Below are positions 1 to 53,864 of a DNA stretch of 53,864 nucleotides, one piece after another. This stretch comes from Oscillospiraceae bacterium. GTDB lineage: Bacteria; Bacillota; Clostridia; Oscillospirales; Ruminococcaceae. The stretch lies in the NCBI GenBank assembly GCA_017396665.1, contig JAFQLH010000066.1, positions 1 to 53,864 of the forward strand. Reading direction: 5' to 3'. The notes under the pieces were generated by a model. It was given only the letters and a program-made list of their open reading frames with translations. It did no database searches and was not told the DNA's origin. Position numbers and translations under genes: made by a program. Positions within the stretch are counted from its first letter, which is position 1; the number at the start of each line of letters is the position of its first letter.

Positions 1-968
1 AGTGAAACGTCAGGGTGAACAGTCTTGCCCTTTAAGATGTGAGCAACCTTCATCATATCCATAAATGATGAGTTTGTGCATGAACCGATACATACCTGGT
101 CAATCTTGAGCTCTCCGATTTCCTCGAAGTTCTTTACATTGTCAGGTGAGTGTGGACATGCAGCCTGTGGAACGAGTGTAGAAAGGTCAATCTTGACCTC
201 GGCATCGTAAACAGCGTCCTCGTCAGCAGAAAGCTCCTGCCATACGTCAGCTCTGTCCTGAGCCTTGAGGAACTGAAGTGTGATTTCGTCAGAAGGGAAG
301 ATTGATGTTGTAGCACCAAGCTCTGCACCCATGTTTGTGATAGTAGCTCTCTCAGGAACTGAAAGAGTCTTTACACCCTCGCCGCAGTATTCGATAACCT
401 TGCCGACACCGCCCTTAACGGAAAGACGACGAAGAACTTCAAGGATAACGTCCTTTGCAGCAACCCAAGGAGAAAGCTTGCCAGTAAGCTCAACCTTTAC
501 AACCTCAGGGCAGGTGATGTAGTAAGCTCCGCCACCCATTGCAACAGCAACGTCAAGTCCGCCTGCACCGATAGCAATCATACCGATACCGCCGCCTGTT
601 GGTGTGTGTGAGTCAGAACCGATAAGAGTCTTTCCGGGAACACCGAATCTCTCAAGGTGAACCTGATGGCAGATGCCGTTACCCGGTCTTGAGAAGTAAA
701 TGCCGTGCTTCTTTGCAACAGAGCCGATGAAACGGTGGTCGTCAGCGTTTTCAAAGCCCGACTGAAGTGTGTTGTGGTCTATGTAAGCAACAGAACGCTC
801 TGTCTTTACTCTGGGAACTCCCATAGCCTCAAATTCAAGGTACGCCATAGTACCTGTTGCGTCCTGTGTAAGTGTCTGGTCGATTTTAATTCCGATTTCG
901 TTGCCCTTGACAAATTCGCCGTCAACGATATGAGCCTTCAGAATTTTTTCTGTAAGTGTAAGTCCCAT
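1..968 (-). CDS. acnA: Aconitate hydratase, N-terminal part (runs off the left edge)
   Basis: Interconverts citrate and isocitrate through cis-aconitate using a [4Fe-4S] cluster in the cytoplasm. The translated 322 residues begin MGLTLTEKILKAHIVDGEF and carry the aconitase/IPM dehydratase signatures: SDSHTPTGGG, and near the edge the cysteine motif GSCTNSSF. The family in Clostridia is usually about 640 residues, so roughly half is present. Start choice: ATG at 968-966 sits about 10 nt from a GAAAGGA Shine-Dalgarno; ATGs at 974 and 977 in the same frame are alternatives, closer to the SD. A strong promoter lies upstream. The large subunit of 3-isopropylmalate dehydratase or homoaconitase is a related possibility, but the residues around the substrate loop and the missing leuD neighbour cannot be judged here. 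Family sure, exact substrate fairly sure. Confidence 0.85.
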   Translation of the reverse strand, partial: MGLTLTEKILKAHIVDGEFVKGNEIGIKIDQTLTQDATGTMAYLEFEAMGVPRVKTERSVAYIDHNTLQSGFENADDHRFIGSVAKKHGIYFSRPGNGICHQVHLERFGVPGKTLIGSDSHTPTGGGIGMIAIGAGGLDVAVAMGGGAYYITCPEVVKVELTGKLSPWVAAKDVILEVLRRLSVKGGVGKVIEYCGEGVKTLSVPERATITNMGAELGATTSIFPSDEITLQFLKAQDRADVWQELSADEDAVYDAEVKIDLSTLVPQAACPHSPDNVKNFEEIGELKIDQVCIGSCTNSSFMDMMKVAHILKGKTVHPDVS

Positions 969-1003
969 TTGCATCATGTCCTTTCAAAATCAAATACACT
1001 ATT

Positions 1004-1032
1004 ATTTTATAACAAAATCGGCGGTTTGTCAA
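1004..1032 (-). promoter_or_regulatory. SigA promoter of the aconitase gene
   Basis: On the minus strand TTGACA (1032-1027), 17-nt spacer, TAAAAT (1009-1004). The start codon follows about 35 nt downstream. Confidence 0.75.
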
Positions 1033-1103
1033 CCATTTAACAAAGCATAGCAATATAAAAATATAAACGTCAAAAAATAGCACAAAAAGTTTCCAAATAC
1101 CCC

Positions 1104-1132
1104 TTGACAAATTGACATAGCGGTGTTAAAAT
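1104..1132 (+). promoter_or_regulatory. SigA promoter of the leader ORF / ABC exporter operon
   Basis: TTGACA (1104-1109), 17-nt spacer, TAAAAT (1127-1132). Expected transcript start is near 1139. A short hairpin (GCGTT...AACGC, 1156-1169) follows at the 5' end of the leader. Confidence 0.75.
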
Positions 1133-1194
1133 AACAAAGTCAGATTGTTATTAAGGCGTTTTGAAACGCAAAAATTTATGAGAGGAGGACGGAC

Positions 1195-1284
1195 ATGATG
1201 ACAAGAATGAATCGCTTTATCAGTAATATATTATCGCATTATCCTGTCTTGACCGAAAGTGTCCGTACCGAAGCTATAAAATAA
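1195..1284 (+). CDS. 29-residue leader peptide upstream of the ABC exporters
   Basis: A short ORF reading MMTRMNRFISNILSHYPVLT then ESVRTEAIK. It is preceded by a near-perfect Shine-Dalgarno (AGGAGG, 1183-1188) placed 6 nt from the first ATG and 9 nt from the second, stronger than that of most genes here. It lies between a strong promoter and an intrinsic terminator, directly before two ABC half-exporters. It has no Cys, signal peptide or membrane segment. In Bacillus subtilis the short ORF bmrB occupies the same place before the bmrCD ABC exporter and controls it by ribosome-mediated attenuation; I infer the same role. A secreted or signalling peptide is the alternative. The sequence itself is not one I recognise. 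Confidence 0.6.
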   Translation: MMTRMNRFISNILSHYPVLTESVRTEAIK

Positions 1285-1307
1285 GTACCGGCATTTTTAT
1301 GAAATTT

Positions 1308-1348
1308 AAGCGTCTTGGCATCTTAATGTGCCAGGGCGCTTTTTGTGT
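1308..1348 (+). terminator. Intrinsic terminator / attenuator between leader ORF and first ABC gene
   Basis: A 12-bp stem (1309-1320 with 1329-1340, three G-U pairs), 8-nt loop and a T run at 1340-1344. It starts 24 nt after the leader stop codon and ends before the SD of the ABC gene, so readthrough is needed for exporter expression from the upstream promoter. Confidence 0.8.
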
Positions 1349-1371
1349 CTTACGAAGGAGAAAGGAGAATT

Positions 1372-3642
1372 ATGAAGTATTTTGATGTCCTGCAAAACGA
1401 GATTTCGACAGAGCTCGAGAAACGTGGAGTGCAGGTAGATGAGCTTCTCTATTGCGTAAAGGCAGACCTTGACGGAGAAGGCTGCTATTACGACGTGTAT
1501 ATCACGTTCACAAAAGAAAAGGTCTGCGTAATAAGTGGCTATGAGCTTTACGGAAGAGCTAAGAACAATAAGAAAAGAAGTGTGCTCACAGGCTTTGAAA
1601 CAAAGGAATACAGCGAGTATGAGCTATGTGAAATAAAGCGTATGTACGTCGACAGATATCAGCACACCGCAAGACTTATGATTGAGAAAACTGACGGACA
1701 GGAGTTTTCTGTCGCAAGATTCTCTCTCGGCTTTTCCGATAAGTTTGAAAAGTTCTGCCAGAGAGTGAACTGTATAATCAATAATGAACCAATCGACGAC
1801 AGACTTTTGGAAGCTGTCAAAACCCACTGCGAAGTGTGCGGAGAGCGTTTCCCCGACCCGAACAGACCTGTATGTCCGTATTGCGTCGATAAGCATAGCA
1901 TCTTCAAAAGACTGCTCTCAATGTTCAAGGATTTCAAGCTCGAAGTTTTCCTTATCCTGCTTACGCTCATTATCGCAATGGCGCTGTCTGTAATCGCCCC
2001 CGTGTTCAGTGCACAGATGTTCTATGACGACGTGCTCACAGAGGGCGGAAGGTATTACGGAAAGGTGCTCCAGATAGTGCTTGTAATCGTGGCAGTAAAT
2101 ATCCTGTCAATGATTTTAAGAGTAGTGTCAGGCGTTATCACATCAAGAATCGTGCCTATGGTTATACATAAGCTCAGAGTGAAGATTTTCTCATCACTCC
2201 AGAGCCTCTCACTCGACTTCTTTACAAGTAAGCAGACAGGCTCGCTTATGTCAAGAGTAGACAGAGACAGCCAGAATGTCTATTGGTTCTTTGTCGATAT
2301 CGTGCCGTATGGAATTATGAACCTCGTCAGAATGGCTGGAATAGCCGTGATTATGACAATCATAAGCCCCGTGCTCGCACTGAGCGTTATCGTAACAATC
2401 GCCGTAATCCACATAGTCCAGAGAAACTTCTACAGAAATCAGAGAAAGCTGTACAGAAAATTCGATATCGCAACAAGAAGTGCAAACTCAGTCCTCTCTG
2501 ACGTTATGAACGGACAGCGTGTAGTAAAGGCGTTTGCAAGAGAAGACGACGAATCAAAGCGTTATAACTCAAAGAACGAGGAAGCCTATAAGGTAAACCT
2601 GAGAATCAACGGCAGAGCCGCAGATACAATACCGTTTATATGGTCTGTCTGCAGAGTCGTAAACCAGAGCGTGTTCTGTTTAGGTGCCTTTATGGTTATA
2701 AAAGGCTATATCGCGTTCGGCGCTCTGACAGCACTCGTGTCCTATACAAATATGACCTACGAGCCGATAAACTTCTTTACATGGATAGGCGACCGCTGGG
2801 CAAGATGCATGGACGCCGCTTCAAGAATGTTTGAAATAATGGACTCCGAGCCAACCGTCAAGGAAGCTAAGAACCCGACCCGTGTAAAGGAGCTCAAGGG
2901 TGATATTGAGCTTAAGAATGTGAGCTTCGAGTATGAAGCAGGTATCCCGATTATCAAGAACCTCTCACTTAAGGTTGAGGCAGGCCAGATGTTCGGTATC
3001 GTCGGAAAAACAGGCGCAGGAAAGTCCACTATCATAAACCTAATCGCAAGACTCTATGACGTAACAGGCGGCGAGATTACCATAGACGGTATCCCGATAA
3101 GAGAGCTTGCATTCGAGGATTTGAGAAGAAATATCGGTATAGTTTCGCAGGAAACCTACCTGTTTATAGGAAGCGTCGCTGATAATATCCGCTACGCAAA
3201 CCCGAACGCTACAATGGAAGAGGTAATAGCCGCCGCAAAATCTGCCCACGCCCACGAGTTTATCACAAAGCTCCCCGAGGGCTATAATACAATGATAGGC
3301 GAGGCAAACGTCTCACTCTCAGGCGGAGAAAAGCAGAGAATATCTATCGCAAGAGCCATTATCCAGAAGCCGAATATCCTCATCTTGGACGAGGCAACCG
3401 CCTCAATGGATACAAGAACCGAGAGGAAAATCCAGTCTGCAATAGATGACCTCAAAAAAGGAAGAACAATTATATCTATTGCCCATAGACTTTCAACTCT
3501 TCGTGACGCAGATATGCTCTGCGTTATCGAAAACGGCGAGATGAAGGAAATCGGTACACACGACGAGCTTATAAGAAATAAGGGAAAGTACTTCGACCTC
3601 TATAAGCTCCAGTCACAAGCACTTAAATTTATAAACGACTAA
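1372..3642 (+). CDS. ABC half-exporter (membrane + ATPase) with N-terminal zinc ribbon
   Basis: A 756-residue ABC exporter half in the membrane. Order of parts: an N-terminal soluble domain of about 150 residues that I do not recognise, a four-Cys zinc ribbon (C153, C156, C168, C171), six membrane segments (about 185-470), and a nucleotide-binding domain with Walker A GKTGAGKST (546-553), signature LSGGE (649-653) and Walker B ILILDE (669-674). The catalytic Glu is present. The ATG at 1372 follows AAAGGAG; a GTG at 1345 in the same frame lies inside the terminator region and has no SD. It forms an operon with the DUF1854 gene and a second half-exporter of the same build, so the two may form a heterodimer. 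Substrate unknown: multidrug or peptide export are both possible. Clearly an ABC exporter. Confidence 0.9.
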   Translation: MKYFDVLQNEISTELEKRGVQVDELLYCVKADLDGEGCYYDVYITFTKEKVCVISGYELYGRAKNNKKRSVLTGFETKEYSEYELCEIKRMYVDRYQHTARLMIEKTDGQEFSVARFSLGFSDKFEKFCQRVNCIINNEPIDDRLLEAVKTHCEVCGERFPDPNRPVCPYCVDKHSIFKRLLSMFKDFKLEVFLILLTLIIAMALSVIAPVFSAQMFYDDVLTEGGRYYGKVLQIVLVIVAVNILSMILRVVSGVITSRIVPMVIHKLRVKIFSSLQSLSLDFFTSKQTGSLMSRVDRDSQNVYWFFVDIVPYGIMNLVRMAGIAVIMTIISPVLALSVIVTIAVIHIVQRNFYRNQRKLYRKFDIATRSANSVLSDVMNGQRVVKAFAREDDESKRYNSKNEEAYKVNLRINGRAADTIPFIWSVCRVVNQSVFCLGAFMVIKGYIAFGALTALVSYTNMTYEPINFFTWIGDRWARCMDAASRMFEIMDSEPTVKEAKNPTRVKELKGDIELKNVSFEYEAGIPIIKNLSLKVEAGQMFGIVGKTGAGKSTIINLIARLYDVTGGEITIDGIPIRELAFEDLRRNIGIVSQETYLFIGSVADNIRYANPNATMEEVIAAAKSAHAHEFITKLPEGYNTMIGEANVSLSGGEKQRISIARAIIQKPNILILDEATASMDTRTERKIQSAIDDLKKGRTIISIAHRLSTLRDADMLCVIENGEMKEIGTHDELIRNKGKYFDLYKLQSQALKFIND

Positions 3643-3655
3643 AGGAGTGAAAGAT

Positions 3656-4189
3656 TTGTCACAGATAATTGAAAGCTATGAAGCCGATAAGCTGACTATA
3701 CTAGATTGCTCAAAGCTGAGATTTGAGAAAGAGGAAAGCGGCTATATGACGCTTCATATGGACGGAAAAACCTACAACAAGGTTAACCTTACAAGACTCC
3801 AGCCGTTTTATCAGCAGGAGCTGTATATCAGCGTGCATATAGAAGACGAGGAAAGACAGTTCCGTGAAATCGGAGTTATCGAGGATATAAAGAAGCTCCC
3901 GAAGGAGCAGTATGAGCTGGTGTCCGACTTCCTCAGATATAAGTACTATATGCCTGAAATAACAAGGATTTATTCGATAAAGGAAAATATGCGAGGCTCT
4001 CTGTTTGTGAAGGCTGAAACAACCGCAGGCGGAAAAACTATATGCATCCGTGACTGGTATACAAACTTCAAGCTCATAGGCGGAAAATATCTCTATGTCT
4101 GCGACGCCGACGGCAATAAATATTTCTGCGACAACGTCGAGGAAAAGCTTGATAAGAAGAGCATCGCAGCAATGGAAATGTTCACCTAA
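3656..4189 (+). CDS. DUF1854 family protein between two ABC exporter genes
   Basis: A 177-residue soluble protein, matching by sequence character and context the DUF1854 family found next to ABC exporters (in proteobacteria, near cyanophycin genes). It has no membrane segment, signal peptide or cysteine cluster. The start is taken as TTG at 3656, 8 nt after AAAGGAG; an in-frame GTG at 3647 overlaps that SD and is less likely. It begins 13 nt after the first ABC gene and ends 23 nt before the second, so the three are one transcript. It probably acts with the transporter at the membrane; no enzymatic motif is visible. No cyanophycin synthetase is in this window, so that link is not supported here. 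Confidence 0.7.
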   Translation: MSQIIESYEADKLTILDCSKLRFEKEESGYMTLHMDGKTYNKVNLTRLQPFYQQELYISVHIEDEERQFREIGVIEDIKKLPKEQYELVSDFLRYKYYMPEITRIYSIKENMRGSLFVKAETTAGGKTICIRDWYTNFKLIGGKYLYVCDADGNKYFCDNVEEKLDKKSIAAMEMFT

Positions 4190-4212
4190 ACCTTAACCGA
4201 AAGGAAAACAAT

Positions 4213-6387
4213 ATGAATCTTAAAACATCATTCCCGAAAGGAGTAGAGCAGGAAAGTGTGCTGTTTTCTCTGCCGTATGACCTTACTACAGACGGCAAAA
4301 GAGTAAACGGACATACCTGTATAGATGACAGCGAAATTGTAATCTATCTCGATGGTGAGCCGGTAAAACGTCATTATATCGACGAGTTTTCCGAGTTTAA
4401 ATGTGAGAAGAATTACGGCTCATCTTCCCTTGTCGGAATAAGAAAGGACGGAACACAGGTGTGCCTGTGCGTGTTCAGACAGCAGGAGTTTCTGCGGTAT
4501 GCAGAGCTCTCAAAGCTTCTTGACTTCTACGCAAGAACAGGCAGACTCATCACCGAAACCGATGAGGACGAGCCTACCTGTGAAAAGTGCGGTATACCGC
4601 TCGACGGAGCAAGCGAATGCCCCTTCTGTGCAAAAAAGAGCAAGCTGTTTTTAAAGCTCATAAAGCGTGTCGCACCGTATAAAATGTATTTTATAATCGC
4701 AGTGCTCTGTACAATTTTCGAGCAGTGCGTCTGGATAATTGTCCCGAATATCTCAAGACTTATAATCGACGACTATGTAACACCGAAGAATACCGACTGG
4801 CAGGGGCTTATATTCCTGTCTGTCTGCCTCGTCGGACTCGTTGCGTTTACCTGTATCCCTAACCGTATCAATATGAAGTGCAGCTTCAAGGTCGCACTAA
4901 ATATGGGTAAGGACCTGCGTGAAGAGGTCTTCGCAAAATCCGAGTCGCTGTCGATGTCAGCAGTTACAAAGAAAACAGCAGGCGAGCTTATAAGACGTGT
5001 GTCCGGCGACGCCGCAAAGCTCGAGGACTTCGTTACAACAAACGGCAAGGATTTGATAGTCGATTTGATATCGCTTGTCGTCCTCGTGGTTATTATCTGC
5101 TGTATGAATTTCAGACTCGCAATGCTCGTGCTTCTGCCTATACCGTTTGTGTTCCTGCTCGTAGATAAGCTGTTTCATGTTATGGCAAAGCGATATACAA
5201 GAGTGTGGCGTAATATGACAGAGCACGACTCAACACTCCACGATATCTTAAACGGTATCAGAGTTATAAAGTCCTACGGAACTGAGGTAAAGGAAATCCG
5301 GAAATATTCTGACTGCTCACTCAAAGCCGCAAGGTCAAGCGTCAGAGCGGAAATCGTCTGGTATCTCACAATCCCGTTTTCAGAGCTTATCATGACAGTC
5401 GGAAATTTCCTCGTGCTGTATTTCGGCGGAAAGCTCATTATAGACGGAGGTCTGAAGCTGGGCGAGCTCGTGCAGTTTACAACCTATGTTTCAATGCTCT
5501 ATGACCCGATAAGACGCTTCATACATATCCCGAAGCAGCTTGCGGATGCCGCCGTTTCAGCAAGCAAGGTGTTCGAGGTGCTCGAGGATAAAAACGGACT
5601 TAAGGAGTCTGAAAACCCTGTTGAGCTTGATATAAAGGGCGACATAGAGTTTAAGAATGTCTACTTCGGCTACAGAGAATATGACCCTGTCCTTAAGGAT
5701 ATCAGCGTCAGGATAAATAAGGGCGAAATGATAGGTATCGTAGGACATTCAGGTGTAGGAAAATCAACAATGATAAACCTCATATTAAGGCTCTATGACG
5801 TAACAGGCGGCAGTGTCCTTATCGACGGCACCGATATAAGAGAGCTTTCGCAGAAAAGCCTCAGAAGTCAGATAGGCGTCGTTTTGCAGGAAACCTTCCT
5901 TTTCGACGGCTCTGTGCTTGAAAACATCTGCTACGCAAAGCCTTCCGCAACCTTCGAGGAGGTTATCAGAGCCGCTAAAATCGCCAATGCCCACGACTTT
6001 ATCACAAAGCTCCCCGACGGATATAATACAAGGGTAGGAAACAAGGGCTACCAGCTTTCAGGCGGTGAGCGTCAGAGAGTAGCAATCGCCCGAGCAATAC
6101 TCCATGACCCTAAGATTATAATCCTCGACGAAGCAACCGCTTCGCTTGATACAGAAACCGAAAAGCAGATACAGGAAGCCCTCGGCAGACTTATAAAGGG
6201 AAGAACAACTATCGCAATTGCCCATAGACTTTCAACCCTCTCAGAAGCCGACCGACTAATCGTGCTCGATAAGGGTAAGCTTGCAGAGTTTGACACCCAC
6301 GAAAACCTTATGCGTAACAAGGGCGTCTACTATAAGCTCGTTATGGCACAAAGACAAACAACAAAGATGAAAAAGGCAAATGCATAA
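4213..6387 (+). CDS. ABC half-exporter (membrane + ATPase) with N-terminal zinc ribbon
   Basis: A 724-residue partner of the first half-exporter with the same order of parts: an N-terminal soluble domain (about 1-120), a four-Cys zinc ribbon (C123, C126, C136, C139), six membrane segments (about 150-440), and an ATPase with Walker A GHSGVGKST (511-519), signature LSGGE (615-619) and Walker B IIILDE (635-640). Both halves keep the catalytic Glu and a canonical signature, unlike many heterodimeric exporters in which one site is degenerate. It has its own SD (GAAAGGAAAA) before ATG 4213 and ends at the operon terminator. Substrate unknown. The transported compound cannot be deduced from the sequence. 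Confidence 0.9.
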   Translation: MNLKTSFPKGVEQESVLFSLPYDLTTDGKRVNGHTCIDDSEIVIYLDGEPVKRHYIDEFSEFKCEKNYGSSSLVGIRKDGTQVCLCVFRQQEFLRYAELSKLLDFYARTGRLITETDEDEPTCEKCGIPLDGASECPFCAKKSKLFLKLIKRVAPYKMYFIIAVLCTIFEQCVWIIVPNISRLIIDDYVTPKNTDWQGLIFLSVCLVGLVAFTCIPNRINMKCSFKVALNMGKDLREEVFAKSESLSMSAVTKKTAGELIRRVSGDAAKLEDFVTTNGKDLIVDLISLVVLVVIICCMNFRLAMLVLLPIPFVFLLVDKLFHVMAKRYTRVWRNMTEHDSTLHDILNGIRVIKSYGTEVKEIRKYSDCSLKAARSSVRAEIVWYLTIPFSELIMTVGNFLVLYFGGKLIIDGGLKLGELVQFTTYVSMLYDPIRRFIHIPKQLADAAVSASKVFEVLEDKNGLKESENPVELDIKGDIEFKNVYFGYREYDPVLKDISVRINKGEMIGIVGHSGVGKSTMINLILRLYDVTGGSVLIDGTDIRELSQKSLRSQIGVVLQETFLFDGSVLENICYAKPSATFEEVIRAAKIANAHDFITKLPDGYNTRVGNKGYQLSGGERQRVAIARAILHDPKIIILDEATASLDTETEKQIQEALGRLIKGRTTIAIAHRLSTLSEADRLIVLDKGKLAEFDTHENLMRNKGVYYKLVMAQRQTTKMKKANA

Positions 6388-6388
6388 A

Positions 6389-6428
6389 ATAAGGCTGGCA
6401 GAGTGAAATCTCTGTCAGCCTTAAATTT
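6389..6428. terminator. Bidirectional intrinsic terminator
   Basis: A 13-bp stem (6391-6403 with 6410-6422, one G-U) and 6-nt loop, with A-rich and T-rich flanks on both sides. It separates the convergent ABC operon and radical SAM operon. Confidence 0.8.
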
Positions 6429-7314
6429 ATTTCTCACCATAAAACTGTGGTATAAAATCTGTCCTTGCGGAAGACTTGCCCTGAATGTACCAGGTAAAGC
6501 CATACTTTTCAGCCGCATCAAGCACCTTCTCATACTCAAAGGTCGTGAGCCTGCGGTCTATCTCCGGATGAAGCGAGCTCTTGAAAACAGGTGTGTACTG
6601 ACTCATAATGCTCAGCAGTATCTCGTCGCTTGCGTACCTTTTACCCAGATAATCCATTATCTCAATGGAATCCTTCCTGTGAGAAGGGAGCACCAGATGC
6701 CTTACCATAACACCCCGTACAAGTCCGTCACCGTCAAACTGAGGCTTTCCAACCTGACGTACCATCTCATCAATCGCCCTTGTCGCAACCTCGAAATAGT
6801 CACCCGCCGACGAGTACTTTTTTGAAAGCTCCTCAGAGTAGTATTTGAGGTCGGGCAGATATATGTCAATGTATCCGTCAAGCGAGCGTATGGTCTCAAC
6901 GCTCTCGTATCCGCCGCAGTTGTATACAACAGGAATGTGAAGCCTGCCTCGTGTAAGCGAGATAGCCTCCTTGATGTGCGGAATAAACTGCGTGCCGCTT
7001 ATAAGATTTATGTTGCAAGCGCCCCTGTCCTGAAGCGAAAGCATAATTTCACAAAGCTCACCGCTCGTTATCTCGTAGCCCTTGCCTTCCTGGGAAATTT
7101 CGTGGTTCTGACAAAAACAGCATTTAAGCGTGCAGCCTGAAAAGAAAATCGCCCCGCTTCCGCTTTTTGTACAGATGCAAGGCTCTTCCCATAAATGCAG
7201 GTCAGCCCTCGCAATCCTCAGCCTGTCACTCTCTGAGCAAAAGCCCCTCGAAACAGTCCTGTCAGCACCACAGCCCCTCGGACACAGCCTGCAATTTCTG
7301 TATTCGTTATTCAT
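6427..7314 (-). CDS. Radical SAM protein, pyruvate formate-lyase-activating-enzyme-like (COG1313 type)
   Basis: A 295-residue cytoplasmic radical SAM protein. The CxxxCxxC cluster motif is at C61, C65, C68, followed by QN; before it lies an N-terminal Cys-rich stretch (C8, C11, C15, C26, with CRLCPRGC) typical of the 'putative PFL-activating enzyme' COG1313 group. The substrate of this group is not established. It starts at ATG 7314, inside the end of ispE (8-nt overlap), so it is translationally coupled to ispE. It is the last gene of a four-gene operon led by an Lrp-type regulator. No glycyl-radical enzyme is nearby, so activation of PFL is not supported by context. Confidence 0.8.
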   Translation of the reverse strand: MNNEYRNCRLCPRGCGADRTVSRGFCSESDRLRIARADLHLWEEPCICTKSGSGAIFFSGCTLKCCFCQNHEISQEGKGYEITSGELCEIMLSLQDRGACNINLISGTQFIPHIKEAISLTRGRLHIPVVYNCGGYESVETIRSLDGYIDIYLPDLKYYSEELSKKYSSAGDYFEVATRAIDEMVRQVGKPQFDGDGLVRGVMVRHLVLPSHRKDSIEIMDYLGKRYASDEILLSIMSQYTPVFKSSLHPEIDRRLTTFEYEKVLDAAEKYGFTWYIQGKSSARTDFIPQFYGEK

Positions 7315-8179
7315 ATATCTCACAACCGTTTTGAAGTGGCCTGCAAACTCTCGCAAACGGGAGCTTTTCAGACATCGCCTCGCAGCAAGCCTGTGCCTTC
7401 TCTTCATTATCAAAGATTCCGTATACCGCAGAACCGCTTCCGGTCATCATAGATGCCTTCGCACCAAGTCTGCAAAGCTCGTCCTTTATAGCGAAAATCT
7501 CCTCGCAATCGCTTGCGTATTCGAGTGCGTTGAATATCTCGGAGCATATTCCGCCAAGGTCGCCCTTTTCAAATGCAAGGCATATTTTCTTAAAGTCGCT
7601 CATCTTAGGAGAAGGCATATTGTCGTATGCCGCAAAAGCCTTCGGCGTGCTTACAGAAACAGTCGGCTTTACTACAGCAATGTAACAGTCAGGCATAGAG
7701 CGAAGTGTTGTCAGCTTCTCACCGATGCCCTCGCAAATCTGACAGCCACCCGCAATGCAGAAGGGAACATCAGCTCCAAGTCTTTTGCCCATCTCAATAA
7801 GCTCATCCTGTGACATTCCTGTGCCAAACATCCTGTCAAGACCTAAAAGCGTTGCCGCACAGTCAGAGCTTCCACCGCCCATTCCCGCCATAGAAGGAAT
7901 AGTCTTTGTAAGCTCAAATGAAAGCCCCTGCCTTATCCCGTGATGCTCAAGAAACGACCTCGCAGCCTTTATAACAAGGTTGCGGTCATCGCAAGGCACA
8001 CCCGGTGTGTCGCAATAAAGCGAAAGTCCGTCTGTATCCTGCTTTTTTATAATAAGCGTGTCGTATACGGAAACCGAGTGCATAATACTGCGAAGCTCGT
8101 GATATCCGTCACTTCTCCTGCCCAGAATATCAAGCGTAATGTTAATCTTGGCAGGTGCCTTTACGGTAATGCTATCCAT
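7307..8179 (-). CDS. ispE: 4-diphosphocytidyl-2-C-methyl-D-erythritol kinase
   Basis: ATP-dependent phosphorylation of CDP-methylerythritol, a step of the MEP isoprenoid pathway, in the cytoplasm. The 290-residue length is normal for the family. GHMP-kinase features are clear: N-terminal VKAPAKIN (K11), the glycine-rich ATP loop PSMAGMGGGSSDCAA (95-109), GADVPF and the C-terminal MTGSGSAVYG. The start ATG lies 8 nt inside the end of the aminotransferase gene with SD AAAAGGAAA, and its own end overlaps the radical SAM gene. The later MEP enzyme IspH is encoded at 20530 in this window. Identity is firm. Confidence 0.95.
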   Translation of the reverse strand: MDSITVKAPAKINITLDILGRRSDGYHELRSIMHSVSVYDTLIIKKQDTDGLSLYCDTPGVPCDDRNLVIKAARSFLEHHGIRQGLSFELTKTIPSMAGMGGGSSDCAATLLGLDRMFGTGMSQDELIEMGKRLGADVPFCIAGGCQICEGIGEKLTTLRSMPDCYIAVVKPTVSVSTPKAFAAYDNMPSPKMSDFKKICLAFEKGDLGGICSEIFNALEYASDCEEIFAIKDELCRLGAKASMMTGSGSAVYGIFDNEEKAQACCEAMSEKLPFARVCRPLQNGCEIYE

Positions 8180-9365
8180 TTTCCTTTTCCTTTTTCAAAT
8201 CTTCAATAAACTGCTCGATTCTGACAATAGCCTCTTTAAGATGCTTGAGAGAATAAGCATAGGAAATTCTGATGTAGCCCTCACCGCTGCCACCGAAAGC
8301 ACTTCCCGGAACAGCAGCAACCTTTCTTTCATAAAGAAGTCGCTCACAGAACTGCTCACTTGTAAGTCCCGTCGATTTGATGCAAGGGAATACATAGAAC
8401 GCACCCTCAGGATTAAAGCAGGTAAGTCCCAGCCTGTTGAATTCGCTTACAAGGAAACGTCTTCTCTTGTCGTATTCGCTCGTCATCTTCTTTACATCAT
8501 TGTCACAGGAATTAAGAGCCTCAACAGCCGCATTCTGACTCACGAACGGCGAGCACATTATAGCGTACTGATGAATCTTCACTATCTGTGATACAATCGG
8601 TGCAGGTGCAGCAACATAGCCCAGTCTCCAGCCTGTCATAGCATAAGCCTTAGAGAAGCCGTTTACAAGAATAGTCCTCTCCTGCATTCCCTCAAGCTGT
8701 GCAATGGAAAAATGCTTTCTACCGTAGGTAAGCTCGGAGTAAATCTCATCTGAAAGAACCATTATGTCAGTGTCCCTTAAAAGCTCAGCAATAGGCTCTA
8801 AATCCTCTTTTGTCATAATTGCTCCCGTAGGATTGTTCGGGAAGGGGAGAATAAGAAGCTTTGTCCTGTCAGTAATCTTTTCTTTAAGGTCATCTACAGT
8901 CAGCTTGAAGTTGTTTTCAATTCTTGTCGGTACAGGTACAGCAACACCGCCGATAAGCTCAACAAGCGGAGCATAGCATACAAAGCAAGGCTCAACAACA
9001 AGTACCTCATCGCCCGGGTCGATAATGCTTCGAAGTGAAATATCAATAGCCTCAGAGCCACCGACTGTAACAATGATTTCCTTGTCCTTGTTGTAGGAAA
9101 GTCCCTGCTTTTTCATAAGATTTTCAGAAATAGCCGTGAGAAGCCTGTCAAGACCTCTGTTCGGGCCGTAAACAATCTGTCTTCTCTCAAGAGTCTCAAT
9201 AGCAGCCTTTCTTATTGCCCACGGCGTAGAAAAGTCAGGCTCACCGACACCAAGACTTATAACGTCCTTCATCTTGCCGGCAATGTCAAAGAACTTTCTG
9301 ATGCCCGACGGCTTCATTCCTTTGACTCTTGTGGACAGAACCTTTTCGTAATCTATCACGGACAA
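8172..9365 (-). CDS. Class I/II PLP-dependent aminotransferase
   Basis: A 397-residue fold-type I aminotransferase of the aspartate/aromatic aminotransferase group (PatA/AspC-like), cytoplasmic. PLP-binding features: NNPTG (177-181), SDEIY (205-209), the Schiff-base lysine K239 in GFSKAYAMTGWRLGY, and the terminal Arg region RISYAYS. The start is TTG at 9365, 7 nt after AAAGGGG, and it overlaps the upstream Lrp gene by 10 nt. Pairing with an adjacent Lrp/AsnC regulator is common for this type in Firmicutes and suggests amino-acid-dependent control. Aspartate, alanine or aromatic amino acids are all possible donors; sequence alone does not settle it. Confidence 0.88.
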   Translation of the reverse strand: MSVIDYEKVLSTRVKGMKPSGIRKFFDIAGKMKDVISLGVGEPDFSTPWAIRKAAIETLERRQIVYGPNRGLDRLLTAISENLMKKQGLSYNKDKEIIVTVGGSEAIDISLRSIIDPGDEVLVVEPCFVCYAPLVELIGGVAVPVPTRIENNFKLTVDDLKEKITDRTKLLILPFPNNPTGAIMTKEDLEPIAELLRDTDIMVLSDEIYSELTYGRKHFSIAQLEGMQERTILVNGFSKAYAMTGWRLGYVAAPAPIVSQIVKIHQYAIMCSPFVSQNAAVEALNSCDNDVKKMTSEYDKRRRFLVSEFNRLGLTCFNPEGAFYVFPCIKSTGLTSEQFCERLLYERKVAAVPGSAFGGSGEGYIRISYAYSLKHLKEAIVRIEQFIEDLKKEKENG

Positions 9366-9835
9366 ATCAGACCCCTTTCATCGCTTTCGTCATCGCACAT
9401 AGAAAGGCCGTTGTCCTTGTATGTCTTGAGAACAAAGTGTGTAGCAGTAGAAACAACACCGTCAATAGTAGCCAGATGCTTTGATACAAAGCTTGAGATA
9501 ACCATAAGGTTCTCACCGATGATAGTGATACCTATGTCAAAAGCACCCGACATAAGTGTAACACCCTTAACCTCATCAAACTGTGAAATGAATCTTGCAA
9601 TGTCATCAAAGCCCGTTCTTGCCTGTGGAGTAACCTTGAGCTCAATGTATGCAGTAACAAGGTTAGGGTTGATAGCAGTGTAATCTATAAGTGTGGAGTA
9701 GCCCTTGATAACTCCGTCTCTTTCAAGCTGTGCGATTTCGTCGGCGACCTCCTGCTCGGTCTTTCCAAGCATAACCGCAAGCTCAGCGTTGCTCGTGCGT
9801 GCGTTCTTTTCAAGAAGTTCGAGTAGTTCAATCAT
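9356..9835 (-). CDS. Lrp/AsnC family transcriptional regulator
   Basis: A 159-residue regulator with an N-terminal winged HTH (about 1-60, MIELLELLEKNARTSNAEL) and a C-terminal ligand-binding RAM/ACT-like domain (about 70-145). Length is typical for Lrp/AsnC. The start is ATG 9835, 8 nt after GGAGG; in-frame codons further upstream lie in the leader and lack an SD. It is the first gene of an overlapping operon (regulator, aminotransferase, ispE, radical SAM). It likely senses an amino acid handled by the aminotransferase and autoregulates, but no operator can be identified. Family assignment is firm; the effector is unknown. Confidence 0.9.
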   Translation of the reverse strand: MIELLELLEKNARTSNAELAVMLGKTEQEVADEIAQLERDGVIKGYSTLIDYTAINPNLVTAYIELKVTPQARTGFDDIARFISQFDEVKGVTLMSGAFDIGITIIGENLMVISSFVSKHLATIDGVVSTATHFVLKTYKDNGLSMCDDESDERGLICP

Positions 9836-9959
9836 AATAAAAGCCTCCGTAATAATAAATTTAGGGCAGATATATCTGCCTATCATATAATTATACATTT
9901 TCCTTTGCCCAAAGTCAATATTAGCAAAGAGCTTTTTGAAGGCCGAATCAAAAATATAC

Positions 9960-9988
9960 TTGCAAAAAGACGGACAATTGTGTATAAT
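9960..9988 (+). promoter_or_regulatory. SigA promoter of the WG-repeat-like lipoprotein gene
   Basis: TTGCAA (9960-9965), 17-nt spacer, TATAAT (9983-9988), about 40 nt before the start codon. Confidence 0.7.
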
Positions 9989-10027
9989 ATACTTAGCTTT
10001 TGAAACAACGAAAGGAAGGTGTGTTAT

Positions 10028-11119
10028 ATGCTTATAAAACGAGTAATTGCAGCAGTGCTGTGTCTGTGCGTGGCAACGGCTTGCCTCTCGGGCTGTAACG
10101 ATAAGGAAAGCAGCTCTGCCCAGACAACCACCACAACAAGCTCGGTCGATGGTATTGAACCTGTCGTAGAGCAGGAATATGAGTATTCCTTCCCATCATT
10201 TTTAGAGAATAAGGACGCTATATCACTCTTCAATAACCTCATATATACAAGCTTTGATGCAAGGGCATCTGCTTCTGCGGTAACAGAACAGCCTTTTGAA
10301 AACTACGAGTGTGAGTATTCTTTTTTGGATGGAAGCTATTACAGCTATAAGAGTGATAATAAAAGAGGTCTCCTCGATAGCGAGGGCAATGTCATTTTGT
10401 CAGCAGGCTATAGCGAAATAGTTATGATAAGACCCGATGCTTTTCTCCTTACAACTGAGGCAGGAGAGGAGAAGTATGCCTTTGTAGGCGAAAACGGTAT
10501 CGTTACAACCGAGGGCGACGGGAAGAATAACTGGTTTACTTTAGCTGAGCCGCTGAAGATTTCCCAGACCTCGGATAACGAAGCAAGTACTGTTTCCTAT
10601 TACCTTGAAGCTGCAAACGGTAAGGTAGTGTACGATAAGTATTGGGACGTGCTCGAGCCTGTGTCACTCGATACAACAGGTGTCGCATCCTATAGTGCAT
10701 ATCTTGGGGATTCGTATTACTATATCGTGTTCGATAAGTATTATAACTATAAAATCTATGAAGGCTCTTACGCCGTGGTAGAGGTCTTTGTCGACGGAAA
10801 ATACGGCTCCTGCTATGTCCTTAATATCGATGACTTCCACGAAATCAGCAGTATGATTGACAGCTTCGGAAACATTTCCGGCTCAAGACCGTCCCCGACC
10901 TCTGAGGATACAGACTATGTCAAGTTTACTTTCGGTAATACAGCAAGCAATAAGTCAAGTGTAACTGTCTCAGCAGACGGTTTTGTCTATACAGAGTCAA
11001 TCGACTCTGAGGACGGTATCTACAAAAAGTATTTTGCAATTGTAGATAAAATGTGCTTTAGCGATATCGTGAACTGGATAAATACAGAGCTGTCAAAGGA
11101 ATATGTCCATAAGCAGTAA
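10028..11119 (+). CDS. Lipoprotein of unknown function, WG-repeat-like segment
   Basis: A 363-residue exported lipoprotein. The signal peptide ends in lipobox LSGC with lipidated C23, followed by a Ser/Thr-rich linker (about 25-45). A segment near residues 115-150 (RGLLDSEGNVILSAGYSEI) resembles WG repeats, found in surface proteins of many Firmicutes. The start is ATG 10028 after GAAAGGAAGG. It is a single-gene unit with its own promoter and terminator. No enzymatic motif is visible and I do not recognise the family. Its likely place is the outer face of the cytoplasmic membrane. Confidence 0.75.
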   Translation: MLIKRVIAAVLCLCVATACLSGCNDKESSSAQTTTTTSSVDGIEPVVEQEYEYSFPSFLENKDAISLFNNLIYTSFDARASASAVTEQPFENYECEYSFLDGSYYSYKSDNKRGLLDSEGNVILSAGYSEIVMIRPDAFLLTTEAGEEKYAFVGENGIVTTEGDGKNNWFTLAEPLKISQTSDNEASTVSYYLEAANGKVVYDKYWDVLEPVSLDTTGVASYSAYLGDSYYYIVFDKYYNYKIYEGSYAVVEVFVDGKYGSCYVLNIDDFHEISSMIDSFGNISGSRPSPTSEDTDYVKFTFGNTASNKSSVTVSADGFVYTESIDSEDGIYKKYFAIVDKMCFSDIVNWINTELSKEYVHKQ

Positions 11120-11124
11120 ACTAT

Positions 11125-11160
11125 AAACGACATCATGGAAAACATGGTGTCGTTTTTTTG
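11125..11160 (+). terminator. Intrinsic terminator after the lipoprotein gene
   Basis: An 11-bp stem (11127-11137 with 11143-11153, one T-G pair), 5-nt loop and seven T. Confidence 0.88.
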
Positions 11161-11192
11161 CTTTCAAAGCCGCCTTCAAAATGTAAAATCCC

Positions 11193-11220
11193 TTGACTTT
11201 CAGCGTATTTGTGGTATAAT
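11193..11220 (+). promoter_or_regulatory. SigA promoter of the tepA-ftsK-ispH region
   Basis: TTGACT (11193-11198), 16-nt spacer, TATAAT (11215-11220). No terminator is seen between here and 22525, so this may drive a transcript of about 11 kb, though internal promoters are possible. Confidence 0.65.
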
Positions 11221-11307
11221 ATAATATGTATAACTTTGCGCTCATTCCGGTATATCCAAACCGTATTCTGCCAACAATAAAGGGCAGAAAGGCGGTGTGA
11301 TTTCAGA

Positions 11308-12018
11308 ATGAAAATTGTATCCGGAAACGAAAACTCCGGGCAGGAGGAAAAAGCGACAAATTCCGATATCGAAAGAATCGAAACGATAGGCGAGGTCGTG
11401 TCGCATAACTCAAAGCACCTCATACATTGCCTTACAATAATAGGGCAGGTAGAAGGTCACTATATCCTCCCGCCTCAGAACAAAACTACAAAGTATGAGC
11501 ATATTATTCCCGCACTTGTCGCCATCGAGCAGGATTTGTCAATCGAAGGACTGGTCATAATCCTCAATACAGTAGGAGGCGACGTCGAAGCAGGACTTGC
11601 AATCGCAGAGCTTGTCGCAAGTATGAAAACCCCGACAGTGTCGCTGGTGGTCGGCGGAGGACATTCAATCGGTGTCCCGCTCGCTGTCTGTGCAAAAAGG
11701 TCGTTTATCGTGCCTACCGCAACCATGACTATCCACCCCGTCAGAATGAACGGTACAGTGCTGGGCGTGCCGCAAACGCTCTCGTACTTCGATAAAATGC
11801 AGGAGAGAATAGTCAGCTTCGTGACAGGTAATTCAAAAATTACAGAGGAACGCTTCAAGGAGCTTATGATGCAAACGGGCGAGCTTGTGATGGATGTCGG
11901 AACAACTATCGACGGCGAAACAGCAGTCAAAGAAGGTCTGATAGACGAGCTCGGCGGACTGTCGCAGGCGGTAGAGTGCCTCTATAAGCTTATCGAGAAT
12001 GTGCCTAAGGAGTACTAG
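11308..12018 (+). CDS. tepA: ClpP-like serine protease, TepA family (translocation-enhancing)
   Basis: A 236-residue ClpP-fold protease. Active-site residues are visible: Ser120 in [11 protein letters not shown] and His143 in TIHPV. The B. subtilis homologue TepA is linked to protein translocation and degradation of small spore proteins, and its gene lies just before ylzJ and spoIIIE; the same order is kept here with ylzJ-like and ftsK/spoIIIE, although uppP is inserted. No membrane segment or signal peptide, so cytoplasmic. The start is ATG 11308, about 10 nt after an AAAGGCGGTG stretch. The family is sure; the physiological role in this organism is inferred from synteny. Confidence 0.88.
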
Positions 12019-12021
12019 ATT

Positions 12022-12147
12022 ATGCTTTATACTGTCGTGGCAATTGATGATATTTTTGCAAAGCAAAGCAATATAATTTATGAGGAAGTCAAGGGCGAAA
12101 GCTGTTTCTTTTCAACTAACCCCTACGACTACCTCGACATAATATGA
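12022..12147 (+). CDS. ylzJ: YlzJ-like small protein
   Basis: A 41-residue protein beginning MLYTVVAIDDIFAKQ, matching the YlzJ-like family in size, N-terminal MxLYT pattern and position between tepA and ftsK/spoIIIE. It begins 3 nt after the tepA stop with an SD (AAGGAG, 12007-12012) lying inside the end of tepA, spacing 9 nt. Function unknown throughout the family. It is short enough to be missed by length-filtered gene calling. Confidence 0.75.
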   Translation: MLYTVVAIDDIFAKQSNIIYEEVKGESCFFSTNPYDYLDII

Positions 12148-12186
12148 GAGGAGGCATGTCCGATAAATTCGGACAGCTACATAATG
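12146..12186 (+). promoter_or_regulatory. uppP translation start region: SD, hairpin, ATG
   Basis: A strong SD (GAGAGGAGG, 12146-12154) is 29 nt from the uppP ATG (12184), far beyond normal spacing. Between them is a perfect 7-bp hairpin (12157-12163 with 12169-12175, 5-nt loop). Folding removes 19 nt and leaves about 10 nt, a workable distance. An ATG at 12156, 1 nt after the SD, is out of frame with uppP. Confidence 0.6.
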
Positions 12187-13053
12187 GGAATTATCAGTAC
12201 AATTATTCAGGCAATCATACAGGGTATTACAGAGTTTCTTCCTGTTTCAAGCTCAGGACACCTTTCTCTGTATCAGCATTTTACAGGCGAAAGCGGTGAG
12301 GGAGGACTTCTTCTCTCTGTGTTTTTACACCTCGGTACACTGCTTGCGGTGTTCATAGCATTCCGTGATACAATCTGGGCTCTCATCAAGGAGTTCGGAA
12401 GACTCTGTAAGGACGTAGTATCAGGTAAGTTCAAGTGGAGCGAAATGAACGGCGAAAGAAGACTCATATTTATGCTCATCTTCTCAACAGCTATGCTTAT
12501 CCCGTTCTTTGTTTTCAAGGACTTCTTCACAGGAATAAGCGAGGACTCAAGTATCCTGGCCGAAGGCTTCTGCTTCCTGTATACCTCAGTTATTCTGTTT
12601 TTGGCAGACAGATTTGCAAACGGAAAGAAAATCCCTAAGGATATCACAGTCAAGGACGCTGTTGTGGTAGGTGCGTTCCAGGGCGTAGCACTCCTGCCGG
12701 GCGTATCCCGTTCAGGCTCAACTATTTCTTCGGGACTCCTGCGTGGCTTCTCAAGAGATACAGCAGTAAGATATGCGTTTATCCTCGGTATCCCTGCAAT
12801 ACTCGGCGGATGCCTCACAGAAGCAGTCGATGCCGCTAAGGGCGACGTTCAGTTCTATCCCGTAGAGTTCGTGATTGGCTTCTTCGTAGCAATGGTAGTC
12901 GGACTGCTCTCAATCAAAATGGTTTCATGGCTCTTAAAGAGCGATAAGTTCAAAATATTCTCAATCTATACCTTCATACTCGGTGTACTCGTTATCGGAG
13001 TTTCAATCTATGAAATCGTAACAGGAAACATCGTTTCAGTAAATATCAGATAA
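12184..13053 (+). CDS. uppP: Undecaprenyl-diphosphatase
   Basis: An integral membrane phosphatase (BacA/UppP) that regenerates undecaprenyl phosphate, the lipid carrier of peptidoglycan and wall polymers; it also gives bacitracin tolerance. 289 residues, normal size. Both signature regions are present: QGITEFLPVSSSGH (13-26) and PGVSRSGST (172-180), with about eight membrane segments. It is inserted between the tepA-ylzJ pair and ftsK, an uncommon neighbourhood. No in-frame ATG, GTG or TTG exists upstream before a stop at 12145, so ATG 12184 is the start despite its distant SD. Confidence 0.95.
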   Translation: MGIISTIIQAIIQGITEFLPVSSSGHLSLYQHFTGESGEGGLLLSVFLHLGTLLAVFIAFRDTIWALIKEFGRLCKDVVSGKFKWSEMNGERRLIFMLIFSTAMLIPFFVFKDFFTGISEDSSILAEGFCFLYTSVILFLADRFANGKKIPKDITVKDAVVVGAFQGVALLPGVSRSGSTISSGLLRGFSRDTAVRYAFILGIPAILGGCLTEAVDAAKGDVQFYPVEFVIGFFVAMVVGLLSIKMVSWLLKSDKFKIFSIYTFILGVLVIGVSIYEIVTGNIVSVNIR

Positions 13054-13090
13054 TCAGGAATTAAAAATAAAAGAAAGGACGGCAAGACTT

Positions 13091-15676
13091 ATGGCGCAGC
13101 AGAAAAAATCAACTGCAGCAAAAAAGAATAATACATCGTCGTCTGCAAAGACAAGAAAAACAACAGCTAAGACAACAAAACCCGTATCAAATGCAGAAAA
13201 AAGACGTACGTTTTCAATAGTGCTTTTCTTCTACGGACTGTTTATGCTCTTTGTAACCTTCATCGAAGGTGCAGGACTGTGGAAAACACTCTATGACTTC
13301 CATAGAGGTCTGTTCGGCCTTTCAGCATTTCTGTATGCACCGCTTGTGATGTACATAGCAATCATGATAGCTGCGGATAAATCCCAGAATGCAGTTATCA
13401 CAAAACTTATGCAGGGAATACTCCTCATTCTCCTTTTCTCAGGACTTGCACAGATTCTTGTCGCAGGGGATGTAGAGGGAAAAACTGCACTTCTCAAAAT
13501 CAAGGGACTCTACCGTGACGGTATAAACCTTAAGGGCGGAGGACTTCTCAGCGCAATATTCGGCTGGTCACTCCTTGCCGCATTCAAGAAGGTCGGAGCA
13601 ACAATAATCATTATCCTGCTCACAATTATTTTCTTCCTGCTTCTTTCAAACCTTACACTCGTGCAGCTTTTCTCAGGAATAACAAAGCCGTTCCGTAAAG
13701 CAGGCTCAGCCGTTAAGAACGCTATCGACGAGGACAGAAACGAAAGAAATCAAAGGCAGGAGGCTGCCGCAGAAAAGGAGCCAAAGCCCGAAAAGGAATC
13801 AAAGAAGGAAAAAAGAGTCGATATCGCAAAGTATTATGTCGAGGATGAGGACGAGGATACAGGCTACGAGGGCTTTGCTACAATAGACGAGCTTGAGCAT
13901 AGCGAGGAGCTCGATATTATCCTCCCGCCAAGACCGTTCGGACCTAAGCCTAAGAAAAAGTCCTACTTTGATGAAATGGACAACTTTGAAAAAATGAACG
14001 AGCCTTCAAAGGAACAGAAGAAGGAAGCAGAAAAAGCTTCGCAGACAGAGCTCGAAGCAAAGCAGATGCAGGAGCTTATCGACCGCTCAACCGAGGACTT
14101 CGAGGTTCCTGAAATTGCAGAGCTTATAGAGGAAGAACCGGAGGGAGAGGAAATCTTCGTCGAAAATGACGGACAGTCCTCACTTCTCGATAAGGAAAAA
14201 ATCAAGAAGGAAAAGAAGCTCCCGCCTGTTACTCTGCTTACTCCTACAAGTAATAAATCAAGCGCCAAGGCTGGCGAGTCCGAAAGTCAGCAGAAGGCTG
14301 TGACACTCGTTGAAACCCTCAAGAGCTTCGGAGTCCAGACAAGAGTAATCGGTATCCACAGAGGACCTTCCGTTACACGTTTTGAGCTCCAGCCTGCAGC
14401 AGGCGTAAAGGTAAGTAAAATCACAGGTCTTGCCGACGATATTGCACTTAATCTCGCCGCACAGGGCGTAAGAATCGAAGCACCAATACCGGGAAAAGCC
14501 GCAGTCGGTATCGAGCTTGCAAACACAAACAGAGATAAGGTATCAATCAGAGAGCTTATCGACAGCGACGAGTTCAGAGATGCAAAGGGTAAGCTCAATT
14601 TCGTTGTCGGTAAGAATATCGAAGGCGGAATAGTTGTCGGCGATATCTCAAAAATGCCGCACGTGCTTATCGCAGGTACAACAGGCTCAGGTAAGTCTGT
14701 TTTCACAAACTCAATCATTATGAATATCCTCTACAGAGCAACCTCCGACGAGGTAAAGCTGCTGCTCATTGACCCGAAACAGGTTGAATTCCCGATTTAT
14801 AACGGAATCCCACACCTTATCTCGCCTGTAATTACAGAGCCGAGAAAGGCAGCAGGTGCACTCGGCTGGGCAGTAACAGAAATGCTCAGAAGATATAAGC
14901 TCTTTGCAGACAATTCTGTAAGAGACTTAATCGACTATAACGAGCAGGCCCAGGAGCAGGGCTATGATAAGCTCGCTCAGATTGTTATTGTAATCGACGA
15001 GCTTGCCGACCTTATGATGGCAGCTTCAAAGGAAGTCGAAGACTCAATCTGCCGACTCGCACAGCTTGCCCGTGCAGCAGGTATGCACCTTATCATCGCT
15101 ACTCAGTCACCTAGAGTTGACGTCGTAACAGGTCTTATCAAGGCAAACTTCCCATCAAGAGTAGCACTCAAGGTTTCCAATAATACCGACTCAAGAATCA
15201 TTCTCGACGAGGGCGGAGCAGAAAAGCTGCTCGGAAACGGTGACCTTCTCTATAAGCCTGTCGGCCTCGGAAAGCCTATGCGTATCCAGGGAAGCTTCGT
15301 TTCAACTGCCGAAATCAGAGCAGTCGTTAAGTTCCTCAAGGACAACGAAAGTGCAGAGTATGACGACGAGGTCCTCGAGGGCATCGAAAAGAATATCCCT
15401 GTTCCAAAGGGCGAAAAGCCACAGGGTGCAGAGATAGATACAGGTGCTCCGAAATCTGACGATATGTTCGAGGAAGCTATGAGAATAGTCGTTGAAACAA
15501 AAACAGCTTCAACCTCCTTCCTCCAGAGAAAGCTCTCACTCGGCTATGCAAGAGCCGCAAGAATTATGGACGACCTTGAAAATGCAGGTGTCGTAGGTCC
15601 TGCGGTCGGTGCAAAGCCAAGACAGGTGCTTATGACCAGAGAGCAGTGGCTCGAAAGAGAAGCAACCAGAGAATAA
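13091..15676 (+). CDS. ftsK: DNA translocase FtsK/SpoIIIE
   Basis: A septum-located ATP-driven motor that pumps chromosomal DNA through the closing division or sporulation septum. 861 residues: Lys-rich tail (1-35), four or so membrane segments (about 38-200), a charged linker rich in E and K (about 205-390), the RecA-like motor with Walker A GTTGSGKS (529-536), LLLIDPKQVEF and Walker B IVIVIDELADLM, and a C-terminal winged-helix gamma domain (about 795-860, SLGYARAARIMDDLE) that reads polar KOPS/SRS sites. Length and order match the family. ATG 13091 follows AAAGGA. Whether it acts as FtsK, SpoIIIE or both cannot be told from sequence; the window's sporulation genes make the SpoIIIE role plausible. 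Confidence 0.95.
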   Translation: MAQQKKSTAAKKNNTSSSAKTRKTTAKTTKPVSNAEKRRTFSIVLFFYGLFMLFVTFIEGAGLWKTLYDFHRGLFGLSAFLYAPLVMYIAIMIAADKSQNAVITKLMQGILLILLFSGLAQILVAGDVEGKTALLKIKGLYRDGINLKGGGLLSAIFGWSLLAAFKKVGATIIIILLTIIFFLLLSNLTLVQLFSGITKPFRKAGSAVKNAIDEDRNERNQRQEAAAEKEPKPEKESKKEKRVDIAKYYVEDEDEDTGYEGFATIDELEHSEELDIILPPRPFGPKPKKKSYFDEMDNFEKMNEPSKEQKKEAEKASQTELEAKQMQELIDRSTEDFEVPEIAELIEEEPEGEEIFVENDGQSSLLDKEKIKKEKKLPPVTLLTPTSNKSSAKAGESESQQKAVTLVETLKSFGVQTRVIGIHRGPSVTRFELQPAAGVKVSKITGLADDIALNLAAQGVRIEAPIPGKAAVGIELANTNRDKVSIRELIDSDEFRDAKGKLNFVVGKNIEGGIVVGDISKMPHVLIAGTTGSGKSVFTNSIIMNILYRATSDEVKLLLIDPKQVEFPIYNGIPHLISPVITEPRKAAGALGWAVTEMLRRYKLFADNSVRDLIDYNEQAQEQGYDKLAQIVIVIDELADLMMAASKEVEDSICRLAQLARAAGMHLIIATQSPRVDVVTGLIKANFPSRVALKVSNNTDSRIILDEGGAEKLLGNGDLLYKPVGLGKPMRIQGSFVSTAEIRAVVKFLKDNESAEYDDEVLEGIEKNIPVPKGEKPQGAEIDTGAPKSDDMFEEAMRIVVETKTASTSFLQRKLSLGYARAARIMDDLENAGVVGPAVGAKPRQVLMTREQWLEREATRE

Positions 15677-15688
15677 TGGGGTTTTAGA

Positions 15689-16696
15689 ATGTCAGACAGA
15701 AAAAGCTATAATACAAATACCAGAAAAAATACATACGCAAAAACCACAAAGAAAGTGGCATCGGCTGTAAAAAAGCTCCCTGATAAGCAAAAGAAAATGC
15801 TTCTGTTTGCAGTGATTGCTCTGGTGCTTGTGGTGGTAATCTATAAGATTCTTACCGCTACTGGAGTTATCGACGAAAATGCACTTAAGGTAAAGCTCGG
15901 ACTTGCCGATAAGCCCGCTACAAATGCAAGCACAAGCGTCCACTTTGTCGACGTCGGACAGGGCGACTGCTCGCTTATTATCTCAAACGGAGAAGCAGTC
16001 CTCATAGACGCAGGCGAGGTAGAGTACGGCGATACGGTTGTAAAGTACCTTAAAGCCCAGGGCGTTAAAAAGCTTAAGTATGTGATAGTCTCCCACCAGC
16101 ATACAGACCATATGGGCGGTATGTCAAAGGTCCTCAAGAACTTTGAGGTCGGCGAGCTTCTTATGCCTCCTATCCCCGATGAGCTTTTCCCAACAAACTC
16201 TACCTATGATAACTACCTCGATACCCTGGACAGCGAAGATGTCAACGTCACAGAAGCTGAAAACTGTACGCTGAAGGTCGGTGACGTAGAGCTGAAACTA
16301 TATGTCCAGGACGTAAACGCAGGCTATGAGGACCTCAATAACTTCTCAATCGTAGTTAAAGCAACTCATGGCGATAACTCGTTTATCTTCGCAGGTGATG
16401 CCGAGTTCGATGAAGAGGATAACCTCTCAAGAAGCGACTATGACCTCTCTGCAAAGGTTATGAAGGTAAACCACCACGGCTCAGGCGGTTCGTCAGGCTA
16501 TAACTTCCTCGATGCAGTAAAGCCTGATTATGCCGTGATTTCAGTAGGAAGAAATAACGACTACGGTCACCCTAAGGAAGCCGCACTCAAGCGTATATCA
16601 AAGTATTGTGACAAGATATACAGAACCGATTTGAACGGCAGCGTCGTGTTTGAATCTGACGGCGAAGGACTGAATGTTATTCTCGAAAAGGAATAG
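15689..16696 (+). CDS. Membrane-anchored MBL-fold hydrolase, ComEC/Rec2 metallo-lactamase-domain type
   Basis: A 335-residue protein with a basic N-terminus, one membrane segment (about 37-58) and an extracytoplasmic metallo-beta-lactamase domain. The metal motif HxHxDH is at H136, H138, D140, H141, and HFVDVGQGDCSLI and MKVNHHGS are typical of the stand-alone ComEC C-terminal domain family. Substrate unknown; a nuclease or phosphodiesterase role is plausible. It starts 12 nt after ftsK and is followed 11 nt later by a DUF3006 gene, a very common partner. Confidence 0.88.
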   Translation: MSDRKSYNTNTRKNTYAKTTKKVASAVKKLPDKQKKMLLFAVIALVLVVVIYKILTATGVIDENALKVKLGLADKPATNASTSVHFVDVGQGDCSLIISNGEAVLIDAGEVEYGDTVVKYLKAQGVKKLKYVIVSHQHTDHMGGMSKVLKNFEVGELLMPPIPDELFPTNSTYDNYLDTLDSEDVNVTEAENCTLKVGDVELKLYVQDVNAGYEDLNNFSIVVKATHGDNSFIFAGDAEFDEEDNLSRSDYDLSAKVMKVNHHGSGGSSGYNFLDAVKPDYAVISVGRNNDYGHPKEAALKRISKYCDKIYRTDLNGSVVFESDGEGLNVILEKE

Positions 16697-16707
16697 AGGA
16701 ATAAACT

Positions 16708-16947
16708 ATGAAAACCTATTCGGTAAGTGAAATATCAGACGGAAAGGTAACCTGTATAGCAGAGGACGAAAGCCGTATAGTGCTTCCTGCCTCATCGCTT
16801 CCCCCGACACTGAGGGAAGGGGATATCCTCAGATTTGAGGAAAGCGAAGCAACAGTAGATAATAAAGCGACCCAGAATAAAAGAGCACAGATGCTCGCAA
16901 AACAAAAAGCACTTCTGCGTAAAAACAGAAGAAGACGTGGAAAGTAA
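16708..16947 (+). CDS. DUF3006 family small protein
   Basis: 79 residues, begins MKTYSVSEISDGKVTCIAED and ends in a strongly basic tail (LLRKNRRRRGK). DUF3006 proteins are small beta-rich proteins usually encoded beside ComEC-type MBL hydrolases, as here. Function unknown. ATG 16708 has SD GAGGAA 6 nt upstream, and the gene is coupled to the MBL gene by an 11-nt gap. Confidence 0.75.
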   Translation: MKTYSVSEISDGKVTCIAEDESRIVLPASSLPPTLREGDILRFEESEATVDNKATQNKRAQMLAKQKALLRKNRRRRGK

Positions 16948-16980
16948 AGCGTGTATCTGAAAATCGGAGATGATGTGTAA

Positions 16981-17856
16981 ATGAACAGCGACCTCATTGA
17001 GCTTATAGACCGGAGCTATGCGAAAATGTCAAAAGGTCATAAGCGTATCGCAGACTATATCAAGGAGCATTACGACAAAGCAGCATTTATGACTGCCCTT
17101 AAATTCGGACAAACCGTCGGCGTCAGTGAATCTACCGTCGTAAGATTTGCCTCGGAGCTTGGCTTTGACGGATACCCAAGCCTCCAGAGCTCACTCCAGG
17201 ACTTGATGAGAAGTAAGCTCACTACCGTTCAGCGTATCGAGGTAACAAACGATACAATCGGCGATGACGATATCCTCAATAAAATGCTTTCTCTCGATAT
17301 CGAGAAGATAAGAAGAACTATGGAGGAAACCTCCCACGAGGACTTTAATAAAGCAGTTGAGAAAATCGCAGGCTGTAATACAATCTATATCATCGGTGCA
17401 AGAAGCTCAGCCTCACTTGCACAGTTCCTGTGGTATTACTTCAATCTCATATTCCCACAGGTCAAGCTTGTCCATGCCTCAACAAGAAGTGAGCTGTTTG
17501 AACAGATTATGCGTATTGATGAAAAGGACGTGCTTATCGGTATGTCCTTCCCAAGATACTCAAGACAAACCGTACTCGCTCTCCAGTATGCAAGGTCAAG
17601 AGGCGCAAGCGTCGTAGCAATTACCGACTGTGCCTCATCACCTCTTACACAGTATTCAGATTGTAACCTCTTTGCAAAAAGCGATATGGCATCATTCGTC
17701 GATTCGCTCGTAGCTCCGCTCAGCCTCATAAATGCACTCATCGTTGCAGTTTCAGCAAGAAATAAGGACGTTGTAACAAGAAACTTTGAACGCTTGGAGG
17801 AAATCTGGCGTGAGTATGAGGTGTACGAGGAAGCAAAGCCCGAATCTCAGGGATGA
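16981..17856 (+). CDS. MurR/RpiR family transcriptional regulator (HTH + SIS)
   Basis: 291 residues: N-terminal RpiR-type HTH (about 1-75, including VGVSESTVVRFASELGFDGYPSLQ) and a SIS sugar-phosphate-binding domain (about 110-245, IIGARSSASLAQFLWYYF). Such regulators usually sense phosphosugars (MurNAc-6-P, ribose-P, glucosamine-P). No sugar pathway gene is adjacent, so the ligand and target are unknown. SD GGAGATGA precedes ATG 16981. It lies in the same run of genes as ftsK and the following flavoprotein. Confidence 0.9.
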   Translation: MNSDLIELIDRSYAKMSKGHKRIADYIKEHYDKAAFMTALKFGQTVGVSESTVVRFASELGFDGYPSLQSSLQDLMRSKLTTVQRIEVTNDTIGDDDILNKMLSLDIEKIRRTMEETSHEDFNKAVEKIAGCNTIYIIGARSSASLAQFLWYYFNLIFPQVKLVHASTRSELFEQIMRIDEKDVLIGMSFPRYSRQTVLALQYARSRGASVVAITDCASSPLTQYSDCNLFAKSDMASFVDSLVAPLSLINALIVAVSARNKDVVTRNFERLEEIWREYEVYEEAKPESQG

Positions 17857-17884
17857 TAAAAAACCAACCGAAAGGATTGCTTCT

Positions 17885-19132
17885 ATGAATAAAAGTCAGG
17901 TCATTATCGTCGGTGCAGGCGCAGGAGGTCTTTTCTCTGCAATAATGCTTGCAAGAAACGGCGTGAAATGCCTCGTTATAGAGCAAAATAAAATCTTAGG
18001 AAAAAAGCTCCTCATTACAGGTAAGGGAAGATGCAACGTCACCAATAACTGCGACGCCCAGACCGTGATGAATAATATCCCGCATAACTCAAGATTTATG
18101 TATAGTGCCCTCAGCAGCTTTGAGCCAAAGGATACTATCAGATTTTTTGAGGAGCTCGGTGTGGAGCTTAAAACCGAAAGAGGGAACAGAGTGTTCCCCA
18201 AAAGCGATAGGTCGCAAAGTATTGTTAATGCACTCATAGACGAAGCTAAAAAGCTCGGAGTCAGATTTGTGAAGGAAAAGGTGCTCTCGCTCTCTCAGAA
18301 CGAGGGTAACATCTGCGAGGTTGTTACCGATAAAAGCAGATATCTTTGCGATAACGTAATTGTCGCAACAGGCGGAAAATCCTACCCGAATACAGGCTCA
18401 ACAGGTGACGGCTATGCGTTTGCAGAAAGTATGGGACATACCGTAACTGAGCTATGCCCGTCACTCGTTCCGATTGTTACCGAGGAAAGCGAGCCTGCTG
18501 AAATGATGGGACTGTCGCTTAAGAACGTAACCCTTACACTCAAGGATAATATAAAGAATAAGAAAATCTATTCCGAAATGGGCGAAATGCTCTTTACCCA
18601 CTTCGGAATTTCAGGGCCGCTTGTACTCTCTGCAAGTGCCCATATAGACAAAATCGAAAAGAACAGGTATACAGTCGAAATCGACTTAAAGCCTGCACTC
18701 AGCGAAAAACAGCTCGACGAAAGAATCCTGCGTGACTTCTCGCAGGAGCTTAACCGTGATTTCTGCAATTCACTCGGTATGCTTCTGCCGTCAGCTATTA
18801 TCCCGATTGTTGTTTCAAGAAGCAAAATCCCACCCGACCTGAAGGTCAATAGTATAACAAAACAACAGCGTCAGGCACTCGTGAATGCGATAAAATGCTA
18901 TACACTCACTGTCAGGGATTTCAGACCAATCGACGAAGCAATTATTACAAGAGGCGGAGTCAGCATCAAGGAAATCTCACCGAAAACTATGGAGTCAAAG
19001 CTTGTGAACGGACTCTATTTTGTCGGCGAAATAATCGACGTCGATGCATATACAGGAGGCTTCAATCTCCAGATTGCCTTCTCAACAGCCTATTGTGCCG
19101 CACAGGCAATTACAGAGAAGCTTGCGTATTAG
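17885..19132 (+). CDS. HI0933/BaiN-type FAD-dependent oxidoreductase
   Basis: A 415-residue flavoprotein of the HI0933 family (YhiN/BaiN-like). The N-terminal Rossmann FAD motif is GAGAGGLF (10-17), followed by GKGRCNVTN and the family's C-terminal GEIIDVDAYTGGFNLQIAFSTAY. The reaction is unsettled for most members; BaiN was proposed in bile acid dehydroxylation. I would not assign that here. The start is ATG 17885, 10 nt after AAAGGA. A longer in-frame extension would overlap the RpiR gene and lacks an SD. Its position just before cmk is common in Clostridia. Confidence 0.88.
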   Translation: MNKSQVIIVGAGAGGLFSAIMLARNGVKCLVIEQNKILGKKLLITGKGRCNVTNNCDAQTVMNNIPHNSRFMYSALSSFEPKDTIRFFEELGVELKTERGNRVFPKSDRSQSIVNALIDEAKKLGVRFVKEKVLSLSQNEGNICEVVTDKSRYLCDNVIVATGGKSYPNTGSTGDGYAFAESMGHTVTELCPSLVPIVTEESEPAEMMGLSLKNVTLTLKDNIKNKKIYSEMGEMLFTHFGISGPLVLSASAHIDKIEKNRYTVEIDLKPALSEKQLDERILRDFSQELNRDFCNSLGMLLPSAIIPIVVSRSKIPPDLKVNSITKQQRQALVNAIKCYTLTVRDFRPIDEAIITRGGVSIKEISPKTMESKLVNGLYFVGEIIDVDAYTGGFNLQIAFSTAYCAAQAITEKLAY

Positions 19133-19157
19133 TCGCACTTATGAAAGGAAGTTTTTT

Positions 19158-20552
19158 ATGTCAATAAATATCGCCCTCGACGGCCCGTCAGGTGCAGGAA
19201 AATCCACAATAGCAAAAATGCTCGCCAAGAAAATGGAGTATGTCTATGTCGATACAGGTGCACTTTATAGAGCAATCGCCCTGTTTATGCTCAGAAATGA
19301 CGTCGATATCTCGGATGATGACAAGGTAGTGGAAATGCTTCCGCAGGTGGAAGTCAACCTCTCTTATGTAGACGGCGCACAGCAGGTTCTTCTCTGTGGC
19401 GAAAATGTGTCAGATAAAATCAGAACACCCGAAGTATCAATGGGTGCATCAAGAGTTTCAGCTATCCCGCAGGTAAGACAGTTCCTGTTTGACCTCCAGC
19501 GTAATATCGCTAAAACAAATAATATCATTATGGACGGCAGAGATATCGGTACTGTCGTTCTGCCAAACGCTGATGTCAAGATTTTTCTTACCGCAACTGC
19601 CGAGGAAAGAGCAAACAGACGCTTTAAGGAGCTGCAGGAAAAAGGTGATACATCAACCTATGAGGAGGTCCTCGCAGATATAAATCAGCGTGACTATAAC
19701 GATACACATAGAGATGTCGCTCCGCTCAGGAAAGCAGACGACGCTGTGGAAATAGACTCTACAAAGCTCGATTTGGAGCAGGCTGTGCAAGCAATATATG
19801 ATACCATTCAGGCAGAGCTTGCCGGGAAGAATACAGAGAAGAATGAGGAGAGAAGGTCGTCACTTGCCGCTAAGCGTGAAGCCTTCGACTTCAGTAGTAT
19901 TGAACCTGTCGGTACACCGAAAAAGTATAATAAGCTAAAGCTATTTGGCTATGCAATACTCAGAGTGCTCGTTACCTTCTGCTTTAAAATTGCCTTCAAT
20001 CTCAAAATCACCGGCAAGGAGAATGTCCCTAAAACAGGCTCAAATATCTTTGCCTCAAACCATAGAAGCTATTTAGACCCTATTTTTATAGCAACAAAAG
20101 CCAAGGTCCCTAACAGCTATATGGCAAAGGACGAGCTGTTCCACGGCAATAAGTTCTTTACATGGCTCATCAAGTATATGGGCGCCTTCCCGGTTGTAAG
20201 AGGAAGCGGTGACTCAAGCGTTATCACAACCTCAATCGAAAAGCTCAGAAGCGGTAGAAACCTCATTATCTTCCCGGAGGGAACACGCTCAAAGGACGGT
20301 ACCCTCGGCAGAGGTAAAACAGGCGTGGCTCTTATAGCCGCTGTCGCACAGGTTCCCGTTGTCCCTGTCGCTATCTCGTTCAAAGGAGAAAAGCTTAAGT
20401 TCAGGTCAAAGGTTATCGTCAGCTACGGTAAACCAATCAGCCCCGAAGAGCTCAAGATAGACTCCGCTGATACCCGTGCAATGAAGCGTATAAAGACTAC
20501 TATTATGAATGGTATCGCTGAACTGGTGAATGAAAATGTTAACAAATTGTAA
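19158..20552 (+). CDS. cmk-plsC: Fused cytidylate kinase - lysophosphatidate acyltransferase
   Basis: A 464-residue fusion. Residues 1 to about 222 are CMP/dCMP kinase: Walker A GPSGAGKS (9-16), DGRDIGTVV, and the R-rich lid around RDYNDTHRD. After a charged linker (about 223-245) comes a PlsC-type 1-acylglycerol-3-phosphate acyltransferase with NHRSYLD (301-307, catalytic H302/D307), FPEGTR (372-377) and VPVVPVAI. In many Clostridia cmk and plsC are separate neighbours; here one uninterrupted frame joins them, with no stop or obvious internal SD. The start is ATG 19158 after AAAGGAAG. It ends 23 nt inside the next gene. Both active sites look intact. Confidence 0.92.
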   Translation: MSINIALDGPSGAGKSTIAKMLAKKMEYVYVDTGALYRAIALFMLRNDVDISDDDKVVEMLPQVEVNLSYVDGAQQVLLCGENVSDKIRTPEVSMGASRVSAIPQVRQFLFDLQRNIAKTNNIIMDGRDIGTVVLPNADVKIFLTATAEERANRRFKELQEKGDTSTYEEVLADINQRDYNDTHRDVAPLRKADDAVEIDSTKLDLEQAVQAIYDTIQAELAGKNTEKNEERRSSLAAKREAFDFSSIEPVGTPKKYNKLKLFGYAILRVLVTFCFKIAFNLKITGKENVPKTGSNIFASNHRSYLDPIFIATKAKVPNSYMAKDELFHGNKFFTWLIKYMGAFPVVRGSGDSSVITTSIEKLRSGRNLIIFPEGTRSKDGTLGRGKTGVALIAAVAQVPVVPVAISFKGEKLKFRSKVIVSYGKPISPEELKIDSADTRAMKRIKTTIMNGIAELVNENVNKL

Positions 20553-22512
20553 ATTTTTCACCGCAAAGACCGCAGGGTTTTGTTTTGGGGTGGACAGAGC
20601 CGTAAAAATAGTGTATAATAATTTAGATAATCGAAATAAAGTAGTTACACTCGGTCCCATTATCCATAACCGCAATGTTGTGGAGGATTTGGAGCGTAAG
20701 GGCGTCTTTGCAATTGATGACGTGTCGCAGGCAACTGCCGATATGACAGTGGTTATCCGTTCGCATGGCGTGGGTAAGAATGTCTACGATAAGCTGGCTG
20801 AAATAGGCTCGCAGGTCATAGATGCTACCTGTCCGTTCGTTTCAAGAATACACAAGATTGCAAGGGATAAAACAGAGGAAGGCTGTACAGTGCTTATCGC
20901 AGGGGATAAAACACATCCCGAGGTAGTCGGCATTTCAGGACATTGTGTAACTGAGCCTGTCGTTTTTTCTGACGAGAAGGAGCTTGTGAGTATTATCGGA
21001 AGCGGAATGCTCAGCGGAAAAAATGTAGCGGTGCTCGCCCAGACAACCTATAATACGCAGGTCTGGGAAAAGTGTCTTGCAGTAATCGAAGAAAAGCTGC
21101 CGGACGCTACGGTTTTCGATACAATATGTAATGCAACAAGTGAGCGTCAGCGTGAAGCGGCTGAGCTTGCAAAGGAATGCGACATGATGATAATTGTCGG
21201 CGGACGGCATAGCTCCAATACTCATAAGCTGTCAGCAGTCTGTGAAAAGTATTGTCCTACATATCTTATCGAAACAGCTTCGGAGCTCACAGGGCTCAAC
21301 TTCGGCAATGCCGAGAAAATAGGGATTTCTGCCGGTGCATCAACCCCGGCATATATAATCAAGGAGGTACAACAAACCATGAGTGAAATTTTAAACACAA
21401 TGGAAGAATTCAACCTGGAGGCAATCGACCAGAGCTTTCAAAAAATATATACGGGGAAAAAGGTAACTGGTATTGTTACAACTGTCAACAACAGCGAAGC
21501 AATGGTTGACATCGGAACAAAGCATACAGGTATTATCCCTGCATCCGAGCTCTCATATGATTCTTCCGCAAAGGCTTGCGACATCGTAAAGAAGGGCGAC
21601 GAGGTTGAGCTCATCGTTCTCAAGATTTCCGATAAGGACGGTATCGTAACACTTTCCAAGAAGCAGGTAGACGCTGTAAAGGGTCTCGAAGCAGTAGAAA
21701 AGGCTCTCGAAGACGGAACAGTACTCAAGGGTACAGTTACAAACGTTGTTAAGGGCGGCGTAATCCTCAACGCTAACGGCGTAAGAGTATTCGTTCCTGC
21801 ATCACAGGCAACAGCAAGACGTGACGATAAGCTCGAAGAGCTTCTCAAGAAGGAAGTTGACTTCAAGGTTCTCGAAGTAGTAGCTGCTAAGCAGAGAGTA
21901 GTTGGCTCTATCAGAGCAGTAGCTAAGGAAGCAAGAGCTGCAGCAAGAGCTAAGTTCTTTGAAAATGCTCAGGTTGGCGAAACAGCTAAGGGTACAGTTA
22001 AGTCTATCACAGATTACGGCGTGTTCGTAGACCTCGGCGGAATCGACGGACTCATCAGAAAGCCTGACCTTTCATGGAACAGAATCAAGCACCCATCTGA
22101 CGTGGTTGCAGTAGGCGACGAAATCGAAGTAATCATCAAGGACATCGACGCTGAAAACGGCAAGATTGCCCTTACATATAAGAAGGATGACGAAAATCCT
22201 TGGAATAAGTTTGTTGCAAACTATGCTGTTGACCAGGTAATCGAAGCAACTGTTGTTTCAATTACTTCATTCGGCGCATTTGCACAGATTATCGAGGGCG
22301 TTGACGGCCTCATCCATATCTCACAGATTGCTAATACCAGAGTTGGTAACGTAGCAGACCTGCTTGAGGTTGGTCAGAAGGTTGAAGTAAAGATTACTGA
22401 AATTGATACAGAAAAGAACAGAATCAGCCTTTCTATGAGAGCACTTCTCCCAGAGGAAGAAGCTGCTGAAGAAGAAGCACAGGAAGCTCCTGCAGCAGAA
22501 GAAGAGGAATAA
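20530..22512 (+). CDS. ispH-rpsA: Fused IspH (HMBPP reductase) - ribosomal protein S1
   Basis: A 660-residue fusion well known in Clostridia. IspH part (about 1-283): makes IPP and DMAPP from HMBPP with a [4Fe-4S] cluster; cluster cysteines C18 (GFCFGVDRAV), C101 (DATCPFV) and C200 (ICNATSERQ) are present, as is SHGVGKNVYDK. The S1 part has four S1 RNA-binding domains (roughly 310-380, 397-465, 482-552, 568-640) and an acidic Glu/Ala-rich tail. An internal AAGGAGGT plus ATG at 21379 could also give free S1 of 377 residues. It overlaps the end of cmk-plsC by 23 nt. ATG 20536 is an alternative start; neither has a strong SD, suggesting coupling to the upstream gene. Confidence 0.93.
   Translation: MKMLTNCKFFTAKTAGFCFGVDRAVKIVYNNLDNRNKVVTLGPIIHNRNVVEDLERKGVFAIDDVSQATADMTVVIRSHGVGKNVYDKLAEIGSQVIDATCPFVSRIHKIARDKTEEGCTVLIAGDKTHPEVVGISGHCVTEPVVFSDEKELVSIIGSGMLSGKNVAVLAQTTYNTQVWEKCLAVIEEKLPDATVFDTICNATSERQREAAELAKECDMMIIVGGRHSSNTHKLSAVCEKYCPTYLIETASELTGLNFGNAEKIGISAGASTPAYIIKEVQQTMSEILNTMEEFNLEAIDQSFQKIYTGKKVTGIVTTVNNSEAMVDIGTKHTGIIPASELSYDSSAKACDIVKKGDEVELIVLKISDKDGIVTLSKKQVDAVKGLEAVEKALEDGTVLKGTVTNVVKGGVILNANGVRVFVPASQATARRDDKLEELLKKEVDFKVLEVVAAKQRVVGSIRAVAKEARAAARAKFFENAQVGETAKGTVKSITDYGVFVDLGGIDGLIRKPDLSWNRIKHPSDVVAVGDEIEVIIKDIDAENGKIALTYKKDDENPWNKFVANYAVDQVIEATVVSITSFGAFAQIIEGVDGLIHISQIANTRVGNVADLLEVGQKVEVKITEIDTEKNRISLSMRALLPEEEAAEEEAQEAPAAEEEE
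21361..21381 (+). promoter_or_regulatory. Internal Shine-Dalgarno and ATG before the S1 part
   Basis: AAGGAGGT (21361-21368) followed after 10 nt by ATG (21379-21381), in frame with the fusion (codon 284). Initiation here would give a 377-residue protein, the normal length of free S1/YpfD-type proteins. The SD bases also encode Lys-Glu-Val of IspH, so chance is possible. Confidence 0.5.
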
Positions 22513-22522
22513 TCTGATTGTG

Positions 22523-22556
22523 ATAAGGGGGGCGTTTGTTCGTCTCCCTTTTTCGT
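22523..22556 (+). terminator. Intrinsic terminator after ispH-rpsA
   Basis: A 10-bp stem with G-U pairs (22525-22534 with 22541-22550), 6-nt loop and T run. Confidence 0.75.
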
Positions 22557-22592
22557 TTTAGGAAGAAATTACAATGCAGAATAAATTCTTTT

Positions 22593-22620
22593 TTGGCATC
22601 AGAAACTATACTTGTAGAAT
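22593..22620 (+). promoter_or_regulatory. Candidate SigA promoter of the PBP gene
   Basis: TTGGCA (22593-22598), 16-nt spacer, TAGAAT (22615-22620). Confidence 0.5.
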
Positions 22621-22663
22621 AATAAAGTAAAGAGCAATTTTTGAAAGGCATAAGCTTTGAATT

Positions 22664-24934
22664 ATGGAAAACAAGAGAACTTCAGCTAAAAAGAAAAAGA
22701 TAATAAAGAGCATCAAGAAAACTCTCGGAGTGCTGGGAACTCTGCTTTGCTCACTTATACTCGTTATCATAATTACAGGCTCAGTGTTTGTAACGGCGAT
22801 AACGGTGTATGTGTTCAACTTCGCAGAAGGTACAGAGGACTATGTTTCACTCGAAGAAATCGAGCTTACCTATACCTCGCAGATTCTTGCACCTAACCCC
22901 GACTACGACGGCACAAACGAGCAGTGGCAGGTCTACTATACAATGTCATCTGCCGGTGACAAAATGGTCTGGACAGAGTTTGACGAAATCTCAAGATATG
23001 TAATCGACGCGTTCGTCTGCTCAGAGGACGAAAGATTCTATGACCACGATGGCGTTGACTTCAAGCGTACCTTCGGTGCCTTTGTAAATATCTTTATCCC
23101 AATCTATGATAATATGCAGGGTGGTTCTACTATTACCCAGCAGACTATTAAGGTAATCACAGGCGACGACGCAAGAGACGGCGTTGAAGGTGTTTCGAGA
23201 AAGATAAGAGAAATCCTGCGTTCTATCAATACCGAGAATACCTACGGTAAGGACGATATCCTCGAAGCGTACCTCAACGTTATCTACCTCGGAAGAGCAG
23301 AGGGCTGTAACTATTACGGCGTGCAGTCTGCAAGTAACTTCTACTTCGGCAAGGACGTTAATGACCTTACGCTTGCCGAGGCAGCTACAATCGCCGCAAT
23401 CAATAAAGACCCGACATTCTATAACCCGTACAGAAACCCTGATAATAATAAGGGCAGAGCTACCTATATCCTAAACAAAATGTACGAGAACGGCGCCGTT
23501 TCCTCTGACGAGTACTATAACGCACTCTCAGAGCTCGAAACAATAAAGATTGTCGGAGATACAACCTATTCCACAAGCGGAGAACAGCTTTCCGCTCAGT
23601 CTTCTGTAAGCTCATATTATGTCGATGCTACTATCAGCCAGGCAATTACCGAGCTTATGGATATCTACGGAATCGACTATGATACCGCTTCATCAAGACT
23701 CTATAGCGGCGGATATAAAATCTATACAAATGTTGACCTTGAAATGCAGGAAAAGCTCGAGCAGGAATACCTCGATGATACAAACTTCCAGTCGTATGAG
23801 CTCGAAGAAGACGACCTGCTCAGTGCCTTCATCTGTATGGACTATGAGGGCAAGGTGCTCGCCGTAATAGGTAACAGAGGCGAAAAGGAATCCTCAAGAG
23901 TGTGGAATAACGCTACTATGGCTACCCGTTCGCCGGGCTCAACCATTAAGCCGCTTTCTGCATTTGCTCCCGCTATCGAGCAGGATATGGTGACATGGTC
24001 AACACTCCTCAAGGACGACCCGATTGACCTCGCCCCTGCAGGAAGTACAGAACCAAACCTGTTCCCGAATAACTACTCTGAGTATGGTGACGATAACCCG
24101 AACTGGAGCCATAAGCTCATGACAGTAGAGAAAATGCTCGAAACCTCTACAAATACAGGTGCGGCACAGCTCGTAAGAATGCTCACTCCGTCATATTGCT
24201 ATAACTTCCTCCAGGGAAGTCTCGGATTTACAAGCCTCGTACAGAGAGACGACAGCGGAAGAAGTGACGTCGCATATTCTCCTATGACAGTAGGCTCGCT
24301 TACCAGAGGTATGTACCTCTCGGAACTCGTGGCTGCGTATCAGATATTCGGCAACGGTGGCGTGTATTACGGACATTCGTTTATCAATAAGATTGTCGAT
24401 AAGGACGATAAGGTAGTCTATGAGCACGACCCTTATCAGCTTAAGGCTATCGGCTCTGATACAGCATATGTCCTCAACAGAATGATGCTTCAGGTTGTAG
24501 AAGGTCCGGACGGTACAGGAAAGGCTGCAAACCTCGATACAGTTGAGGTTATCGCTAAAACAGGTACATCTGAAAACTGGGAAAACCTTACCTTTGTCGC
24601 TTGTACTCCTGAGTATGTCAGCGGTATCTGGGTAGGTTATGAAAACCCTGATGTCATTGATACTTCAAAGTACCAGAGCATCGCTAAGATGTGGAAGAAC
24701 GTGTTCGGCGAAATTGCCGACGCAGGTACAGTCAAGACCTTCAAGGGCGACTCAAATGTCTCCCACCTCAGATATTGTACAAAAACAGGTCTTATAGCAA
24801 CTGCCGATTGTGAATCAACAGCTATGGGCTACTTTAAGAACAGCAATACGCCTGAAACCTGTATGGAATGCCTCGATATCGACGATGACGCTATGGATAA
24901 CGTGGATGACGATTCCGATATCTACGGAAACTAA
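22664..24934 (+). CDS. Class A penicillin-binding protein (transglycosylase/transpeptidase)
   Basis: A 756-residue bifunctional peptidoglycan synthase anchored by one membrane segment (about 25-52) after a Lys-rich cytoplasmic tail. The GT51 transglycosylase has SEDERFYDHDGVD (120-132, probable catalytic E121) and QGGSTITQQTIK. The transpeptidase has all three motifs: SxxK at S426-K429 (SPGSTIKP), SxN at S495-N497 and KTGT at 632-635. The C-terminus is a short Asp-rich tail. Length matches PBP1A-type enzymes. The nearest SD (AAAGG) is rather distant, about 15 nt, from ATG 22664. It is probably monocistronic, between two terminator-like structures. Confidence 0.93.
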   Translation: MENKRTSAKKKKIIKSIKKTLGVLGTLLCSLILVIIITGSVFVTAITVYVFNFAEGTEDYVSLEEIELTYTSQILAPNPDYDGTNEQWQVYYTMSSAGDKMVWTEFDEISRYVIDAFVCSEDERFYDHDGVDFKRTFGAFVNIFIPIYDNMQGGSTITQQTIKVITGDDARDGVEGVSRKIREILRSINTENTYGKDDILEAYLNVIYLGRAEGCNYYGVQSASNFYFGKDVNDLTLAEAATIAAINKDPTFYNPYRNPDNNKGRATYILNKMYENGAVSSDEYYNALSELETIKIVGDTTYSTSGEQLSAQSSVSSYYVDATISQAITELMDIYGIDYDTASSRLYSGGYKIYTNVDLEMQEKLEQEYLDDTNFQSYELEEDDLLSAFICMDYEGKVLAVIGNRGEKESSRVWNNATMATRSPGSTIKPLSAFAPAIEQDMVTWSTLLKDDPIDLAPAGSTEPNLFPNNYSEYGDDNPNWSHKLMTVEKMLETSTNTGAAQLVRMLTPSYCYNFLQGSLGFTSLVQRDDSGRSDVAYSPMTVGSLTRGMYLSELVAAYQIFGNGGVYYGHSFINKIVDKDDKVVYEHDPYQLKAIGSDTAYVLNRMMLQVVEGPDGTGKAANLDTVEVIAKTGTSENWENLTFVACTPEYVSGIWVGYENPDVIDTSKYQSIAKMWKNVFGEIADAGTVKTFKGDSNVSHLRYCTKTGLIATADCESTAMGYFKNSNTPETCMECLDIDDDAMDNVDDDSDIYGN

Positions 24935-24946
24935 TATTTGACGATG

Positions 24947-24973
24947 AATGCCTTTGCTTCGTGCGAAGGCATT
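24947..24973 (+). terminator. Hairpin after the PBP gene, possible terminator
   Basis: An 11-bp stem (24947-24957 with 24963-24973, one T-G pair) with a 5-nt loop, but only a weak T tract follows. Confidence 0.5.
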
Positions 24974-25000
24974 TGCTTAGACAAAATACGGAGAGTGTTT

Positions 25001-26119
25001 ATGGAAAAACTAAGACTTTGTTGTCCTTGCCACTTCGGACTCGAAAGTGTGCTGAACTTTGAAATAAAGAAAATCGGCGGCGAGAATATTACCGTCACCG
25101 ACGGAAAGGTGTCCTTCGACGGAGATGCAGAAATACTTGCAAAAGCAAACCTTCGTACCTCTGTCGCAGAAAGAGTCCTCATAGAGCTTAAAAGCTTTAA
25201 AGCGGAAACCTTCGAGGAGCTGTTCCAGGGTGTCAAAAGTATAGAGTGGGAACGCTTTGTCGGAAAGAACGACGCATTCCCCGTTAAAACAGGCTATTCA
25301 CTCCACTCAAAGCTCACAAGTATCCCCGATTGCCAGTCAATTGTCAAGAAGGCTGCTGTAGAAAGACTCAAGAGTAAATACGGCATATCATGGTTTGAGG
25401 AAACAGGCGCAACGCTCCCCATACAGTTTTCTATCTTTAAGGATGTAGCAACAATCTACCTCGAAACAAGTGGCGAAGGTCTCCATAAAAGAGGCTACCG
25501 CCGAAAGTCTAACGACGCTCCAATCAAGGAAACACTCGCAGCAGGTATCGTTGACCTCGCAAGAGTAAGACGTGACAGCATTGTCTGTGACCCTATGTGC
25601 GGCTCCGGTACGTTTCTTATCGAGTCTGCCTATAAAGCGCTCAGTATTTCCCCGGGAATAAGAAGACATTTTCTCGCAGAGGACTGGAGCTGTTTTGATA
25701 AAAACGTGTGGAAAAATGCAAGGGAACAAGCCCTCGCCGATATAGATAAGCAGGGGAAATTCCATGCCTACGGCTCTGATATAGACCCGGCCTGTGCAGA
25801 CCTTTCAATTATGAATTCAAAGAAAGCAGGCGTCAATTCAAAAATCTCAGTCGATAATGCTGATGTCAGAAGCTTTAAGCTCCCTAAGGGCGCAATTACA
25901 ATATGTAATCCACCGTATGGCGAAAGACTCCTGGAGATAAAACAGGCGGAAGAGCTCTATAAGGTTCTCGGTCAGAAGCTCTCACCATCAAAGGATAATC
26001 CTTGCTATATAATTTCACCGCACGAGGACTTTGAAAAGTTCTTCGGAAAGAAGGCGGACAAACGCAGAAAGCTGTATAACGGTATGATAAAATGTCAGCT
26101 TTTTATGTACTACCTATAA
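25001..26119 (+). CDS. THUMP-domain class I SAM RNA methyltransferase (RlmL/Trm14 N-terminal type)
   Basis: A 372-residue cytoplasmic methyltransferase. An N-terminal ferredoxin-like/THUMP region (about 1-165) precedes a Rossmann SAM-binding domain with DPMCGSGTFLIESA (197-210) and the base-amino methylation motif NPPYGE (303-308). Such proteins, often labelled 'putative N6-adenine DNA methylase', modify guanosine N2 in 23S rRNA or tRNA. The exact target cannot be read from sequence. The start is ATG 25001 with SD ACGGAGAG; an upstream extension to 24938 overlaps the hairpin and is unlikely. Followed by a clear terminator. Confidence 0.88.
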   Translation: MEKLRLCCPCHFGLESVLNFEIKKIGGENITVTDGKVSFDGDAEILAKANLRTSVAERVLIELKSFKAETFEELFQGVKSIEWERFVGKNDAFPVKTGYSLHSKLTSIPDCQSIVKKAAVERLKSKYGISWFEETGATLPIQFSIFKDVATIYLETSGEGLHKRGYRRKSNDAPIKETLAAGIVDLARVRRDSIVCDPMCGSGTFLIESAYKALSISPGIRRHFLAEDWSCFDKNVWKNAREQALADIDKQGKFHAYGSDIDPACADLSIMNSKKAGVNSKISVDNADVRSFKLPKGAITICNPPYGERLLEIKQAEELYKVLGQKLSPSKDNPCYIISPHEDFEKFFGKKADKRRKLYNGMIKCQLFMYYL

Positions 26120-26167
26120 GTAAAGACAGAATTTATAAAAAAATAAATACCACTCGTTCGTTTTTAG

Positions 26168-26206
26168 TCAAGGCTATGAAAGTTTGTTTTTCATAGCCTT
26201 GTTTTC
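26168..26206 (+). terminator. Intrinsic terminator after the methyltransferase gene
   Basis: A 12-bp perfect stem AAGGCTATGAAA/TTTCATAGCCTT beginning at 26170, followed by a T-rich tract. Confidence 0.85.
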
Positions 26207-26236
26207 TTGACAAGAAAGGGTGAAAAAACGTATACT
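26207..26236 (+). promoter_or_regulatory. SigA promoter of glnN
   Basis: TTGACA (26207-26212), 18-nt spacer, TATACT (26231-26236). The expected start is near 26243. Confidence 0.65.
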
Positions 26237-26254
26237 TTTATTGTAGAATGAAAT

Positions 26255-26272
26255 CGGTATGTCTTCATACCG
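26255..26272 (+). promoter_or_regulatory. Hairpin/operator-like inverted repeat in the glnN leader
   Basis: A perfect 7-bp inverted repeat CGGTATG-TCTT-CATACCG immediately upstream of the SD (CGGAGG). It may be an RNA hairpin shielding the SD region or a protein-binding site; position is consistent with either. Confidence 0.45.
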
Positions 26273-26287
26273 TACGGAGGTATATGT

Positions 26288-28369
26288 ATGTCAATCCCTG
26301 AAATTTTCGGCATAGACGTCTTTAATGAGTCAGTAATGCAGGAAAGACTGTCAAGCGATGTCTATAAGGCTTTCAAGAAAACAATAGAAGAAGGAAAACA
26401 CCTCGGCCAGTCACTCGCCGACGCAATAGCTGTCGCAATGAAGGACTGGGCTGTAGAAAAGGGTGCAACCCACTTTACTCATTGGTTCCAGCCGATGACA
26501 GGTATCACAGCCGAAAAGCACGATAGCTTTATCTCTCCATCAGGCGACGGACACGTAATAATGGAGTTTTCAGGAAAGGAGCTTATAAAGGGCGAAACAG
26601 ACGCTTCTTCCTTCCCGTCAGGCGGTCTGCGTGCAACCTTTGAAGCAAGAGGTTATACAGCATGGGACCCTACCTCATACGCTTTTATCAAAGGAAATAT
26701 CCTCTGTATCCCAACAGCTTTCTGTTCGTACAGCGGTGAAGCTCTCGATAAAAGAACTCCGCTGCTTCGTTCAATGGAGGCTATCAATAAATCAGCTCTC
26801 AGAGTCCTCAAGATATTAGGAAGCGATGCAGCACACGTTACACCGAATATCGGCGCAGAGCAGGAATACTTCCTCATCGACAGAGAAATGTATTCCAAGA
26901 GAAAGGACCTTATATATACCGCAAGGTCGCTCTATGGTGCAAAGCCACCTAAAACACAGGAGCTCGACGACCACTACTTCGGTACAGTTAAAACAAGAGT
27001 CGCAGCCTATATGGCAGACCTCGACGAGCAGCTCTGGAAGCTCGGCGTGCTTGCAAAAACAAAGCATAACGAGGTTGCACCTTGCCAGCACGAGCTTGCT
27101 CCGATTTTCTCAGTAGCAAATGTCGCAACTGACCATAACCAGCTCACAATGGAGCTTATGAAGAGAACAGCAAGACGTCACGGCTTTAAGTGTCTGCTCA
27201 CTGAAAAGCCTTTTGAACACGTAAACGGCTCCGGTAAGCATATCAACTGGTCACTTTCTACCGATACAGGCGTCAACCTCTTGAATCCCGGTAAAACTCC
27301 TGCAGAAAATGCTCAGTTCCTTACCTTCCTCGTAGCCGTAATCAAGGGCGTTAATAAGTATCAGGACCTCCTTAGAATTTCAGTAGCTTCTGCAAATAAC
27401 GACCATAGACTCGGTGCCTCTGAAGCTCCGCCGTCAATTATCTCAATATTCCTCGGCGATGAGCTTACTGCAATCCTCGATTCAATCGTAAAGGGAGAGG
27501 TGTACCACGCAACAGGTAAGCAGTATATGGAGGTCGGCGTAGATATCCTCCCTAACTTCAAGAAGGATACAACCGACAGAAACAGAACCTCTCCTTTTGC
27601 CTTCACAGGTAATAAGTTCGAGTTCCGTTCACCTGGCTCAAAGCTCTCTGTCGCTGGTCCTACAACCTTTATCAATACAATCGTTGCAGATGTCCTCGAC
27701 GAGTTCGCAGATGAGCTCGAGGGTGCTGAAGATGTTAAGGAAGCACTCAATAAGCTCATTAAGAGAACTATCGAGGAAAACAGTGCTATCATCTTCAACG
27801 GTGACGGCTATAGCTCCGATTGGGTAGAGGAAGCTAAGAAGAGAGGCCTCGTTAATTATCCGTCAACTCCTGACGCACTTCCTCATTTTGCAGATAAGAA
27901 GAATGTCGAGCTGTTTGAGAGACATAACGTCTATAGCGAAACCGAAATCCGTTCACGTATCGAGATTCTCCTCGAGGAGTATATCAAGACTATCAAAATC
28001 GAAGCAAGAACTATGCTCGATATGGCTAATAAGGATATCTTCCCGGCTGTGTCCTCATATGTTAAGGAGCTTGCTCAGACAGCTAAGCTCGCAGGTGAGT
28101 GCGGCGTAAACGCAGAGTATGAAAACGATATGCTCAGAAAGCTCACAGACCTTACTTCGAAAATGTATAAGGCTTATAACGAGCTGAGCGAAATTGAGAA
28201 GCCTCTCGAACAGCCGATTACAGGCTGCGAAAAGCTCGCCAAGTATTGCCACGATACAGTTATCCCGGCAATGAAAGTCCTCAGAGAGCCAGCCGATGAG
28301 CTTGAATCACTCGTTGGTCAGAAGTATTGGCCATACCCAACCTACGGCGAACTGCTTTTCTATGTTTAA
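26288..28369 (+). CDS. glnN: Glutamine synthetase type III
   Basis: ATP-dependent assimilation of ammonium into glutamine, cytoplasmic. 693 residues, matching GSIII (about 700), much longer than GSI. GSIII-type features are visible: N-terminal FGIDVFNESVMQERL, THWFQPMTGITAEKHDSF, NEVAPCQHELAPIF, and the long alpha-helical C-terminal region. ATG 26288 is 7 nt from GGAGG. It is single, with its own promoter, leader inverted repeat and terminator. GSIII is usual in Ruminococcus, Bacteroides and cyanobacteria and is typically nitrogen-regulated; the regulator here is unknown. Confidence 0.96.
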   Translation: MSIPEIFGIDVFNESVMQERLSSDVYKAFKKTIEEGKHLGQSLADAIAVAMKDWAVEKGATHFTHWFQPMTGITAEKHDSFISPSGDGHVIMEFSGKELIKGETDASSFPSGGLRATFEARGYTAWDPTSYAFIKGNILCIPTAFCSYSGEALDKRTPLLRSMEAINKSALRVLKILGSDAAHVTPNIGAEQEYFLIDREMYSKRKDLIYTARSLYGAKPPKTQELDDHYFGTVKTRVAAYMADLDEQLWKLGVLAKTKHNEVAPCQHELAPIFSVANVATDHNQLTMELMKRTARRHGFKCLLTEKPFEHVNGSGKHINWSLSTDTGVNLLNPGKTPAENAQFLTFLVAVIKGVNKYQDLLRISVASANNDHRLGASEAPPSIISIFLGDELTAILDSIVKGEVYHATGKQYMEVGVDILPNFKKDTTDRNRTSPFAFTGNKFEFRSPGSKLSVAGPTTFINTIVADVLDEFADELEGAEDVKEALNKLIKRTIEENSAIIFNGDGYSSDWVEEAKKRGLVNYPSTPDALPHFADKKNVELFERHNVYSETEIRSRIEILLEEYIKTIKIEARTMLDMANKDIFPAVSSYVKELAQTAKLAGECGVNAEYENDMLRKLTDLTSKMYKAYNELSEIEKPLEQPITGCEKLAKYCHDTVIPAMKVLREPADELESLVGQKYWPYPTYGELLFYV

Positions 28370-28375
28370 TAATGT

Positions 28376-28403
28376 AAGCCCTCGACTGCCGAGGGCTTTT
28401 TTG
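28376..28403 (+). terminator. Intrinsic terminator after glnN
   Basis: An 8-bp AGCCCTCG/CGAGGGCT stem (28377-28384 with 28390-28397) with a 5-nt loop and six T. Confidence 0.9.
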
Positions 28404-28432
28404 TTGACAATAAGGTGCATAAATGATATAAT
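28404..28432 (+). promoter_or_regulatory. SigA promoter of the small membrane protein gene
   Basis: TTGACA (28404-28409), 17-nt spacer, TATAAT (28427-28432): a consensus promoter placed directly behind the glnN terminator. Confidence 0.85.
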
Positions 28433-28466
28433 AAATTTATATTACAAAACATAGGGGTTGATTATA

Positions 28467-29000
28467 ATGGGAAACAGGTACTCAGGTCTCGCTGACGGTA
28501 TCGAAGCAAGAAGACAAGCTAAGCTGCAAACCGAGAGAACTGCTTTTTCAAATTGCAAAGAGGATTTGTCTGATATCAGCTTTGAAGTGAAAGGAAGCTC
28601 AGGCTCAGTCAAAGCAATGCTCCCGCTCATCGGAGCTATGCTGCTCTTTATTACATACTTTATTATCAAGTATTCCCGTGGCGATACAAAAGAAATGGCG
28701 AGCAGTTTTACGTTTGTGTTCGGAGCCTTCGCTGTCATGCTTGTAATAGTTTCTGTTGCACTGTTTGTAACAAGCAAAAAGCCACCTGTTATCGTTCGTG
28801 GAAAAACTGTCTCAGTAGGCGATTTAAGCCTCACAAGTGACCAGATTTCACACGTAGAGTGTACCTCGATGAATCAGATAAAGATTCATTCAAAGGGCAA
28901 GAAGGTCTGTGTTTTCAGTTGGCACGAGGATAACGGCGAGCTGTTTATGGCTTGGGCAAGAAAATGCAAAATAGTAATCCTCGATAAAAGAGAATTCTGA
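28467..29000 (+). CDS. Small membrane protein of unknown function
   Basis: 177 residues. A soluble N-terminus (about 1-50) is followed by two membrane segments (about 52-73 and 85-110) and a C-terminal cytoplasmic domain of about 65 residues with alternating strands, loosely like a bacterial PH-type domain. No motif I recognise. The start is ATG 28467 with SD AGGGG; a TTG at 28458 is in frame but sits on the SD. It has a consensus promoter and its own terminator, so it is an independently expressed gene, probably well expressed. Confidence 0.65.
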   Translation: MGNRYSGLADGIEARRQAKLQTERTAFSNCKEDLSDISFEVKGSSGSVKAMLPLIGAMLLFITYFIIKYSRGDTKEMASSFTFVFGAFAVMLVIVSVALFVTSKKPPVIVRGKTVSVGDLSLTSDQISHVECTSMNQIKIHSKGKKVCVFSWHEDNGELFMAWARKCKIVILDKREF

Positions 29001-29009
29001 TAGAATAAG

Positions 29010-29045
29010 TAAAGTCCGCAGAGTAATCCCTGCGGACTTTTTGTG
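29010..29045 (+). terminator. Intrinsic terminator after the small membrane protein gene
   Basis: A 10-bp AAGTCCGCAG/CTGCGGACTT stem with 8-nt loop and T run. It also lies just beyond the end of the convergent XRE gene. Confidence 0.88.
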
Positions 29046-29061
29046 TATCCTATTCAGAAGC

Positions 29062-29406
29062 CTACGGCAGTCTCTTGCTAAGACCTGAAAGATATGATTT
29101 GAGTAGCTCCTTGTCGCTGGCTTTTAGATTTCGGTATATTGAAATAACCTCACGCTCATCAGAGTCGAGTATATCAGAAAGCTCTGAGACGGTTGTCTCG
29201 TCGTCAAAAAACTGCTTAAGGCTTATATTGAGACCGCCGCAGATTTTTTCAAGAGTAACAAAGCCGGGCACTGTGTTTCGTACAAATATGTTGTTCAGTG
29301 ACGAGTATGGCAAATCAGATTCTTTCGCAAGTCGGTATATTGTCCAGTTGCGTTCATCAAGAAACTGCTCAATTCTCATCAGAATGAAGTTCTTCTCTTG
29401 TTCCAT
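29062..29406 (-). CDS. XRE/Cro-CI family transcriptional regulator
   Basis: A 114-residue DNA-binding protein. A helix-turn-helix occupies about residues 8-65 (RLAKESDLPYSSLNNIFVRN), followed by an acidic stretch and a C-terminal helical segment that may dimerise. The start is ATG 29406 with a moderate SD (GAAGGGAG). It is transcribed away from the leucine-rich-repeat lipoprotein gene, sharing a 145-bp divergent region, so it may control that gene or itself. The ligand, if any, is unknown. Confidence 0.85.
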   Translation of the reverse strand: MEQEKNFILMRIEQFLDERNWTIYRLAKESDLPYSSLNNIFVRNTVPGFVTLEKICGGLNISLKQFFDDETTVSELSDILDSDEREVISIYRNLKASDKELLKSYLSGLSKRLP

Positions 29407-29489
29407 AATATACTCCCTTCATCTTCCTATGATTATATTTTACTTTATTTTTTATGTCTTTAACAGATGAATATATGAGTAATAACAGC

Positions 29490-29518
29490 TTGACAAACAT
29501 ACTCAACTGAGTTATAAT
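29490..29518 (+). promoter_or_regulatory. SigA promoter of the LRR lipoprotein gene
   Basis: TTGACA (29490-29495), 17-nt spacer, TATAAT (29513-29518). Consensus at both boxes. Confidence 0.85.
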
Positions 29519-29551
29519 CGGAGTATAAATTTCAGATGAAAGGAATTTAAT

Positions 29552-30961
29552 ATGAAAAGAATTATATCAGCATTAACAGCACTTCTGCTTGCGGCATCTC
29601 TACTTACAGCTTGCGGAAGTGACGATAAAAACAGCAGTAACACAACCTCACAACCAGACAGCAGCTCTGAGAATGCTTCAAGCATAACAGACTCAAGTGC
29701 ACCTGATAACACCGACTCCTCAGTCCCTGATTCCGGTGTTTCCGACAACGAAGAAATCACACCAAACGCTGAGAGCGATTTTGTCTGGCACGTGCTTACA
29801 GCCGACGAAACAACAAATCCGAAATGCGTAGGCGGAGTCGTGATAACAGCCTATGTAGGCGAGTCCGACGAGGTTGTTATCCCTAAGACAATTGATGATA
29901 AGCCCGTCGTAGCAATAGGCGAATTTGCATTCAGTCCGTCGTCGCTTGATGACTGGTATTATGATGACTATGAGTACACTGAAGCTTATGGACATTATCC
30001 CGTGCGTGCTCTCGTGGACTATTTAGGCTTATCGGAAAAGTATGAAAAGCTTGACGCCGAAGCAACTGCTGAAATGGAGAAGCTGGGCATTACCTACAGA
30101 GATATAGACAATTACTGTGACGAGTGGGATATGTATTTTAACAGCGAAGAAGACCTGTCAGCTCTGATTAAAAAGTTTGAGGAAATCGGAAAATCTGATA
30201 TAGCTCAGTATCTCGAAAAGTATACCTATAATGAACATTACTATTTTATGAGGGATAGAGACGAGGATGACGATAATATAGCATCTGTGTATATTGCTTC
30301 ATATTCAAGATACATGAATGAGATTATCTCAGCGCTGGAAGAAGCCCCGAAACAGTCGAATTTGAAATCGGTACTGCTTCCTGATTCTGTTTCATTAGTC
30401 GGAGGAGCCGCCTTTGCTTTTTGTGATAGTCTTGAAAAGGTGCTTGTCTATGGACTCGATGAAGGGGAAGTCCCCGTTATCGGAAGCGGAATCTGTACGT
30501 CAAGTCAAAAGGACAATTGCACAGAAGGCTTACAGTTCTTTGCGTGCAGTAAACTTAAAGAAACTAATCTCTATATGAACGTAAATGGATATGGAAGCCA
30601 GTGCTATGAATATTGCATAGGACTTGAGAAAGTATACCTCTATCCGACAGAAGACGGAGGTCTCGAATTTTCGTATTGTATACCTCATTCTTATAAAATC
30701 AGCGAAGTAATAGTCGCCGACTGTGCAACCGAAGTACATAAGTATTACGGCGAGATGGCGTATCCGTTCAAGGACTGTACGTTCTATGTCCCTGCATCAG
30801 TTACAGAACAGGATGAACACAGCTTCTGTCAGCATAACTACTATGAAGATGGCGGCAGTGAGGGAACAAAATGCAGTTATGACGGTATCACCATCATAAC
30901 CCCAGCAGGCTCTTATGCCGAGCAGTTTGCAAAGGATAACGGAATAAACTACAAAAACTAA
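29552..30961 (+). CDS. Leucine-rich-repeat (BspA-like) lipoprotein
   Basis: A 469-residue exported lipoprotein: signal peptide with lipobox LLTAC (C21), then a long Ser/Asp/Thr-rich linker (about 25-75). The mature part contains BspA-type LRR_5 fragments (VVIPKTIDDKPVVAIGEFAF; LKSVLLPDSVSLVGGAAFAF) interrupted by a charged, Tyr/Asp/Glu-rich insertion (about 140-260), and ends in the typical GSYAEQFAKDNGINY motif of these repeats. Such proteins lie on the cell surface and bind proteins or glycans. ATG 29552 follows AAAGGAA. Function here is unknown. Confidence 0.8.
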   Translation: MKRIISALTALLLAASLLTACGSDDKNSSNTTSQPDSSSENASSITDSSAPDNTDSSVPDSGVSDNEEITPNAESDFVWHVLTADETTNPKCVGGVVITAYVGESDEVVIPKTIDDKPVVAIGEFAFSPSSLDDWYYDDYEYTEAYGHYPVRALVDYLGLSEKYEKLDAEATAEMEKLGITYRDIDNYCDEWDMYFNSEEDLSALIKKFEEIGKSDIAQYLEKYTYNEHYYFMRDRDEDDDNIASVYIASYSRYMNEIISALEEAPKQSNLKSVLLPDSVSLVGGAAFAFCDSLEKVLVYGLDEGEVPVIGSGICTSSQKDNCTEGLQFFACSKLKETNLYMNVNGYGSQCYEYCIGLEKVYLYPTEDGGLEFSYCIPHSYKISEVIVADCATEVHKYYGEMAYPFKDCTFYVPASVTEQDEHSFCQHNYYEDGGSEGTKCSYDGITIITPAGSYAEQFAKDNGINYKN

Positions 30962-30965
30962 TAGA

Positions 30966-31006
30966 AACAAAAATGCCCCGTGTTTTTCACAGGGCATTTT
31001 GCTTTG
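30966..31006. terminator. Bidirectional terminator between the LRR lipoprotein gene and cotJC
   Basis: A stem of AAAATGCCC and GGGCATTTT with inner GTG/CAC and one C-A mismatch, and T runs on both strands. Confidence 0.75.
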
Positions 31007-31603
31007 CTATTTGTCAAAGCTTGGGTTGTAAGCGTAGAAGTTCTTTGAGTTGAGCATATCCTGAACAAGTCTCAGTCCCTCGCCGAAACGCTGGAAGTGA
31101 ACTACCTCACGTTCTCTCAGGAACTTGATAGGGTCTCTTACGTCAGGGTCATCAATCAGCCTCAGCAGGTTGTCATAAGACTTCCTTGCCTTCTGCTCGG
31201 CCGCAAGGTCTTCTGAAAGGTCGGCAATCGCGTCACCTGTCGACTGGAACACTTCAGCGGAGAAGGGAACACCTGTCGCCGCAGCAGGATAAATACCTGT
31301 CGTGTGGTCGATAAAGTATGCGTCAAAGCCACCCTCCCTGATGTCCTTCTCGGTAAGGTTTCTCGTAAGCTGGAAAATAATCGACGATATCATCTCCATG
31401 TGACCCAGCTCTTCAGTGCCCACGTCCGTGAGAATTCCCTGTACCTGACGACAAGGTGCAGAATATCTCTGATTGAGATATCTCATAGAAGCACCGAGCT
31501 CACCGTCAGGACCTCCGAGCTGGCTCATTATAAGCTTTGCAAGAGCCGGATTCGGATTCTTGATGTTAACAGGATACTGAAGCATCTTCTTGTATTGCCA
31601 CAT
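31007..31603 (-). CDS. cotJC: Spore coat protein CotJC, manganese catalase family
   Basis: 198 residues with the ferritin-like manganese catalase fold; metal-ligand helix TEELGHMEM (63-71) with E64/E65 and H68 is visible. CotJC is part of the inner spore coat in Bacillus and Clostridia. Whether it has catalase activity is debated in the family. It is the third gene of a cotJABC operon; its start ATG overlaps the cotJB stop by one base. Confidence 0.95.
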   Translation of the reverse strand: MWQYKKMLQYPVNIKNPNPALAKLIMSQLGGPDGELGASMRYLNQRYSAPCRQVQGILTDVGTEELGHMEMISSIIFQLTRNLTEKDIREGGFDAYFIDHTTGIYPAAATGVPFSAEVFQSTGDAIADLSEDLAAEQKARKSYDNLLRLIDDPDVRDPIKFLREREVVHFQRFGEGLRLVQDMLNSKNFYAYNPSFDK

Positions 31604-31863
31604 CAGCTTTCACCCCTTTCCCAAGGAAACGCAGTAGTGGACCAGGTCCATTTGTCTGTGTCTTCAACACCCATAGCAGTAAAAGGACCGTAGTTTCTCT
31701 CGTATTCCTTTATAAGCTTTTCCTTGATAGCCTTGTGCTTGTGATAAAAGTCGAGTGCGTTCTTGCAGTTAGGATGACTGTCAAGATAAAGCGTAACATC
31801 AACAAGAACAAATGACTGTGCCTGTATCTTTCTCATAAGCTTCTGCTTGTCGGAAAGTGCCAT
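31603..31863 (-). CDS. cotJB: Spore coat protein CotJB
   Basis: 86 residues, beginning MALSDKQKLMRKIQAQSF, with the family pattern LYLDSHPNCKNALDFYHKH. Usual length for CotJB. Needed together with CotJA and CotJC for coat assembly in Bacillus. Located between cotJA (1-bp gap) and cotJC (1-bp overlap), so tightly co-translated. Confidence 0.93.
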   Translation of the reverse strand: MALSDKQKLMRKIQAQSFVLVDVTLYLDSHPNCKNALDFYHKHKAIKEKLIKEYERNYGPFTAMGVEDTDKWTWSTTAFPWERGES

Positions 31864-31864
31864 C

Positions 31865-32098
31865 CTACTCGACCTCCTTTCCTAAGAAGGGAAGGTCAAG
31901 GTCAGGGAACATAGTGCCCCTGGATATTGCAACCTCAGGCTCGTAAGGCTCCTCCCATTTCTGAAAAGGAACATACATCATGCCGATAGGTGTGCTTTTG
32001 GGGAACCTGCCCTCAGCTATCTTGCACTCGCAAACCTTTGCAGGACTGTTTTCCTTTCCCGCAATAAGCTGTGCAAATTCAGCAATGTTAAAATCCAT
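31865..32098 (-). CDS. cotJA: Spore coat-associated protein CotJA
   Basis: 77 residues with the CotJA pattern GMMYVPFQKWEEPYEPEVAISRGTMFPDLDLPFLG. First gene of the cotJABC operon, made in the mother cell in Bacillus. The SD is strong (AAGGAGGAG, 8 nt before the ATG). A sigma-E-like promoter lies about 45-75 bp upstream. Confidence 0.92.
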   Translation of the reverse strand: MDFNIAEFAQLIAGKENSPAKVCECKIAEGRFPKSTPIGMMYVPFQKWEEPYEPEVAISRGTMFPDLDLPFLGKEVE

Positions 32099-32141
32099 TT
32101 GTATCTCCTCCTTGAATCAAGGCTTTGTTAAGCCCTGGTGT

Positions 32142-32171
32142 ATAATATGCCATAATCTGCGTTAATGTGAC
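32142..32171 (-). promoter_or_regulatory. Candidate sigma-E promoter of cotJABC
   Basis: On the minus strand GTCACATT (32171-32164), 14-nt spacer, CATATTAT (32149-32142). This resembles the sigma-E elements KMATATT and CATACAMT (one mismatch in the -35, two in the -10). Position relative to cotJA fits. Confidence 0.5.
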
Positions 32172-32205
32172 AAGGAGTAATTAGCAATATTTTTTGAAAA
32201 AGTAC

Positions 32206-32234
32206 TTGCAATTTTTAAGCTCTTGTGATATACT
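32206..32234 (+). promoter_or_regulatory. SigA promoter of secG-rnr
   Basis: TTGCAA (32206-32211), 17-nt spacer, TATACT (32229-32234). Confidence 0.75.
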
Positions 32235-32277
32235 TTAATAGTATGTTAATGTGACTATTACTTTGGAGGTAAAATAT

Positions 32278-32532
32278 ATGACCACAGCAGAAATCATTCT
32301 CGGAGGCGTTCTCCTCGTAGCATGCCTTATAATCATTCTTATCGTTCTTGTCCAGGAAGGAAAGGACGGGGGACTTACATCAGCAGTAGGCGGAGGCTCG
32401 ACTGATACCTTCTATGGCAAAAATGAAAGCCGCACAAGAGAAGCTAAGCTCAACAGATGGACAAAGGTTTGTGCAGGTGCATTCTTTATCATTGCACTTG
32501 TAGTTAATATCGTTATTCCTTTTGTTAAGTAA
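32278..32532 (+). CDS. secG: Preprotein translocase subunit SecG
   Basis: 84-residue membrane subunit of the SecYEG protein-export channel. Two membrane segments (about 4-24 and 58-80) flank the conserved loop VLVQEGKDGGL...GGGSTDTFYGKN. ATG 32278 follows GGAGG at 8 nt; an upstream in-frame start at 32251 lies before the SD and is rejected. It is followed by rnr, the usual clostridial order secG-rnr, with an intervening terminator. Confidence 0.95.
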   Translation: MTTAEIILGGVLLVACLIIILIVLVQEGKDGGLTSAVGGGSTDTFYGKNESRTREAKLNRWTKVCAGAFFIIALVVNIVIPFVK

Positions 32533-32536
32533 AATT

Positions 32537-32569
32537 ATCCTCCTGCCTGTTTTGGCGGGAGGTTTTTTT
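32537..32569 (+). terminator. Intrinsic terminator between secG and rnr
   Basis: A 9-bp CCTCCTGCC/GGCGGGAGG stem (one T-G pair) with 6-nt loop and seven T. Readthrough or an unseen promoter must feed rnr. Confidence 0.88.
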
Positions 32570-32614
32570 ATAGCATACAGAGCATAATAATATAAACATA
32601 AAACGGAGAAACAA

Positions 32615-34729
32615 ATGAAAAAACTGGACTATGAAAAAATAATAGCAGATAAGCTTAAAGCTAAGGGGAAAAAGCCTGTAAAGTTCAAGGTGCTCCTGGC
32701 AGAGCTGAGAAAATCATACCATAAGTTCAGCTTTGAGGACTTTACAAAAGCCTTGGAGAATATGAAGAACGACGGCGTGATAATAGAAAGCGAAAAAGGA
32801 ATCGCACTCACCGATAAGAAGAAGCTTATTAAATGTGAGGTGGTGAGAGTAACAAAAACCTTCGCCTTTGTAAAAGACGTGAAAACCGCTACCGAATACT
32901 TCGTTTCAGGAAAATCACTTAAGGGTGCAATGCCTACAGATATAGTAATGTGCAGGCAGGTTAAAAGCTACGGCGATTCTCCCGAAGCCGAGGTAGTGAC
33001 AGTAGCAGCAGAAAACTGTAACCGCTTTACAGGTGATATAGTAAGGGAATTCGGCAGACTCAGAGTTATGCCCGATAGCCTGTGTAAAAGTGCTATGGAC
33101 TTCCTGAACCCCGACGGCATCGAGGTCAGGGAAGGCGACAAGGTTATGGTCGAAATAATTCAAAGAGGCAAACGCCATAGCGACCACCTGTGCAGTATCG
33201 TGTCTTCCTTCGGAAGCTCACTTAAAGCATCTGTCTGTGCACTTTCAGTTCTCGATGTAAACGGCGTAACCCCTGTGTTCCCGCCAAGCGTTATAGCTAA
33301 TGCCCGTGAGGTCAGCGATTACAGACAGATTGAAAACGAAGCAAAAAAGCGGCTTGACTTAAGAAACGAAAGAATCTTCACAATAGATAGCGCCGATACA
33401 AAGGATATCGACGACGCTGTTTCAGTAAAAAGAACAGAGAACGGCTACGAGCTCGGTGTCCATATAGCAGATGTATCGTTCTATGTAAAGGAAAAATCAC
33501 CGCTCGATGACGAAGCCTTCAAAAGAGGTACAAGCGTCTACTACGCAAACAGGGTTATCCCTATGCTCCCGAAGGAACTGTCAAACGGTATATGCTCCCT
33601 CAATCCCAATGAGGACAGACTCGCTTTTTCCTGCCTTATGAAGCTCGATAACAATGCAGATGTGGTTAGCTTTAAGTTTTCAAAATCCGTCATCCGCTCT
33701 AAGGTCAAGGGCGTGTATTCTGAAATCAATGAGCTTCTCGAAGGCTTTAACGGTAAAGCACTTACTGAAAAGTATGCAGAGGTTATCGACTGCCTGCCCG
33801 TTATGAACGAAATCGCAGATAAGCTACTCAGCAAGCGTAAGAACAGAGGTGCTCCGTCTCTCTCAAGCGTCGAGAGTAAGCTCATTATAGACGAGAACGA
33901 TATATGCGTAGATGTTAAGCCAAGAGAAAGAGGCAGAAGCGAGGAAATCATCGAGGACTTTATGCTACTTGCAAATGAGTGTGCAGCACGCTTCGGCAGA
34001 GAGAAAAAGCTTCCGTTTGTCTACCGTATCCACGAAGACCCAAGCGACGAAAAGCTTATGAACCTTAAAGCATATCTCACACTTCTGAACGTTCCGTTCC
34101 CGAACAATAAAATGAAATTCCAGCCCAAGGACTTTGCCGATATTCTTGAAAGAACAAAGGGCGAGGGCTATGAGCTGGCTGTAAATAATATGGTCTTGAG
34201 AGCAATGGCAAAAGCAAAGTATTCGCCCGAACCGATAGGTCACTTTGGTCTTGTGCTGGCCGACTATGCCCACTTTACTTCACCTATAAGAAGATACCCC
34301 GACCTCGCTATCCACAGAATAATGTCTGCGTACCTGTCAGGTGTGTCATTTGATGAGTGCTCAAAGAAGTATTCTTCCTTCGTAGATTCTGCTTCGGATA
34401 ATTCCACAAATACAGAAATACGTGCAATGACAATTGAGCGTGACTGTGAGGAAAGATATAAAGCGGAGTTTATGAAGTCGAAAATAGGCGAGGAGGCAGA
34501 CGGAATTATCTCCTCAGTAACAGGCTTCGGCGTCTTTGTTACACTTCCTAATACCTGCGAAGGACTTGCCCATATCGAAACAATGCCCGACGGAGAGTAT
34601 TACTACGACGGCGGTATGACACTCAAGAATATGAATACAGGCGATAAGTACAGCGTCGGTGATAAAATGCGTGTCAAGATAGTAAACGCTAACGTCAGTG
34701 CAGGCAAGGTCGATTTTGAGCCTGTATAG
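32615..34729 (+). CDS. rnr: Ribonuclease R
   Basis: A 704-residue 3'-5' exoribonuclease of the RNB family, degrading structured RNA and defective rRNA and, with tmRNA, non-stop mRNA. Parts: N-terminal winged-helix (about 1-65), cold-shock domains (about 70-225), the RNB catalytic core with metal-binding Asp residues in DTKDIDD (D261-D267), and a C-terminal S1 domain (about 620-703). Length is normal. SD ACGGAG precedes ATG 32615. smpB, which often follows rnr in Firmicutes, is absent; a 138-bp palindrome follows instead. Confidence 0.95.
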   Translation: MKKLDYEKIIADKLKAKGKKPVKFKVLLAELRKSYHKFSFEDFTKALENMKNDGVIIESEKGIALTDKKKLIKCEVVRVTKTFAFVKDVKTATEYFVSGKSLKGAMPTDIVMCRQVKSYGDSPEAEVVTVAAENCNRFTGDIVREFGRLRVMPDSLCKSAMDFLNPDGIEVREGDKVMVEIIQRGKRHSDHLCSIVSSFGSSLKASVCALSVLDVNGVTPVFPPSVIANAREVSDYRQIENEAKKRLDLRNERIFTIDSADTKDIDDAVSVKRTENGYELGVHIADVSFYVKEKSPLDDEAFKRGTSVYYANRVIPMLPKELSNGICSLNPNEDRLAFSCLMKLDNNADVVSFKFSKSVIRSKVKGVYSEINELLEGFNGKALTEKYAEVIDCLPVMNEIADKLLSKRKNRGAPSLSSVESKLIIDENDICVDVKPRERGRSEEIIEDFMLLANECAARFGREKKLPFVYRIHEDPSDEKLMNLKAYLTLLNVPFPNNKMKFQPKDFADILERTKGEGYELAVNNMVLRAMAKAKYSPEPIGHFGLVLADYAHFTSPIRRYPDLAIHRIMSAYLSGVSFDECSKKYSSFVDSASDNSTNTEIRAMTIERDCEERYKAEFMKSKIGEEADGIISSVTGFGVFVTLPNTCEGLAHIETMPDGEYYYDGGMTLKNMNTGDKYSVGDKMRVKIVNANVSAGKVDFEPV

Positions 34730-34748
34730 ACGTTTTGCGTGTCCCTGT

Positions 34749-34886
34749 GGAAAACTCTTTCTTGAAACTTTTGTTATAAAACTCAGCCCCATAGGGTGTA
34801 CATCACTTAGCGGAGATTATAATCTCTCTTGGTGCATACCCTATGGGGCTGAAATTTGTATAATAAGTTTTAGGAAAGGGTTTTCC
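34749..34886. repeat. 138-bp imperfect palindrome (MITE-like or structured element)
   Basis: The two halves mirror each other around 34817/34818. Perfect arms: GGAAAAC/GTTTTCC at the ends (34749-34755, 34880-34886) and a 15-bp arm TCAGCCCCATAGGGT with its complement (34783-34797, 34838-34852). Arms between and inside are imperfectly paired, with a second small palindrome GAGATTA/TAATCTC near the centre (34813-34826). There is no ORF or long T run. It fills the whole gap between convergent rnr and rluA-type genes. Confidence 0.7.
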
Positions 34887-34899
34887 TCAGTCATTTGGG

Positions 34900-35736
34900 T
34901 TAGTATATAAGCGACGAGATATCCTCAGGCAGCGGCGAGTCAAATTCCATCTGCTCATCTGTAACAGGATGCTTTACGCTCAGATGAGAGCAGTGAAGAG
35001 CCTGCCTGTGAATGTCTGTGCAGTCACCGCCGTACATATCATCACCTGCAAGCGGATATCCTACCGCCGACATATGAACTCTGATTTGATGGGTACGCCC
35101 CGTTATGAGCGTCAGCTCAAGCAAGGTGTACCTGTCATTTGTTTTTATCGGAGTATAAAGCGTCTTTGCCTCCTGCCCGTCCTGACGAATGCACCTTTTT
35201 ATAATGCTGTCTTTTTCTCTGGCTATCGGCAGGTCAACAGAAGAAGCCTCAGTTATCCTTCCGCATACAACTGCGGAGTATCTCTTGTGAATGTTGTATT
35301 GAAGCTTCTTGGCACTGTATGCGTCCTTCGCAACACAGCAAAGCCCCGATGTGTCCCTGTCAAGTCTGTTGACAGGTCTGGAGGTGAGTGATGGGTGCAG
35401 ATAAGAAAAGTAGTTCCCCAGAGTGTCACCCTGATGCTTTATGGAAGGATGAACAGGCATGTTCCCCGGCTTGTCAAAGATTATGAAATACTCGTCCTCG
35501 TATATTATCGGCACACAAAGCGACTCGTTTCCTTCAAGTGTCTTGGTGTCGCTGTGCGAAATTGAAACAACATCTCCTACGCTGACCTTGTCAATAGTCC
35601 TTGCATGGTTGCCGTTTACGCATATCCCCATCGGCTCACGCTTGAGCTTGAGAATGAGTCTCCTCGAAACACCGTTTTGCTTCAGAACATCTTCTACCGC
35701 AAGCCCTTCTTGTCCGACTGAAAACTCAAGTATCAC
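34900..35736 (-). CDS. RluA family pseudouridine synthase
   Basis: A 278-residue RNA-modifying enzyme converting uridine to pseudouridine in rRNA or tRNA. An N-terminal S4-like domain (about 1-60, VSRRLILKLKREPMGICVNG) is followed by the catalytic domain with RLDRDTSG (124-131, catalytic D126) and GRTHQIRVHM. RluD/RluC-like; the target is unknown. The start is GTG at 35736, after AAAAGGAG, overlapping the previous gene's stop by 4 nt (GTGA). It is the last gene of a three-gene operon. Confidence 0.92.
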   Translation of the reverse strand: MILEFSVGQEGLAVEDVLKQNGVSRRLILKLKREPMGICVNGNHARTIDKVSVGDVVSISHSDTKTLEGNESLCVPIIYEDEYFIIFDKPGNMPVHPSIKHQGDTLGNYFSYLHPSLTSRPVNRLDRDTSGLCCVAKDAYSAKKLQYNIHKRYSAVVCGRITEASSVDLPIAREKDSIIKRCIRQDGQEAKTLYTPIKTNDRYTLLELTLITGRTHQIRVHMSAVGYPLAGDDMYGGDCTDIHRQALHCSHLSVKHPVTDEQMEFDSPLPEDISSLIY

Positions 35737-36548
35737 GACTGTTTCTCCTTTTCGGCCAGATATTCGTCTATCTTTTCGGAAGAAATAAGACTCTGACAGA
35801 ATATAGACATACTCATGTTGTAGTACGGAAGTAAAACAAGAATCGGGAAAATAAACACACAAAGAACAAAGTATTTTGTAAAGGAAAAGATAAAGAAAAT
35901 GTATCTGAGAGTGTTTCCCTTCATAAGCTTGAAGGACAGAATAAAGGCGTCAAAGATTTTCACGTCACGCCTGAAAGTCATAATGTACGGAAGAAGCTTG
36001 AGCTTTATTCTCAGAAATACAAATAAGCATAAAAGAAGAATTGAGAACAACAGACTGAGCATAAACATAATAAGGTTTGTGTTGCTCATATGGTCCTTAA
36101 CTCTTTCAATGTAGTACATTACGACAAATACCGACAGTACAAGCGGTATGAACAGTATAGCCTGATATATGATAGACAGCGTCTGAATAAATATTGTCTT
36201 TACATAACTGCCAAAGCTCTGATGTCTCATCGACCATCTTACACCGATGAAGTTTTCACCCGTCGAAAGCCTTGCGTAAACTGTCCTCGAATAGCCAATC
36301 TCAGGCACAAGCATAAGGTAGTAGCATATTATTCTCAATATAAGAAGCACAGCACCCGGAGTGGTTTTTAGATAATCAAAATAAGAGTACTCAAAAGGGG
36401 AGATTAATTCGTAGGAGTGATAGAGCAGAACCTCGCCAAGTATAATAAGCAGACCGATGGAAAGCATCGTGGTGCTTATAGCAATGCAGTTACCCCAGTT
36501 ACCACCGAGCCTTATCGTCGCGAGCTTTTTAATCTGTGCGTTGTTCAT
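35733..36548 (-). CDS. Polytopic membrane protein, DUF975-like
   Basis: 271 residues with about six membrane segments. The N-terminus (MNNAQIKKLATIRLGGNWGNCIAI) resembles DUF975 proteins, multipass proteins of unknown function common in Firmicutes. SD GGAGGTG lies 6 nt before ATG 36548. It is between a histidine phosphatase gene and the RluA gene, the latter coupled by a 4-nt overlap. Family call is tentative. Confidence 0.7.
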   Translation of the reverse strand: MNNAQIKKLATIRLGGNWGNCIAISTTMLSIGLLIILGEVLLYHSYELISPFEYSYFDYLKTTPGAVLLILRIICYYLMLVPEIGYSRTVYARLSTGENFIGVRWSMRHQSFGSYVKTIFIQTLSIIYQAILFIPLVLSVFVVMYYIERVKDHMSNTNLIMFMLSLLFSILLLCLFVFLRIKLKLLPYIMTFRRDVKIFDAFILSFKLMKGNTLRYIFFIFSFTKYFVLCVFIFPILVLLPYYNMSMSIFCQSLISSEKIDEYLAEKEKQS

Positions 36549-36579
36549 GTCTTCACCTCCCGATTAATATGTTTTAAGC

Positions 36580-37212
36580 CTATTCTTCCTCGTCAGCCAT
36601 AAGATATGGGAACTTTCCAAGTATCTCAAAGCAGTTTGACCTCTGCCACATATCCGCCGTAACAAGAACCTCGTAGCCTTCGCCGAAATCACAAGGAAAC
36701 TCCATAGGCGAAAGCTTTGGCAAGCCGAAGCAGCTGAGGATGTTCATAATCATTCCGCCGTGTGTCACAACAGCAGTGCTTGTTATGCCAAGCTTCATCA
36801 TGTCACTTATGATAAAGTCCATTGCCCAGTAGCATCTCTCAACAACATCTCTCATAGACTCACCGTTAGGTGGGGGATTGTCAAGTCCGCCCTTGAGAAA
36901 GCTCTTGTAGTCTTCTCTGTCCATAAGCTCAACGGCACGCTTGTTCTCAAAGTCGCCGAAATTCATCTCACGAAGCTCAGGAACAAGACGCATTGTGCAG
37001 TTTGTGTAAATAAGCTCAGCCGTCTCCCTGCACCTCTTGAGAGGGGAAACATATATCTTTTCAGCGTAAGGATATTTGTACTTTGATACCTTTTCCAGAA
37101 GCTCAAGCCTGCCCTGTTCACAAAGTCCCTCGTCAGTAAGACCTATGTATTTGCCGTCAAGATTGCCCTGGGTAAGTCCGTGTCTGATAAACTGAATTCT
37201 GTAAGCCTTCAT
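36580..37212 (-). CDS. Histidine phosphatase family protein
   Basis: 210 residues of the phosphoglycerate mutase-like branch. The catalytic RHG motif is at R10-H11-G12, followed by LTQGN; further conserved parts are SPLKRCRETAE, REMNFGDFENK and the second catalytic His in VVTHGGM. Members act on small phosphorylated metabolites (phosphoglycerate, cobalamin phosphate, sugar phosphates); the substrate here cannot be fixed. First gene of an operon with the DUF975-like and RluA genes. Divergent from apbE. Confidence 0.87.
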   Translation of the reverse strand: MKAYRIQFIRHGLTQGNLDGKYIGLTDEGLCEQGRLELLEKVSKYKYPYAEKIYVSPLKRCRETAELIYTNCTMRLVPELREMNFGDFENKRAVELMDREDYKSFLKGGLDNPPPNGESMRDVVERCYWAMDFIISDMMKLGITSTAVVTHGGMIMNILSCFGLPKLSPMEFPCDFGEGYEVLVTADMWQRSNCFEILGKFPYLMADEEE

Positions 37213-37260
37213 TATTTCTCATCCTTCTAAAAAATATGTGTATTTCTACTAAAAAAGCAC

Positions 37261-37289
37261 TTTACAAAAGTAAAAAAATCGTATATAAT
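37261..37289 (+). promoter_or_regulatory. SigA promoter of the apbE-rnf operon
   Basis: TTTACA (37261-37266), 17-nt spacer, TATAAT (37284-37289). A leader of about 95 nt precedes apbE. No terminator is seen between apbE and rnfC. Confidence 0.65.
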
Positions 37290-37391
37290 AATCTTTATAA
37301 ATGGAATACAGGTGTAAATGAATACAACGTAAGAATATTGTATCACAATTTTCTGATAAATTCAACTGTCCCGGAAAGGACTGTGAGATTT

Positions 37392-38396
37392 TTGATAAGT
37401 AAATCAAAAAGCATTGCCGTAATCGTAATCCTGCTTGCCGTACTCGTCGTGCTCGCCCTCTTGTATAGAGGGAATAAAGCAGAGGAGCAGTTTGAGCAGG
37501 GAACAACAATGGCTATGGATACAGTTTTCATGGTAAAGGTTGCAGGCGATAAACCCGACGGGTATATTGAGCTTGTAAATAAGCTCGATGCTGCCCTGGA
37601 TGTTTACGACAAAGGCTCTGAAATATATAAGCTTAATGCACAGCAAAATGCAAACGCTTCGGATGTCCTGCTTGACGCAGTAAAATCCTCACTGCAAGCG
37701 GAAGAAAAGCTGTCATCGGTAAGTATAACAGCAGGCGGACTTATAAAACTGTGGGATGTAAACGGCGATAATCCTACTGTGCCGGATGAAGACGACATAC
37801 AAAAGGAGCTGTCCTTTGTAGGAAAAGATAAGATAACTTTAAGCGGCAACAGTATTACGCTTATGGAAGGAACAAAGCTTAATCTGGGCTGCTGTGCGAA
37901 AGGCTATGCCTGTGACATTATTGAGAAAAAGCTTAGTGAAAATAACGTAAGCTGTGCAATCGTGACGTTTGGCTCGTCTACACTTTTGTATGGAAAAAAG
38001 CCCGACGGCGAGAGATTTGTAACAGCAGTTACAAATCCGTTTGAACCGTCTGAAACACTGCTGACAGTGAAAACAGATGAGTGCTTTATCTCAACCTCAG
38101 GCGGCTATGAAAGATTTTTTGAACAAAACGGAAAAACCTATAGCCATATATTCGACCTTGAAACAGGCTATCCTGCCGATACCGATATTATGTCAGTTAC
38201 CGTTATATGCGATAGCGGAATAATGAGCGATATGCTCTCAACAGAGCTTTATATCGGCGGAACTGAGATGGTGAAGGAGTATCTTGCATCGGACGAATAT
38301 ATGATAATTGCTATTGATAAGAACAAGAATATCTATGCCTCTGATAAGCTCTCAGAGAGCATAACACTTAAGGATAAAAGCTTCACACTTAAATAA
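37392..38396 (+). CDS. apbE: FAD:protein FMN transferase (ApbE), membrane-anchored
   Basis: A 334-residue flavin transferase that attaches FMN covalently to Thr of RnfG, RnfD and similar proteins, using FAD as donor, outside the cytoplasmic membrane. An N-terminal membrane anchor (about 7-25) is followed by the ApbE domain with GTTMAMDTVF, SVSITAGGLIKLWD, NLGCCAKGYACDII and the Mg-binding THIFD-like YSHIFDLETGYPAD. Start: TTG 37392, about 11 nt after AAAGGA; GTG 37383 is in frame but only 2 nt from the SD. It sits 28 nt before rnfC, and RnfG/RnfD carry the expected Thr sites, so these are its likely substrates. Confidence 0.9.
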   Translation: MISKSKSIAVIVILLAVLVVLALLYRGNKAEEQFEQGTTMAMDTVFMVKVAGDKPDGYIELVNKLDAALDVYDKGSEIYKLNAQQNANASDVLLDAVKSSLQAEEKLSSVSITAGGLIKLWDVNGDNPTVPDEDDIQKELSFVGKDKITLSGNSITLMEGTKLNLGCCAKGYACDIIEKKLSENNVSCAIVTFGSSTLLYGKKPDGERFVTAVTNPFEPSETLLTVKTDECFISTSGGYERFFEQNGKTYSHIFDLETGYPADTDIMSVTVICDSGIMSDMLSTELYIGGTEMVKEYLASDEYMIIAIDKNKNIYASDKLSESITLKDKSFTLK

Positions 38397-38423
38397 CGCA
38401 ACTTAATGATTGGAGGAATATAT

Positions 38424-39710
38424 ATGCCATTCTTCGGAATACACCTTCCGCATAAAAAGGGAACAGCCCAGTCAGCGACAGTAAAGCTGCCACTGCCTGA
38501 AGTTGTGAAAATCCCTATGTCACAGCATATGGGAACACCCTGCGAGCCGACAGTTAAGGTCGGAGATACAGTAACGGTAGGGCAGAAGATAGGCGATAGT
38601 ACAGCTTTTATGTCAACACCTGTCCACTCATCAGTTTCAGGTACAGTAAAAGCTATCGGGGATTACCTCCTCGCAAGCGGAAAGGTCTGCAAGGCGGTCG
38701 TAATTGAAACAGACGGAAACCAGACTGTTTCAGAAGATGTAAAGCCTCCGCAGGTCGATGACCTCAAAAGCTTTATAGCAGCTATAAAGGAAAGCGGCTG
38801 CTGCGGACTTGGCGGTGCAGGCTTCCCGACACATATCAAGCTCAATGTCGATATTAAGGATAAGCCGATAGATTCGCTTGTAATAAATGCCGCAGAGTGT
38901 GAGCCTTACATAACAAGCGACTGCAGAGAGATTATCGAAAGACCTGACGATGTCATCGACGGCATTAAGCAGGTTATGAAATATCTCGAAATAGAAAACG
39001 CATACATATGTATCGAAAAGAATAAGCCCGAAGCAATAAAGCTTATGAAGGAGAAAACAGCATCCGAGGGTAATATAAAAGTCGTACCGCTCAGAGCATC
39101 TTACCCGCAGGGTGCAGAAAAGGTCGTCGCATATTCCGCAACCGGCAGAATAGTAGGCGAGGGCGAGCTTCCTTCGGCAAAGGGAATAATCGTTCTCAAT
39201 GTCTCAACAGCAGGCTTTATCTCACGTTATCTTAAAACAGGAATGCCGCTTGTCGAGAAAAGATTAACACTCGACGGAGATGCGTTCAGAACACCTTGTA
39301 ACGTAATGGCTCTCGTAGGAACACCCGTAAGTAAGCTTATTAAGTTTGCCGACGGCGCCGAAGGTGCAATCGCAAAGCTTATTGCAGGCGGCCCTATGAT
39401 GGGTATGTGCCTCTATGATTTTGAAACACCTGTAACAAAAACCAACAACGCAATCTTAGGCTTTACTGAAAAGCTTGCAGTCAGAAAGGAAGAACAAACA
39501 GCCTGTATCCATTGCGGACGCTGTGTGTCAGCCTGCCCGATGAAGCTTATGCCTAATGAAATCGCTAAGGCGTATGAGGCAAAGGATGCCGATATGCTCA
39601 GAAAGCTAAAGCTCAATCTGTGTATGAATTGCGGAAGCTGTAGCTATGTATGTCCGGCAAGAAGAAATGTCGCAGAAACAAACCAGCTCGCAAAGGGACT
39701 TATACGATAA
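38424..39710 (+). CDS. rnfC: Rnf complex subunit C
   Basis: 428-residue peripheral subunit that takes electrons between NAD+ and the iron-sulfur chain of the Rnf ferredoxin:NAD+ oxidoreductase. Parts: an N-terminal RnfC barrel, an NADH/FMN-binding domain (GLGGAGFPTHIK, AAECEPYITSD), a SLBB domain, and two [4Fe-4S] motifs at C361/C364/C367/C371 and C400/C403/C406/C410. ATG 38424 follows GGAGG. First Rnf gene, order C-D-G-E-A-B as in Clostridium. Confidence 0.96.
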   Translation: MPFFGIHLPHKKGTAQSATVKLPLPEVVKIPMSQHMGTPCEPTVKVGDTVTVGQKIGDSTAFMSTPVHSSVSGTVKAIGDYLLASGKVCKAVVIETDGNQTVSEDVKPPQVDDLKSFIAAIKESGCCGLGGAGFPTHIKLNVDIKDKPIDSLVINAAECEPYITSDCREIIERPDDVIDGIKQVMKYLEIENAYICIEKNKPEAIKLMKEKTASEGNIKVVPLRASYPQGAEKVVAYSATGRIVGEGELPSAKGIIVLNVSTAGFISRYLKTGMPLVEKRLTLDGDAFRTPCNVMALVGTPVSKLIKFADGAEGAIAKLIAGGPMMGMCLYDFETPVTKTNNAILGFTEKLAVRKEEQTACIHCGRCVSACPMKLMPNEIAKAYEAKDADMLRKLKLNLCMNCGSCSYVCPARRNVAETNQLAKGLIR

Positions 39711-39729
39711 AGGAAAGGAGTAACGCTTA

Positions 39730-40674
39730 TTGCGTGTGAACAGTATGGAAAAGCTTTTAGTATCTCCTTCACCGCACATCAGGAATGATGTATCAACTGC
39801 GAAGATTATGGGCCACGTTATGATAGGTCTGCTTCCTGCAGTAATTGCGGCAACAGTAATATTCGGCGGAAAAGCTCTTATGCTCATAGGCTTCTGTATA
39901 GCCGTAGCCGTTATTCTCGAACGTATCTCAGGCGCTATAATGAAACGCCCCGATACAACAGGCGATTTGTCAGCAGCAGTAACAGGTCTGATATTTGCAC
40001 TTAACCTCCCGCCAACGCTACCTTTCTGGATAGCGCTTATAGGTCTGTTCTTTGCAATTGTCGTGACAAAAATGCTCTTTGGCGGACTTGGCTGTAATTT
40101 TGCAAACCCTGCAATCGTCGGAAGAATTGTCATTACGCTCTCGTTTACATCAGCTATGACAACATGGTCTGAGCCATTTTCCTCGGACGTTACAACAATG
40201 GCAACTCCGCTTGCGTCACGCTCAGCAGACTATTTTGATATGTTCATCGGAACAACAAGCGGCTGTATCGGTGAAACAAGTGCACTCGCACTGATTTTCG
40301 GATTTGTGTATCTCTGTGCAGTGAAGGTTATAACCCCTTCAACACCTGTCGCATATGTCGGAACCGTTGCACTGTTTTCCTGGATAGCAGGCGTCGACCC
40401 TCTGTACCAGGTGCTCGCAGGCGGACTTCTGCTCGGCGCAATCTTTATGGCAACTGACTATGTAACAACCCCTGTAACCCAGACAGGTAAAATAATCTTC
40501 GGTATCGGCTGCGGTATAATTACCTGCGTAATAAGACTCTATGGCTCGTACCCTGAAGGCGTGTCCTTCTCAATTCTTATAATGAACATCGTAACTCCGT
40601 ATATTGATATGCTTTGCCGTACAAAGCCGGTCGGTGCTAAGAAGCCGGCAAAACCACAGAAGGAGGGGATGTAG
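39730..40674 (+). CDS. rnfD: Rnf complex subunit D
   Basis: 314-residue integral membrane subunit (about nine to ten segments) that carries covalent FMN and forms part of the ion channel. The flavinylation candidate is T159 in TTMATPL, the place of the modified Thr in other RnfD proteins. The start is TTG 39730, 9 nt after AAAGGAG; ATG 39745 is the alternative but 24 nt from the SD. Ends 1 nt before rnfG. Confidence 0.93.
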   Translation: MRVNSMEKLLVSPSPHIRNDVSTAKIMGHVMIGLLPAVIAATVIFGGKALMLIGFCIAVAVILERISGAIMKRPDTTGDLSAAVTGLIFALNLPPTLPFWIALIGLFFAIVVTKMLFGGLGCNFANPAIVGRIVITLSFTSAMTTWSEPFSSDVTTMATPLASRSADYFDMFIGTTSGCIGETSALALIFGFVYLCAVKVITPSTPVAYVGTVALFSWIAGVDPLYQVLAGGLLLGAIFMATDYVTTPVTQTGKIIFGIGCGIITCVIRLYGSYPEGVSFSILIMNIVTPYIDMLCRTKPVGAKKPAKPQKEGM

Positions 40675-40675
40675 T

Positions 40676-41221
40676 ATGAAAGATAAAATACTCCCGTCAC
40701 TCGTTTTGTGTATAATCTGTGCGGTCGTCTGCGGTCTGCTCGTAGGTGCATATGAGCTTACATATGTCGATACAACAGGCGTTATGACCGATGAGCTTAC
40801 AAAGGGCTGCGACAGTATCTATGCGGATACCGAGTTTGAAATTCTTAAAGACGAAAACGGCGAAGTCGTTACTTTCGACGGTGTTACAACAGTAATTGTC
40901 CCGACAGGTGACGAAAAGGTCTGTGTGTTTGAAGTCATGGCAGACGGATACAGCAAGAACGGAATCCATGTCCTTGTCGGCGTGAACGAAGACCTCACGG
41001 TAGCAGGTGTGTATTTCCTCTCCTGCGGCGAAACCCCGGGTGTCGGTACAAAAACACAGGACAAAGGCTACCTCGCAAAATATGAAGGAATAACGGCTGA
41101 CGAAATTGATAAAATCGATAATCTCACAGGCGCTACATATTCCTCTAAGGGATTCAAAAAAGCCGTAAAGTGTGCTATCGAATGCTATGAGCAGAATAAG
41201 GAGGCGATTTTTAATGAGTAA
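40676..41221 (+). CDS. rnfG: Rnf complex subunit G (flavoprotein)
   Basis: 181-residue subunit with one N-terminal membrane segment (about 8-27) and an extracytoplasmic FMN-binding domain. The ApbE target motif is LTGATYSS with probable flavinylated T154. CGETPGVGTK is conserved. ATG 40676 is 6-8 nt after AAGGAGGGG. Overlaps rnfE by 8 nt. Confidence 0.95.
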   Translation: MKDKILPSLVLCIICAVVCGLLVGAYELTYVDTTGVMTDELTKGCDSIYADTEFEILKDENGEVVTFDGVTTVIVPTGDEKVCVFEVMADGYSKNGIHVLVGVNEDLTVAGVYFLSCGETPGVGTKTQDKGYLAKYEGITADEIDKIDNLTGATYSSKGFKKAVKCAIECYEQNKEAIFNE

Positions 41222-41921
41222 TTCTTCCGCAAAAGGCTCAATGTTTGAGCTGACAAAGGGTATCATTAAAGAAAACCCCGTATTGGTAGGTCTCCTCGGT
41301 ATGTGTCCTACACTCGCTGTTACAAATCAGGCGATAAACGGACTGGGTATGGGCGTCGCTACAACGTTCGTGCTTATCTGCTCGAATATCGTTATCTCGC
41401 TTCTGAAGAAGGTTATCCCTTCAACAGTAAGACTTCCAAGCTTTATCGTAATTATCGCAGGCTTCGTTACTCTTATCGAGTTTTTGCTCAAGTGCTATCT
41501 GCCGACAATCTATTCAGCACTCGGAATATTCTTGCCGCTTATTACAGTAAACTGTATAATCCTTGGCAGAGCAGAAGCGTTTGCCTCAAAGAATAAGGTC
41601 GTAGCTTCTGCCCTCGACGGACTTGGAATGGGTATCGGCTTTACTATCGCACTGTTTGCAATGGGAAGTATAAGAGAAATCCTCGGTGCAGGCAGCTTTA
41701 TGGGAATGAAGATTCCTGTGCTCTGCGATAACTCAATGGTTATGTTCATAATGCCGGCAGGCGGATTCTTCGTGCTCGGCTGTATAATAGCACTTGTCAA
41801 TAAGCTTGCAAATAAAAAGCCACCTGCAGAGCTCGGCTGTTCAGGCTGTCCTCATGCAGATAGCTGCAAGAATATCGGTGCTTGTGAAAATAAAGAAGCT
41901 ACACAGGGAGGTGCACAGTAA
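41214..41921 (+). CDS. rnfE: Rnf complex subunit E
   Basis: 235-residue membrane subunit with about six segments, homologous to RnfA and NqrD, forming the ion-translocating core with RnfA and RnfD. Conserved NPVLVGLLGMCPTLAVT and LPLITVNCIILGRAEAFA are visible. The C-terminus carries an extra Cys-rich tail (CSGCPHADSCKNIGACENK), a less usual feature that may be a small metal site. Overlaps rnfG by 8 nt and rnfA by 1 nt. Confidence 0.94.
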   Translation: MSNSSAKGSMFELTKGIIKENPVLVGLLGMCPTLAVTNQAINGLGMGVATTFVLICSNIVISLLKKVIPSTVRLPSFIVIIAGFVTLIEFLLKCYLPTIYSALGIFLPLITVNCIILGRAEAFASKNKVVASALDGLGMGIGFTIALFAMGSIREILGAGSFMGMKIPVLCDNSMVMFIMPAGGFFVLGCIIALVNKLANKKPPAELGCSGCPHADSCKNIGACENKEATQGGAQ

Positions 41922-42493
41922 TGGAATATATCCTCATACTCGTGGGAACTGTCCTCGTGAATAATATCGTGCTCTCTCAGTTTATGGGCATCTGTGCATT
42001 CCTCGGAGTTTCAAAGCAGATGAAAAGCTCTCTCGGAATGGGCGCAGCAGTTATCTTCGTAATGGTCTGCGCAACGCTGTGTACATACCCGATTTATATG
42101 CTTCTCGAGAAGTTTGAAATAACCTATCTCAAAACTGTAGCGTTCATTCTCGTAATCGCCCTGTTTGTACAGATGGTAGAAATGATTCTCAAAAAGGTTA
42201 TGCCACCGCTCTATAAAGCTCTCGGCATCTATCTCCCGCTCATTACAACAAACTGTGCAGTTTTAGGTGTAACAATCACAAATGTGGACGAAAGCTATAA
42301 CCTCGCACAGTCAGTAGTAAACGCACTCGGAACAGGTATTGGATTTACTCTCGCACTCCTGCTGTTTTCGGGTGTGCGTTCAAAAATCAACGACTCAAAA
42401 ATCCCCGAAACCTTCCGTGGTGTCCCTGCAACACTTATCGCCGCTTCAATCGTCTCCTTGAGCTTTATGGGCTTTTCGGGACTTATCGGTTAG
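41921..42493 (+). CDS. rnfA: Rnf complex subunit A
   Basis: 190-residue six-segment membrane subunit. Signature parts: NNIVLSQFMGICAFLGVS and LPLITTNCAVLGV, each holding one of the cysteines that ligate the intramembrane [2Fe-2S] cluster shared with RnfE. The start codon overlaps the rnfE stop (TAATG). Normal length. Confidence 0.96.
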   Translation: MEYILILVGTVLVNNIVLSQFMGICAFLGVSKQMKSSLGMGAAVIFVMVCATLCTYPIYMLLEKFEITYLKTVAFILVIALFVQMVEMILKKVMPPLYKALGIYLPLITTNCAVLGVTITNVDESYNLAQSVVNALGTGIGFTLALLLFSGVRSKINDSKIPETFRGVPATLIAASIVSLSFMGFSGLIG

Positions 42494-42509
42494 AACAGGA
42501 GGCAGATAA

Positions 42510-43298
42510 ATGGACTATATAATTCCTATCTTGATATTTGCCGCATTGGGCATAGCCGCAGGCGTGTTGCTTACAATCGTGTCTAAGGTGTTTGCAGTAA
42601 AAACAGACGAAAGACTCGAAGCTCTGCAGGAAGCACTTCCGCAGATTAACTGTGGCTCGTGCGGTTTCTCAGGCTGTAATGCGTACGCTGAAGCAATCCT
42701 TGAAGGAAAGGCAGAGCCTAACCTCTGTAAGCCGGGCGGAAACGAATCAGCTCAGAAAATTGCGGAAATCCTCGGCGTCGGAGTAGGCGAAGTAGAACAG
42801 CAGGTCGCATTTGTTCGTTGCCTCGGAAACTGTAATGTTACAACACATAAGTATACCTTTACAGGTTCGCATAGCTGTCGTTCATCAAATAACTATTACA
42901 ACGGCAGTAAGGTGTGTACAAGCGGTTGCCTCGGCTACGGTGACTGTGTCGCAGTCTGTCCTTCCAATGCCATCAGCATCATAGACGGCGTAGCAGTCGT
43001 AAATCAGAACATCTGTACAGGCTGTGGACTGTGTGCAAAAACCTGTCCGAATGCCCTGATAGCAATCAGAAACAGAAGCCAGCAGTACGAAGTAGGTTGT
43101 CGCTCAACTGCAATAGGAAAGGTGACAAGGAGCGTCTGCTCAGTAGGCTGTATAGGCTGTAAGATGTGCGAAAAAAAATGTCCGAGCGGTGCTATAACCG
43201 TTGAAGATAACTTCGCAAGAATCGACTACTCCAAGTGTACAAACTGCGGAGAATGTGCCAAGGCTTGTAAAATCGGAGCAATCAAGAAAATCGTATAA
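42510..43298 (+). CDS. rnfB: Rnf complex subunit B (ferredoxin-type)
   Basis: 262-residue iron-sulfur subunit that accepts electrons from reduced ferredoxin. N-terminal membrane anchor (about 5-27), a Fe-S domain (CGSCGFSGCNAYAEAIL...C), and ferredoxin-like 4Fe-4S motifs CTGCGLCAKTC, CIGCKMCEKKC and CTNCGECAKAC. Such cysteine-rich length is typical of clostridial RnfB. SD AGGAGG, ATG 42510. Last gene, followed by a strong terminator. Confidence 0.96.
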   Translation: MDYIIPILIFAALGIAAGVLLTIVSKVFAVKTDERLEALQEALPQINCGSCGFSGCNAYAEAILEGKAEPNLCKPGGNESAQKIAEILGVGVGEVEQQVAFVRCLGNCNVTTHKYTFTGSHSCRSSNNYYNGSKVCTSGCLGYGDCVAVCPSNAISIIDGVAVVNQNICTGCGLCAKTCPNALIAIRNRSQQYEVGCRSTAIGKVTRSVCSVGCIGCKMCEKKCPSGAITVEDNFARIDYSKCTNCGECAKACKIGAIKKIV

Positions 43299-43302
43299 AA
43301 TA

Positions 43303-43338
43303 TCAAAGACCTTACCGGATTCCGGTAAGGTCTTTTTA
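43303..43338. terminator. Terminator after rnfB, also near the end of the dockerin gene
   Basis: A 13-bp stem AAAGACCTTACCG/CGGTAAGGTCTTT (43305-43317, 43323-43335) with five T. The opposite strand also has an A/T-rich tail, so it can act on both converging transcripts. Confidence 0.9.
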
Positions 43339-43348
43339 CTGTGTGTAT

Positions 43349-45163
43349 TTAGTTAAAGCCTTCAATAGTTCCTGCGTTGTATTGCAGAATCATAAGTGCA
43401 TCTACAACATCTACAAAGCCGTCTGCGTTTACGTCACCCGCAAGTAGCTGAGTAGGGGATAGAGTAGCGTTTCCTGCCGAGTATTGCATGATGATAAGCG
43501 TGTCAACCGTGTCAATGTATCCGTCATCATTAATATCGCCATAGGTGTAGTGCATCGTGTCACCCTCACGCTTCACAGTTATCGTGTAATCACGCGTAGC
43601 ACCCGACGGAGCAGTTACAGTAATCGTAAATATGTTGTTGCCCGTCTTGAGTGCATATGCGTCAGTACCTGATACCTTAGCGTATGGTGTGTTTGGTGTA
43701 GCTGAAATAACAACCGAGCTTACGTTTGAAGGAACTGTCGCAGTGTAGCTCATTGTGTATCTGTTAAAGGAAGGTGTCAGCTCGTAGCCGTTTACAGAAA
43801 CAGAGCTTAAGAAGTTGTTGTTTGTTCCTGTAGATGTCGGCTTTACGCAAGCCGTCGCAGGCATGTTGTCGTATACAGGAATGGTGAATACAAGCGCAGA
43901 GCTGAGTATAGCATCGTTGTATGCCTTCTTCATGTGGGAAGCTTCAGAAGCAGCCGCCTGAATGTTTGTCATGTACTGATGACTGAAAAATCCGTTCCCA
44001 CCGTCAACCATGTCAAACTTCTGTAAGTACAGAGTGTCCTGACCACGGTTTATGTAGCTTCTTCCTATGAACGTCGAACCGCCGATAAGAGCCTTACGCT
44101 GATTGGTCCATGGAAGAGAGTAGGTTGAATTTGTTGTAGAAGCGTACTTTGCACCCATCTGCTGTGCAGTAAGTGTCGAAGTCGCATAAGCCTGTATGTT
44201 GAAGAAGTTGTAGTATCCTTTAAATCCGGGAACAGTACCCGTCGCAAGAGGTGTTCCGTATACACCCATCTCTTGCCTTGCCCTTGAAGCCAGATGATAT
44301 GGGCTCACGCCTGTCGCAATCGCAGCATCCATAAAGGTCTGTGCGTAGGAGTAGGTAACGCCCGTGTCGGGTGTAACATAATTTCCATCCATAAACGTTC
44401 CCGAAAGAATTGCCTTTACACCCTCAAGTGTGTGAACATTCGGGTCGTAGGATAACTGCTCAAACATAAATATCGAGGTATCGTTGAGGAAGTTTCTCGG
44501 GTCCATGTAGTAAGCGATTATCTGTTCAGATGCCGCAACCCAGCTAGGTCCGTCAAGTCCGTACCATTTTCCTGTGTTCCAGTTGTATGCACCCTTCTCC
44601 ATTGACTTCCAGGACGCAAGACTTGAAAATGAAACAAGACTGATACCAACCTGTGACTCAGCTTCCAGAGCAACATTCCAGTCAATGCCGAGCTTGTGTG
44701 CCTTGAATACCCAGTTAGGATGAGCTGCGTGAATTTCTCTCAGCGAAGCCTTGTAGCTCTCAGGGAAGCCCTGTGCATCAAGATATTCCTCGAAGTCCAT
44801 ATCCTCATCATAGGTAGGCTCCTGAACATCAGGAACGGTAACCTCTCCCGTAACCTCAACATAAGACGAAGAAATATATCCTTCTGTTCCGTTGTAGTTT
44901 ATCTTGTACCATACCTTGCCGTCAGCAGCAGTAGATTGTCCGATGATTGTAACCGACGTTCCGTCGGAAAGATAACCAAGCGTAGCATAGGTAGTTCCCG
45001 CACCGCTTCTTACTCTCAGCGATGAAGCAACAACAGTTCCGATGGAAAGGGAAACAGCAGAGGCTTCGTGATTTTGGACAACAAAATCGGCGCCATATGT
45101 AAAACACATAACGGCGCTGGCAAGTATAGCAGTAATTTTCGTCAGTCTCTTAGAAAATTTCAT
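43349..45163 (-). CDS. Secreted peptidoglycan glucosaminidase with SH3b and type I dockerin
   Basis: A 604-residue exported protein. Order: signal peptide (1 to about 36), SH3b domain (about 38-103), a GH73-like endo-beta-N-acetylglucosaminidase domain (about 125-430, with probable catalytic Glu in HLASRARQEMG), a cadherin-like beta-sandwich (about 445-535), and a C-terminal dockerin (about 538-604) with two Ca-binding repeats GDINDDGYIDTVD and GDVNADGFVDVVD. The enzyme would cut the glycan strands of peptidoglycan. The dockerin means it can be held by a cohesin; a cohesin protein is encoded divergently next door. A role on cell-wall substrate, rather than plant polysaccharide, sets it apart from usual dockerin enzymes. 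Confidence 0.88.
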   Translation of the reverse strand: MKFSKRLTKITAILASAVMCFTYGADFVVQNHEASAVSLSIGTVVASSLRVRSGAGTTYATLGYLSDGTSVTIIGQSTAADGKVWYKINYNGTEGYISSSYVEVTGEVTVPDVQEPTYDEDMDFEEYLDAQGFPESYKASLREIHAAHPNWVFKAHKLGIDWNVALEAESQVGISLVSFSSLASWKSMEKGAYNWNTGKWYGLDGPSWVAASEQIIAYYMDPRNFLNDTSIFMFEQLSYDPNVHTLEGVKAILSGTFMDGNYVTPDTGVTYSYAQTFMDAAIATGVSPYHLASRARQEMGVYGTPLATGTVPGFKGYYNFFNIQAYATSTLTAQQMGAKYASTTNSTYSLPWTNQRKALIGGSTFIGRSYINRGQDTLYLQKFDMVDGGNGFFSHQYMTNIQAAASEASHMKKAYNDAILSSALVFTIPVYDNMPATACVKPTSTGTNNNFLSSVSVNGYELTPSFNRYTMSYTATVPSNVSSVVISATPNTPYAKVSGTDAYALKTGNNIFTITVTAPSGATRDYTITVKREGDTMHYTYGDINDDGYIDTVDTLIIMQYSAGNATLSPTQLLAGDVNADGFVDVVDALMILQYNAGTIEGFN

Positions 45164-45242
45164 TTTGCCTTCCTCTTAGTTTCTCCACGGTAATTTATCT
45201 GTCTGTTTTGTCTGCCTTTTTCGGCATAATACCTTAGTATAT

Positions 45243-45272
45243 ATTATAAACAGATGTAAAGCCCGTTGTCAA
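45243..45272 (-). promoter_or_regulatory. SigA promoter of the dockerin glucosaminidase gene
   Basis: On the minus strand TTGACA (45272-45267), 18-nt spacer, TATAAT (45248-45243), about 80 nt before the start codon. Confidence 0.65.
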
Positions 45273-45292
45273 GCGAAAAATCGGGCTTTTTT
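45258..45292 (+). terminator. Hairpin with T run in the divergent region
   Basis: AAAGCCCG (45258-45265) pairs with CGGGCTTT (45282-45289) across a 16-nt loop, followed by a T run. It overlaps the minus-strand promoter and may block antisense entry. No plus-strand gene ends here, so its role is unclear. Confidence 0.4.
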
Positions 45293-45485
45293 CACGGTTT
45301 TCGAGTTCACGGAAAATTTACAAATCTCATTTTTTTAGTGAAAATCCCTAAGCTTTGTGTCGATTAAGAAAACAAGGCTCAATATCTAGTGCCAAAAGGG
45401 GATTGAAAATGGCAAAACAACCCGAAAATACGCCCTTTTGTTCAAATTGTAGAAATATAAAATAATTTTTATAGCAAAATGTCTA
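45293..45485. other. Intergenic stretch between dockerin and cohesin genes
   Basis: AT-rich, nothing clearly functional. A possible 18-codon ORF (45409-45465, MAKQPENTPFCSNCRNIK) has an SD-like AAAAGGGG but no other support. Confidence 0.3.
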
Positions 45486-45515
45486 TTGACATTGTTTTTT
45501 GTAATATGTTATACT
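45486..45515 (+). promoter_or_regulatory. SigA promoter of the cohesin protein gene
   Basis: TTGACA (45486-45491), 18-nt spacer, TATACT (45510-45515), giving a leader of about 110 nt. Confidence 0.7.
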
Positions 45516-45630
45516 AAATCTACAAAACGAATTTTATAAATATAAAGAGAGAAAAATATATAAAACAAAAGAGAGTTTCCCGCCGTCTTCGGCTTTTTCA
45601 GAAGCGGTGACAGAGAACAAGGAGGCAAAA

Positions 45631-47250
45631 ATGAATATTGGATTTAAGAAGGCTGTAATCTCAATCGGAACAGCCGTTGTTATGCTGACCTCTGTGTTTG
45701 CAGGGTCGGTAGTCGCTTCGTCTACAAACGAAATTACTGTAAGCCCGACTGTATCAACAGTTAAGCCGGGTGAAAGCTTTGACGTGTCTGTCGGCTTTGA
45801 AGCAGGTGACAACGGTGCATCGGGATTTCAGCTGTTTTTGCATTATGACGAAGAATTGCTCGACGTGTATGTTCCTACAACCTCTGAGCTTAACGGAAAA
45901 TATGATTCCCAGAGCAGATTTTCAGTTATCACAAACTATACATACGGCGAAGGCGTTGTAAAAATCGTCGGTGCCAATATGAGCGCTAATAATATTACCG
46001 TCGATACCGCACTCAGCCTCGTAACATTCTCCGCAAAGGATGATGCGTCAGGAACAGCTAATGTATGGATTTCAGTAGAAAAGCTCGTGTATAATGACGA
46101 CGGCTCAATGGTAAGTACACCGTATAGTGCTCCGACATCCTCTAATCCTGTAAAGATTAAGATTGCTGCACCTACAACAACAACCACAACAACAAAGGCG
46201 ACAACAACTCCTACTACAACCACTACTACAACGCCTGTAACAACTACTACAACAACACCTTCAGAAACAACTACCACCACAACAACTCCTTCGGAAACAA
46301 CAACCACAACAACCGAAGCTACCAAAGCACCTACTACTTCTGCTACTACAACAGAAGCTACTACAACCACTACAACAAAGGCGACAACAACTCCTACTAC
46401 AACCACTACCACAACGCCTGTAACAACTACTACAACAACACCTTCAGAAACAACTACCACAACCACTACTGAGGCTACTACAACTGAAGCAACCACAACC
46501 GAGGAAGTAACTGAAGCTACAACAACAGAAGCTGCAACCTCTGAAACAACAACTCAGCAGACTGAAGAACAGCCTGAGGTTACTACTACAACAACAGAGA
46601 ACACCGAAACAGAAGAGCCTTCCGAGGACGCAGTCGTAATTACCGACGAAGACCCGCTCTATGAGCTTTCACAGGGTGCTGAGGAGTACGACGAAACTCT
46701 CGTTGACCCATACTGCATCAACCTCAAGGACTATGTTTCTGATTTTGATAAGAGCTACAACGTCAAGGTTTCTATCACATCTGACGGATATGCAACAGGC
46801 TCTATCAGTATGAATGACGTTGAAGGCAACTGGACAAAGTATTACCAGAATACAGACAGCGAGGTCTGGGAAGCTACAAACATTACACTCGATAAGAACG
46901 ATGCACTCGTGTTTGTACAGCTTTTCTACCTCAAAGAAAACTCAACCTTTACAATCGAAAAGATTGAAATCACACCTTATATGGCAGAAGCTTCAGATGA
47001 CGAAGTAACAGAGGAAGAAATCGTTGATACAAATGTTACAATCCCTGAAGAAGATGTCGAAGAAGGCGTTACAAAGGAAGACGTAGAGCAGGCAGTACAG
47101 GATATGCCTGAGAACGATAAGAACCCTCAGACCTCTGACAGCTCAAAGAGCGTTATGGCAGTGGGACTCGTAGTTCTTGAGCTTATCGGTATGGCAGCAA
47201 CACTCTTTATCTTCGGCAAGAAGAAGGAAGTAGAAGAGCCTGCTGAATAA
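45631..47250 (+). CDS. Sortase-anchored cohesin-domain protein with Thr-rich linker
   Basis: A 539-residue surface protein: signal peptide (1 to about 30), a cohesin domain (about 32-170, VKPGESFDVSVGFEAG and ASGFQLFLHYDEELLDVY), a Thr-rich linker (about 182-330) built partly from a duplicated 98-bp segment, a beta-rich domain of unknown type (about 345-450), an acidic stretch, then a cell-wall sorting signal: NPQTS (498-502), membrane segment (about 507-528) and basic tail KKK. The first domain would bind a dockerin; the second would be fixed to peptidoglycan by sortase. ATG 45631 is 5 nt after AAGGAGG. It lies divergent from a dockerin peptidoglycan hydrolase, its likely partner. Confidence 0.82.
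   Translation: MNIGFKKAVISIGTAVVMLTSVFAGSVVASSTNEITVSPTVSTVKPGESFDVSVGFEAGDNGASGFQLFLHYDEELLDVYVPTTSELNGKYDSQSRFSVITNYTYGEGVVKIVGANMSANNITVDTALSLVTFSAKDDASGTANVWISVEKLVYNDDGSMVSTPYSAPTSSNPVKIKIAAPTTTTTTTKATTTPTTTTTTTPVTTTTTTPSETTTTTTTPSETTTTTTEATKAPTTSATTTEATTTTTTKATTTPTTTTTTTPVTTTTTTPSETTTTTTTEATTTEATTTEEVTEATTTEAATSETTTQQTEEQPEVTTTTTENTETEEPSEDAVVITDEDPLYELSQGAEEYDETLVDPYCINLKDYVSDFDKSYNVKVSITSDGYATGSISMNDVEGNWTKYYQNTDSEVWEATNITLDKNDALVFVQLFYLKENSTFTIEKIEITPYMAEASDDEVTEEEIVDTNVTIPEEDVEEGVTKEDVEQAVQDMPENDKNPQTSDSSKSVMAVGLVVLELIGMAATLFIFGKKKEVEEPAE
46180..46460 (+). repeat. Direct duplication within the Thr-rich linker
   Basis: Segments 46180-46277 and 46363-46460 (98 bp, 183-bp offset, only two differences seen) encode the same Thr-rich peptide. 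The offset is 61 codons, so the frame is kept. Confidence 0.8.
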
Positions 47251-47262
47251 TTCTTTGAAAAA

Positions 47263-47297
47263 TTACAGCCCGCAGAAGCTACTGCGGGCTGTTTTGA
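47263..47297 (+). terminator. Intrinsic terminator after the cohesin gene
   Basis: An 11-bp stem ACAGCCCGCAG/CTGCGGGCTGT (47265-47275 with 47282-47292), 6-nt loop, TTTT. Confidence 0.85.
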
Positions 47298-47309
47298 TAA
47301 GGTGATAAA

Positions 47310-47966
47310 ATGCAGAATAACGAAAAAAGAAATTATAGTATCGAGCTACAGAAGCTTATAGACAAGCAGGGAACAGTAAAACCAAAGCTCCTGCTCCATG
47401 CCTGCTGTGCCCCATGTTCGTCATATGTTTTAGAGTACATTTCAAAGCATTTTGATATAACAATGCTCTACTATAACCCGAATATCACACCCGAAAGTGA
47501 GTATACAAAACGACTCGACGAGCTTAAAAGATTGCTTAAAACAGCAAGCTTCTGTGAAGGCGTAAGGCTGATGAACTGTAAGTATGACCCCGAGAGCTTC
47601 TTTGAAATCGCAAAAGGCCTCGAAGAACTCCCCGAAGGAAACGAGCGTTGCTTCAAGTGTTATATGCTCAGACTTGAGCTTACAGCACAGACCGCTAAAG
47701 AAAACGGCTTTGACTACTTCACAACAACGCTGTCTATCTCACCTTATAAGAATTCAAAAAAGCTCGCCGAGATTTCTCTTGTGCTCGAAGAAAAGTATGG
47801 CGTAAAATGGCTGCCGAGCGACTTCAAAAAGAAGGGCGGATATAAACGCTCAATAGAGCTCTCAAAGGAGTTTGACCTGTATAGACAGGACTATTGCGGA
47901 TGCGTCTTTTCAAAGCTTGAAGCGGAAAGGAAAAGGATGAATAATGATAGTTCGACTTGCGAATAA
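47310..47966 (+). CDS. queH: Epoxyqueuosine reductase QueH
   Basis: 218 residues, the non-cobalamin enzyme for the last step of queuosine synthesis in tRNA. Cysteines that bind [4Fe-4S] and the nearby metal are visible: CCAPC (32-36), RCFKCYMLRL and the C-terminal YCGCVFS. YYNPNITPESEY is conserved. Length fits the family. SD AAGGTGAT precedes ATG 47310. The frame overlaps the next gene by 23 nt. Confidence 0.93.
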   Translation: MQNNEKRNYSIELQKLIDKQGTVKPKLLLHACCAPCSSYVLEYISKHFDITMLYYNPNITPESEYTKRLDELKRLLKTASFCEGVRLMNCKYDPESFFEIAKGLEELPEGNERCFKCYMLRLELTAQTAKENGFDYFTTTLSISPYKNSKKLAEISLVLEEKYGVKWLPSDFKKKGGYKRSIELSKEFDLYRQDYCGCVFSKLEAERKRMNNDSSTCE

Positions 47967-48381
47967 AAATGACCTTTGCGGAATCCTGGAGCTTTATACA
48001 AACCTCCACGATAACGAAATCCCGCAAATTACCGATGAACTGAAGAAAATCTGGAATGAGATAATTACAGATAAAAAATATAGTATTATAGTAGCCGAGG
48101 AGAACGGGGAAATTGTATCGTCCTGTACCTGCATAATTGTACCTAACCTTACCCATAACCAAAGACCGTATGCGTTTATCGAAAACGTAGTTACGCATGT
48201 GAACCATAGAGAAAAAGGCTATGCAACCGCCTGCCTTGACTTCGCAAAACAGCTTGCAATTGAAAGCAACTGCTATAAGCTTATGCTTATGACAGGCTCA
48301 AAAAAGGAGTCTACGCTGAGCTTTTACAGAAAAGCAGGGTACAACAGCGAGGATAAAACCGCCTTTATTATGTGGATATAA
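47944..48381 (+). CDS. GNAT family N-acetyltransferase
   Basis: A 145-residue GNAT protein. The acetyl-CoA loop appears as VNHREKGYATACLDFAKQLA (R/Q-x-x-G-x-G/A form), followed by SFYRKAGY. Substrate unknown. ATG 47944 lies in the end of queH, whose purine-rich tail (AAAGGAAAAGG) serves as SD, implying coupling. No independent promoter is evident. Confidence 0.88.
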   Translation: MIVRLANKNDLCGILELYTNLHDNEIPQITDELKKIWNEIITDKKYSIIVAEENGEIVSSCTCIIVPNLTHNQRPYAFIENVVTHVNHREKGYATACLDFAKQLAIESNCYKLMLMTGSKKESTLSFYRKAGYNSEDKTAFIMWI

Positions 48382-48410
48382 TCTATGTCATAGATTTGAT
48401 AAAAAAACAC

Positions 48411-48439
48411 TTGACGACAGTATGCGGCTGTGATATTAT
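48411..48439 (+). promoter_or_regulatory. SigA promoter of the small lipoprotein gene
   Basis: TTGACG (48411-48416), 17-nt spacer, TATTAT (48434-48439). Confidence 0.65.
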
Positions 48440-48472
48440 ATTGTACAACAATATAAGCAGAGGTGTTTGAAT

Positions 48473-48976
48473 ATGAAACTATTTAAGCGTGTAGCACTTA
48501 CAATCATATCAACAGTCCTTGCAGCATCAATACTGACAGCCTGTTCAGAAGGCGATGTGAAAGAAAGTAGCTCAAAGAAAGAGGAAAGCAGCTCAACAGT
48601 AGATGTCAATCAGCAGCTCGCTGACGCAAATGCTGTTGCCAAAACTGTGTTTACCGCATCTAGCGTCTATGGACAGAAATGTCTTTCAGCAGGCTATAAA
48701 GTCCCTGAGGGCGTTTATGAGTTCACAATTGTTGCCTCCTCTGATGTATCCGAAATGCTCGTACCGACAAAGCCCGAAGATGTTGATTTGCAGCTTGCAG
48801 TAAGTGTATCTATGGGAAGTGATTACGTAGGCACTAAGTGTAAGGTCGAAGTAAATTCTTCTGGATTTCCGAGCGGTGTTATATGGTATGAAAGCGACGG
48901 CAGTACAATAATCGGAGGTTATCCTGAGGAAGCAACTGAACCTGGCTGGACACTCGACAAGGCTTATACACATTAA
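48473..48976 (+). CDS. Small lipoprotein of unknown function
   Basis: 167 residues: lipoprotein signal with lipobox ILTAC (C24), Ser/Glu/Lys-rich linker (about 27-45), then a compact domain of about 115 residues that I do not recognise. ATG 48473 follows GAGGTG at 8 nt. It stands alone with its own promoter and terminator. Likely anchored on the outer face of the membrane. Confidence 0.72.
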   Translation: MKLFKRVALTIISTVLAASILTACSEGDVKESSSKKEESSSTVDVNQQLADANAVAKTVFTASSVYGQKCLSAGYKVPEGVYEFTIVASSDVSEMLVPTKPEDVDLQLAVSVSMGSDYVGTKCKVEVNSSGFPSGVIWYESDGSTIIGGYPEEATEPGWTLDKAYTH

Positions 48977-48992
48977 GCATAAATCTGATAAT

Positions 48993-49021
48993 AAAGGGTG
49001 TGCCGATTGACACACCTTTTT
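48993..49021 (+). terminator. Intrinsic terminator after the small lipoprotein gene
   Basis: A 10-bp stem AAAGGGTGTG/CACACCTTTT (one G-T) with 8-nt loop and T run. Confidence 0.8.
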
Positions 49022-49093
49022 GCTAATATATCATACGCATAATATGATGACCTGAAAAATGTCTGAATGATAAACGGAAAGCAGGTGAGCACA

Positions 49094-50536
49094 ATGGACG
49101 AAAAAGACCCAAGAGAAAAAGACAACGAAATGCCGGAAAATCAGAATACCGATGCAAATGAAAATAATGAAGAACAGAGTGAAGCAGATAGCTTCAGATA
49201 TGTAGTTCTTGCTATGTCTTTAATCCTGTGGGGATATTTAATCTATATAGGTATGAAAAACGGTATCACCACCAGTATCCGCAGAGGACAGCTCGACTTA
49301 TACAGCTTCGTTCACCCTATAGGCGACATTTGGTTTGATGCAATAGGTAGGAATGTATTACTGGCTTTTCTGCTTATAGTTTTTGCAGCTTATCCGATAT
49401 ATTATTTTATAGATAAGCGCAGTAAAAAGAAAGCGGCAAAAGAAAAACTGAAAAGTGAGACTAAGGAAACGGATAATCCTTTGAACGACGAAGACAGTAC
49501 GGATAGAAGCAAATCCGAAGATAACGAAACGGAACTTATAGATGAACGGAAAAGAAAAAAGCGTTTTATCTGGTTTGCTCTTAGCTTCATTCCGTATCTG
49601 TTTATACTCTGGTCAGGCATTTTCGGAATTGATTTTTGGGGCGACAAATACGGCTTCCCTGCAATGATTATTGTTGCCGGACTCCTTTCATTAGTGCCGG
49701 TGTATCCCGTACTTTTAATTTTTCAGATAATGTTCTACATATTCTCTGTAAGAAGCGGAAAGTTTGGGGAGAAACAAAAAAGGGGCACTCGTCGCATAGT
49801 GCTGGTACTGATATGTGCAACACTTGTAATAGGTATCGGTCACGCCATAAAAGCTTCTATTGATGAGTCGAAAAAAGAAAAAGCAGGAAGAATATACGTC
49901 GAGCAATATCTTGCCGAGGAGTACGGAGAAAACTACGATGATATGGAAATCCTCGACTATAGATATGGCTCTTATAAAATTAATACACCGCTTTTGAAAA
50001 AGGGCTACTTCTATGTACACTTGCATGATAGTAATGTATATGATGGCACAACTCACGGCGATTACGGTTTTAAGGAGGTATTCCAAGAGGAAAATGACCT
50101 TGAAGATGTCCTCAATAATTATGTGATTGATACATACTTAGGCATATATGATTGTAAGATTCATTCTGTTTTGTTTGATTACGATTTCAGAAAGTTTTTG
50201 GATGGTGACATCAAAGGTTTTGCTGAAAGCTGTAAATTCGCAGTACACTTTGTATGTGTGTATGAGGACAAATACGACAGAGAAAATCTTGTTGAAATCG
50301 CCAAGGAGCTTTGCGACGGTTTCTGTTCAGACCTGCCTAGGTACAGCGATGATGTTCCGACGGTAAGGTTTATTATTGATGGCGAGCGGGCTTATGATGC
50401 CATTATAAGCAATAGAGATTATGAAATTGTAATGCACGTGTCGGAATATCGGGAAGGCAGTTCGAGGGGTTATGAAGAGGTTTGCTATAATTGTTTGACC
50501 GACGAAATTACTGTCACTCCAATAAATCCTAAATAG
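49094..50536 (+). CDS. Multi-pass membrane protein with soluble C-terminal domain, unknown
   Basis: A 480-residue protein. An acidic, Asn-rich N-terminus (about 1-32) leads to membrane segments near 35-52 and 85-105, a charged Lys/Glu/Asp loop (about 110-155), three further segments (about 160-180, 190-215, 235-255), then a soluble domain of about 220 residues (260-480) with no motif I recognise. Start: ATG 49094 with AGGTGAG upstream; ATG 49067 in the same frame lacks an SD. Codon and base use are more AT-rich and less uniform than in the neighbouring housekeeping genes, which may indicate a lineage-specific gene. Confidence 0.65.
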   Translation: MDEKDPREKDNEMPENQNTDANENNEEQSEADSFRYVVLAMSLILWGYLIYIGMKNGITTSIRRGQLDLYSFVHPIGDIWFDAIGRNVLLAFLLIVFAAYPIYYFIDKRSKKKAAKEKLKSETKETDNPLNDEDSTDRSKSEDNETELIDERKRKKRFIWFALSFIPYLFILWSGIFGIDFWGDKYGFPAMIIVAGLLSLVPVYPVLLIFQIMFYIFSVRSGKFGEKQKRGTRRIVLVLICATLVIGIGHAIKASIDESKKEKAGRIYVEQYLAEEYGENYDDMEILDYRYGSYKINTPLLKKGYFYVHLHDSNVYDGTTHGDYGFKEVFQEENDLEDVLNNYVIDTYLGIYDCKIHSVLFDYDFRKFLDGDIKGFAESCKFAVHFVCVYEDKYDRENLVEIAKELCDGFCSDLPRYSDDVPTVRFIIDGERAYDAIISNRDYEIVMHVSEYREGSSRGYEEVCYNCLTDEITVTPINPK

Positions 50537-50577
50537 TTTATTCTGTTGCAACTGCATATACCGTGTATTCATACACA

Positions 50578-50610
50578 ACAAAAAAGCACCCCATTACGGA
50601 GTGCTTTTTT
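50578..50610. terminator. Bidirectional terminator of tRNA-Lys and the membrane protein gene
   Basis: Stem AAAAAGCAC/GTGCTTTTT, with CC..GG pairs continuing past a mismatch and an inner loop near ATTAC, has T runs on both strands. Confidence 0.8.
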
Positions 50611-50686
50611 TGGTGAGCTATCCGGGATTCGAACCCGGGACCCTTTGATTAAAAGTCAAATGCTCTGCCAACTGAGCTAATAACTC
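50611..50686 (-). tRNA. tRNA-Lys (anticodon TTT)
   Basis: 76 nt including an encoded CCA (50613-50611). The acceptor stem GAGTTAT/ATAGCTC pairs fully (one G-U); the D arm reads AGCTCAGTTGGCAGAGC; the anticodon arm is TTTGA-CTTTTAA-TCAAA giving anticodon TTT; the T arm is CCGGG-TTCGAAT-CCCGG. Confidence 0.97.
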
Positions 50687-50784
50687 ATGCTGATTTAGAC
50701 AGCTTTTATATTATATCAAATTCAGCAGAGAAAGTCAAGCACATTTGCGGACTTTTTTGTTTTGCAAATGTGACAAACTTAATA

Positions 50785-51246
50785 TCAGTAACCAAGCGAT
50801 TTAAGAAGCTTTTCACAACCTGCCTTTACATCTCTGTAGGTTGCCTCAAAGTCACCGCTGTACCATGGGTCCGCAACATCTCCGCCATAAGCGTAGTCAA
50901 GAAGCTTTCGGATTTTTGAGTCCTTGTCACCGCCAAGTATCCTCATCATGTTGCGTATGTTCGCACTGTCCATGCCAATGAACAGGTCGTAGCAGTCGTA
51001 GTCTGAAGCCCTGAGCTGTACAGCACGCTTGCCCTCGCAGGATATACCGTGTTTTTTAAGCTCATCTCTCGCAGGCGGATAAACAGGATTGCCCCTTCCG
51101 CAGAAAATCTCCTCAGTGCTTGTTGCACTCGACGCTATGTAGAATTCATCCTGAACGCCCATTTTTGTCACCATATCACGAAGTACAAATTCCGCCATCG
51201 GACTGCGACAAATGTTGCCGTGGCAAACAAACATTATTCTTACCAA
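50785..51246 (-). CDS. Low-molecular-weight protein-tyrosine phosphatase
   Basis: 153 residues. The catalytic P-loop CHGNICRS has nucleophile C8 and R14 (C-x5-R), and the general-acid DPW motif occurs later in VADPWYSGDF. In bacteria such enzymes dephosphorylate tyrosine kinases of polysaccharide export or arginine-phosphorylated proteins; no such partner is nearby. Start: TTG at 51246, 7 nt from GAGGAGG; it begins 2 nt after the cyclase gene and is co-transcribed with it. Confidence 0.9.
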   Translation of the reverse strand: MVRIMFVCHGNICRSPMAEFVLRDMVTKMGVQDEFYIASSATSTEEIFCGRGNPVYPPARDELKKHGISCEGKRAVQLRASDYDCYDLFIGMDSANIRNMMRILGGDKDSKIRKLLDYAYGGDVADPWYSGDFEATYRDVKAGCEKLLKSLGY

Positions 51247-51248
51247 AG

Positions 51249-51848
51249 CTATTCCTCCTCGGATATAAGTATCGCCCTGCAAGGTGCTCCGTCACTCCCG
51301 CCTAGATTTATAGGCTGTGCACAAAGCAAGTATCCGCCATCCTTAATGCCTCCAAGCCTTATTCCCTCAAGTAACACAACCTGTGCACCCAGCAGTATCA
51401 GATGAACCTCCTTCGGCGCATTCTCAGGACCGACGGTCTGTGATTCGTTTCCTATAAGCAGTATCCCGCCTTCAGCAAAAACCTTTGCCGCATCCGGGGT
51501 TACAGTAGCCTTTCCGCCGATAAGTATCCTCTTTGCGTATTCATTGCCAAGTGCTGATGCCTTTGCAAGAATCGTTGATGCGTCTTCAGCAGATACAAGT
51601 CCCTCGTGATGTGTCACAAATGCCTTTCCTACAAATCTGTCAAGTGAAACCTTGTCAATAGTGTTTCCGCTGTCTATAAAATGATACGGTGCATCAACGT
51701 GTGTCCCGTTATGTGCACACATGCTGATGTCTGTGAGATTGCAAACATCACCATTCTTTATAAGCATAACCTTCTTGCCAACGGGCTGAGCATCACCGGG
51801 GAAAACGGTGCAGCTAAAAACCTCCTGCGAAATGTCGTGTATCTTCAT
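51249..51848 (-). CDS. Cyclase / kynurenine formamidase-like metal-dependent hydrolase
   Basis: 199 residues of the cyclase family (KynB-like). The metal motif HxGTHVDAPxH is present as HNGTHVDAPYHF, and the N-terminus MKIHDISQEV is typical. Members hydrolyse N-formylkynurenine, isatin or other amides; no tryptophan-degradation genes are here, so the substrate is open. Start ATG 51848 follows GGAGG at about 5 nt. Operon with the phosphatase gene. Confidence 0.85.
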   Translation of the reverse strand: MKIHDISQEVFSCTVFPGDAQPVGKKVMLIKNGDVCNLTDISMCAHNGTHVDAPYHFIDSGNTIDKVSLDRFVGKAFVTHHEGLVSAEDASTILAKASALGNEYAKRILIGGKATVTPDAAKVFAEGGILLIGNESQTVGPENAPKEVHLILLGAQVVLLEGIRLGGIKDGGYLLCAQPINLGGSDGAPCRAILISEEE

Positions 51849-51877
51849 AAGCCCTCCAAGTCTTGTTTTCTGCAATA

Positions 51878-51906
51878 ATTATATCAAACGTATTTGCCGC
51901 AGTCAA
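51878..51906 (-). promoter_or_regulatory. SigA promoter of the cyclase-phosphatase operon
   Basis: On the minus strand TTGACT (51906-51901), 17-nt spacer, TATAAT (51883-51878). Confidence 0.78.
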
Positions 51907-51927
51907 TCGTAACAACGCCAAGCGTTA

Positions 51928-52542
51928 TTATTCCTCTATGACAAAATCAGCATTCTGAACAGGAGCACATTCTCTGACGTAATGACGCTCAGCAGGGAAG
52001 TACCGATTGTCATATTTAAGCTTAATTTGGTTGTCGTCGCCGATGTATCCGTCACGTCTTAAAACACGTGTAAGCCTTACTTCTTCAGGAATGTCAATGT
52101 ATATCATGTAGTCAAAAACTCCGCAAAGCTCTTTTCTCTGCAAGAATACACCCTCAATAATCACAATGCTGCCGACAGGTGCGTCAACCTCATAAAGATA
52201 GTAGCGGTCGTTGTCCTTGTCATATAGCTCAACCTTTTTAGAAATGCTGTTACCTTTTTTTATAGGGAATATAATTTCGTCCAGAAGATAATCATATCTC
52301 CACTGCAGTTTGTAATAGCACTCCCATTCTTCGTAATCACCGTTGTATCTTACTGACCTTGTGTGAATAAAATCATCAATGTGTAAAACTATTACGCTTA
52401 GCCCTTCACCTTTGAGCAAATCAGAAATACTTTGAGAAATAGTGCTCTTTCCCGCACCGCCAAGTCCGTCTATGCCGATGATTGTCGTTCTCTCAGCACT
52501 GCGAACTGATAATATTCTATCAGCAATATGTCTTATATCCAT
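51928..52542 (-). CDS. Uridine kinase-like P-loop nucleoside kinase
   Basis: A 204-residue P-loop kinase. Walker A GLGGAGKST (26-34) follows TIIGID; later HIDDFIH and GSIVIIEGVFLQR resemble the substrate and Walker B regions of uridine kinase and phosphoribulokinase-like proteins. It differs enough from Udk that the substrate is uncertain. SD GGAGG, ATG 52542. A TATAAT box (minus strand, 52573-52568) lies upstream. Confidence 0.8.
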   Translation of the reverse strand: MDIRHIADRILSVRSAERTTIIGIDGLGGAGKSTISQSISDLLKGEGLSVIVLHIDDFIHTRSVRYNGDYEEWECYYKLQWRYDYLLDEIIFPIKKGNSISKKVELYDKDNDRYYLYEVDAPVGSIVIIEGVFLQRKELCGVFDYMIYIDIPEEVRLTRVLRRDGYIGDDNQIKLKYDNRYFPAERHYVRECAPVQNADFVIEE

Positions 52543-52619
52543 AAATGCCTCCGATTTCGTTTTTTACATTATACCACGCAACAAAACAAAATACAATCTC
52601 AAAACACTCTATTATAATA

Positions 52620-52652
52620 TAAAGCACTCCCGATAGAAACCGGAAGTGCCTC
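52620..52652 (-). terminator. Intrinsic terminator after sleB
   Basis: Stem GCACT.CCG/CGG.AGTGC with one mismatch and 8-nt loop; T-rich on the minus strand. Confidence 0.65.
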
Positions 52653-52663
52653 TTCTGTATCAA

Positions 52664-53341
52664 TTATGAGCAGAACCTGTGCCCGCCAATGGTTTTTATA
52701 ATAGGTCTCGAGTGAATAAACCTGTCATTTGTCTTTGCAGGGTTATAATAGTATATCGCACCGCCCGAAGGGTCCCATCCGTTGAGTGCATCTCTCGCAG
52801 CATTATATGCCGAATCTGAAATGGGCTGATTGAATTGTCCGTCGGTTATTGCCGTAAATGCTCCCTTCTGATAAATTACTCCCGATAAAGTGTCAGGAAA
52901 GGAAGGGTGTTCTATCCTGTTCAGTACAACAGCGCCAACAGCAACCTGCCCCTCGTAAGGCTCACCTCTTGCCTCAGCAGAGATAATTCTCGCAAGTAAA
53001 TATACATTGGATTCAGTAGCCGCAGGAACACTTCCGATGCTTATGCCCATCGCCGCAAGTGTCTGCGGACCCGCAATACCTGTCTGACTGATGCCCTTGA
53101 GCTTCTGAAATTTCTTTACCGCAGCCGTCGTCTCTTCACCGTAATATCCCGTCACATCACCGTTATATAATCCCCAGTCAATGAGGAACTGCTGGATTGC
53201 CCTGACCTCAGCACCCCTTGAACCCATCTGAGATACGGAGGGTGTTGCCTTGCTGCTGTCATTTATAATGTATAAAGCAGAGAAAAACATCACACAGCCT
53301 GAAAGTATAAGTGCAAATGTAAGCACCCTTTGTCTTGTCAT
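52664..53341 (-). CDS. sleB: Spore cortex-lytic enzyme SleB
   Basis: 225 residues. N-terminal membrane/signal segment (about 7-25), a peptidoglycan-binding domain (about 40-95, GSRGAEVRAIQQFLIDWGLYNG), and a hydrolase-2 domain (about 113-225, LLARIISAEARGEPYEGQVAVGAVVLNR) whose Glu in SAEARGE is the likely catalytic residue. It degrades the muramic-delta-lactam cortex during germination. ypeB, the usual partner after sleB in Bacillus, is absent downstream. Start: ATG 53341 with GAGGTG 6 nt upstream. A sigma-G-like promoter precedes it. Confidence 0.9.
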   Translation of the reverse strand: MTRQRVLTFALILSGCVMFFSALYIINDSSKATPSVSQMGSRGAEVRAIQQFLIDWGLYNGDVTGYYGEETTAAVKKFQKLKGISQTGIAGPQTLAAMGISIGSVPAATESNVYLLARIISAEARGEPYEGQVAVGAVVLNRIEHPSFPDTLSGVIYQKGAFTAITDGQFNQPISDSAYNAARDALNGWDPSGGAIYYYNPAKTNDRFIHSRPIIKTIGGHRFCS

Positions 53342-53362
53342 ATTAAACACCTCACTTGTGGT

Positions 53363-53391
53363 TATTATTACTTGTAATAGTCCGTTTATTC
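53363..53391 (-). promoter_or_regulatory. Candidate sigma-G promoter of sleB
   Basis: On the minus strand GAATA (53391-53387), 17-nt spacer, AATAATA (53369-53363). This resembles the forespore sigma-G pattern GMATR, about 18 nt, CATNMTA, with one -10 mismatch. sleB is sigma-G-dependent in Bacillus. Confidence 0.45.
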
Positions 53392-53514
53392 ATTAAAAAT
53401 AAAGAACAATATTACTGCTAAAGATACGGTGTGTGCATTTTGAACATAAAGTTATAAAGTTTATCGGGCTTTGCTGTAATAATGCGAAAATCGATTGATT
53501 ATGTCAAAAAAGTG

Positions 53515-53543
53515 TTGACTTTTCAGCCTGCAAATGATAAAAT
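53515..53543 (+). promoter_or_regulatory. rRNA operon promoter P1
   Basis: TTGACT (53515-53520), 17-nt spacer, TAAAAT (53538-53543). Confidence 0.75.
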
Positions 53544-53608
53544 GATAAAGTCGCTTGAGAGCGAGAAAGAAAATTTCGAGAATTTTGAAAAAACTTTTTG
53601 AAAAACAC

Positions 53609-53637
53609 TTGACAAGCTCAAAACGATGTGTTATAAT
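53609..53637 (+). promoter_or_regulatory. rRNA operon promoter P2
   Basis: TTGACA (53609-53614), 17-nt spacer, TATAAT (53632-53637): full consensus. It lies 94 bp after P1 and about 190 bp before 16S. Confidence 0.88.
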
Positions 53638-53667
53638 AAACAAGCTGACCTCAAGAGAGGGCAGTGA

Positions 53668-53830
53668 AAGCACCTTGAAAATTGAACAATCGAAAACACA
53701 AGAAAAAACCCTTGTAAAAATTACTTTGAGTAATTAAGAAGGTCAAGCATTAAGACCAAAAAATGAATGCAAGTCAGTATAGAAACTGAGCGAAAAAGGT
53801 ATTAACCGCTTAAGCGGATAATATACAAAC
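53668..53830 (+). other. Pre-16S leader with boxA-like antitermination signal
   Basis: AGCACCTTGAAAATT (53668-53682) resembles the boxA antitermination element of rRNA leaders. Further on, CCGCTTAAGCGG is self-complementary and probably part of the processing stem region. No ORF. Confidence 0.55.
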
Positions 53831-53864
53831 TTAATTAAGAGTTTGATCCTGGCTCAGGACGAAC
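53831..53864 (+). rRNA. 16S ribosomal RNA, 5' end (runs off the right edge)
   Basis: The universal 5' sequence AGAGTTTGATCCTGGCTCAG begins at 53838, which corresponds to E. coli position 8, placing the mature 5' end near 53831. Only about 34 nt are inside the window. Confidence 0.97.

Follow-up and report, generated by a model that had tools for sequence, protein, structure and literature searches.

A dockerin-bearing GH73-type glucosaminidase and an adjacent single-cohesin membrane protein: a probable dedicated docking pair in Ruminococcus-like bacteria

In the window, by which we mean the whole 53,864-nucleotide stretch of Oscillospiraceae DNA analysed here, the gene for a predicted autolysin ending in a dockerin stands back to back with the gene for a membrane protein that has a single cohesin domain. 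We consider it probable that the two products form a dedicated one-to-one pair, in which the cohesin would hold the autolysin on the surface of the cell that makes it. In several related genomes these two genes are also the only detectable carriers of a dockerin and a cohesin.

Domain structure of the pair

Domain searches confirmed the divergent pair that a first-pass annotation had read from this DNA (Table 1). The start of the cohesin gene is better placed at ATG 45631, as this codon lies behind an AGGAGG, and the gap between the two genes is then 467 bp.

Table 1. Positions of the pair and of the elements between its genes (window coordinates)
Feature	Position	Strand	Evidence
GH73-type glucosaminidase-dockerin protein, 604 aa	43349..45163	minus	Pfam, NCBIfam, phmmer
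SH3_3 domain, residues 47-103	44855..45025	minus	Pfam E 2e-14
GH73-type catalytic region, about residues 121-440	43844..44803	minus	phmmer; outer bounds from dockerin-free profile matches
E298 codon, putative catalytic Glu	44270-44272	minus	AtlE alignment
Cadherin-like beta sandwich, residues 452-533	43565..43810	minus	Pfam 4.6e-10
Two-repeat type I dockerin, Dockerin_1 residues 541-595	43379..43543	minus	Pfam E 1e-10, 45.8 bits
Degenerate WalR-type box TGTAAATTTTCCGTGAA	45306..45322	minus	2 mismatches to TGTWAH-N5-TGTWAH
Sigma-70-like promoter TTGACA-N18-TATACT before cohesin gene	45486..45515	plus	by eye, unscored
Cohesin surface protein, 539 aa from ATG 45631 (547 aa from GTG 45607)	45631..47250	plus	
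Cohesin domain	45739..46137	plus	Pfam 41.3 bits; PDB profile search; Foldseek
Thr-rich linker	46174..46626	plus	sequence; pLDDT mostly under 50
Second conserved beta domain, residues 349-461	46651..46989	plus	model pLDDT about 58-80
NPQTS sorting-type motif	47122..47136	plus	sequence
C-terminal membrane segment, then KKK and acidic tail	47146..47214	plus	sequence; model helix

The enzyme is built from SH3, GH73, cadherin-like and dockerin domains, in that order, behind an N-terminal stretch that looks signal-like by eye. PF01832, the Pfam family for GH73, gave no match in the Pfam scan up to E 10, and the catalytic region was recognised by its likeness to solved GH73 enzymes: with the enzyme as query, phmmer found the AtlE, Atl and SagB-type structures (best 4e-11). 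The NCBIfam SagB glucosaminidase model matches it locally (2e-14), at a score well below that model's whole-protein cut-off. Residues 261-417 align with AtlE and with its Glu-to-Ala chain 4pi8, E298 falling at the position that is Glu in the former and Ala in the latter, and this residue is invariant across an alignment of 22 sequences that includes the one from the window. On these likenesses the enzyme is of GH73 type and is predicted to be a peptidoglycan-cleaving glucosaminidase. Its dockerin has the two calcium-loop repeats of type I, both of which read as the canonical D-x-N-x-D-G-x-x-D-x-x-D, and matches PF00404 over the cut-off.

The cohesin assignment was upheld by three kinds of search. 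PF00963 matches over its cut-off, at 41-42 bits, in the genome search and in a scan of the isolated domain; a scan of the complete Thr-rich protein does not list the match. A PDB profile search agrees, and the 12 best PDB matches of the whole-protein AlphaFold model, itself of low overall confidence (pLDDT 50, pTM 0.34), are all cohesin-bearing chains (Foldseek, best 5e-7). The second beta domain matches no Pfam family over cut-off, and its PDB profile search gave nothing better than E 0.1, with proteasome subunits making up most of the matches.

The features of a sortase-anchored protein that had been noted earlier are present, namely the Thr linker, NPQTS and a membrane segment (a helix at model residues 514-536); the tail, previously described as basic, consists of KKK followed by acidic residues. 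The genome encodes one sortase, of class B. The motif is not recognised in some relatives: a pattern search found no sorting motif in the cohesin proteins of L082, L087 and L090, the first of which reads SPQTG, and sortase anchoring as a universal property is therefore not confirmed.

Distribution of the pair

Nine of ten genomes of the genus carry both genes in divergent orientation, and in the tenth (G009) neither was found. A family search of 396 genomes (E<=1e-30) returned 37 matches, and all 30 from outside the genus were retrieved. Fourteen of these have a dockerin and a divergent cohesin, three (two of them R. albus contigs) have a dockerin without a divergent cohesin, and four are incomplete at contig ends (L091, L098, L100 and L109, the last of which does carry a divergent cohesin). 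The remaining nine have neither (L099 and L101-L108, with the C-terminus of L102 cut), where the profile used for L100-L108 represents the divergent type of cohesin and misses part of the tandem type; by eye, the next genes of L100-L108 bear no likeness to the tandem type. The adjacency thus extends through the genus and into other Ruminococcus-like genera, R. bicirculans 80/3 included, which rules out a peculiarity of one strain.

Single-partner genomes and a second pair

In R. bicirculans 80/3, the one Pfam dockerin and the one cohesin above cut-off are the GH73/cohesin neighbours, a further cohesin match lying below cut-off at 21.6 bits. Genomes G429, G438, G445 and G450 each have one Pfam dockerin and one cohesin match (E<=0.01; two of the four below the Pfam cut-off), encoded 131-185 bp apart. 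The genome of the window, a MAG 86.8% complete, has one Pfam cohesin and two dockerins, and with these numbers we rejected membership of a cellulosome. The second dockerin is on an SH3 protein of contig C33 whose N-terminus is cut and for which no enzyme family was called; the two dockerins could share one socket.

A similar arrangement involves a second wall hydrolase. Seven of the ten genus genomes encode a GH25 protein with a dockerin (in three genus members the GH25 call comes from Pfam, in the remaining ones from a profile or an alignment). In six of them a membrane cohesin protein is encoded 15-52 bp downstream, and in G005 the two genes are on separate contigs. By Pfam this cohesin is over the cut-off in two of the seven genomes, below it in two and unmatched in three. 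In the genome of the window and in G006, the GH25 orthologue has the same downstream neighbour, FN3-like repeats replace the dockerin, and the locus has no cohesin gene. A gene beside the GH25 locus is presumably spoVT, the one possible pointer to sporulation. In all, 16 of the 23 dockerins of the genus sit on GH73 or GH25; there are also LRR-type dockerin/cohesin sets (here LRR, FN3-like and C39-like are readings of the sequence and not family calls).

Relatives without a dockerin

A strict rule that an enzyme with a dockerin always has a cohesin neighbour, and one without a dockerin never does, is broken among wider relatives, both by tandem loci that lack a dockerin and by R. albus. Among the best 80 of 586 relatives (L110-L126 partly coincide with loci of the earlier set, and the two sets are not summed), a cohesin-like neighbour is present at 69 loci, and at 32 it adjoins a GH73 enzyme without a dockerin. 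A dockerin without the neighbour occurs at six of the 80, five of R. albus type and L128.

These loci speak against a simple docking reading. They raise the possibility, less likely than docking and compatible with it in Ruminococcus, that the neighbour serves first of all to partner or regulate GH73, acting through its cohesin-like or cadherin-like domains, and that in some lineages the dockerin came later to strengthen an existing contact. The 32 tandem neighbours have cohesin-like and cadherin-like domains and a membrane segment, and 27 of the 35 searched genomes with dockerin-less GH73 have no Pfam dockerin at all, so that the neighbour there has some role independent of a dockerin. The profile of tandem neighbours takes in the cadherin-like part as well; the first domain by itself was examined at 15 loci with a dockerin and 15 lacking one, and a profile built from the first domains of the 15 neighbours without a dockerin partner finds PDB cohesins (3e-6). 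With Pfam, the first domain is over the cohesin cut-off in four of nine neighbours scanned, that of L091 giving no cohesin match.

Against this reading, likeness to the Pfam cohesin family is greater in neighbours of dockerin-bearing enzymes: tandem neighbours match it (E<=0.01) in 18 of 25 cases with a dockerin and in 2 of 16 lacking one (p 3e-4), where L127 is left out of the 18 because its cohesin match is on another contig than GH73, and contig identity at most other tandem loci was judged from coordinates alone. Also against it, dockerin and cohesin at the GH25 locus are both present or both absent in the eight genomes that show both components of the locus.

Upstream regions

At 12 of 17 Ruminococcus loci a WalR-type box, for which PMC9210968 gives the consensus TGTWAH-N5-TGTWAH, lies upstream of GH73, as compared with 6 of 153 controls, and the enrichment is seen only at spacer 5. 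The 17 still count L124, one of four loci dropped when 76 of the 80 GH73 upstream regions proved long enough; without it the figure is 12 of 16. The controls are real upstream regions, among them those of divergent cohesin genes, which are partly the same DNA as the GH73 upstream regions and so work against the enrichment. They supersede a mononucleotide-shuffle test, in which 14 sites were seen in 21 regions against 0.24 expected. Four of the 12 positive loci are of R. albus type, with no cohesin neighbour, so the box speaks for the enzyme and not for the pair. The window itself has only a degenerate site, while TGTAAATTTTTTGTGAA, with one mismatch, is the box in several genus-mates. By eye, L018 and L020 have a promoter before the cohesin gene similar to that of the window.

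These boxes point to regulation with the cell's own wall, and thus against a different use of the same display: a "lyticome" in which docked GH73 and GH25 enzymes would lyse bacteria nearby or break down the debris of their walls. Surface display fits that use equally well, and PMC6403190 reports a lysozyme-active cellulosome in R. champanellensis as well as the lyticome idea. We nevertheless regard it as improbable, for a socket that takes one enzyme does not make a multi-enzyme attack complex, and SH3-GH73-cadherin enzymes without a dockerin are common in relatives, mostly beside a similar membrane protein. Somewhat less probable again is the broader proposal that autolysin docking on cohesin membrane proteins is an old, Clostridia-wide device for wall remodelling: in these lineages the partnership of GH73 and a cohesin-like protein would predate the cellulosome, and the fibre complexes would have re-used a socket whose first occupants were the cell's own wall hydrolases. 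Adjacency without partnership, the cohesin binding other dockerins such as that of the C33 protein, could draw on this second dockerin and on the LRR-type dockerins of G005 and G008, but is very unlikely given that R. bicirculans, G429, G438, G445 and G450 have no other Pfam dockerin.

Proposed mechanism and significance

In the docking explanation that we favour, the dockerin of the secreted GH73 glucosaminidase would plug in a calcium-dependent manner into the one cohesin domain of the adjacent protein, and the enzyme would thereby be retained on the producing cell. The cohesin protein would be held by its membrane segment, perhaps also by the class B sortase, with the Thr linker giving reach into the wall. 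Its role may be to remodel peptidoglycan as cells grow or separate, and it would probably belong to the WalRK cell-wall regulon. That the hydrolase is held on its own cell's surface, as first proposed, gains indirect support from the single-partner genomes, the GH25 pair and the WalR-type boxes; nothing in the analysis supported the accompanying suggestions of spore or mother-cell release and of a fixed distance from the wall.

If the explanation is right, the pairing of a genome's one detectable dockerin with its one cohesin in adjacent genes, for an autolysin and a surface anchor respectively, would give a function to the orphan cohesins of gut bacteria that lack a cellulosome, and would represent a new way of localising a dangerous enzyme. 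It would also provide binding studies with a natural, minimal one-to-one pair, and the origin of cellulosome modules could be approached from a testable starting point.

Comparison with known systems

Cohesin and dockerin have been studied mostly as the glue of cellulosomes. The staphylococcal enzymes Atl, AtlE and SagB have the catalytic domain and the Glu position in common with the window enzyme, and are retained at the wall by other means, without a dockerin. In C. perfringens NagJ, a GH84 enzyme, the cohesin is carried by the enzyme itself; its cohesin-like module (2jh2) is the best Foldseek match of the window cohesin model. Like the Limousia mucinolysome, this module takes cohesin and dockerin beyond plant fibre, with host glycans as the target in both and, in Limousia, cohesins on multi-cohesin scaffoldins.

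The use of cohesin and dockerin outside fibre degradation, rightly proposed by the first-pass annotation, is therefore not new: published material on dockerin-lysozymes and the mucin system precedes it, and both dockerin-bearing wall hydrolases and the lyticome idea are already in print. A dedicated pair of autolysin dockerin and adjacent cohesin was not found in the literature searched. The R. champanellensis cellulosome includes a dockerin-bearing lysozyme, a wall hydrolase comparable to ours (PMC6403190); that lysozyme joins a cellulosome, whereas here there is a dedicated adjacent cohesin and few or single cohesins per genome. For R. albus, Table 3 of PMC4081043 lists a dockerin-GH73 once per strain in three strains, probably of the same protein family as the window enzyme, but no adjacent cohesin was found at the R. 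albus loci. Closest in design to the cohesin protein is ScaE of R. flavefaciens, which PMC2930009 describes as surface-anchored, with one cohesin and a sortase signal. ScaE takes a scaffoldin of fibre enzymes, whereas here several genomes offer a lone wall hydrolase as the sole candidate partner.

The GH73 enzyme and its cohesin neighbour

The pairing of a cohesin gene with a divergent GH73-dockerin gene is real and conserved, and the sequences indicate that the two products are probably docking partners. The first-pass annotation had proposed that a secreted SH3b-GH73-cadherin-like protein may dock through its dockerin on a sortase-anchored surface protein with one cohesin, a Thr linker, NPQTS, a membrane segment and a basic tail, and both domain orders are borne out. 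In the enzyme, the SH3_3, Cadherin-like and dockerin domains are called; GH73 is absent from its Pfam listing, and the catalytic region is recognized from the AtlE, Atl and SagB-type structures matched in a sequence search and from E298, which aligns with a Glu in AtlE and an Ala in chain 4pi8 and is unchanged across all 22 GH73 sequences aligned, window included. The divergent protein carries a single cohesin followed by a long Thr-rich linker, then a second beta domain, NPQTS, a membrane helix and KKK. Its cohesin exceeds the Pfam cut-off, and the twelve best PDB matches of its AlphaFold model, which is of low confidence (pLDDT 50), are all cohesin-bearing chains. The second beta domain is present in the divergent-type relatives scanned, except L089, a locus whose sequence ends before it. 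The genome itself (86.8% complete) holds one Pfam cohesin, two dockerins and one sortase, of class B.

Features of the window and of related loci
Sequence	Position	Strand	Feature	Remarks
Window	37236-43298		ApbE-like and Rnf complex genes	by eye; immediately next to GH73 gene
Window	43349-45163	minus	GH73-dockerin gene	SH3_3, GH73-type catalytic region, Cadherin-like, two-repeat type I dockerin
Window	45631-47250	plus	Cohesin gene	ATG at 45631, AGGAGG ahead; divergent to GH73 gene
Window	46651-46989	plus	Second beta domain	conserved; no known family; two conserved Trp
Window	47310-47966		queH	after cohesin gene
Window	52664-53350		PG_binding_1/Hydrolase_2 (SleB-like) wall hydrolase	near cohesin gene
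L004 (own genome)	3092-3967		Second dockerin protein	C39/papain-like region (read from sequence), SH3, dockerin; cut by contig end
L079 (own genome)	4609-8365		Only sortase found (class B)	then Thr-linker cell-wall-hydrolase-like and SpoIID-like proteins, similar TTT linkers (by eye)
L190 (own genome, G000)	26-3571		GH25 orthologue	
L191 (genus genome G006)	2883-6719		GH25 orthologue	
L067	2029-12948		Leucine-rich-repeat-like dockerin set	
L074	2157-10285		Leucine-rich-repeat-like dockerin set	
L069	4667-7435		922-aa protein	cohesin-like stretch and dockerin; behind weak prenyltransferase-toroid match

Conservation of the divergent pair

A single-sequence search of 61 genomes found the window cohesin in nine of the ten genus genomes, counting its own, and nowhere among the remaining 51, and in all eight genus-mates that carry it the GH73-dockerin gene is its divergent neighbour. 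Sequence and profile searches of the tenth genome, G009, found neither gene. Against 396 family genomes, a profile of the GH73-dockerin protein matched 37 at E≤1e-30, seven in the genus and 30 outside it, and we fetched and inspected all 30. A dockerin and a divergent cohesin occur together in 14, a dockerin with no cohesin there in three (L086, L092, L096), and neither dockerin nor cohesin neighbour in nine (L099, L101-L108, with the C-terminus of L102 cut). The other four (L091, L098, L100, L109) could not be fully judged because their contigs end; L109 has a divergent cohesin and a GH73 cut ahead of the dockerin position. With the divergent pair of R. bicirculans 80/3, the adjacency thus extends well beyond the single strain in which it was noticed.

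Of the genus loci read, L018 and L020 alone share the ApbE-like and Rnf genes beside the GH73 gene; the surroundings of the pair therefore differ. By eye, queH follows the cohesin gene in all eight genus-mate loci, and the SleB-like hydrolase lies near it in seven.

The case for partnership is strongest in genomes with a single dockerin and a single cohesin. The GH73 dockerin of R. bicirculans is the only Pfam dockerin found there and its neighbour the only cohesin over the cut-off, with one further match below it (21.6 bits). Four other genomes (G429, G438, G445, G450) each have a single dockerin and, at E≤0.01, a single cohesin match; the two are neighbours, 131-185 bp apart, and the cohesin matches of G429 and G438 are below the Pfam cut-off. 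G451 has one dockerin and two cohesins, one of them beside the dockerin; in G442, which also has one dockerin, Pfam cohesin is matched nowhere.

Tandem and unpaired relatives

Among the best 80 of 586 relatives in a wider contig scan, classed by script, a dockerin is accompanied by a divergent cohesin at 12 loci, by a cohesin-like neighbour in the same direction (tandem) at 25, and by no neighbour at six (five R. albus-type and L128). The dockerin is lacking at 32 loci with a tandem neighbour and at one without; flanking DNA was too short to judge at one locus with a dockerin and three without. Records labelled Lachnospiraceae, Pseudoflavonifractor or Diplocloster, among others, contain these tandem neighbours, which have a cohesin-like and then a Cadherin-like part, mostly with a membrane segment. 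Pfam cohesin is over the cut-off in four of nine tested, and profiles built from first domains of tandem neighbours match cohesins best in the PDB.

No Pfam dockerin was found in 27 of the 35 genomes in this set with a dockerin-less GH73 (32 tandem, three without room), so the neighbour has no detectable dockerin to receive there. The first domain matches Pfam cohesin at E≤0.01 in 18 of 25 tandem neighbours of a dockerin-bearing GH73, as against two of 16 (both below cut-off) where the dockerin is lacking, and is thus farther from the family there. We take these observations to mean that enzyme and membrane protein are probably old partners, and that the dockerin would be the high-affinity form of their link in part of the lineages. 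In R. albus, two genomes of which hold 75 and 62 dockerins, the GH73 dockerin is kept and the cohesin neighbour is not.

WalR-type boxes

Exact matches to the WalR consensus TGTWAH-N5-TGTWAH, taken from the methods of PMC9210968, precede GH73 at 12 of 76 loci (from the best 80 of 586 relatives), all within the 17 Ruminococcus loci; among control upstream regions the count is 6 of 153 (Fisher p 1e-10 against all controls, 2e-5 against low-GC controls, the loci being related); other spacers gave 0-2 of 76. Four of the 12 are R. albus-type, and through such relatedness the 12 are not independent events. These four have no cohesin neighbour, and therefore the predicted box belongs to the enzyme gene, not to the pair. 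The window has a degenerate site only; among its eight genus-mates the one exact site is at L018, the rest being sites with a single mismatch.

Other dockerin proteins of the genus

GH25 is a second wall hydrolase that bears a dockerin, and does so in seven of the ten genus genomes. Six of these encode, 15-52 bp downstream, a cohesin protein with a membrane segment at its C-terminus (five gaps measured; the sixth, L075, 35 bp from coordinates); G005 has its GH25 and cohesin genes on different contigs. Pfam supports these cohesins weakly: those of G007 and G008 exceed the cut-off, those of G001 and G005 fall below it, and G002, G003 and G009 give no match, assignment beyond the Pfam matches resting on an alignment (A4). 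The GH25 orthologues of G000 and G006 share the downstream neighbour of their relatives, carry about five FN3-like repeats at the dockerin's place, and have no cohesin gene beside them at the locus. G004 yielded no GH25 of the dockerin-bearing kind at E≤1e-60.

The ten genomes hold 23 dockerins: nine on GH73, seven on GH25, five LRR-type, one C39-like and one with a cohesin-like stretch (LRR, FN3-like and C39-like being readings of the sequence, not family calls). At L067 and L074, behind an integrase-like gene, two or three large dockerin proteins of leucine-rich-repeat-like type are encoded consecutively, and after them comes an NPTTG protein with one cohesin; this makes a third kind of cohesin/dockerin set for the genus. 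The L069 protein could self-assemble.

Comparison with known cohesin/dockerin systems

PMC6403190 refers to other work on dockerin-containing wall hydrolases and on lysozyme activity in the cellulosome of R. champanellensis, and proposes a 'lyticome'. In Table 3 of PMC4081043, three R. albus strains have one dockerin GH73 each and one has one dockerin GH25; PMC12997984 describes mucinolysomes. Term searches of PMC5814915, PMC11557425, PMC2930009 and PMC12484212 gave no mention of GH73; PMC5814915 names GH25 solely as a lysozyme family. Full-text searches on cohesin or dockerin, which reached a minority of subscription papers, turned up no GH73 autolysin described with an adjacent cohesin dedicated to it. 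Set beside these systems, the cohesin/dockerin arrangement here would pair one enzyme with one socket, its site probably the cell's own wall.
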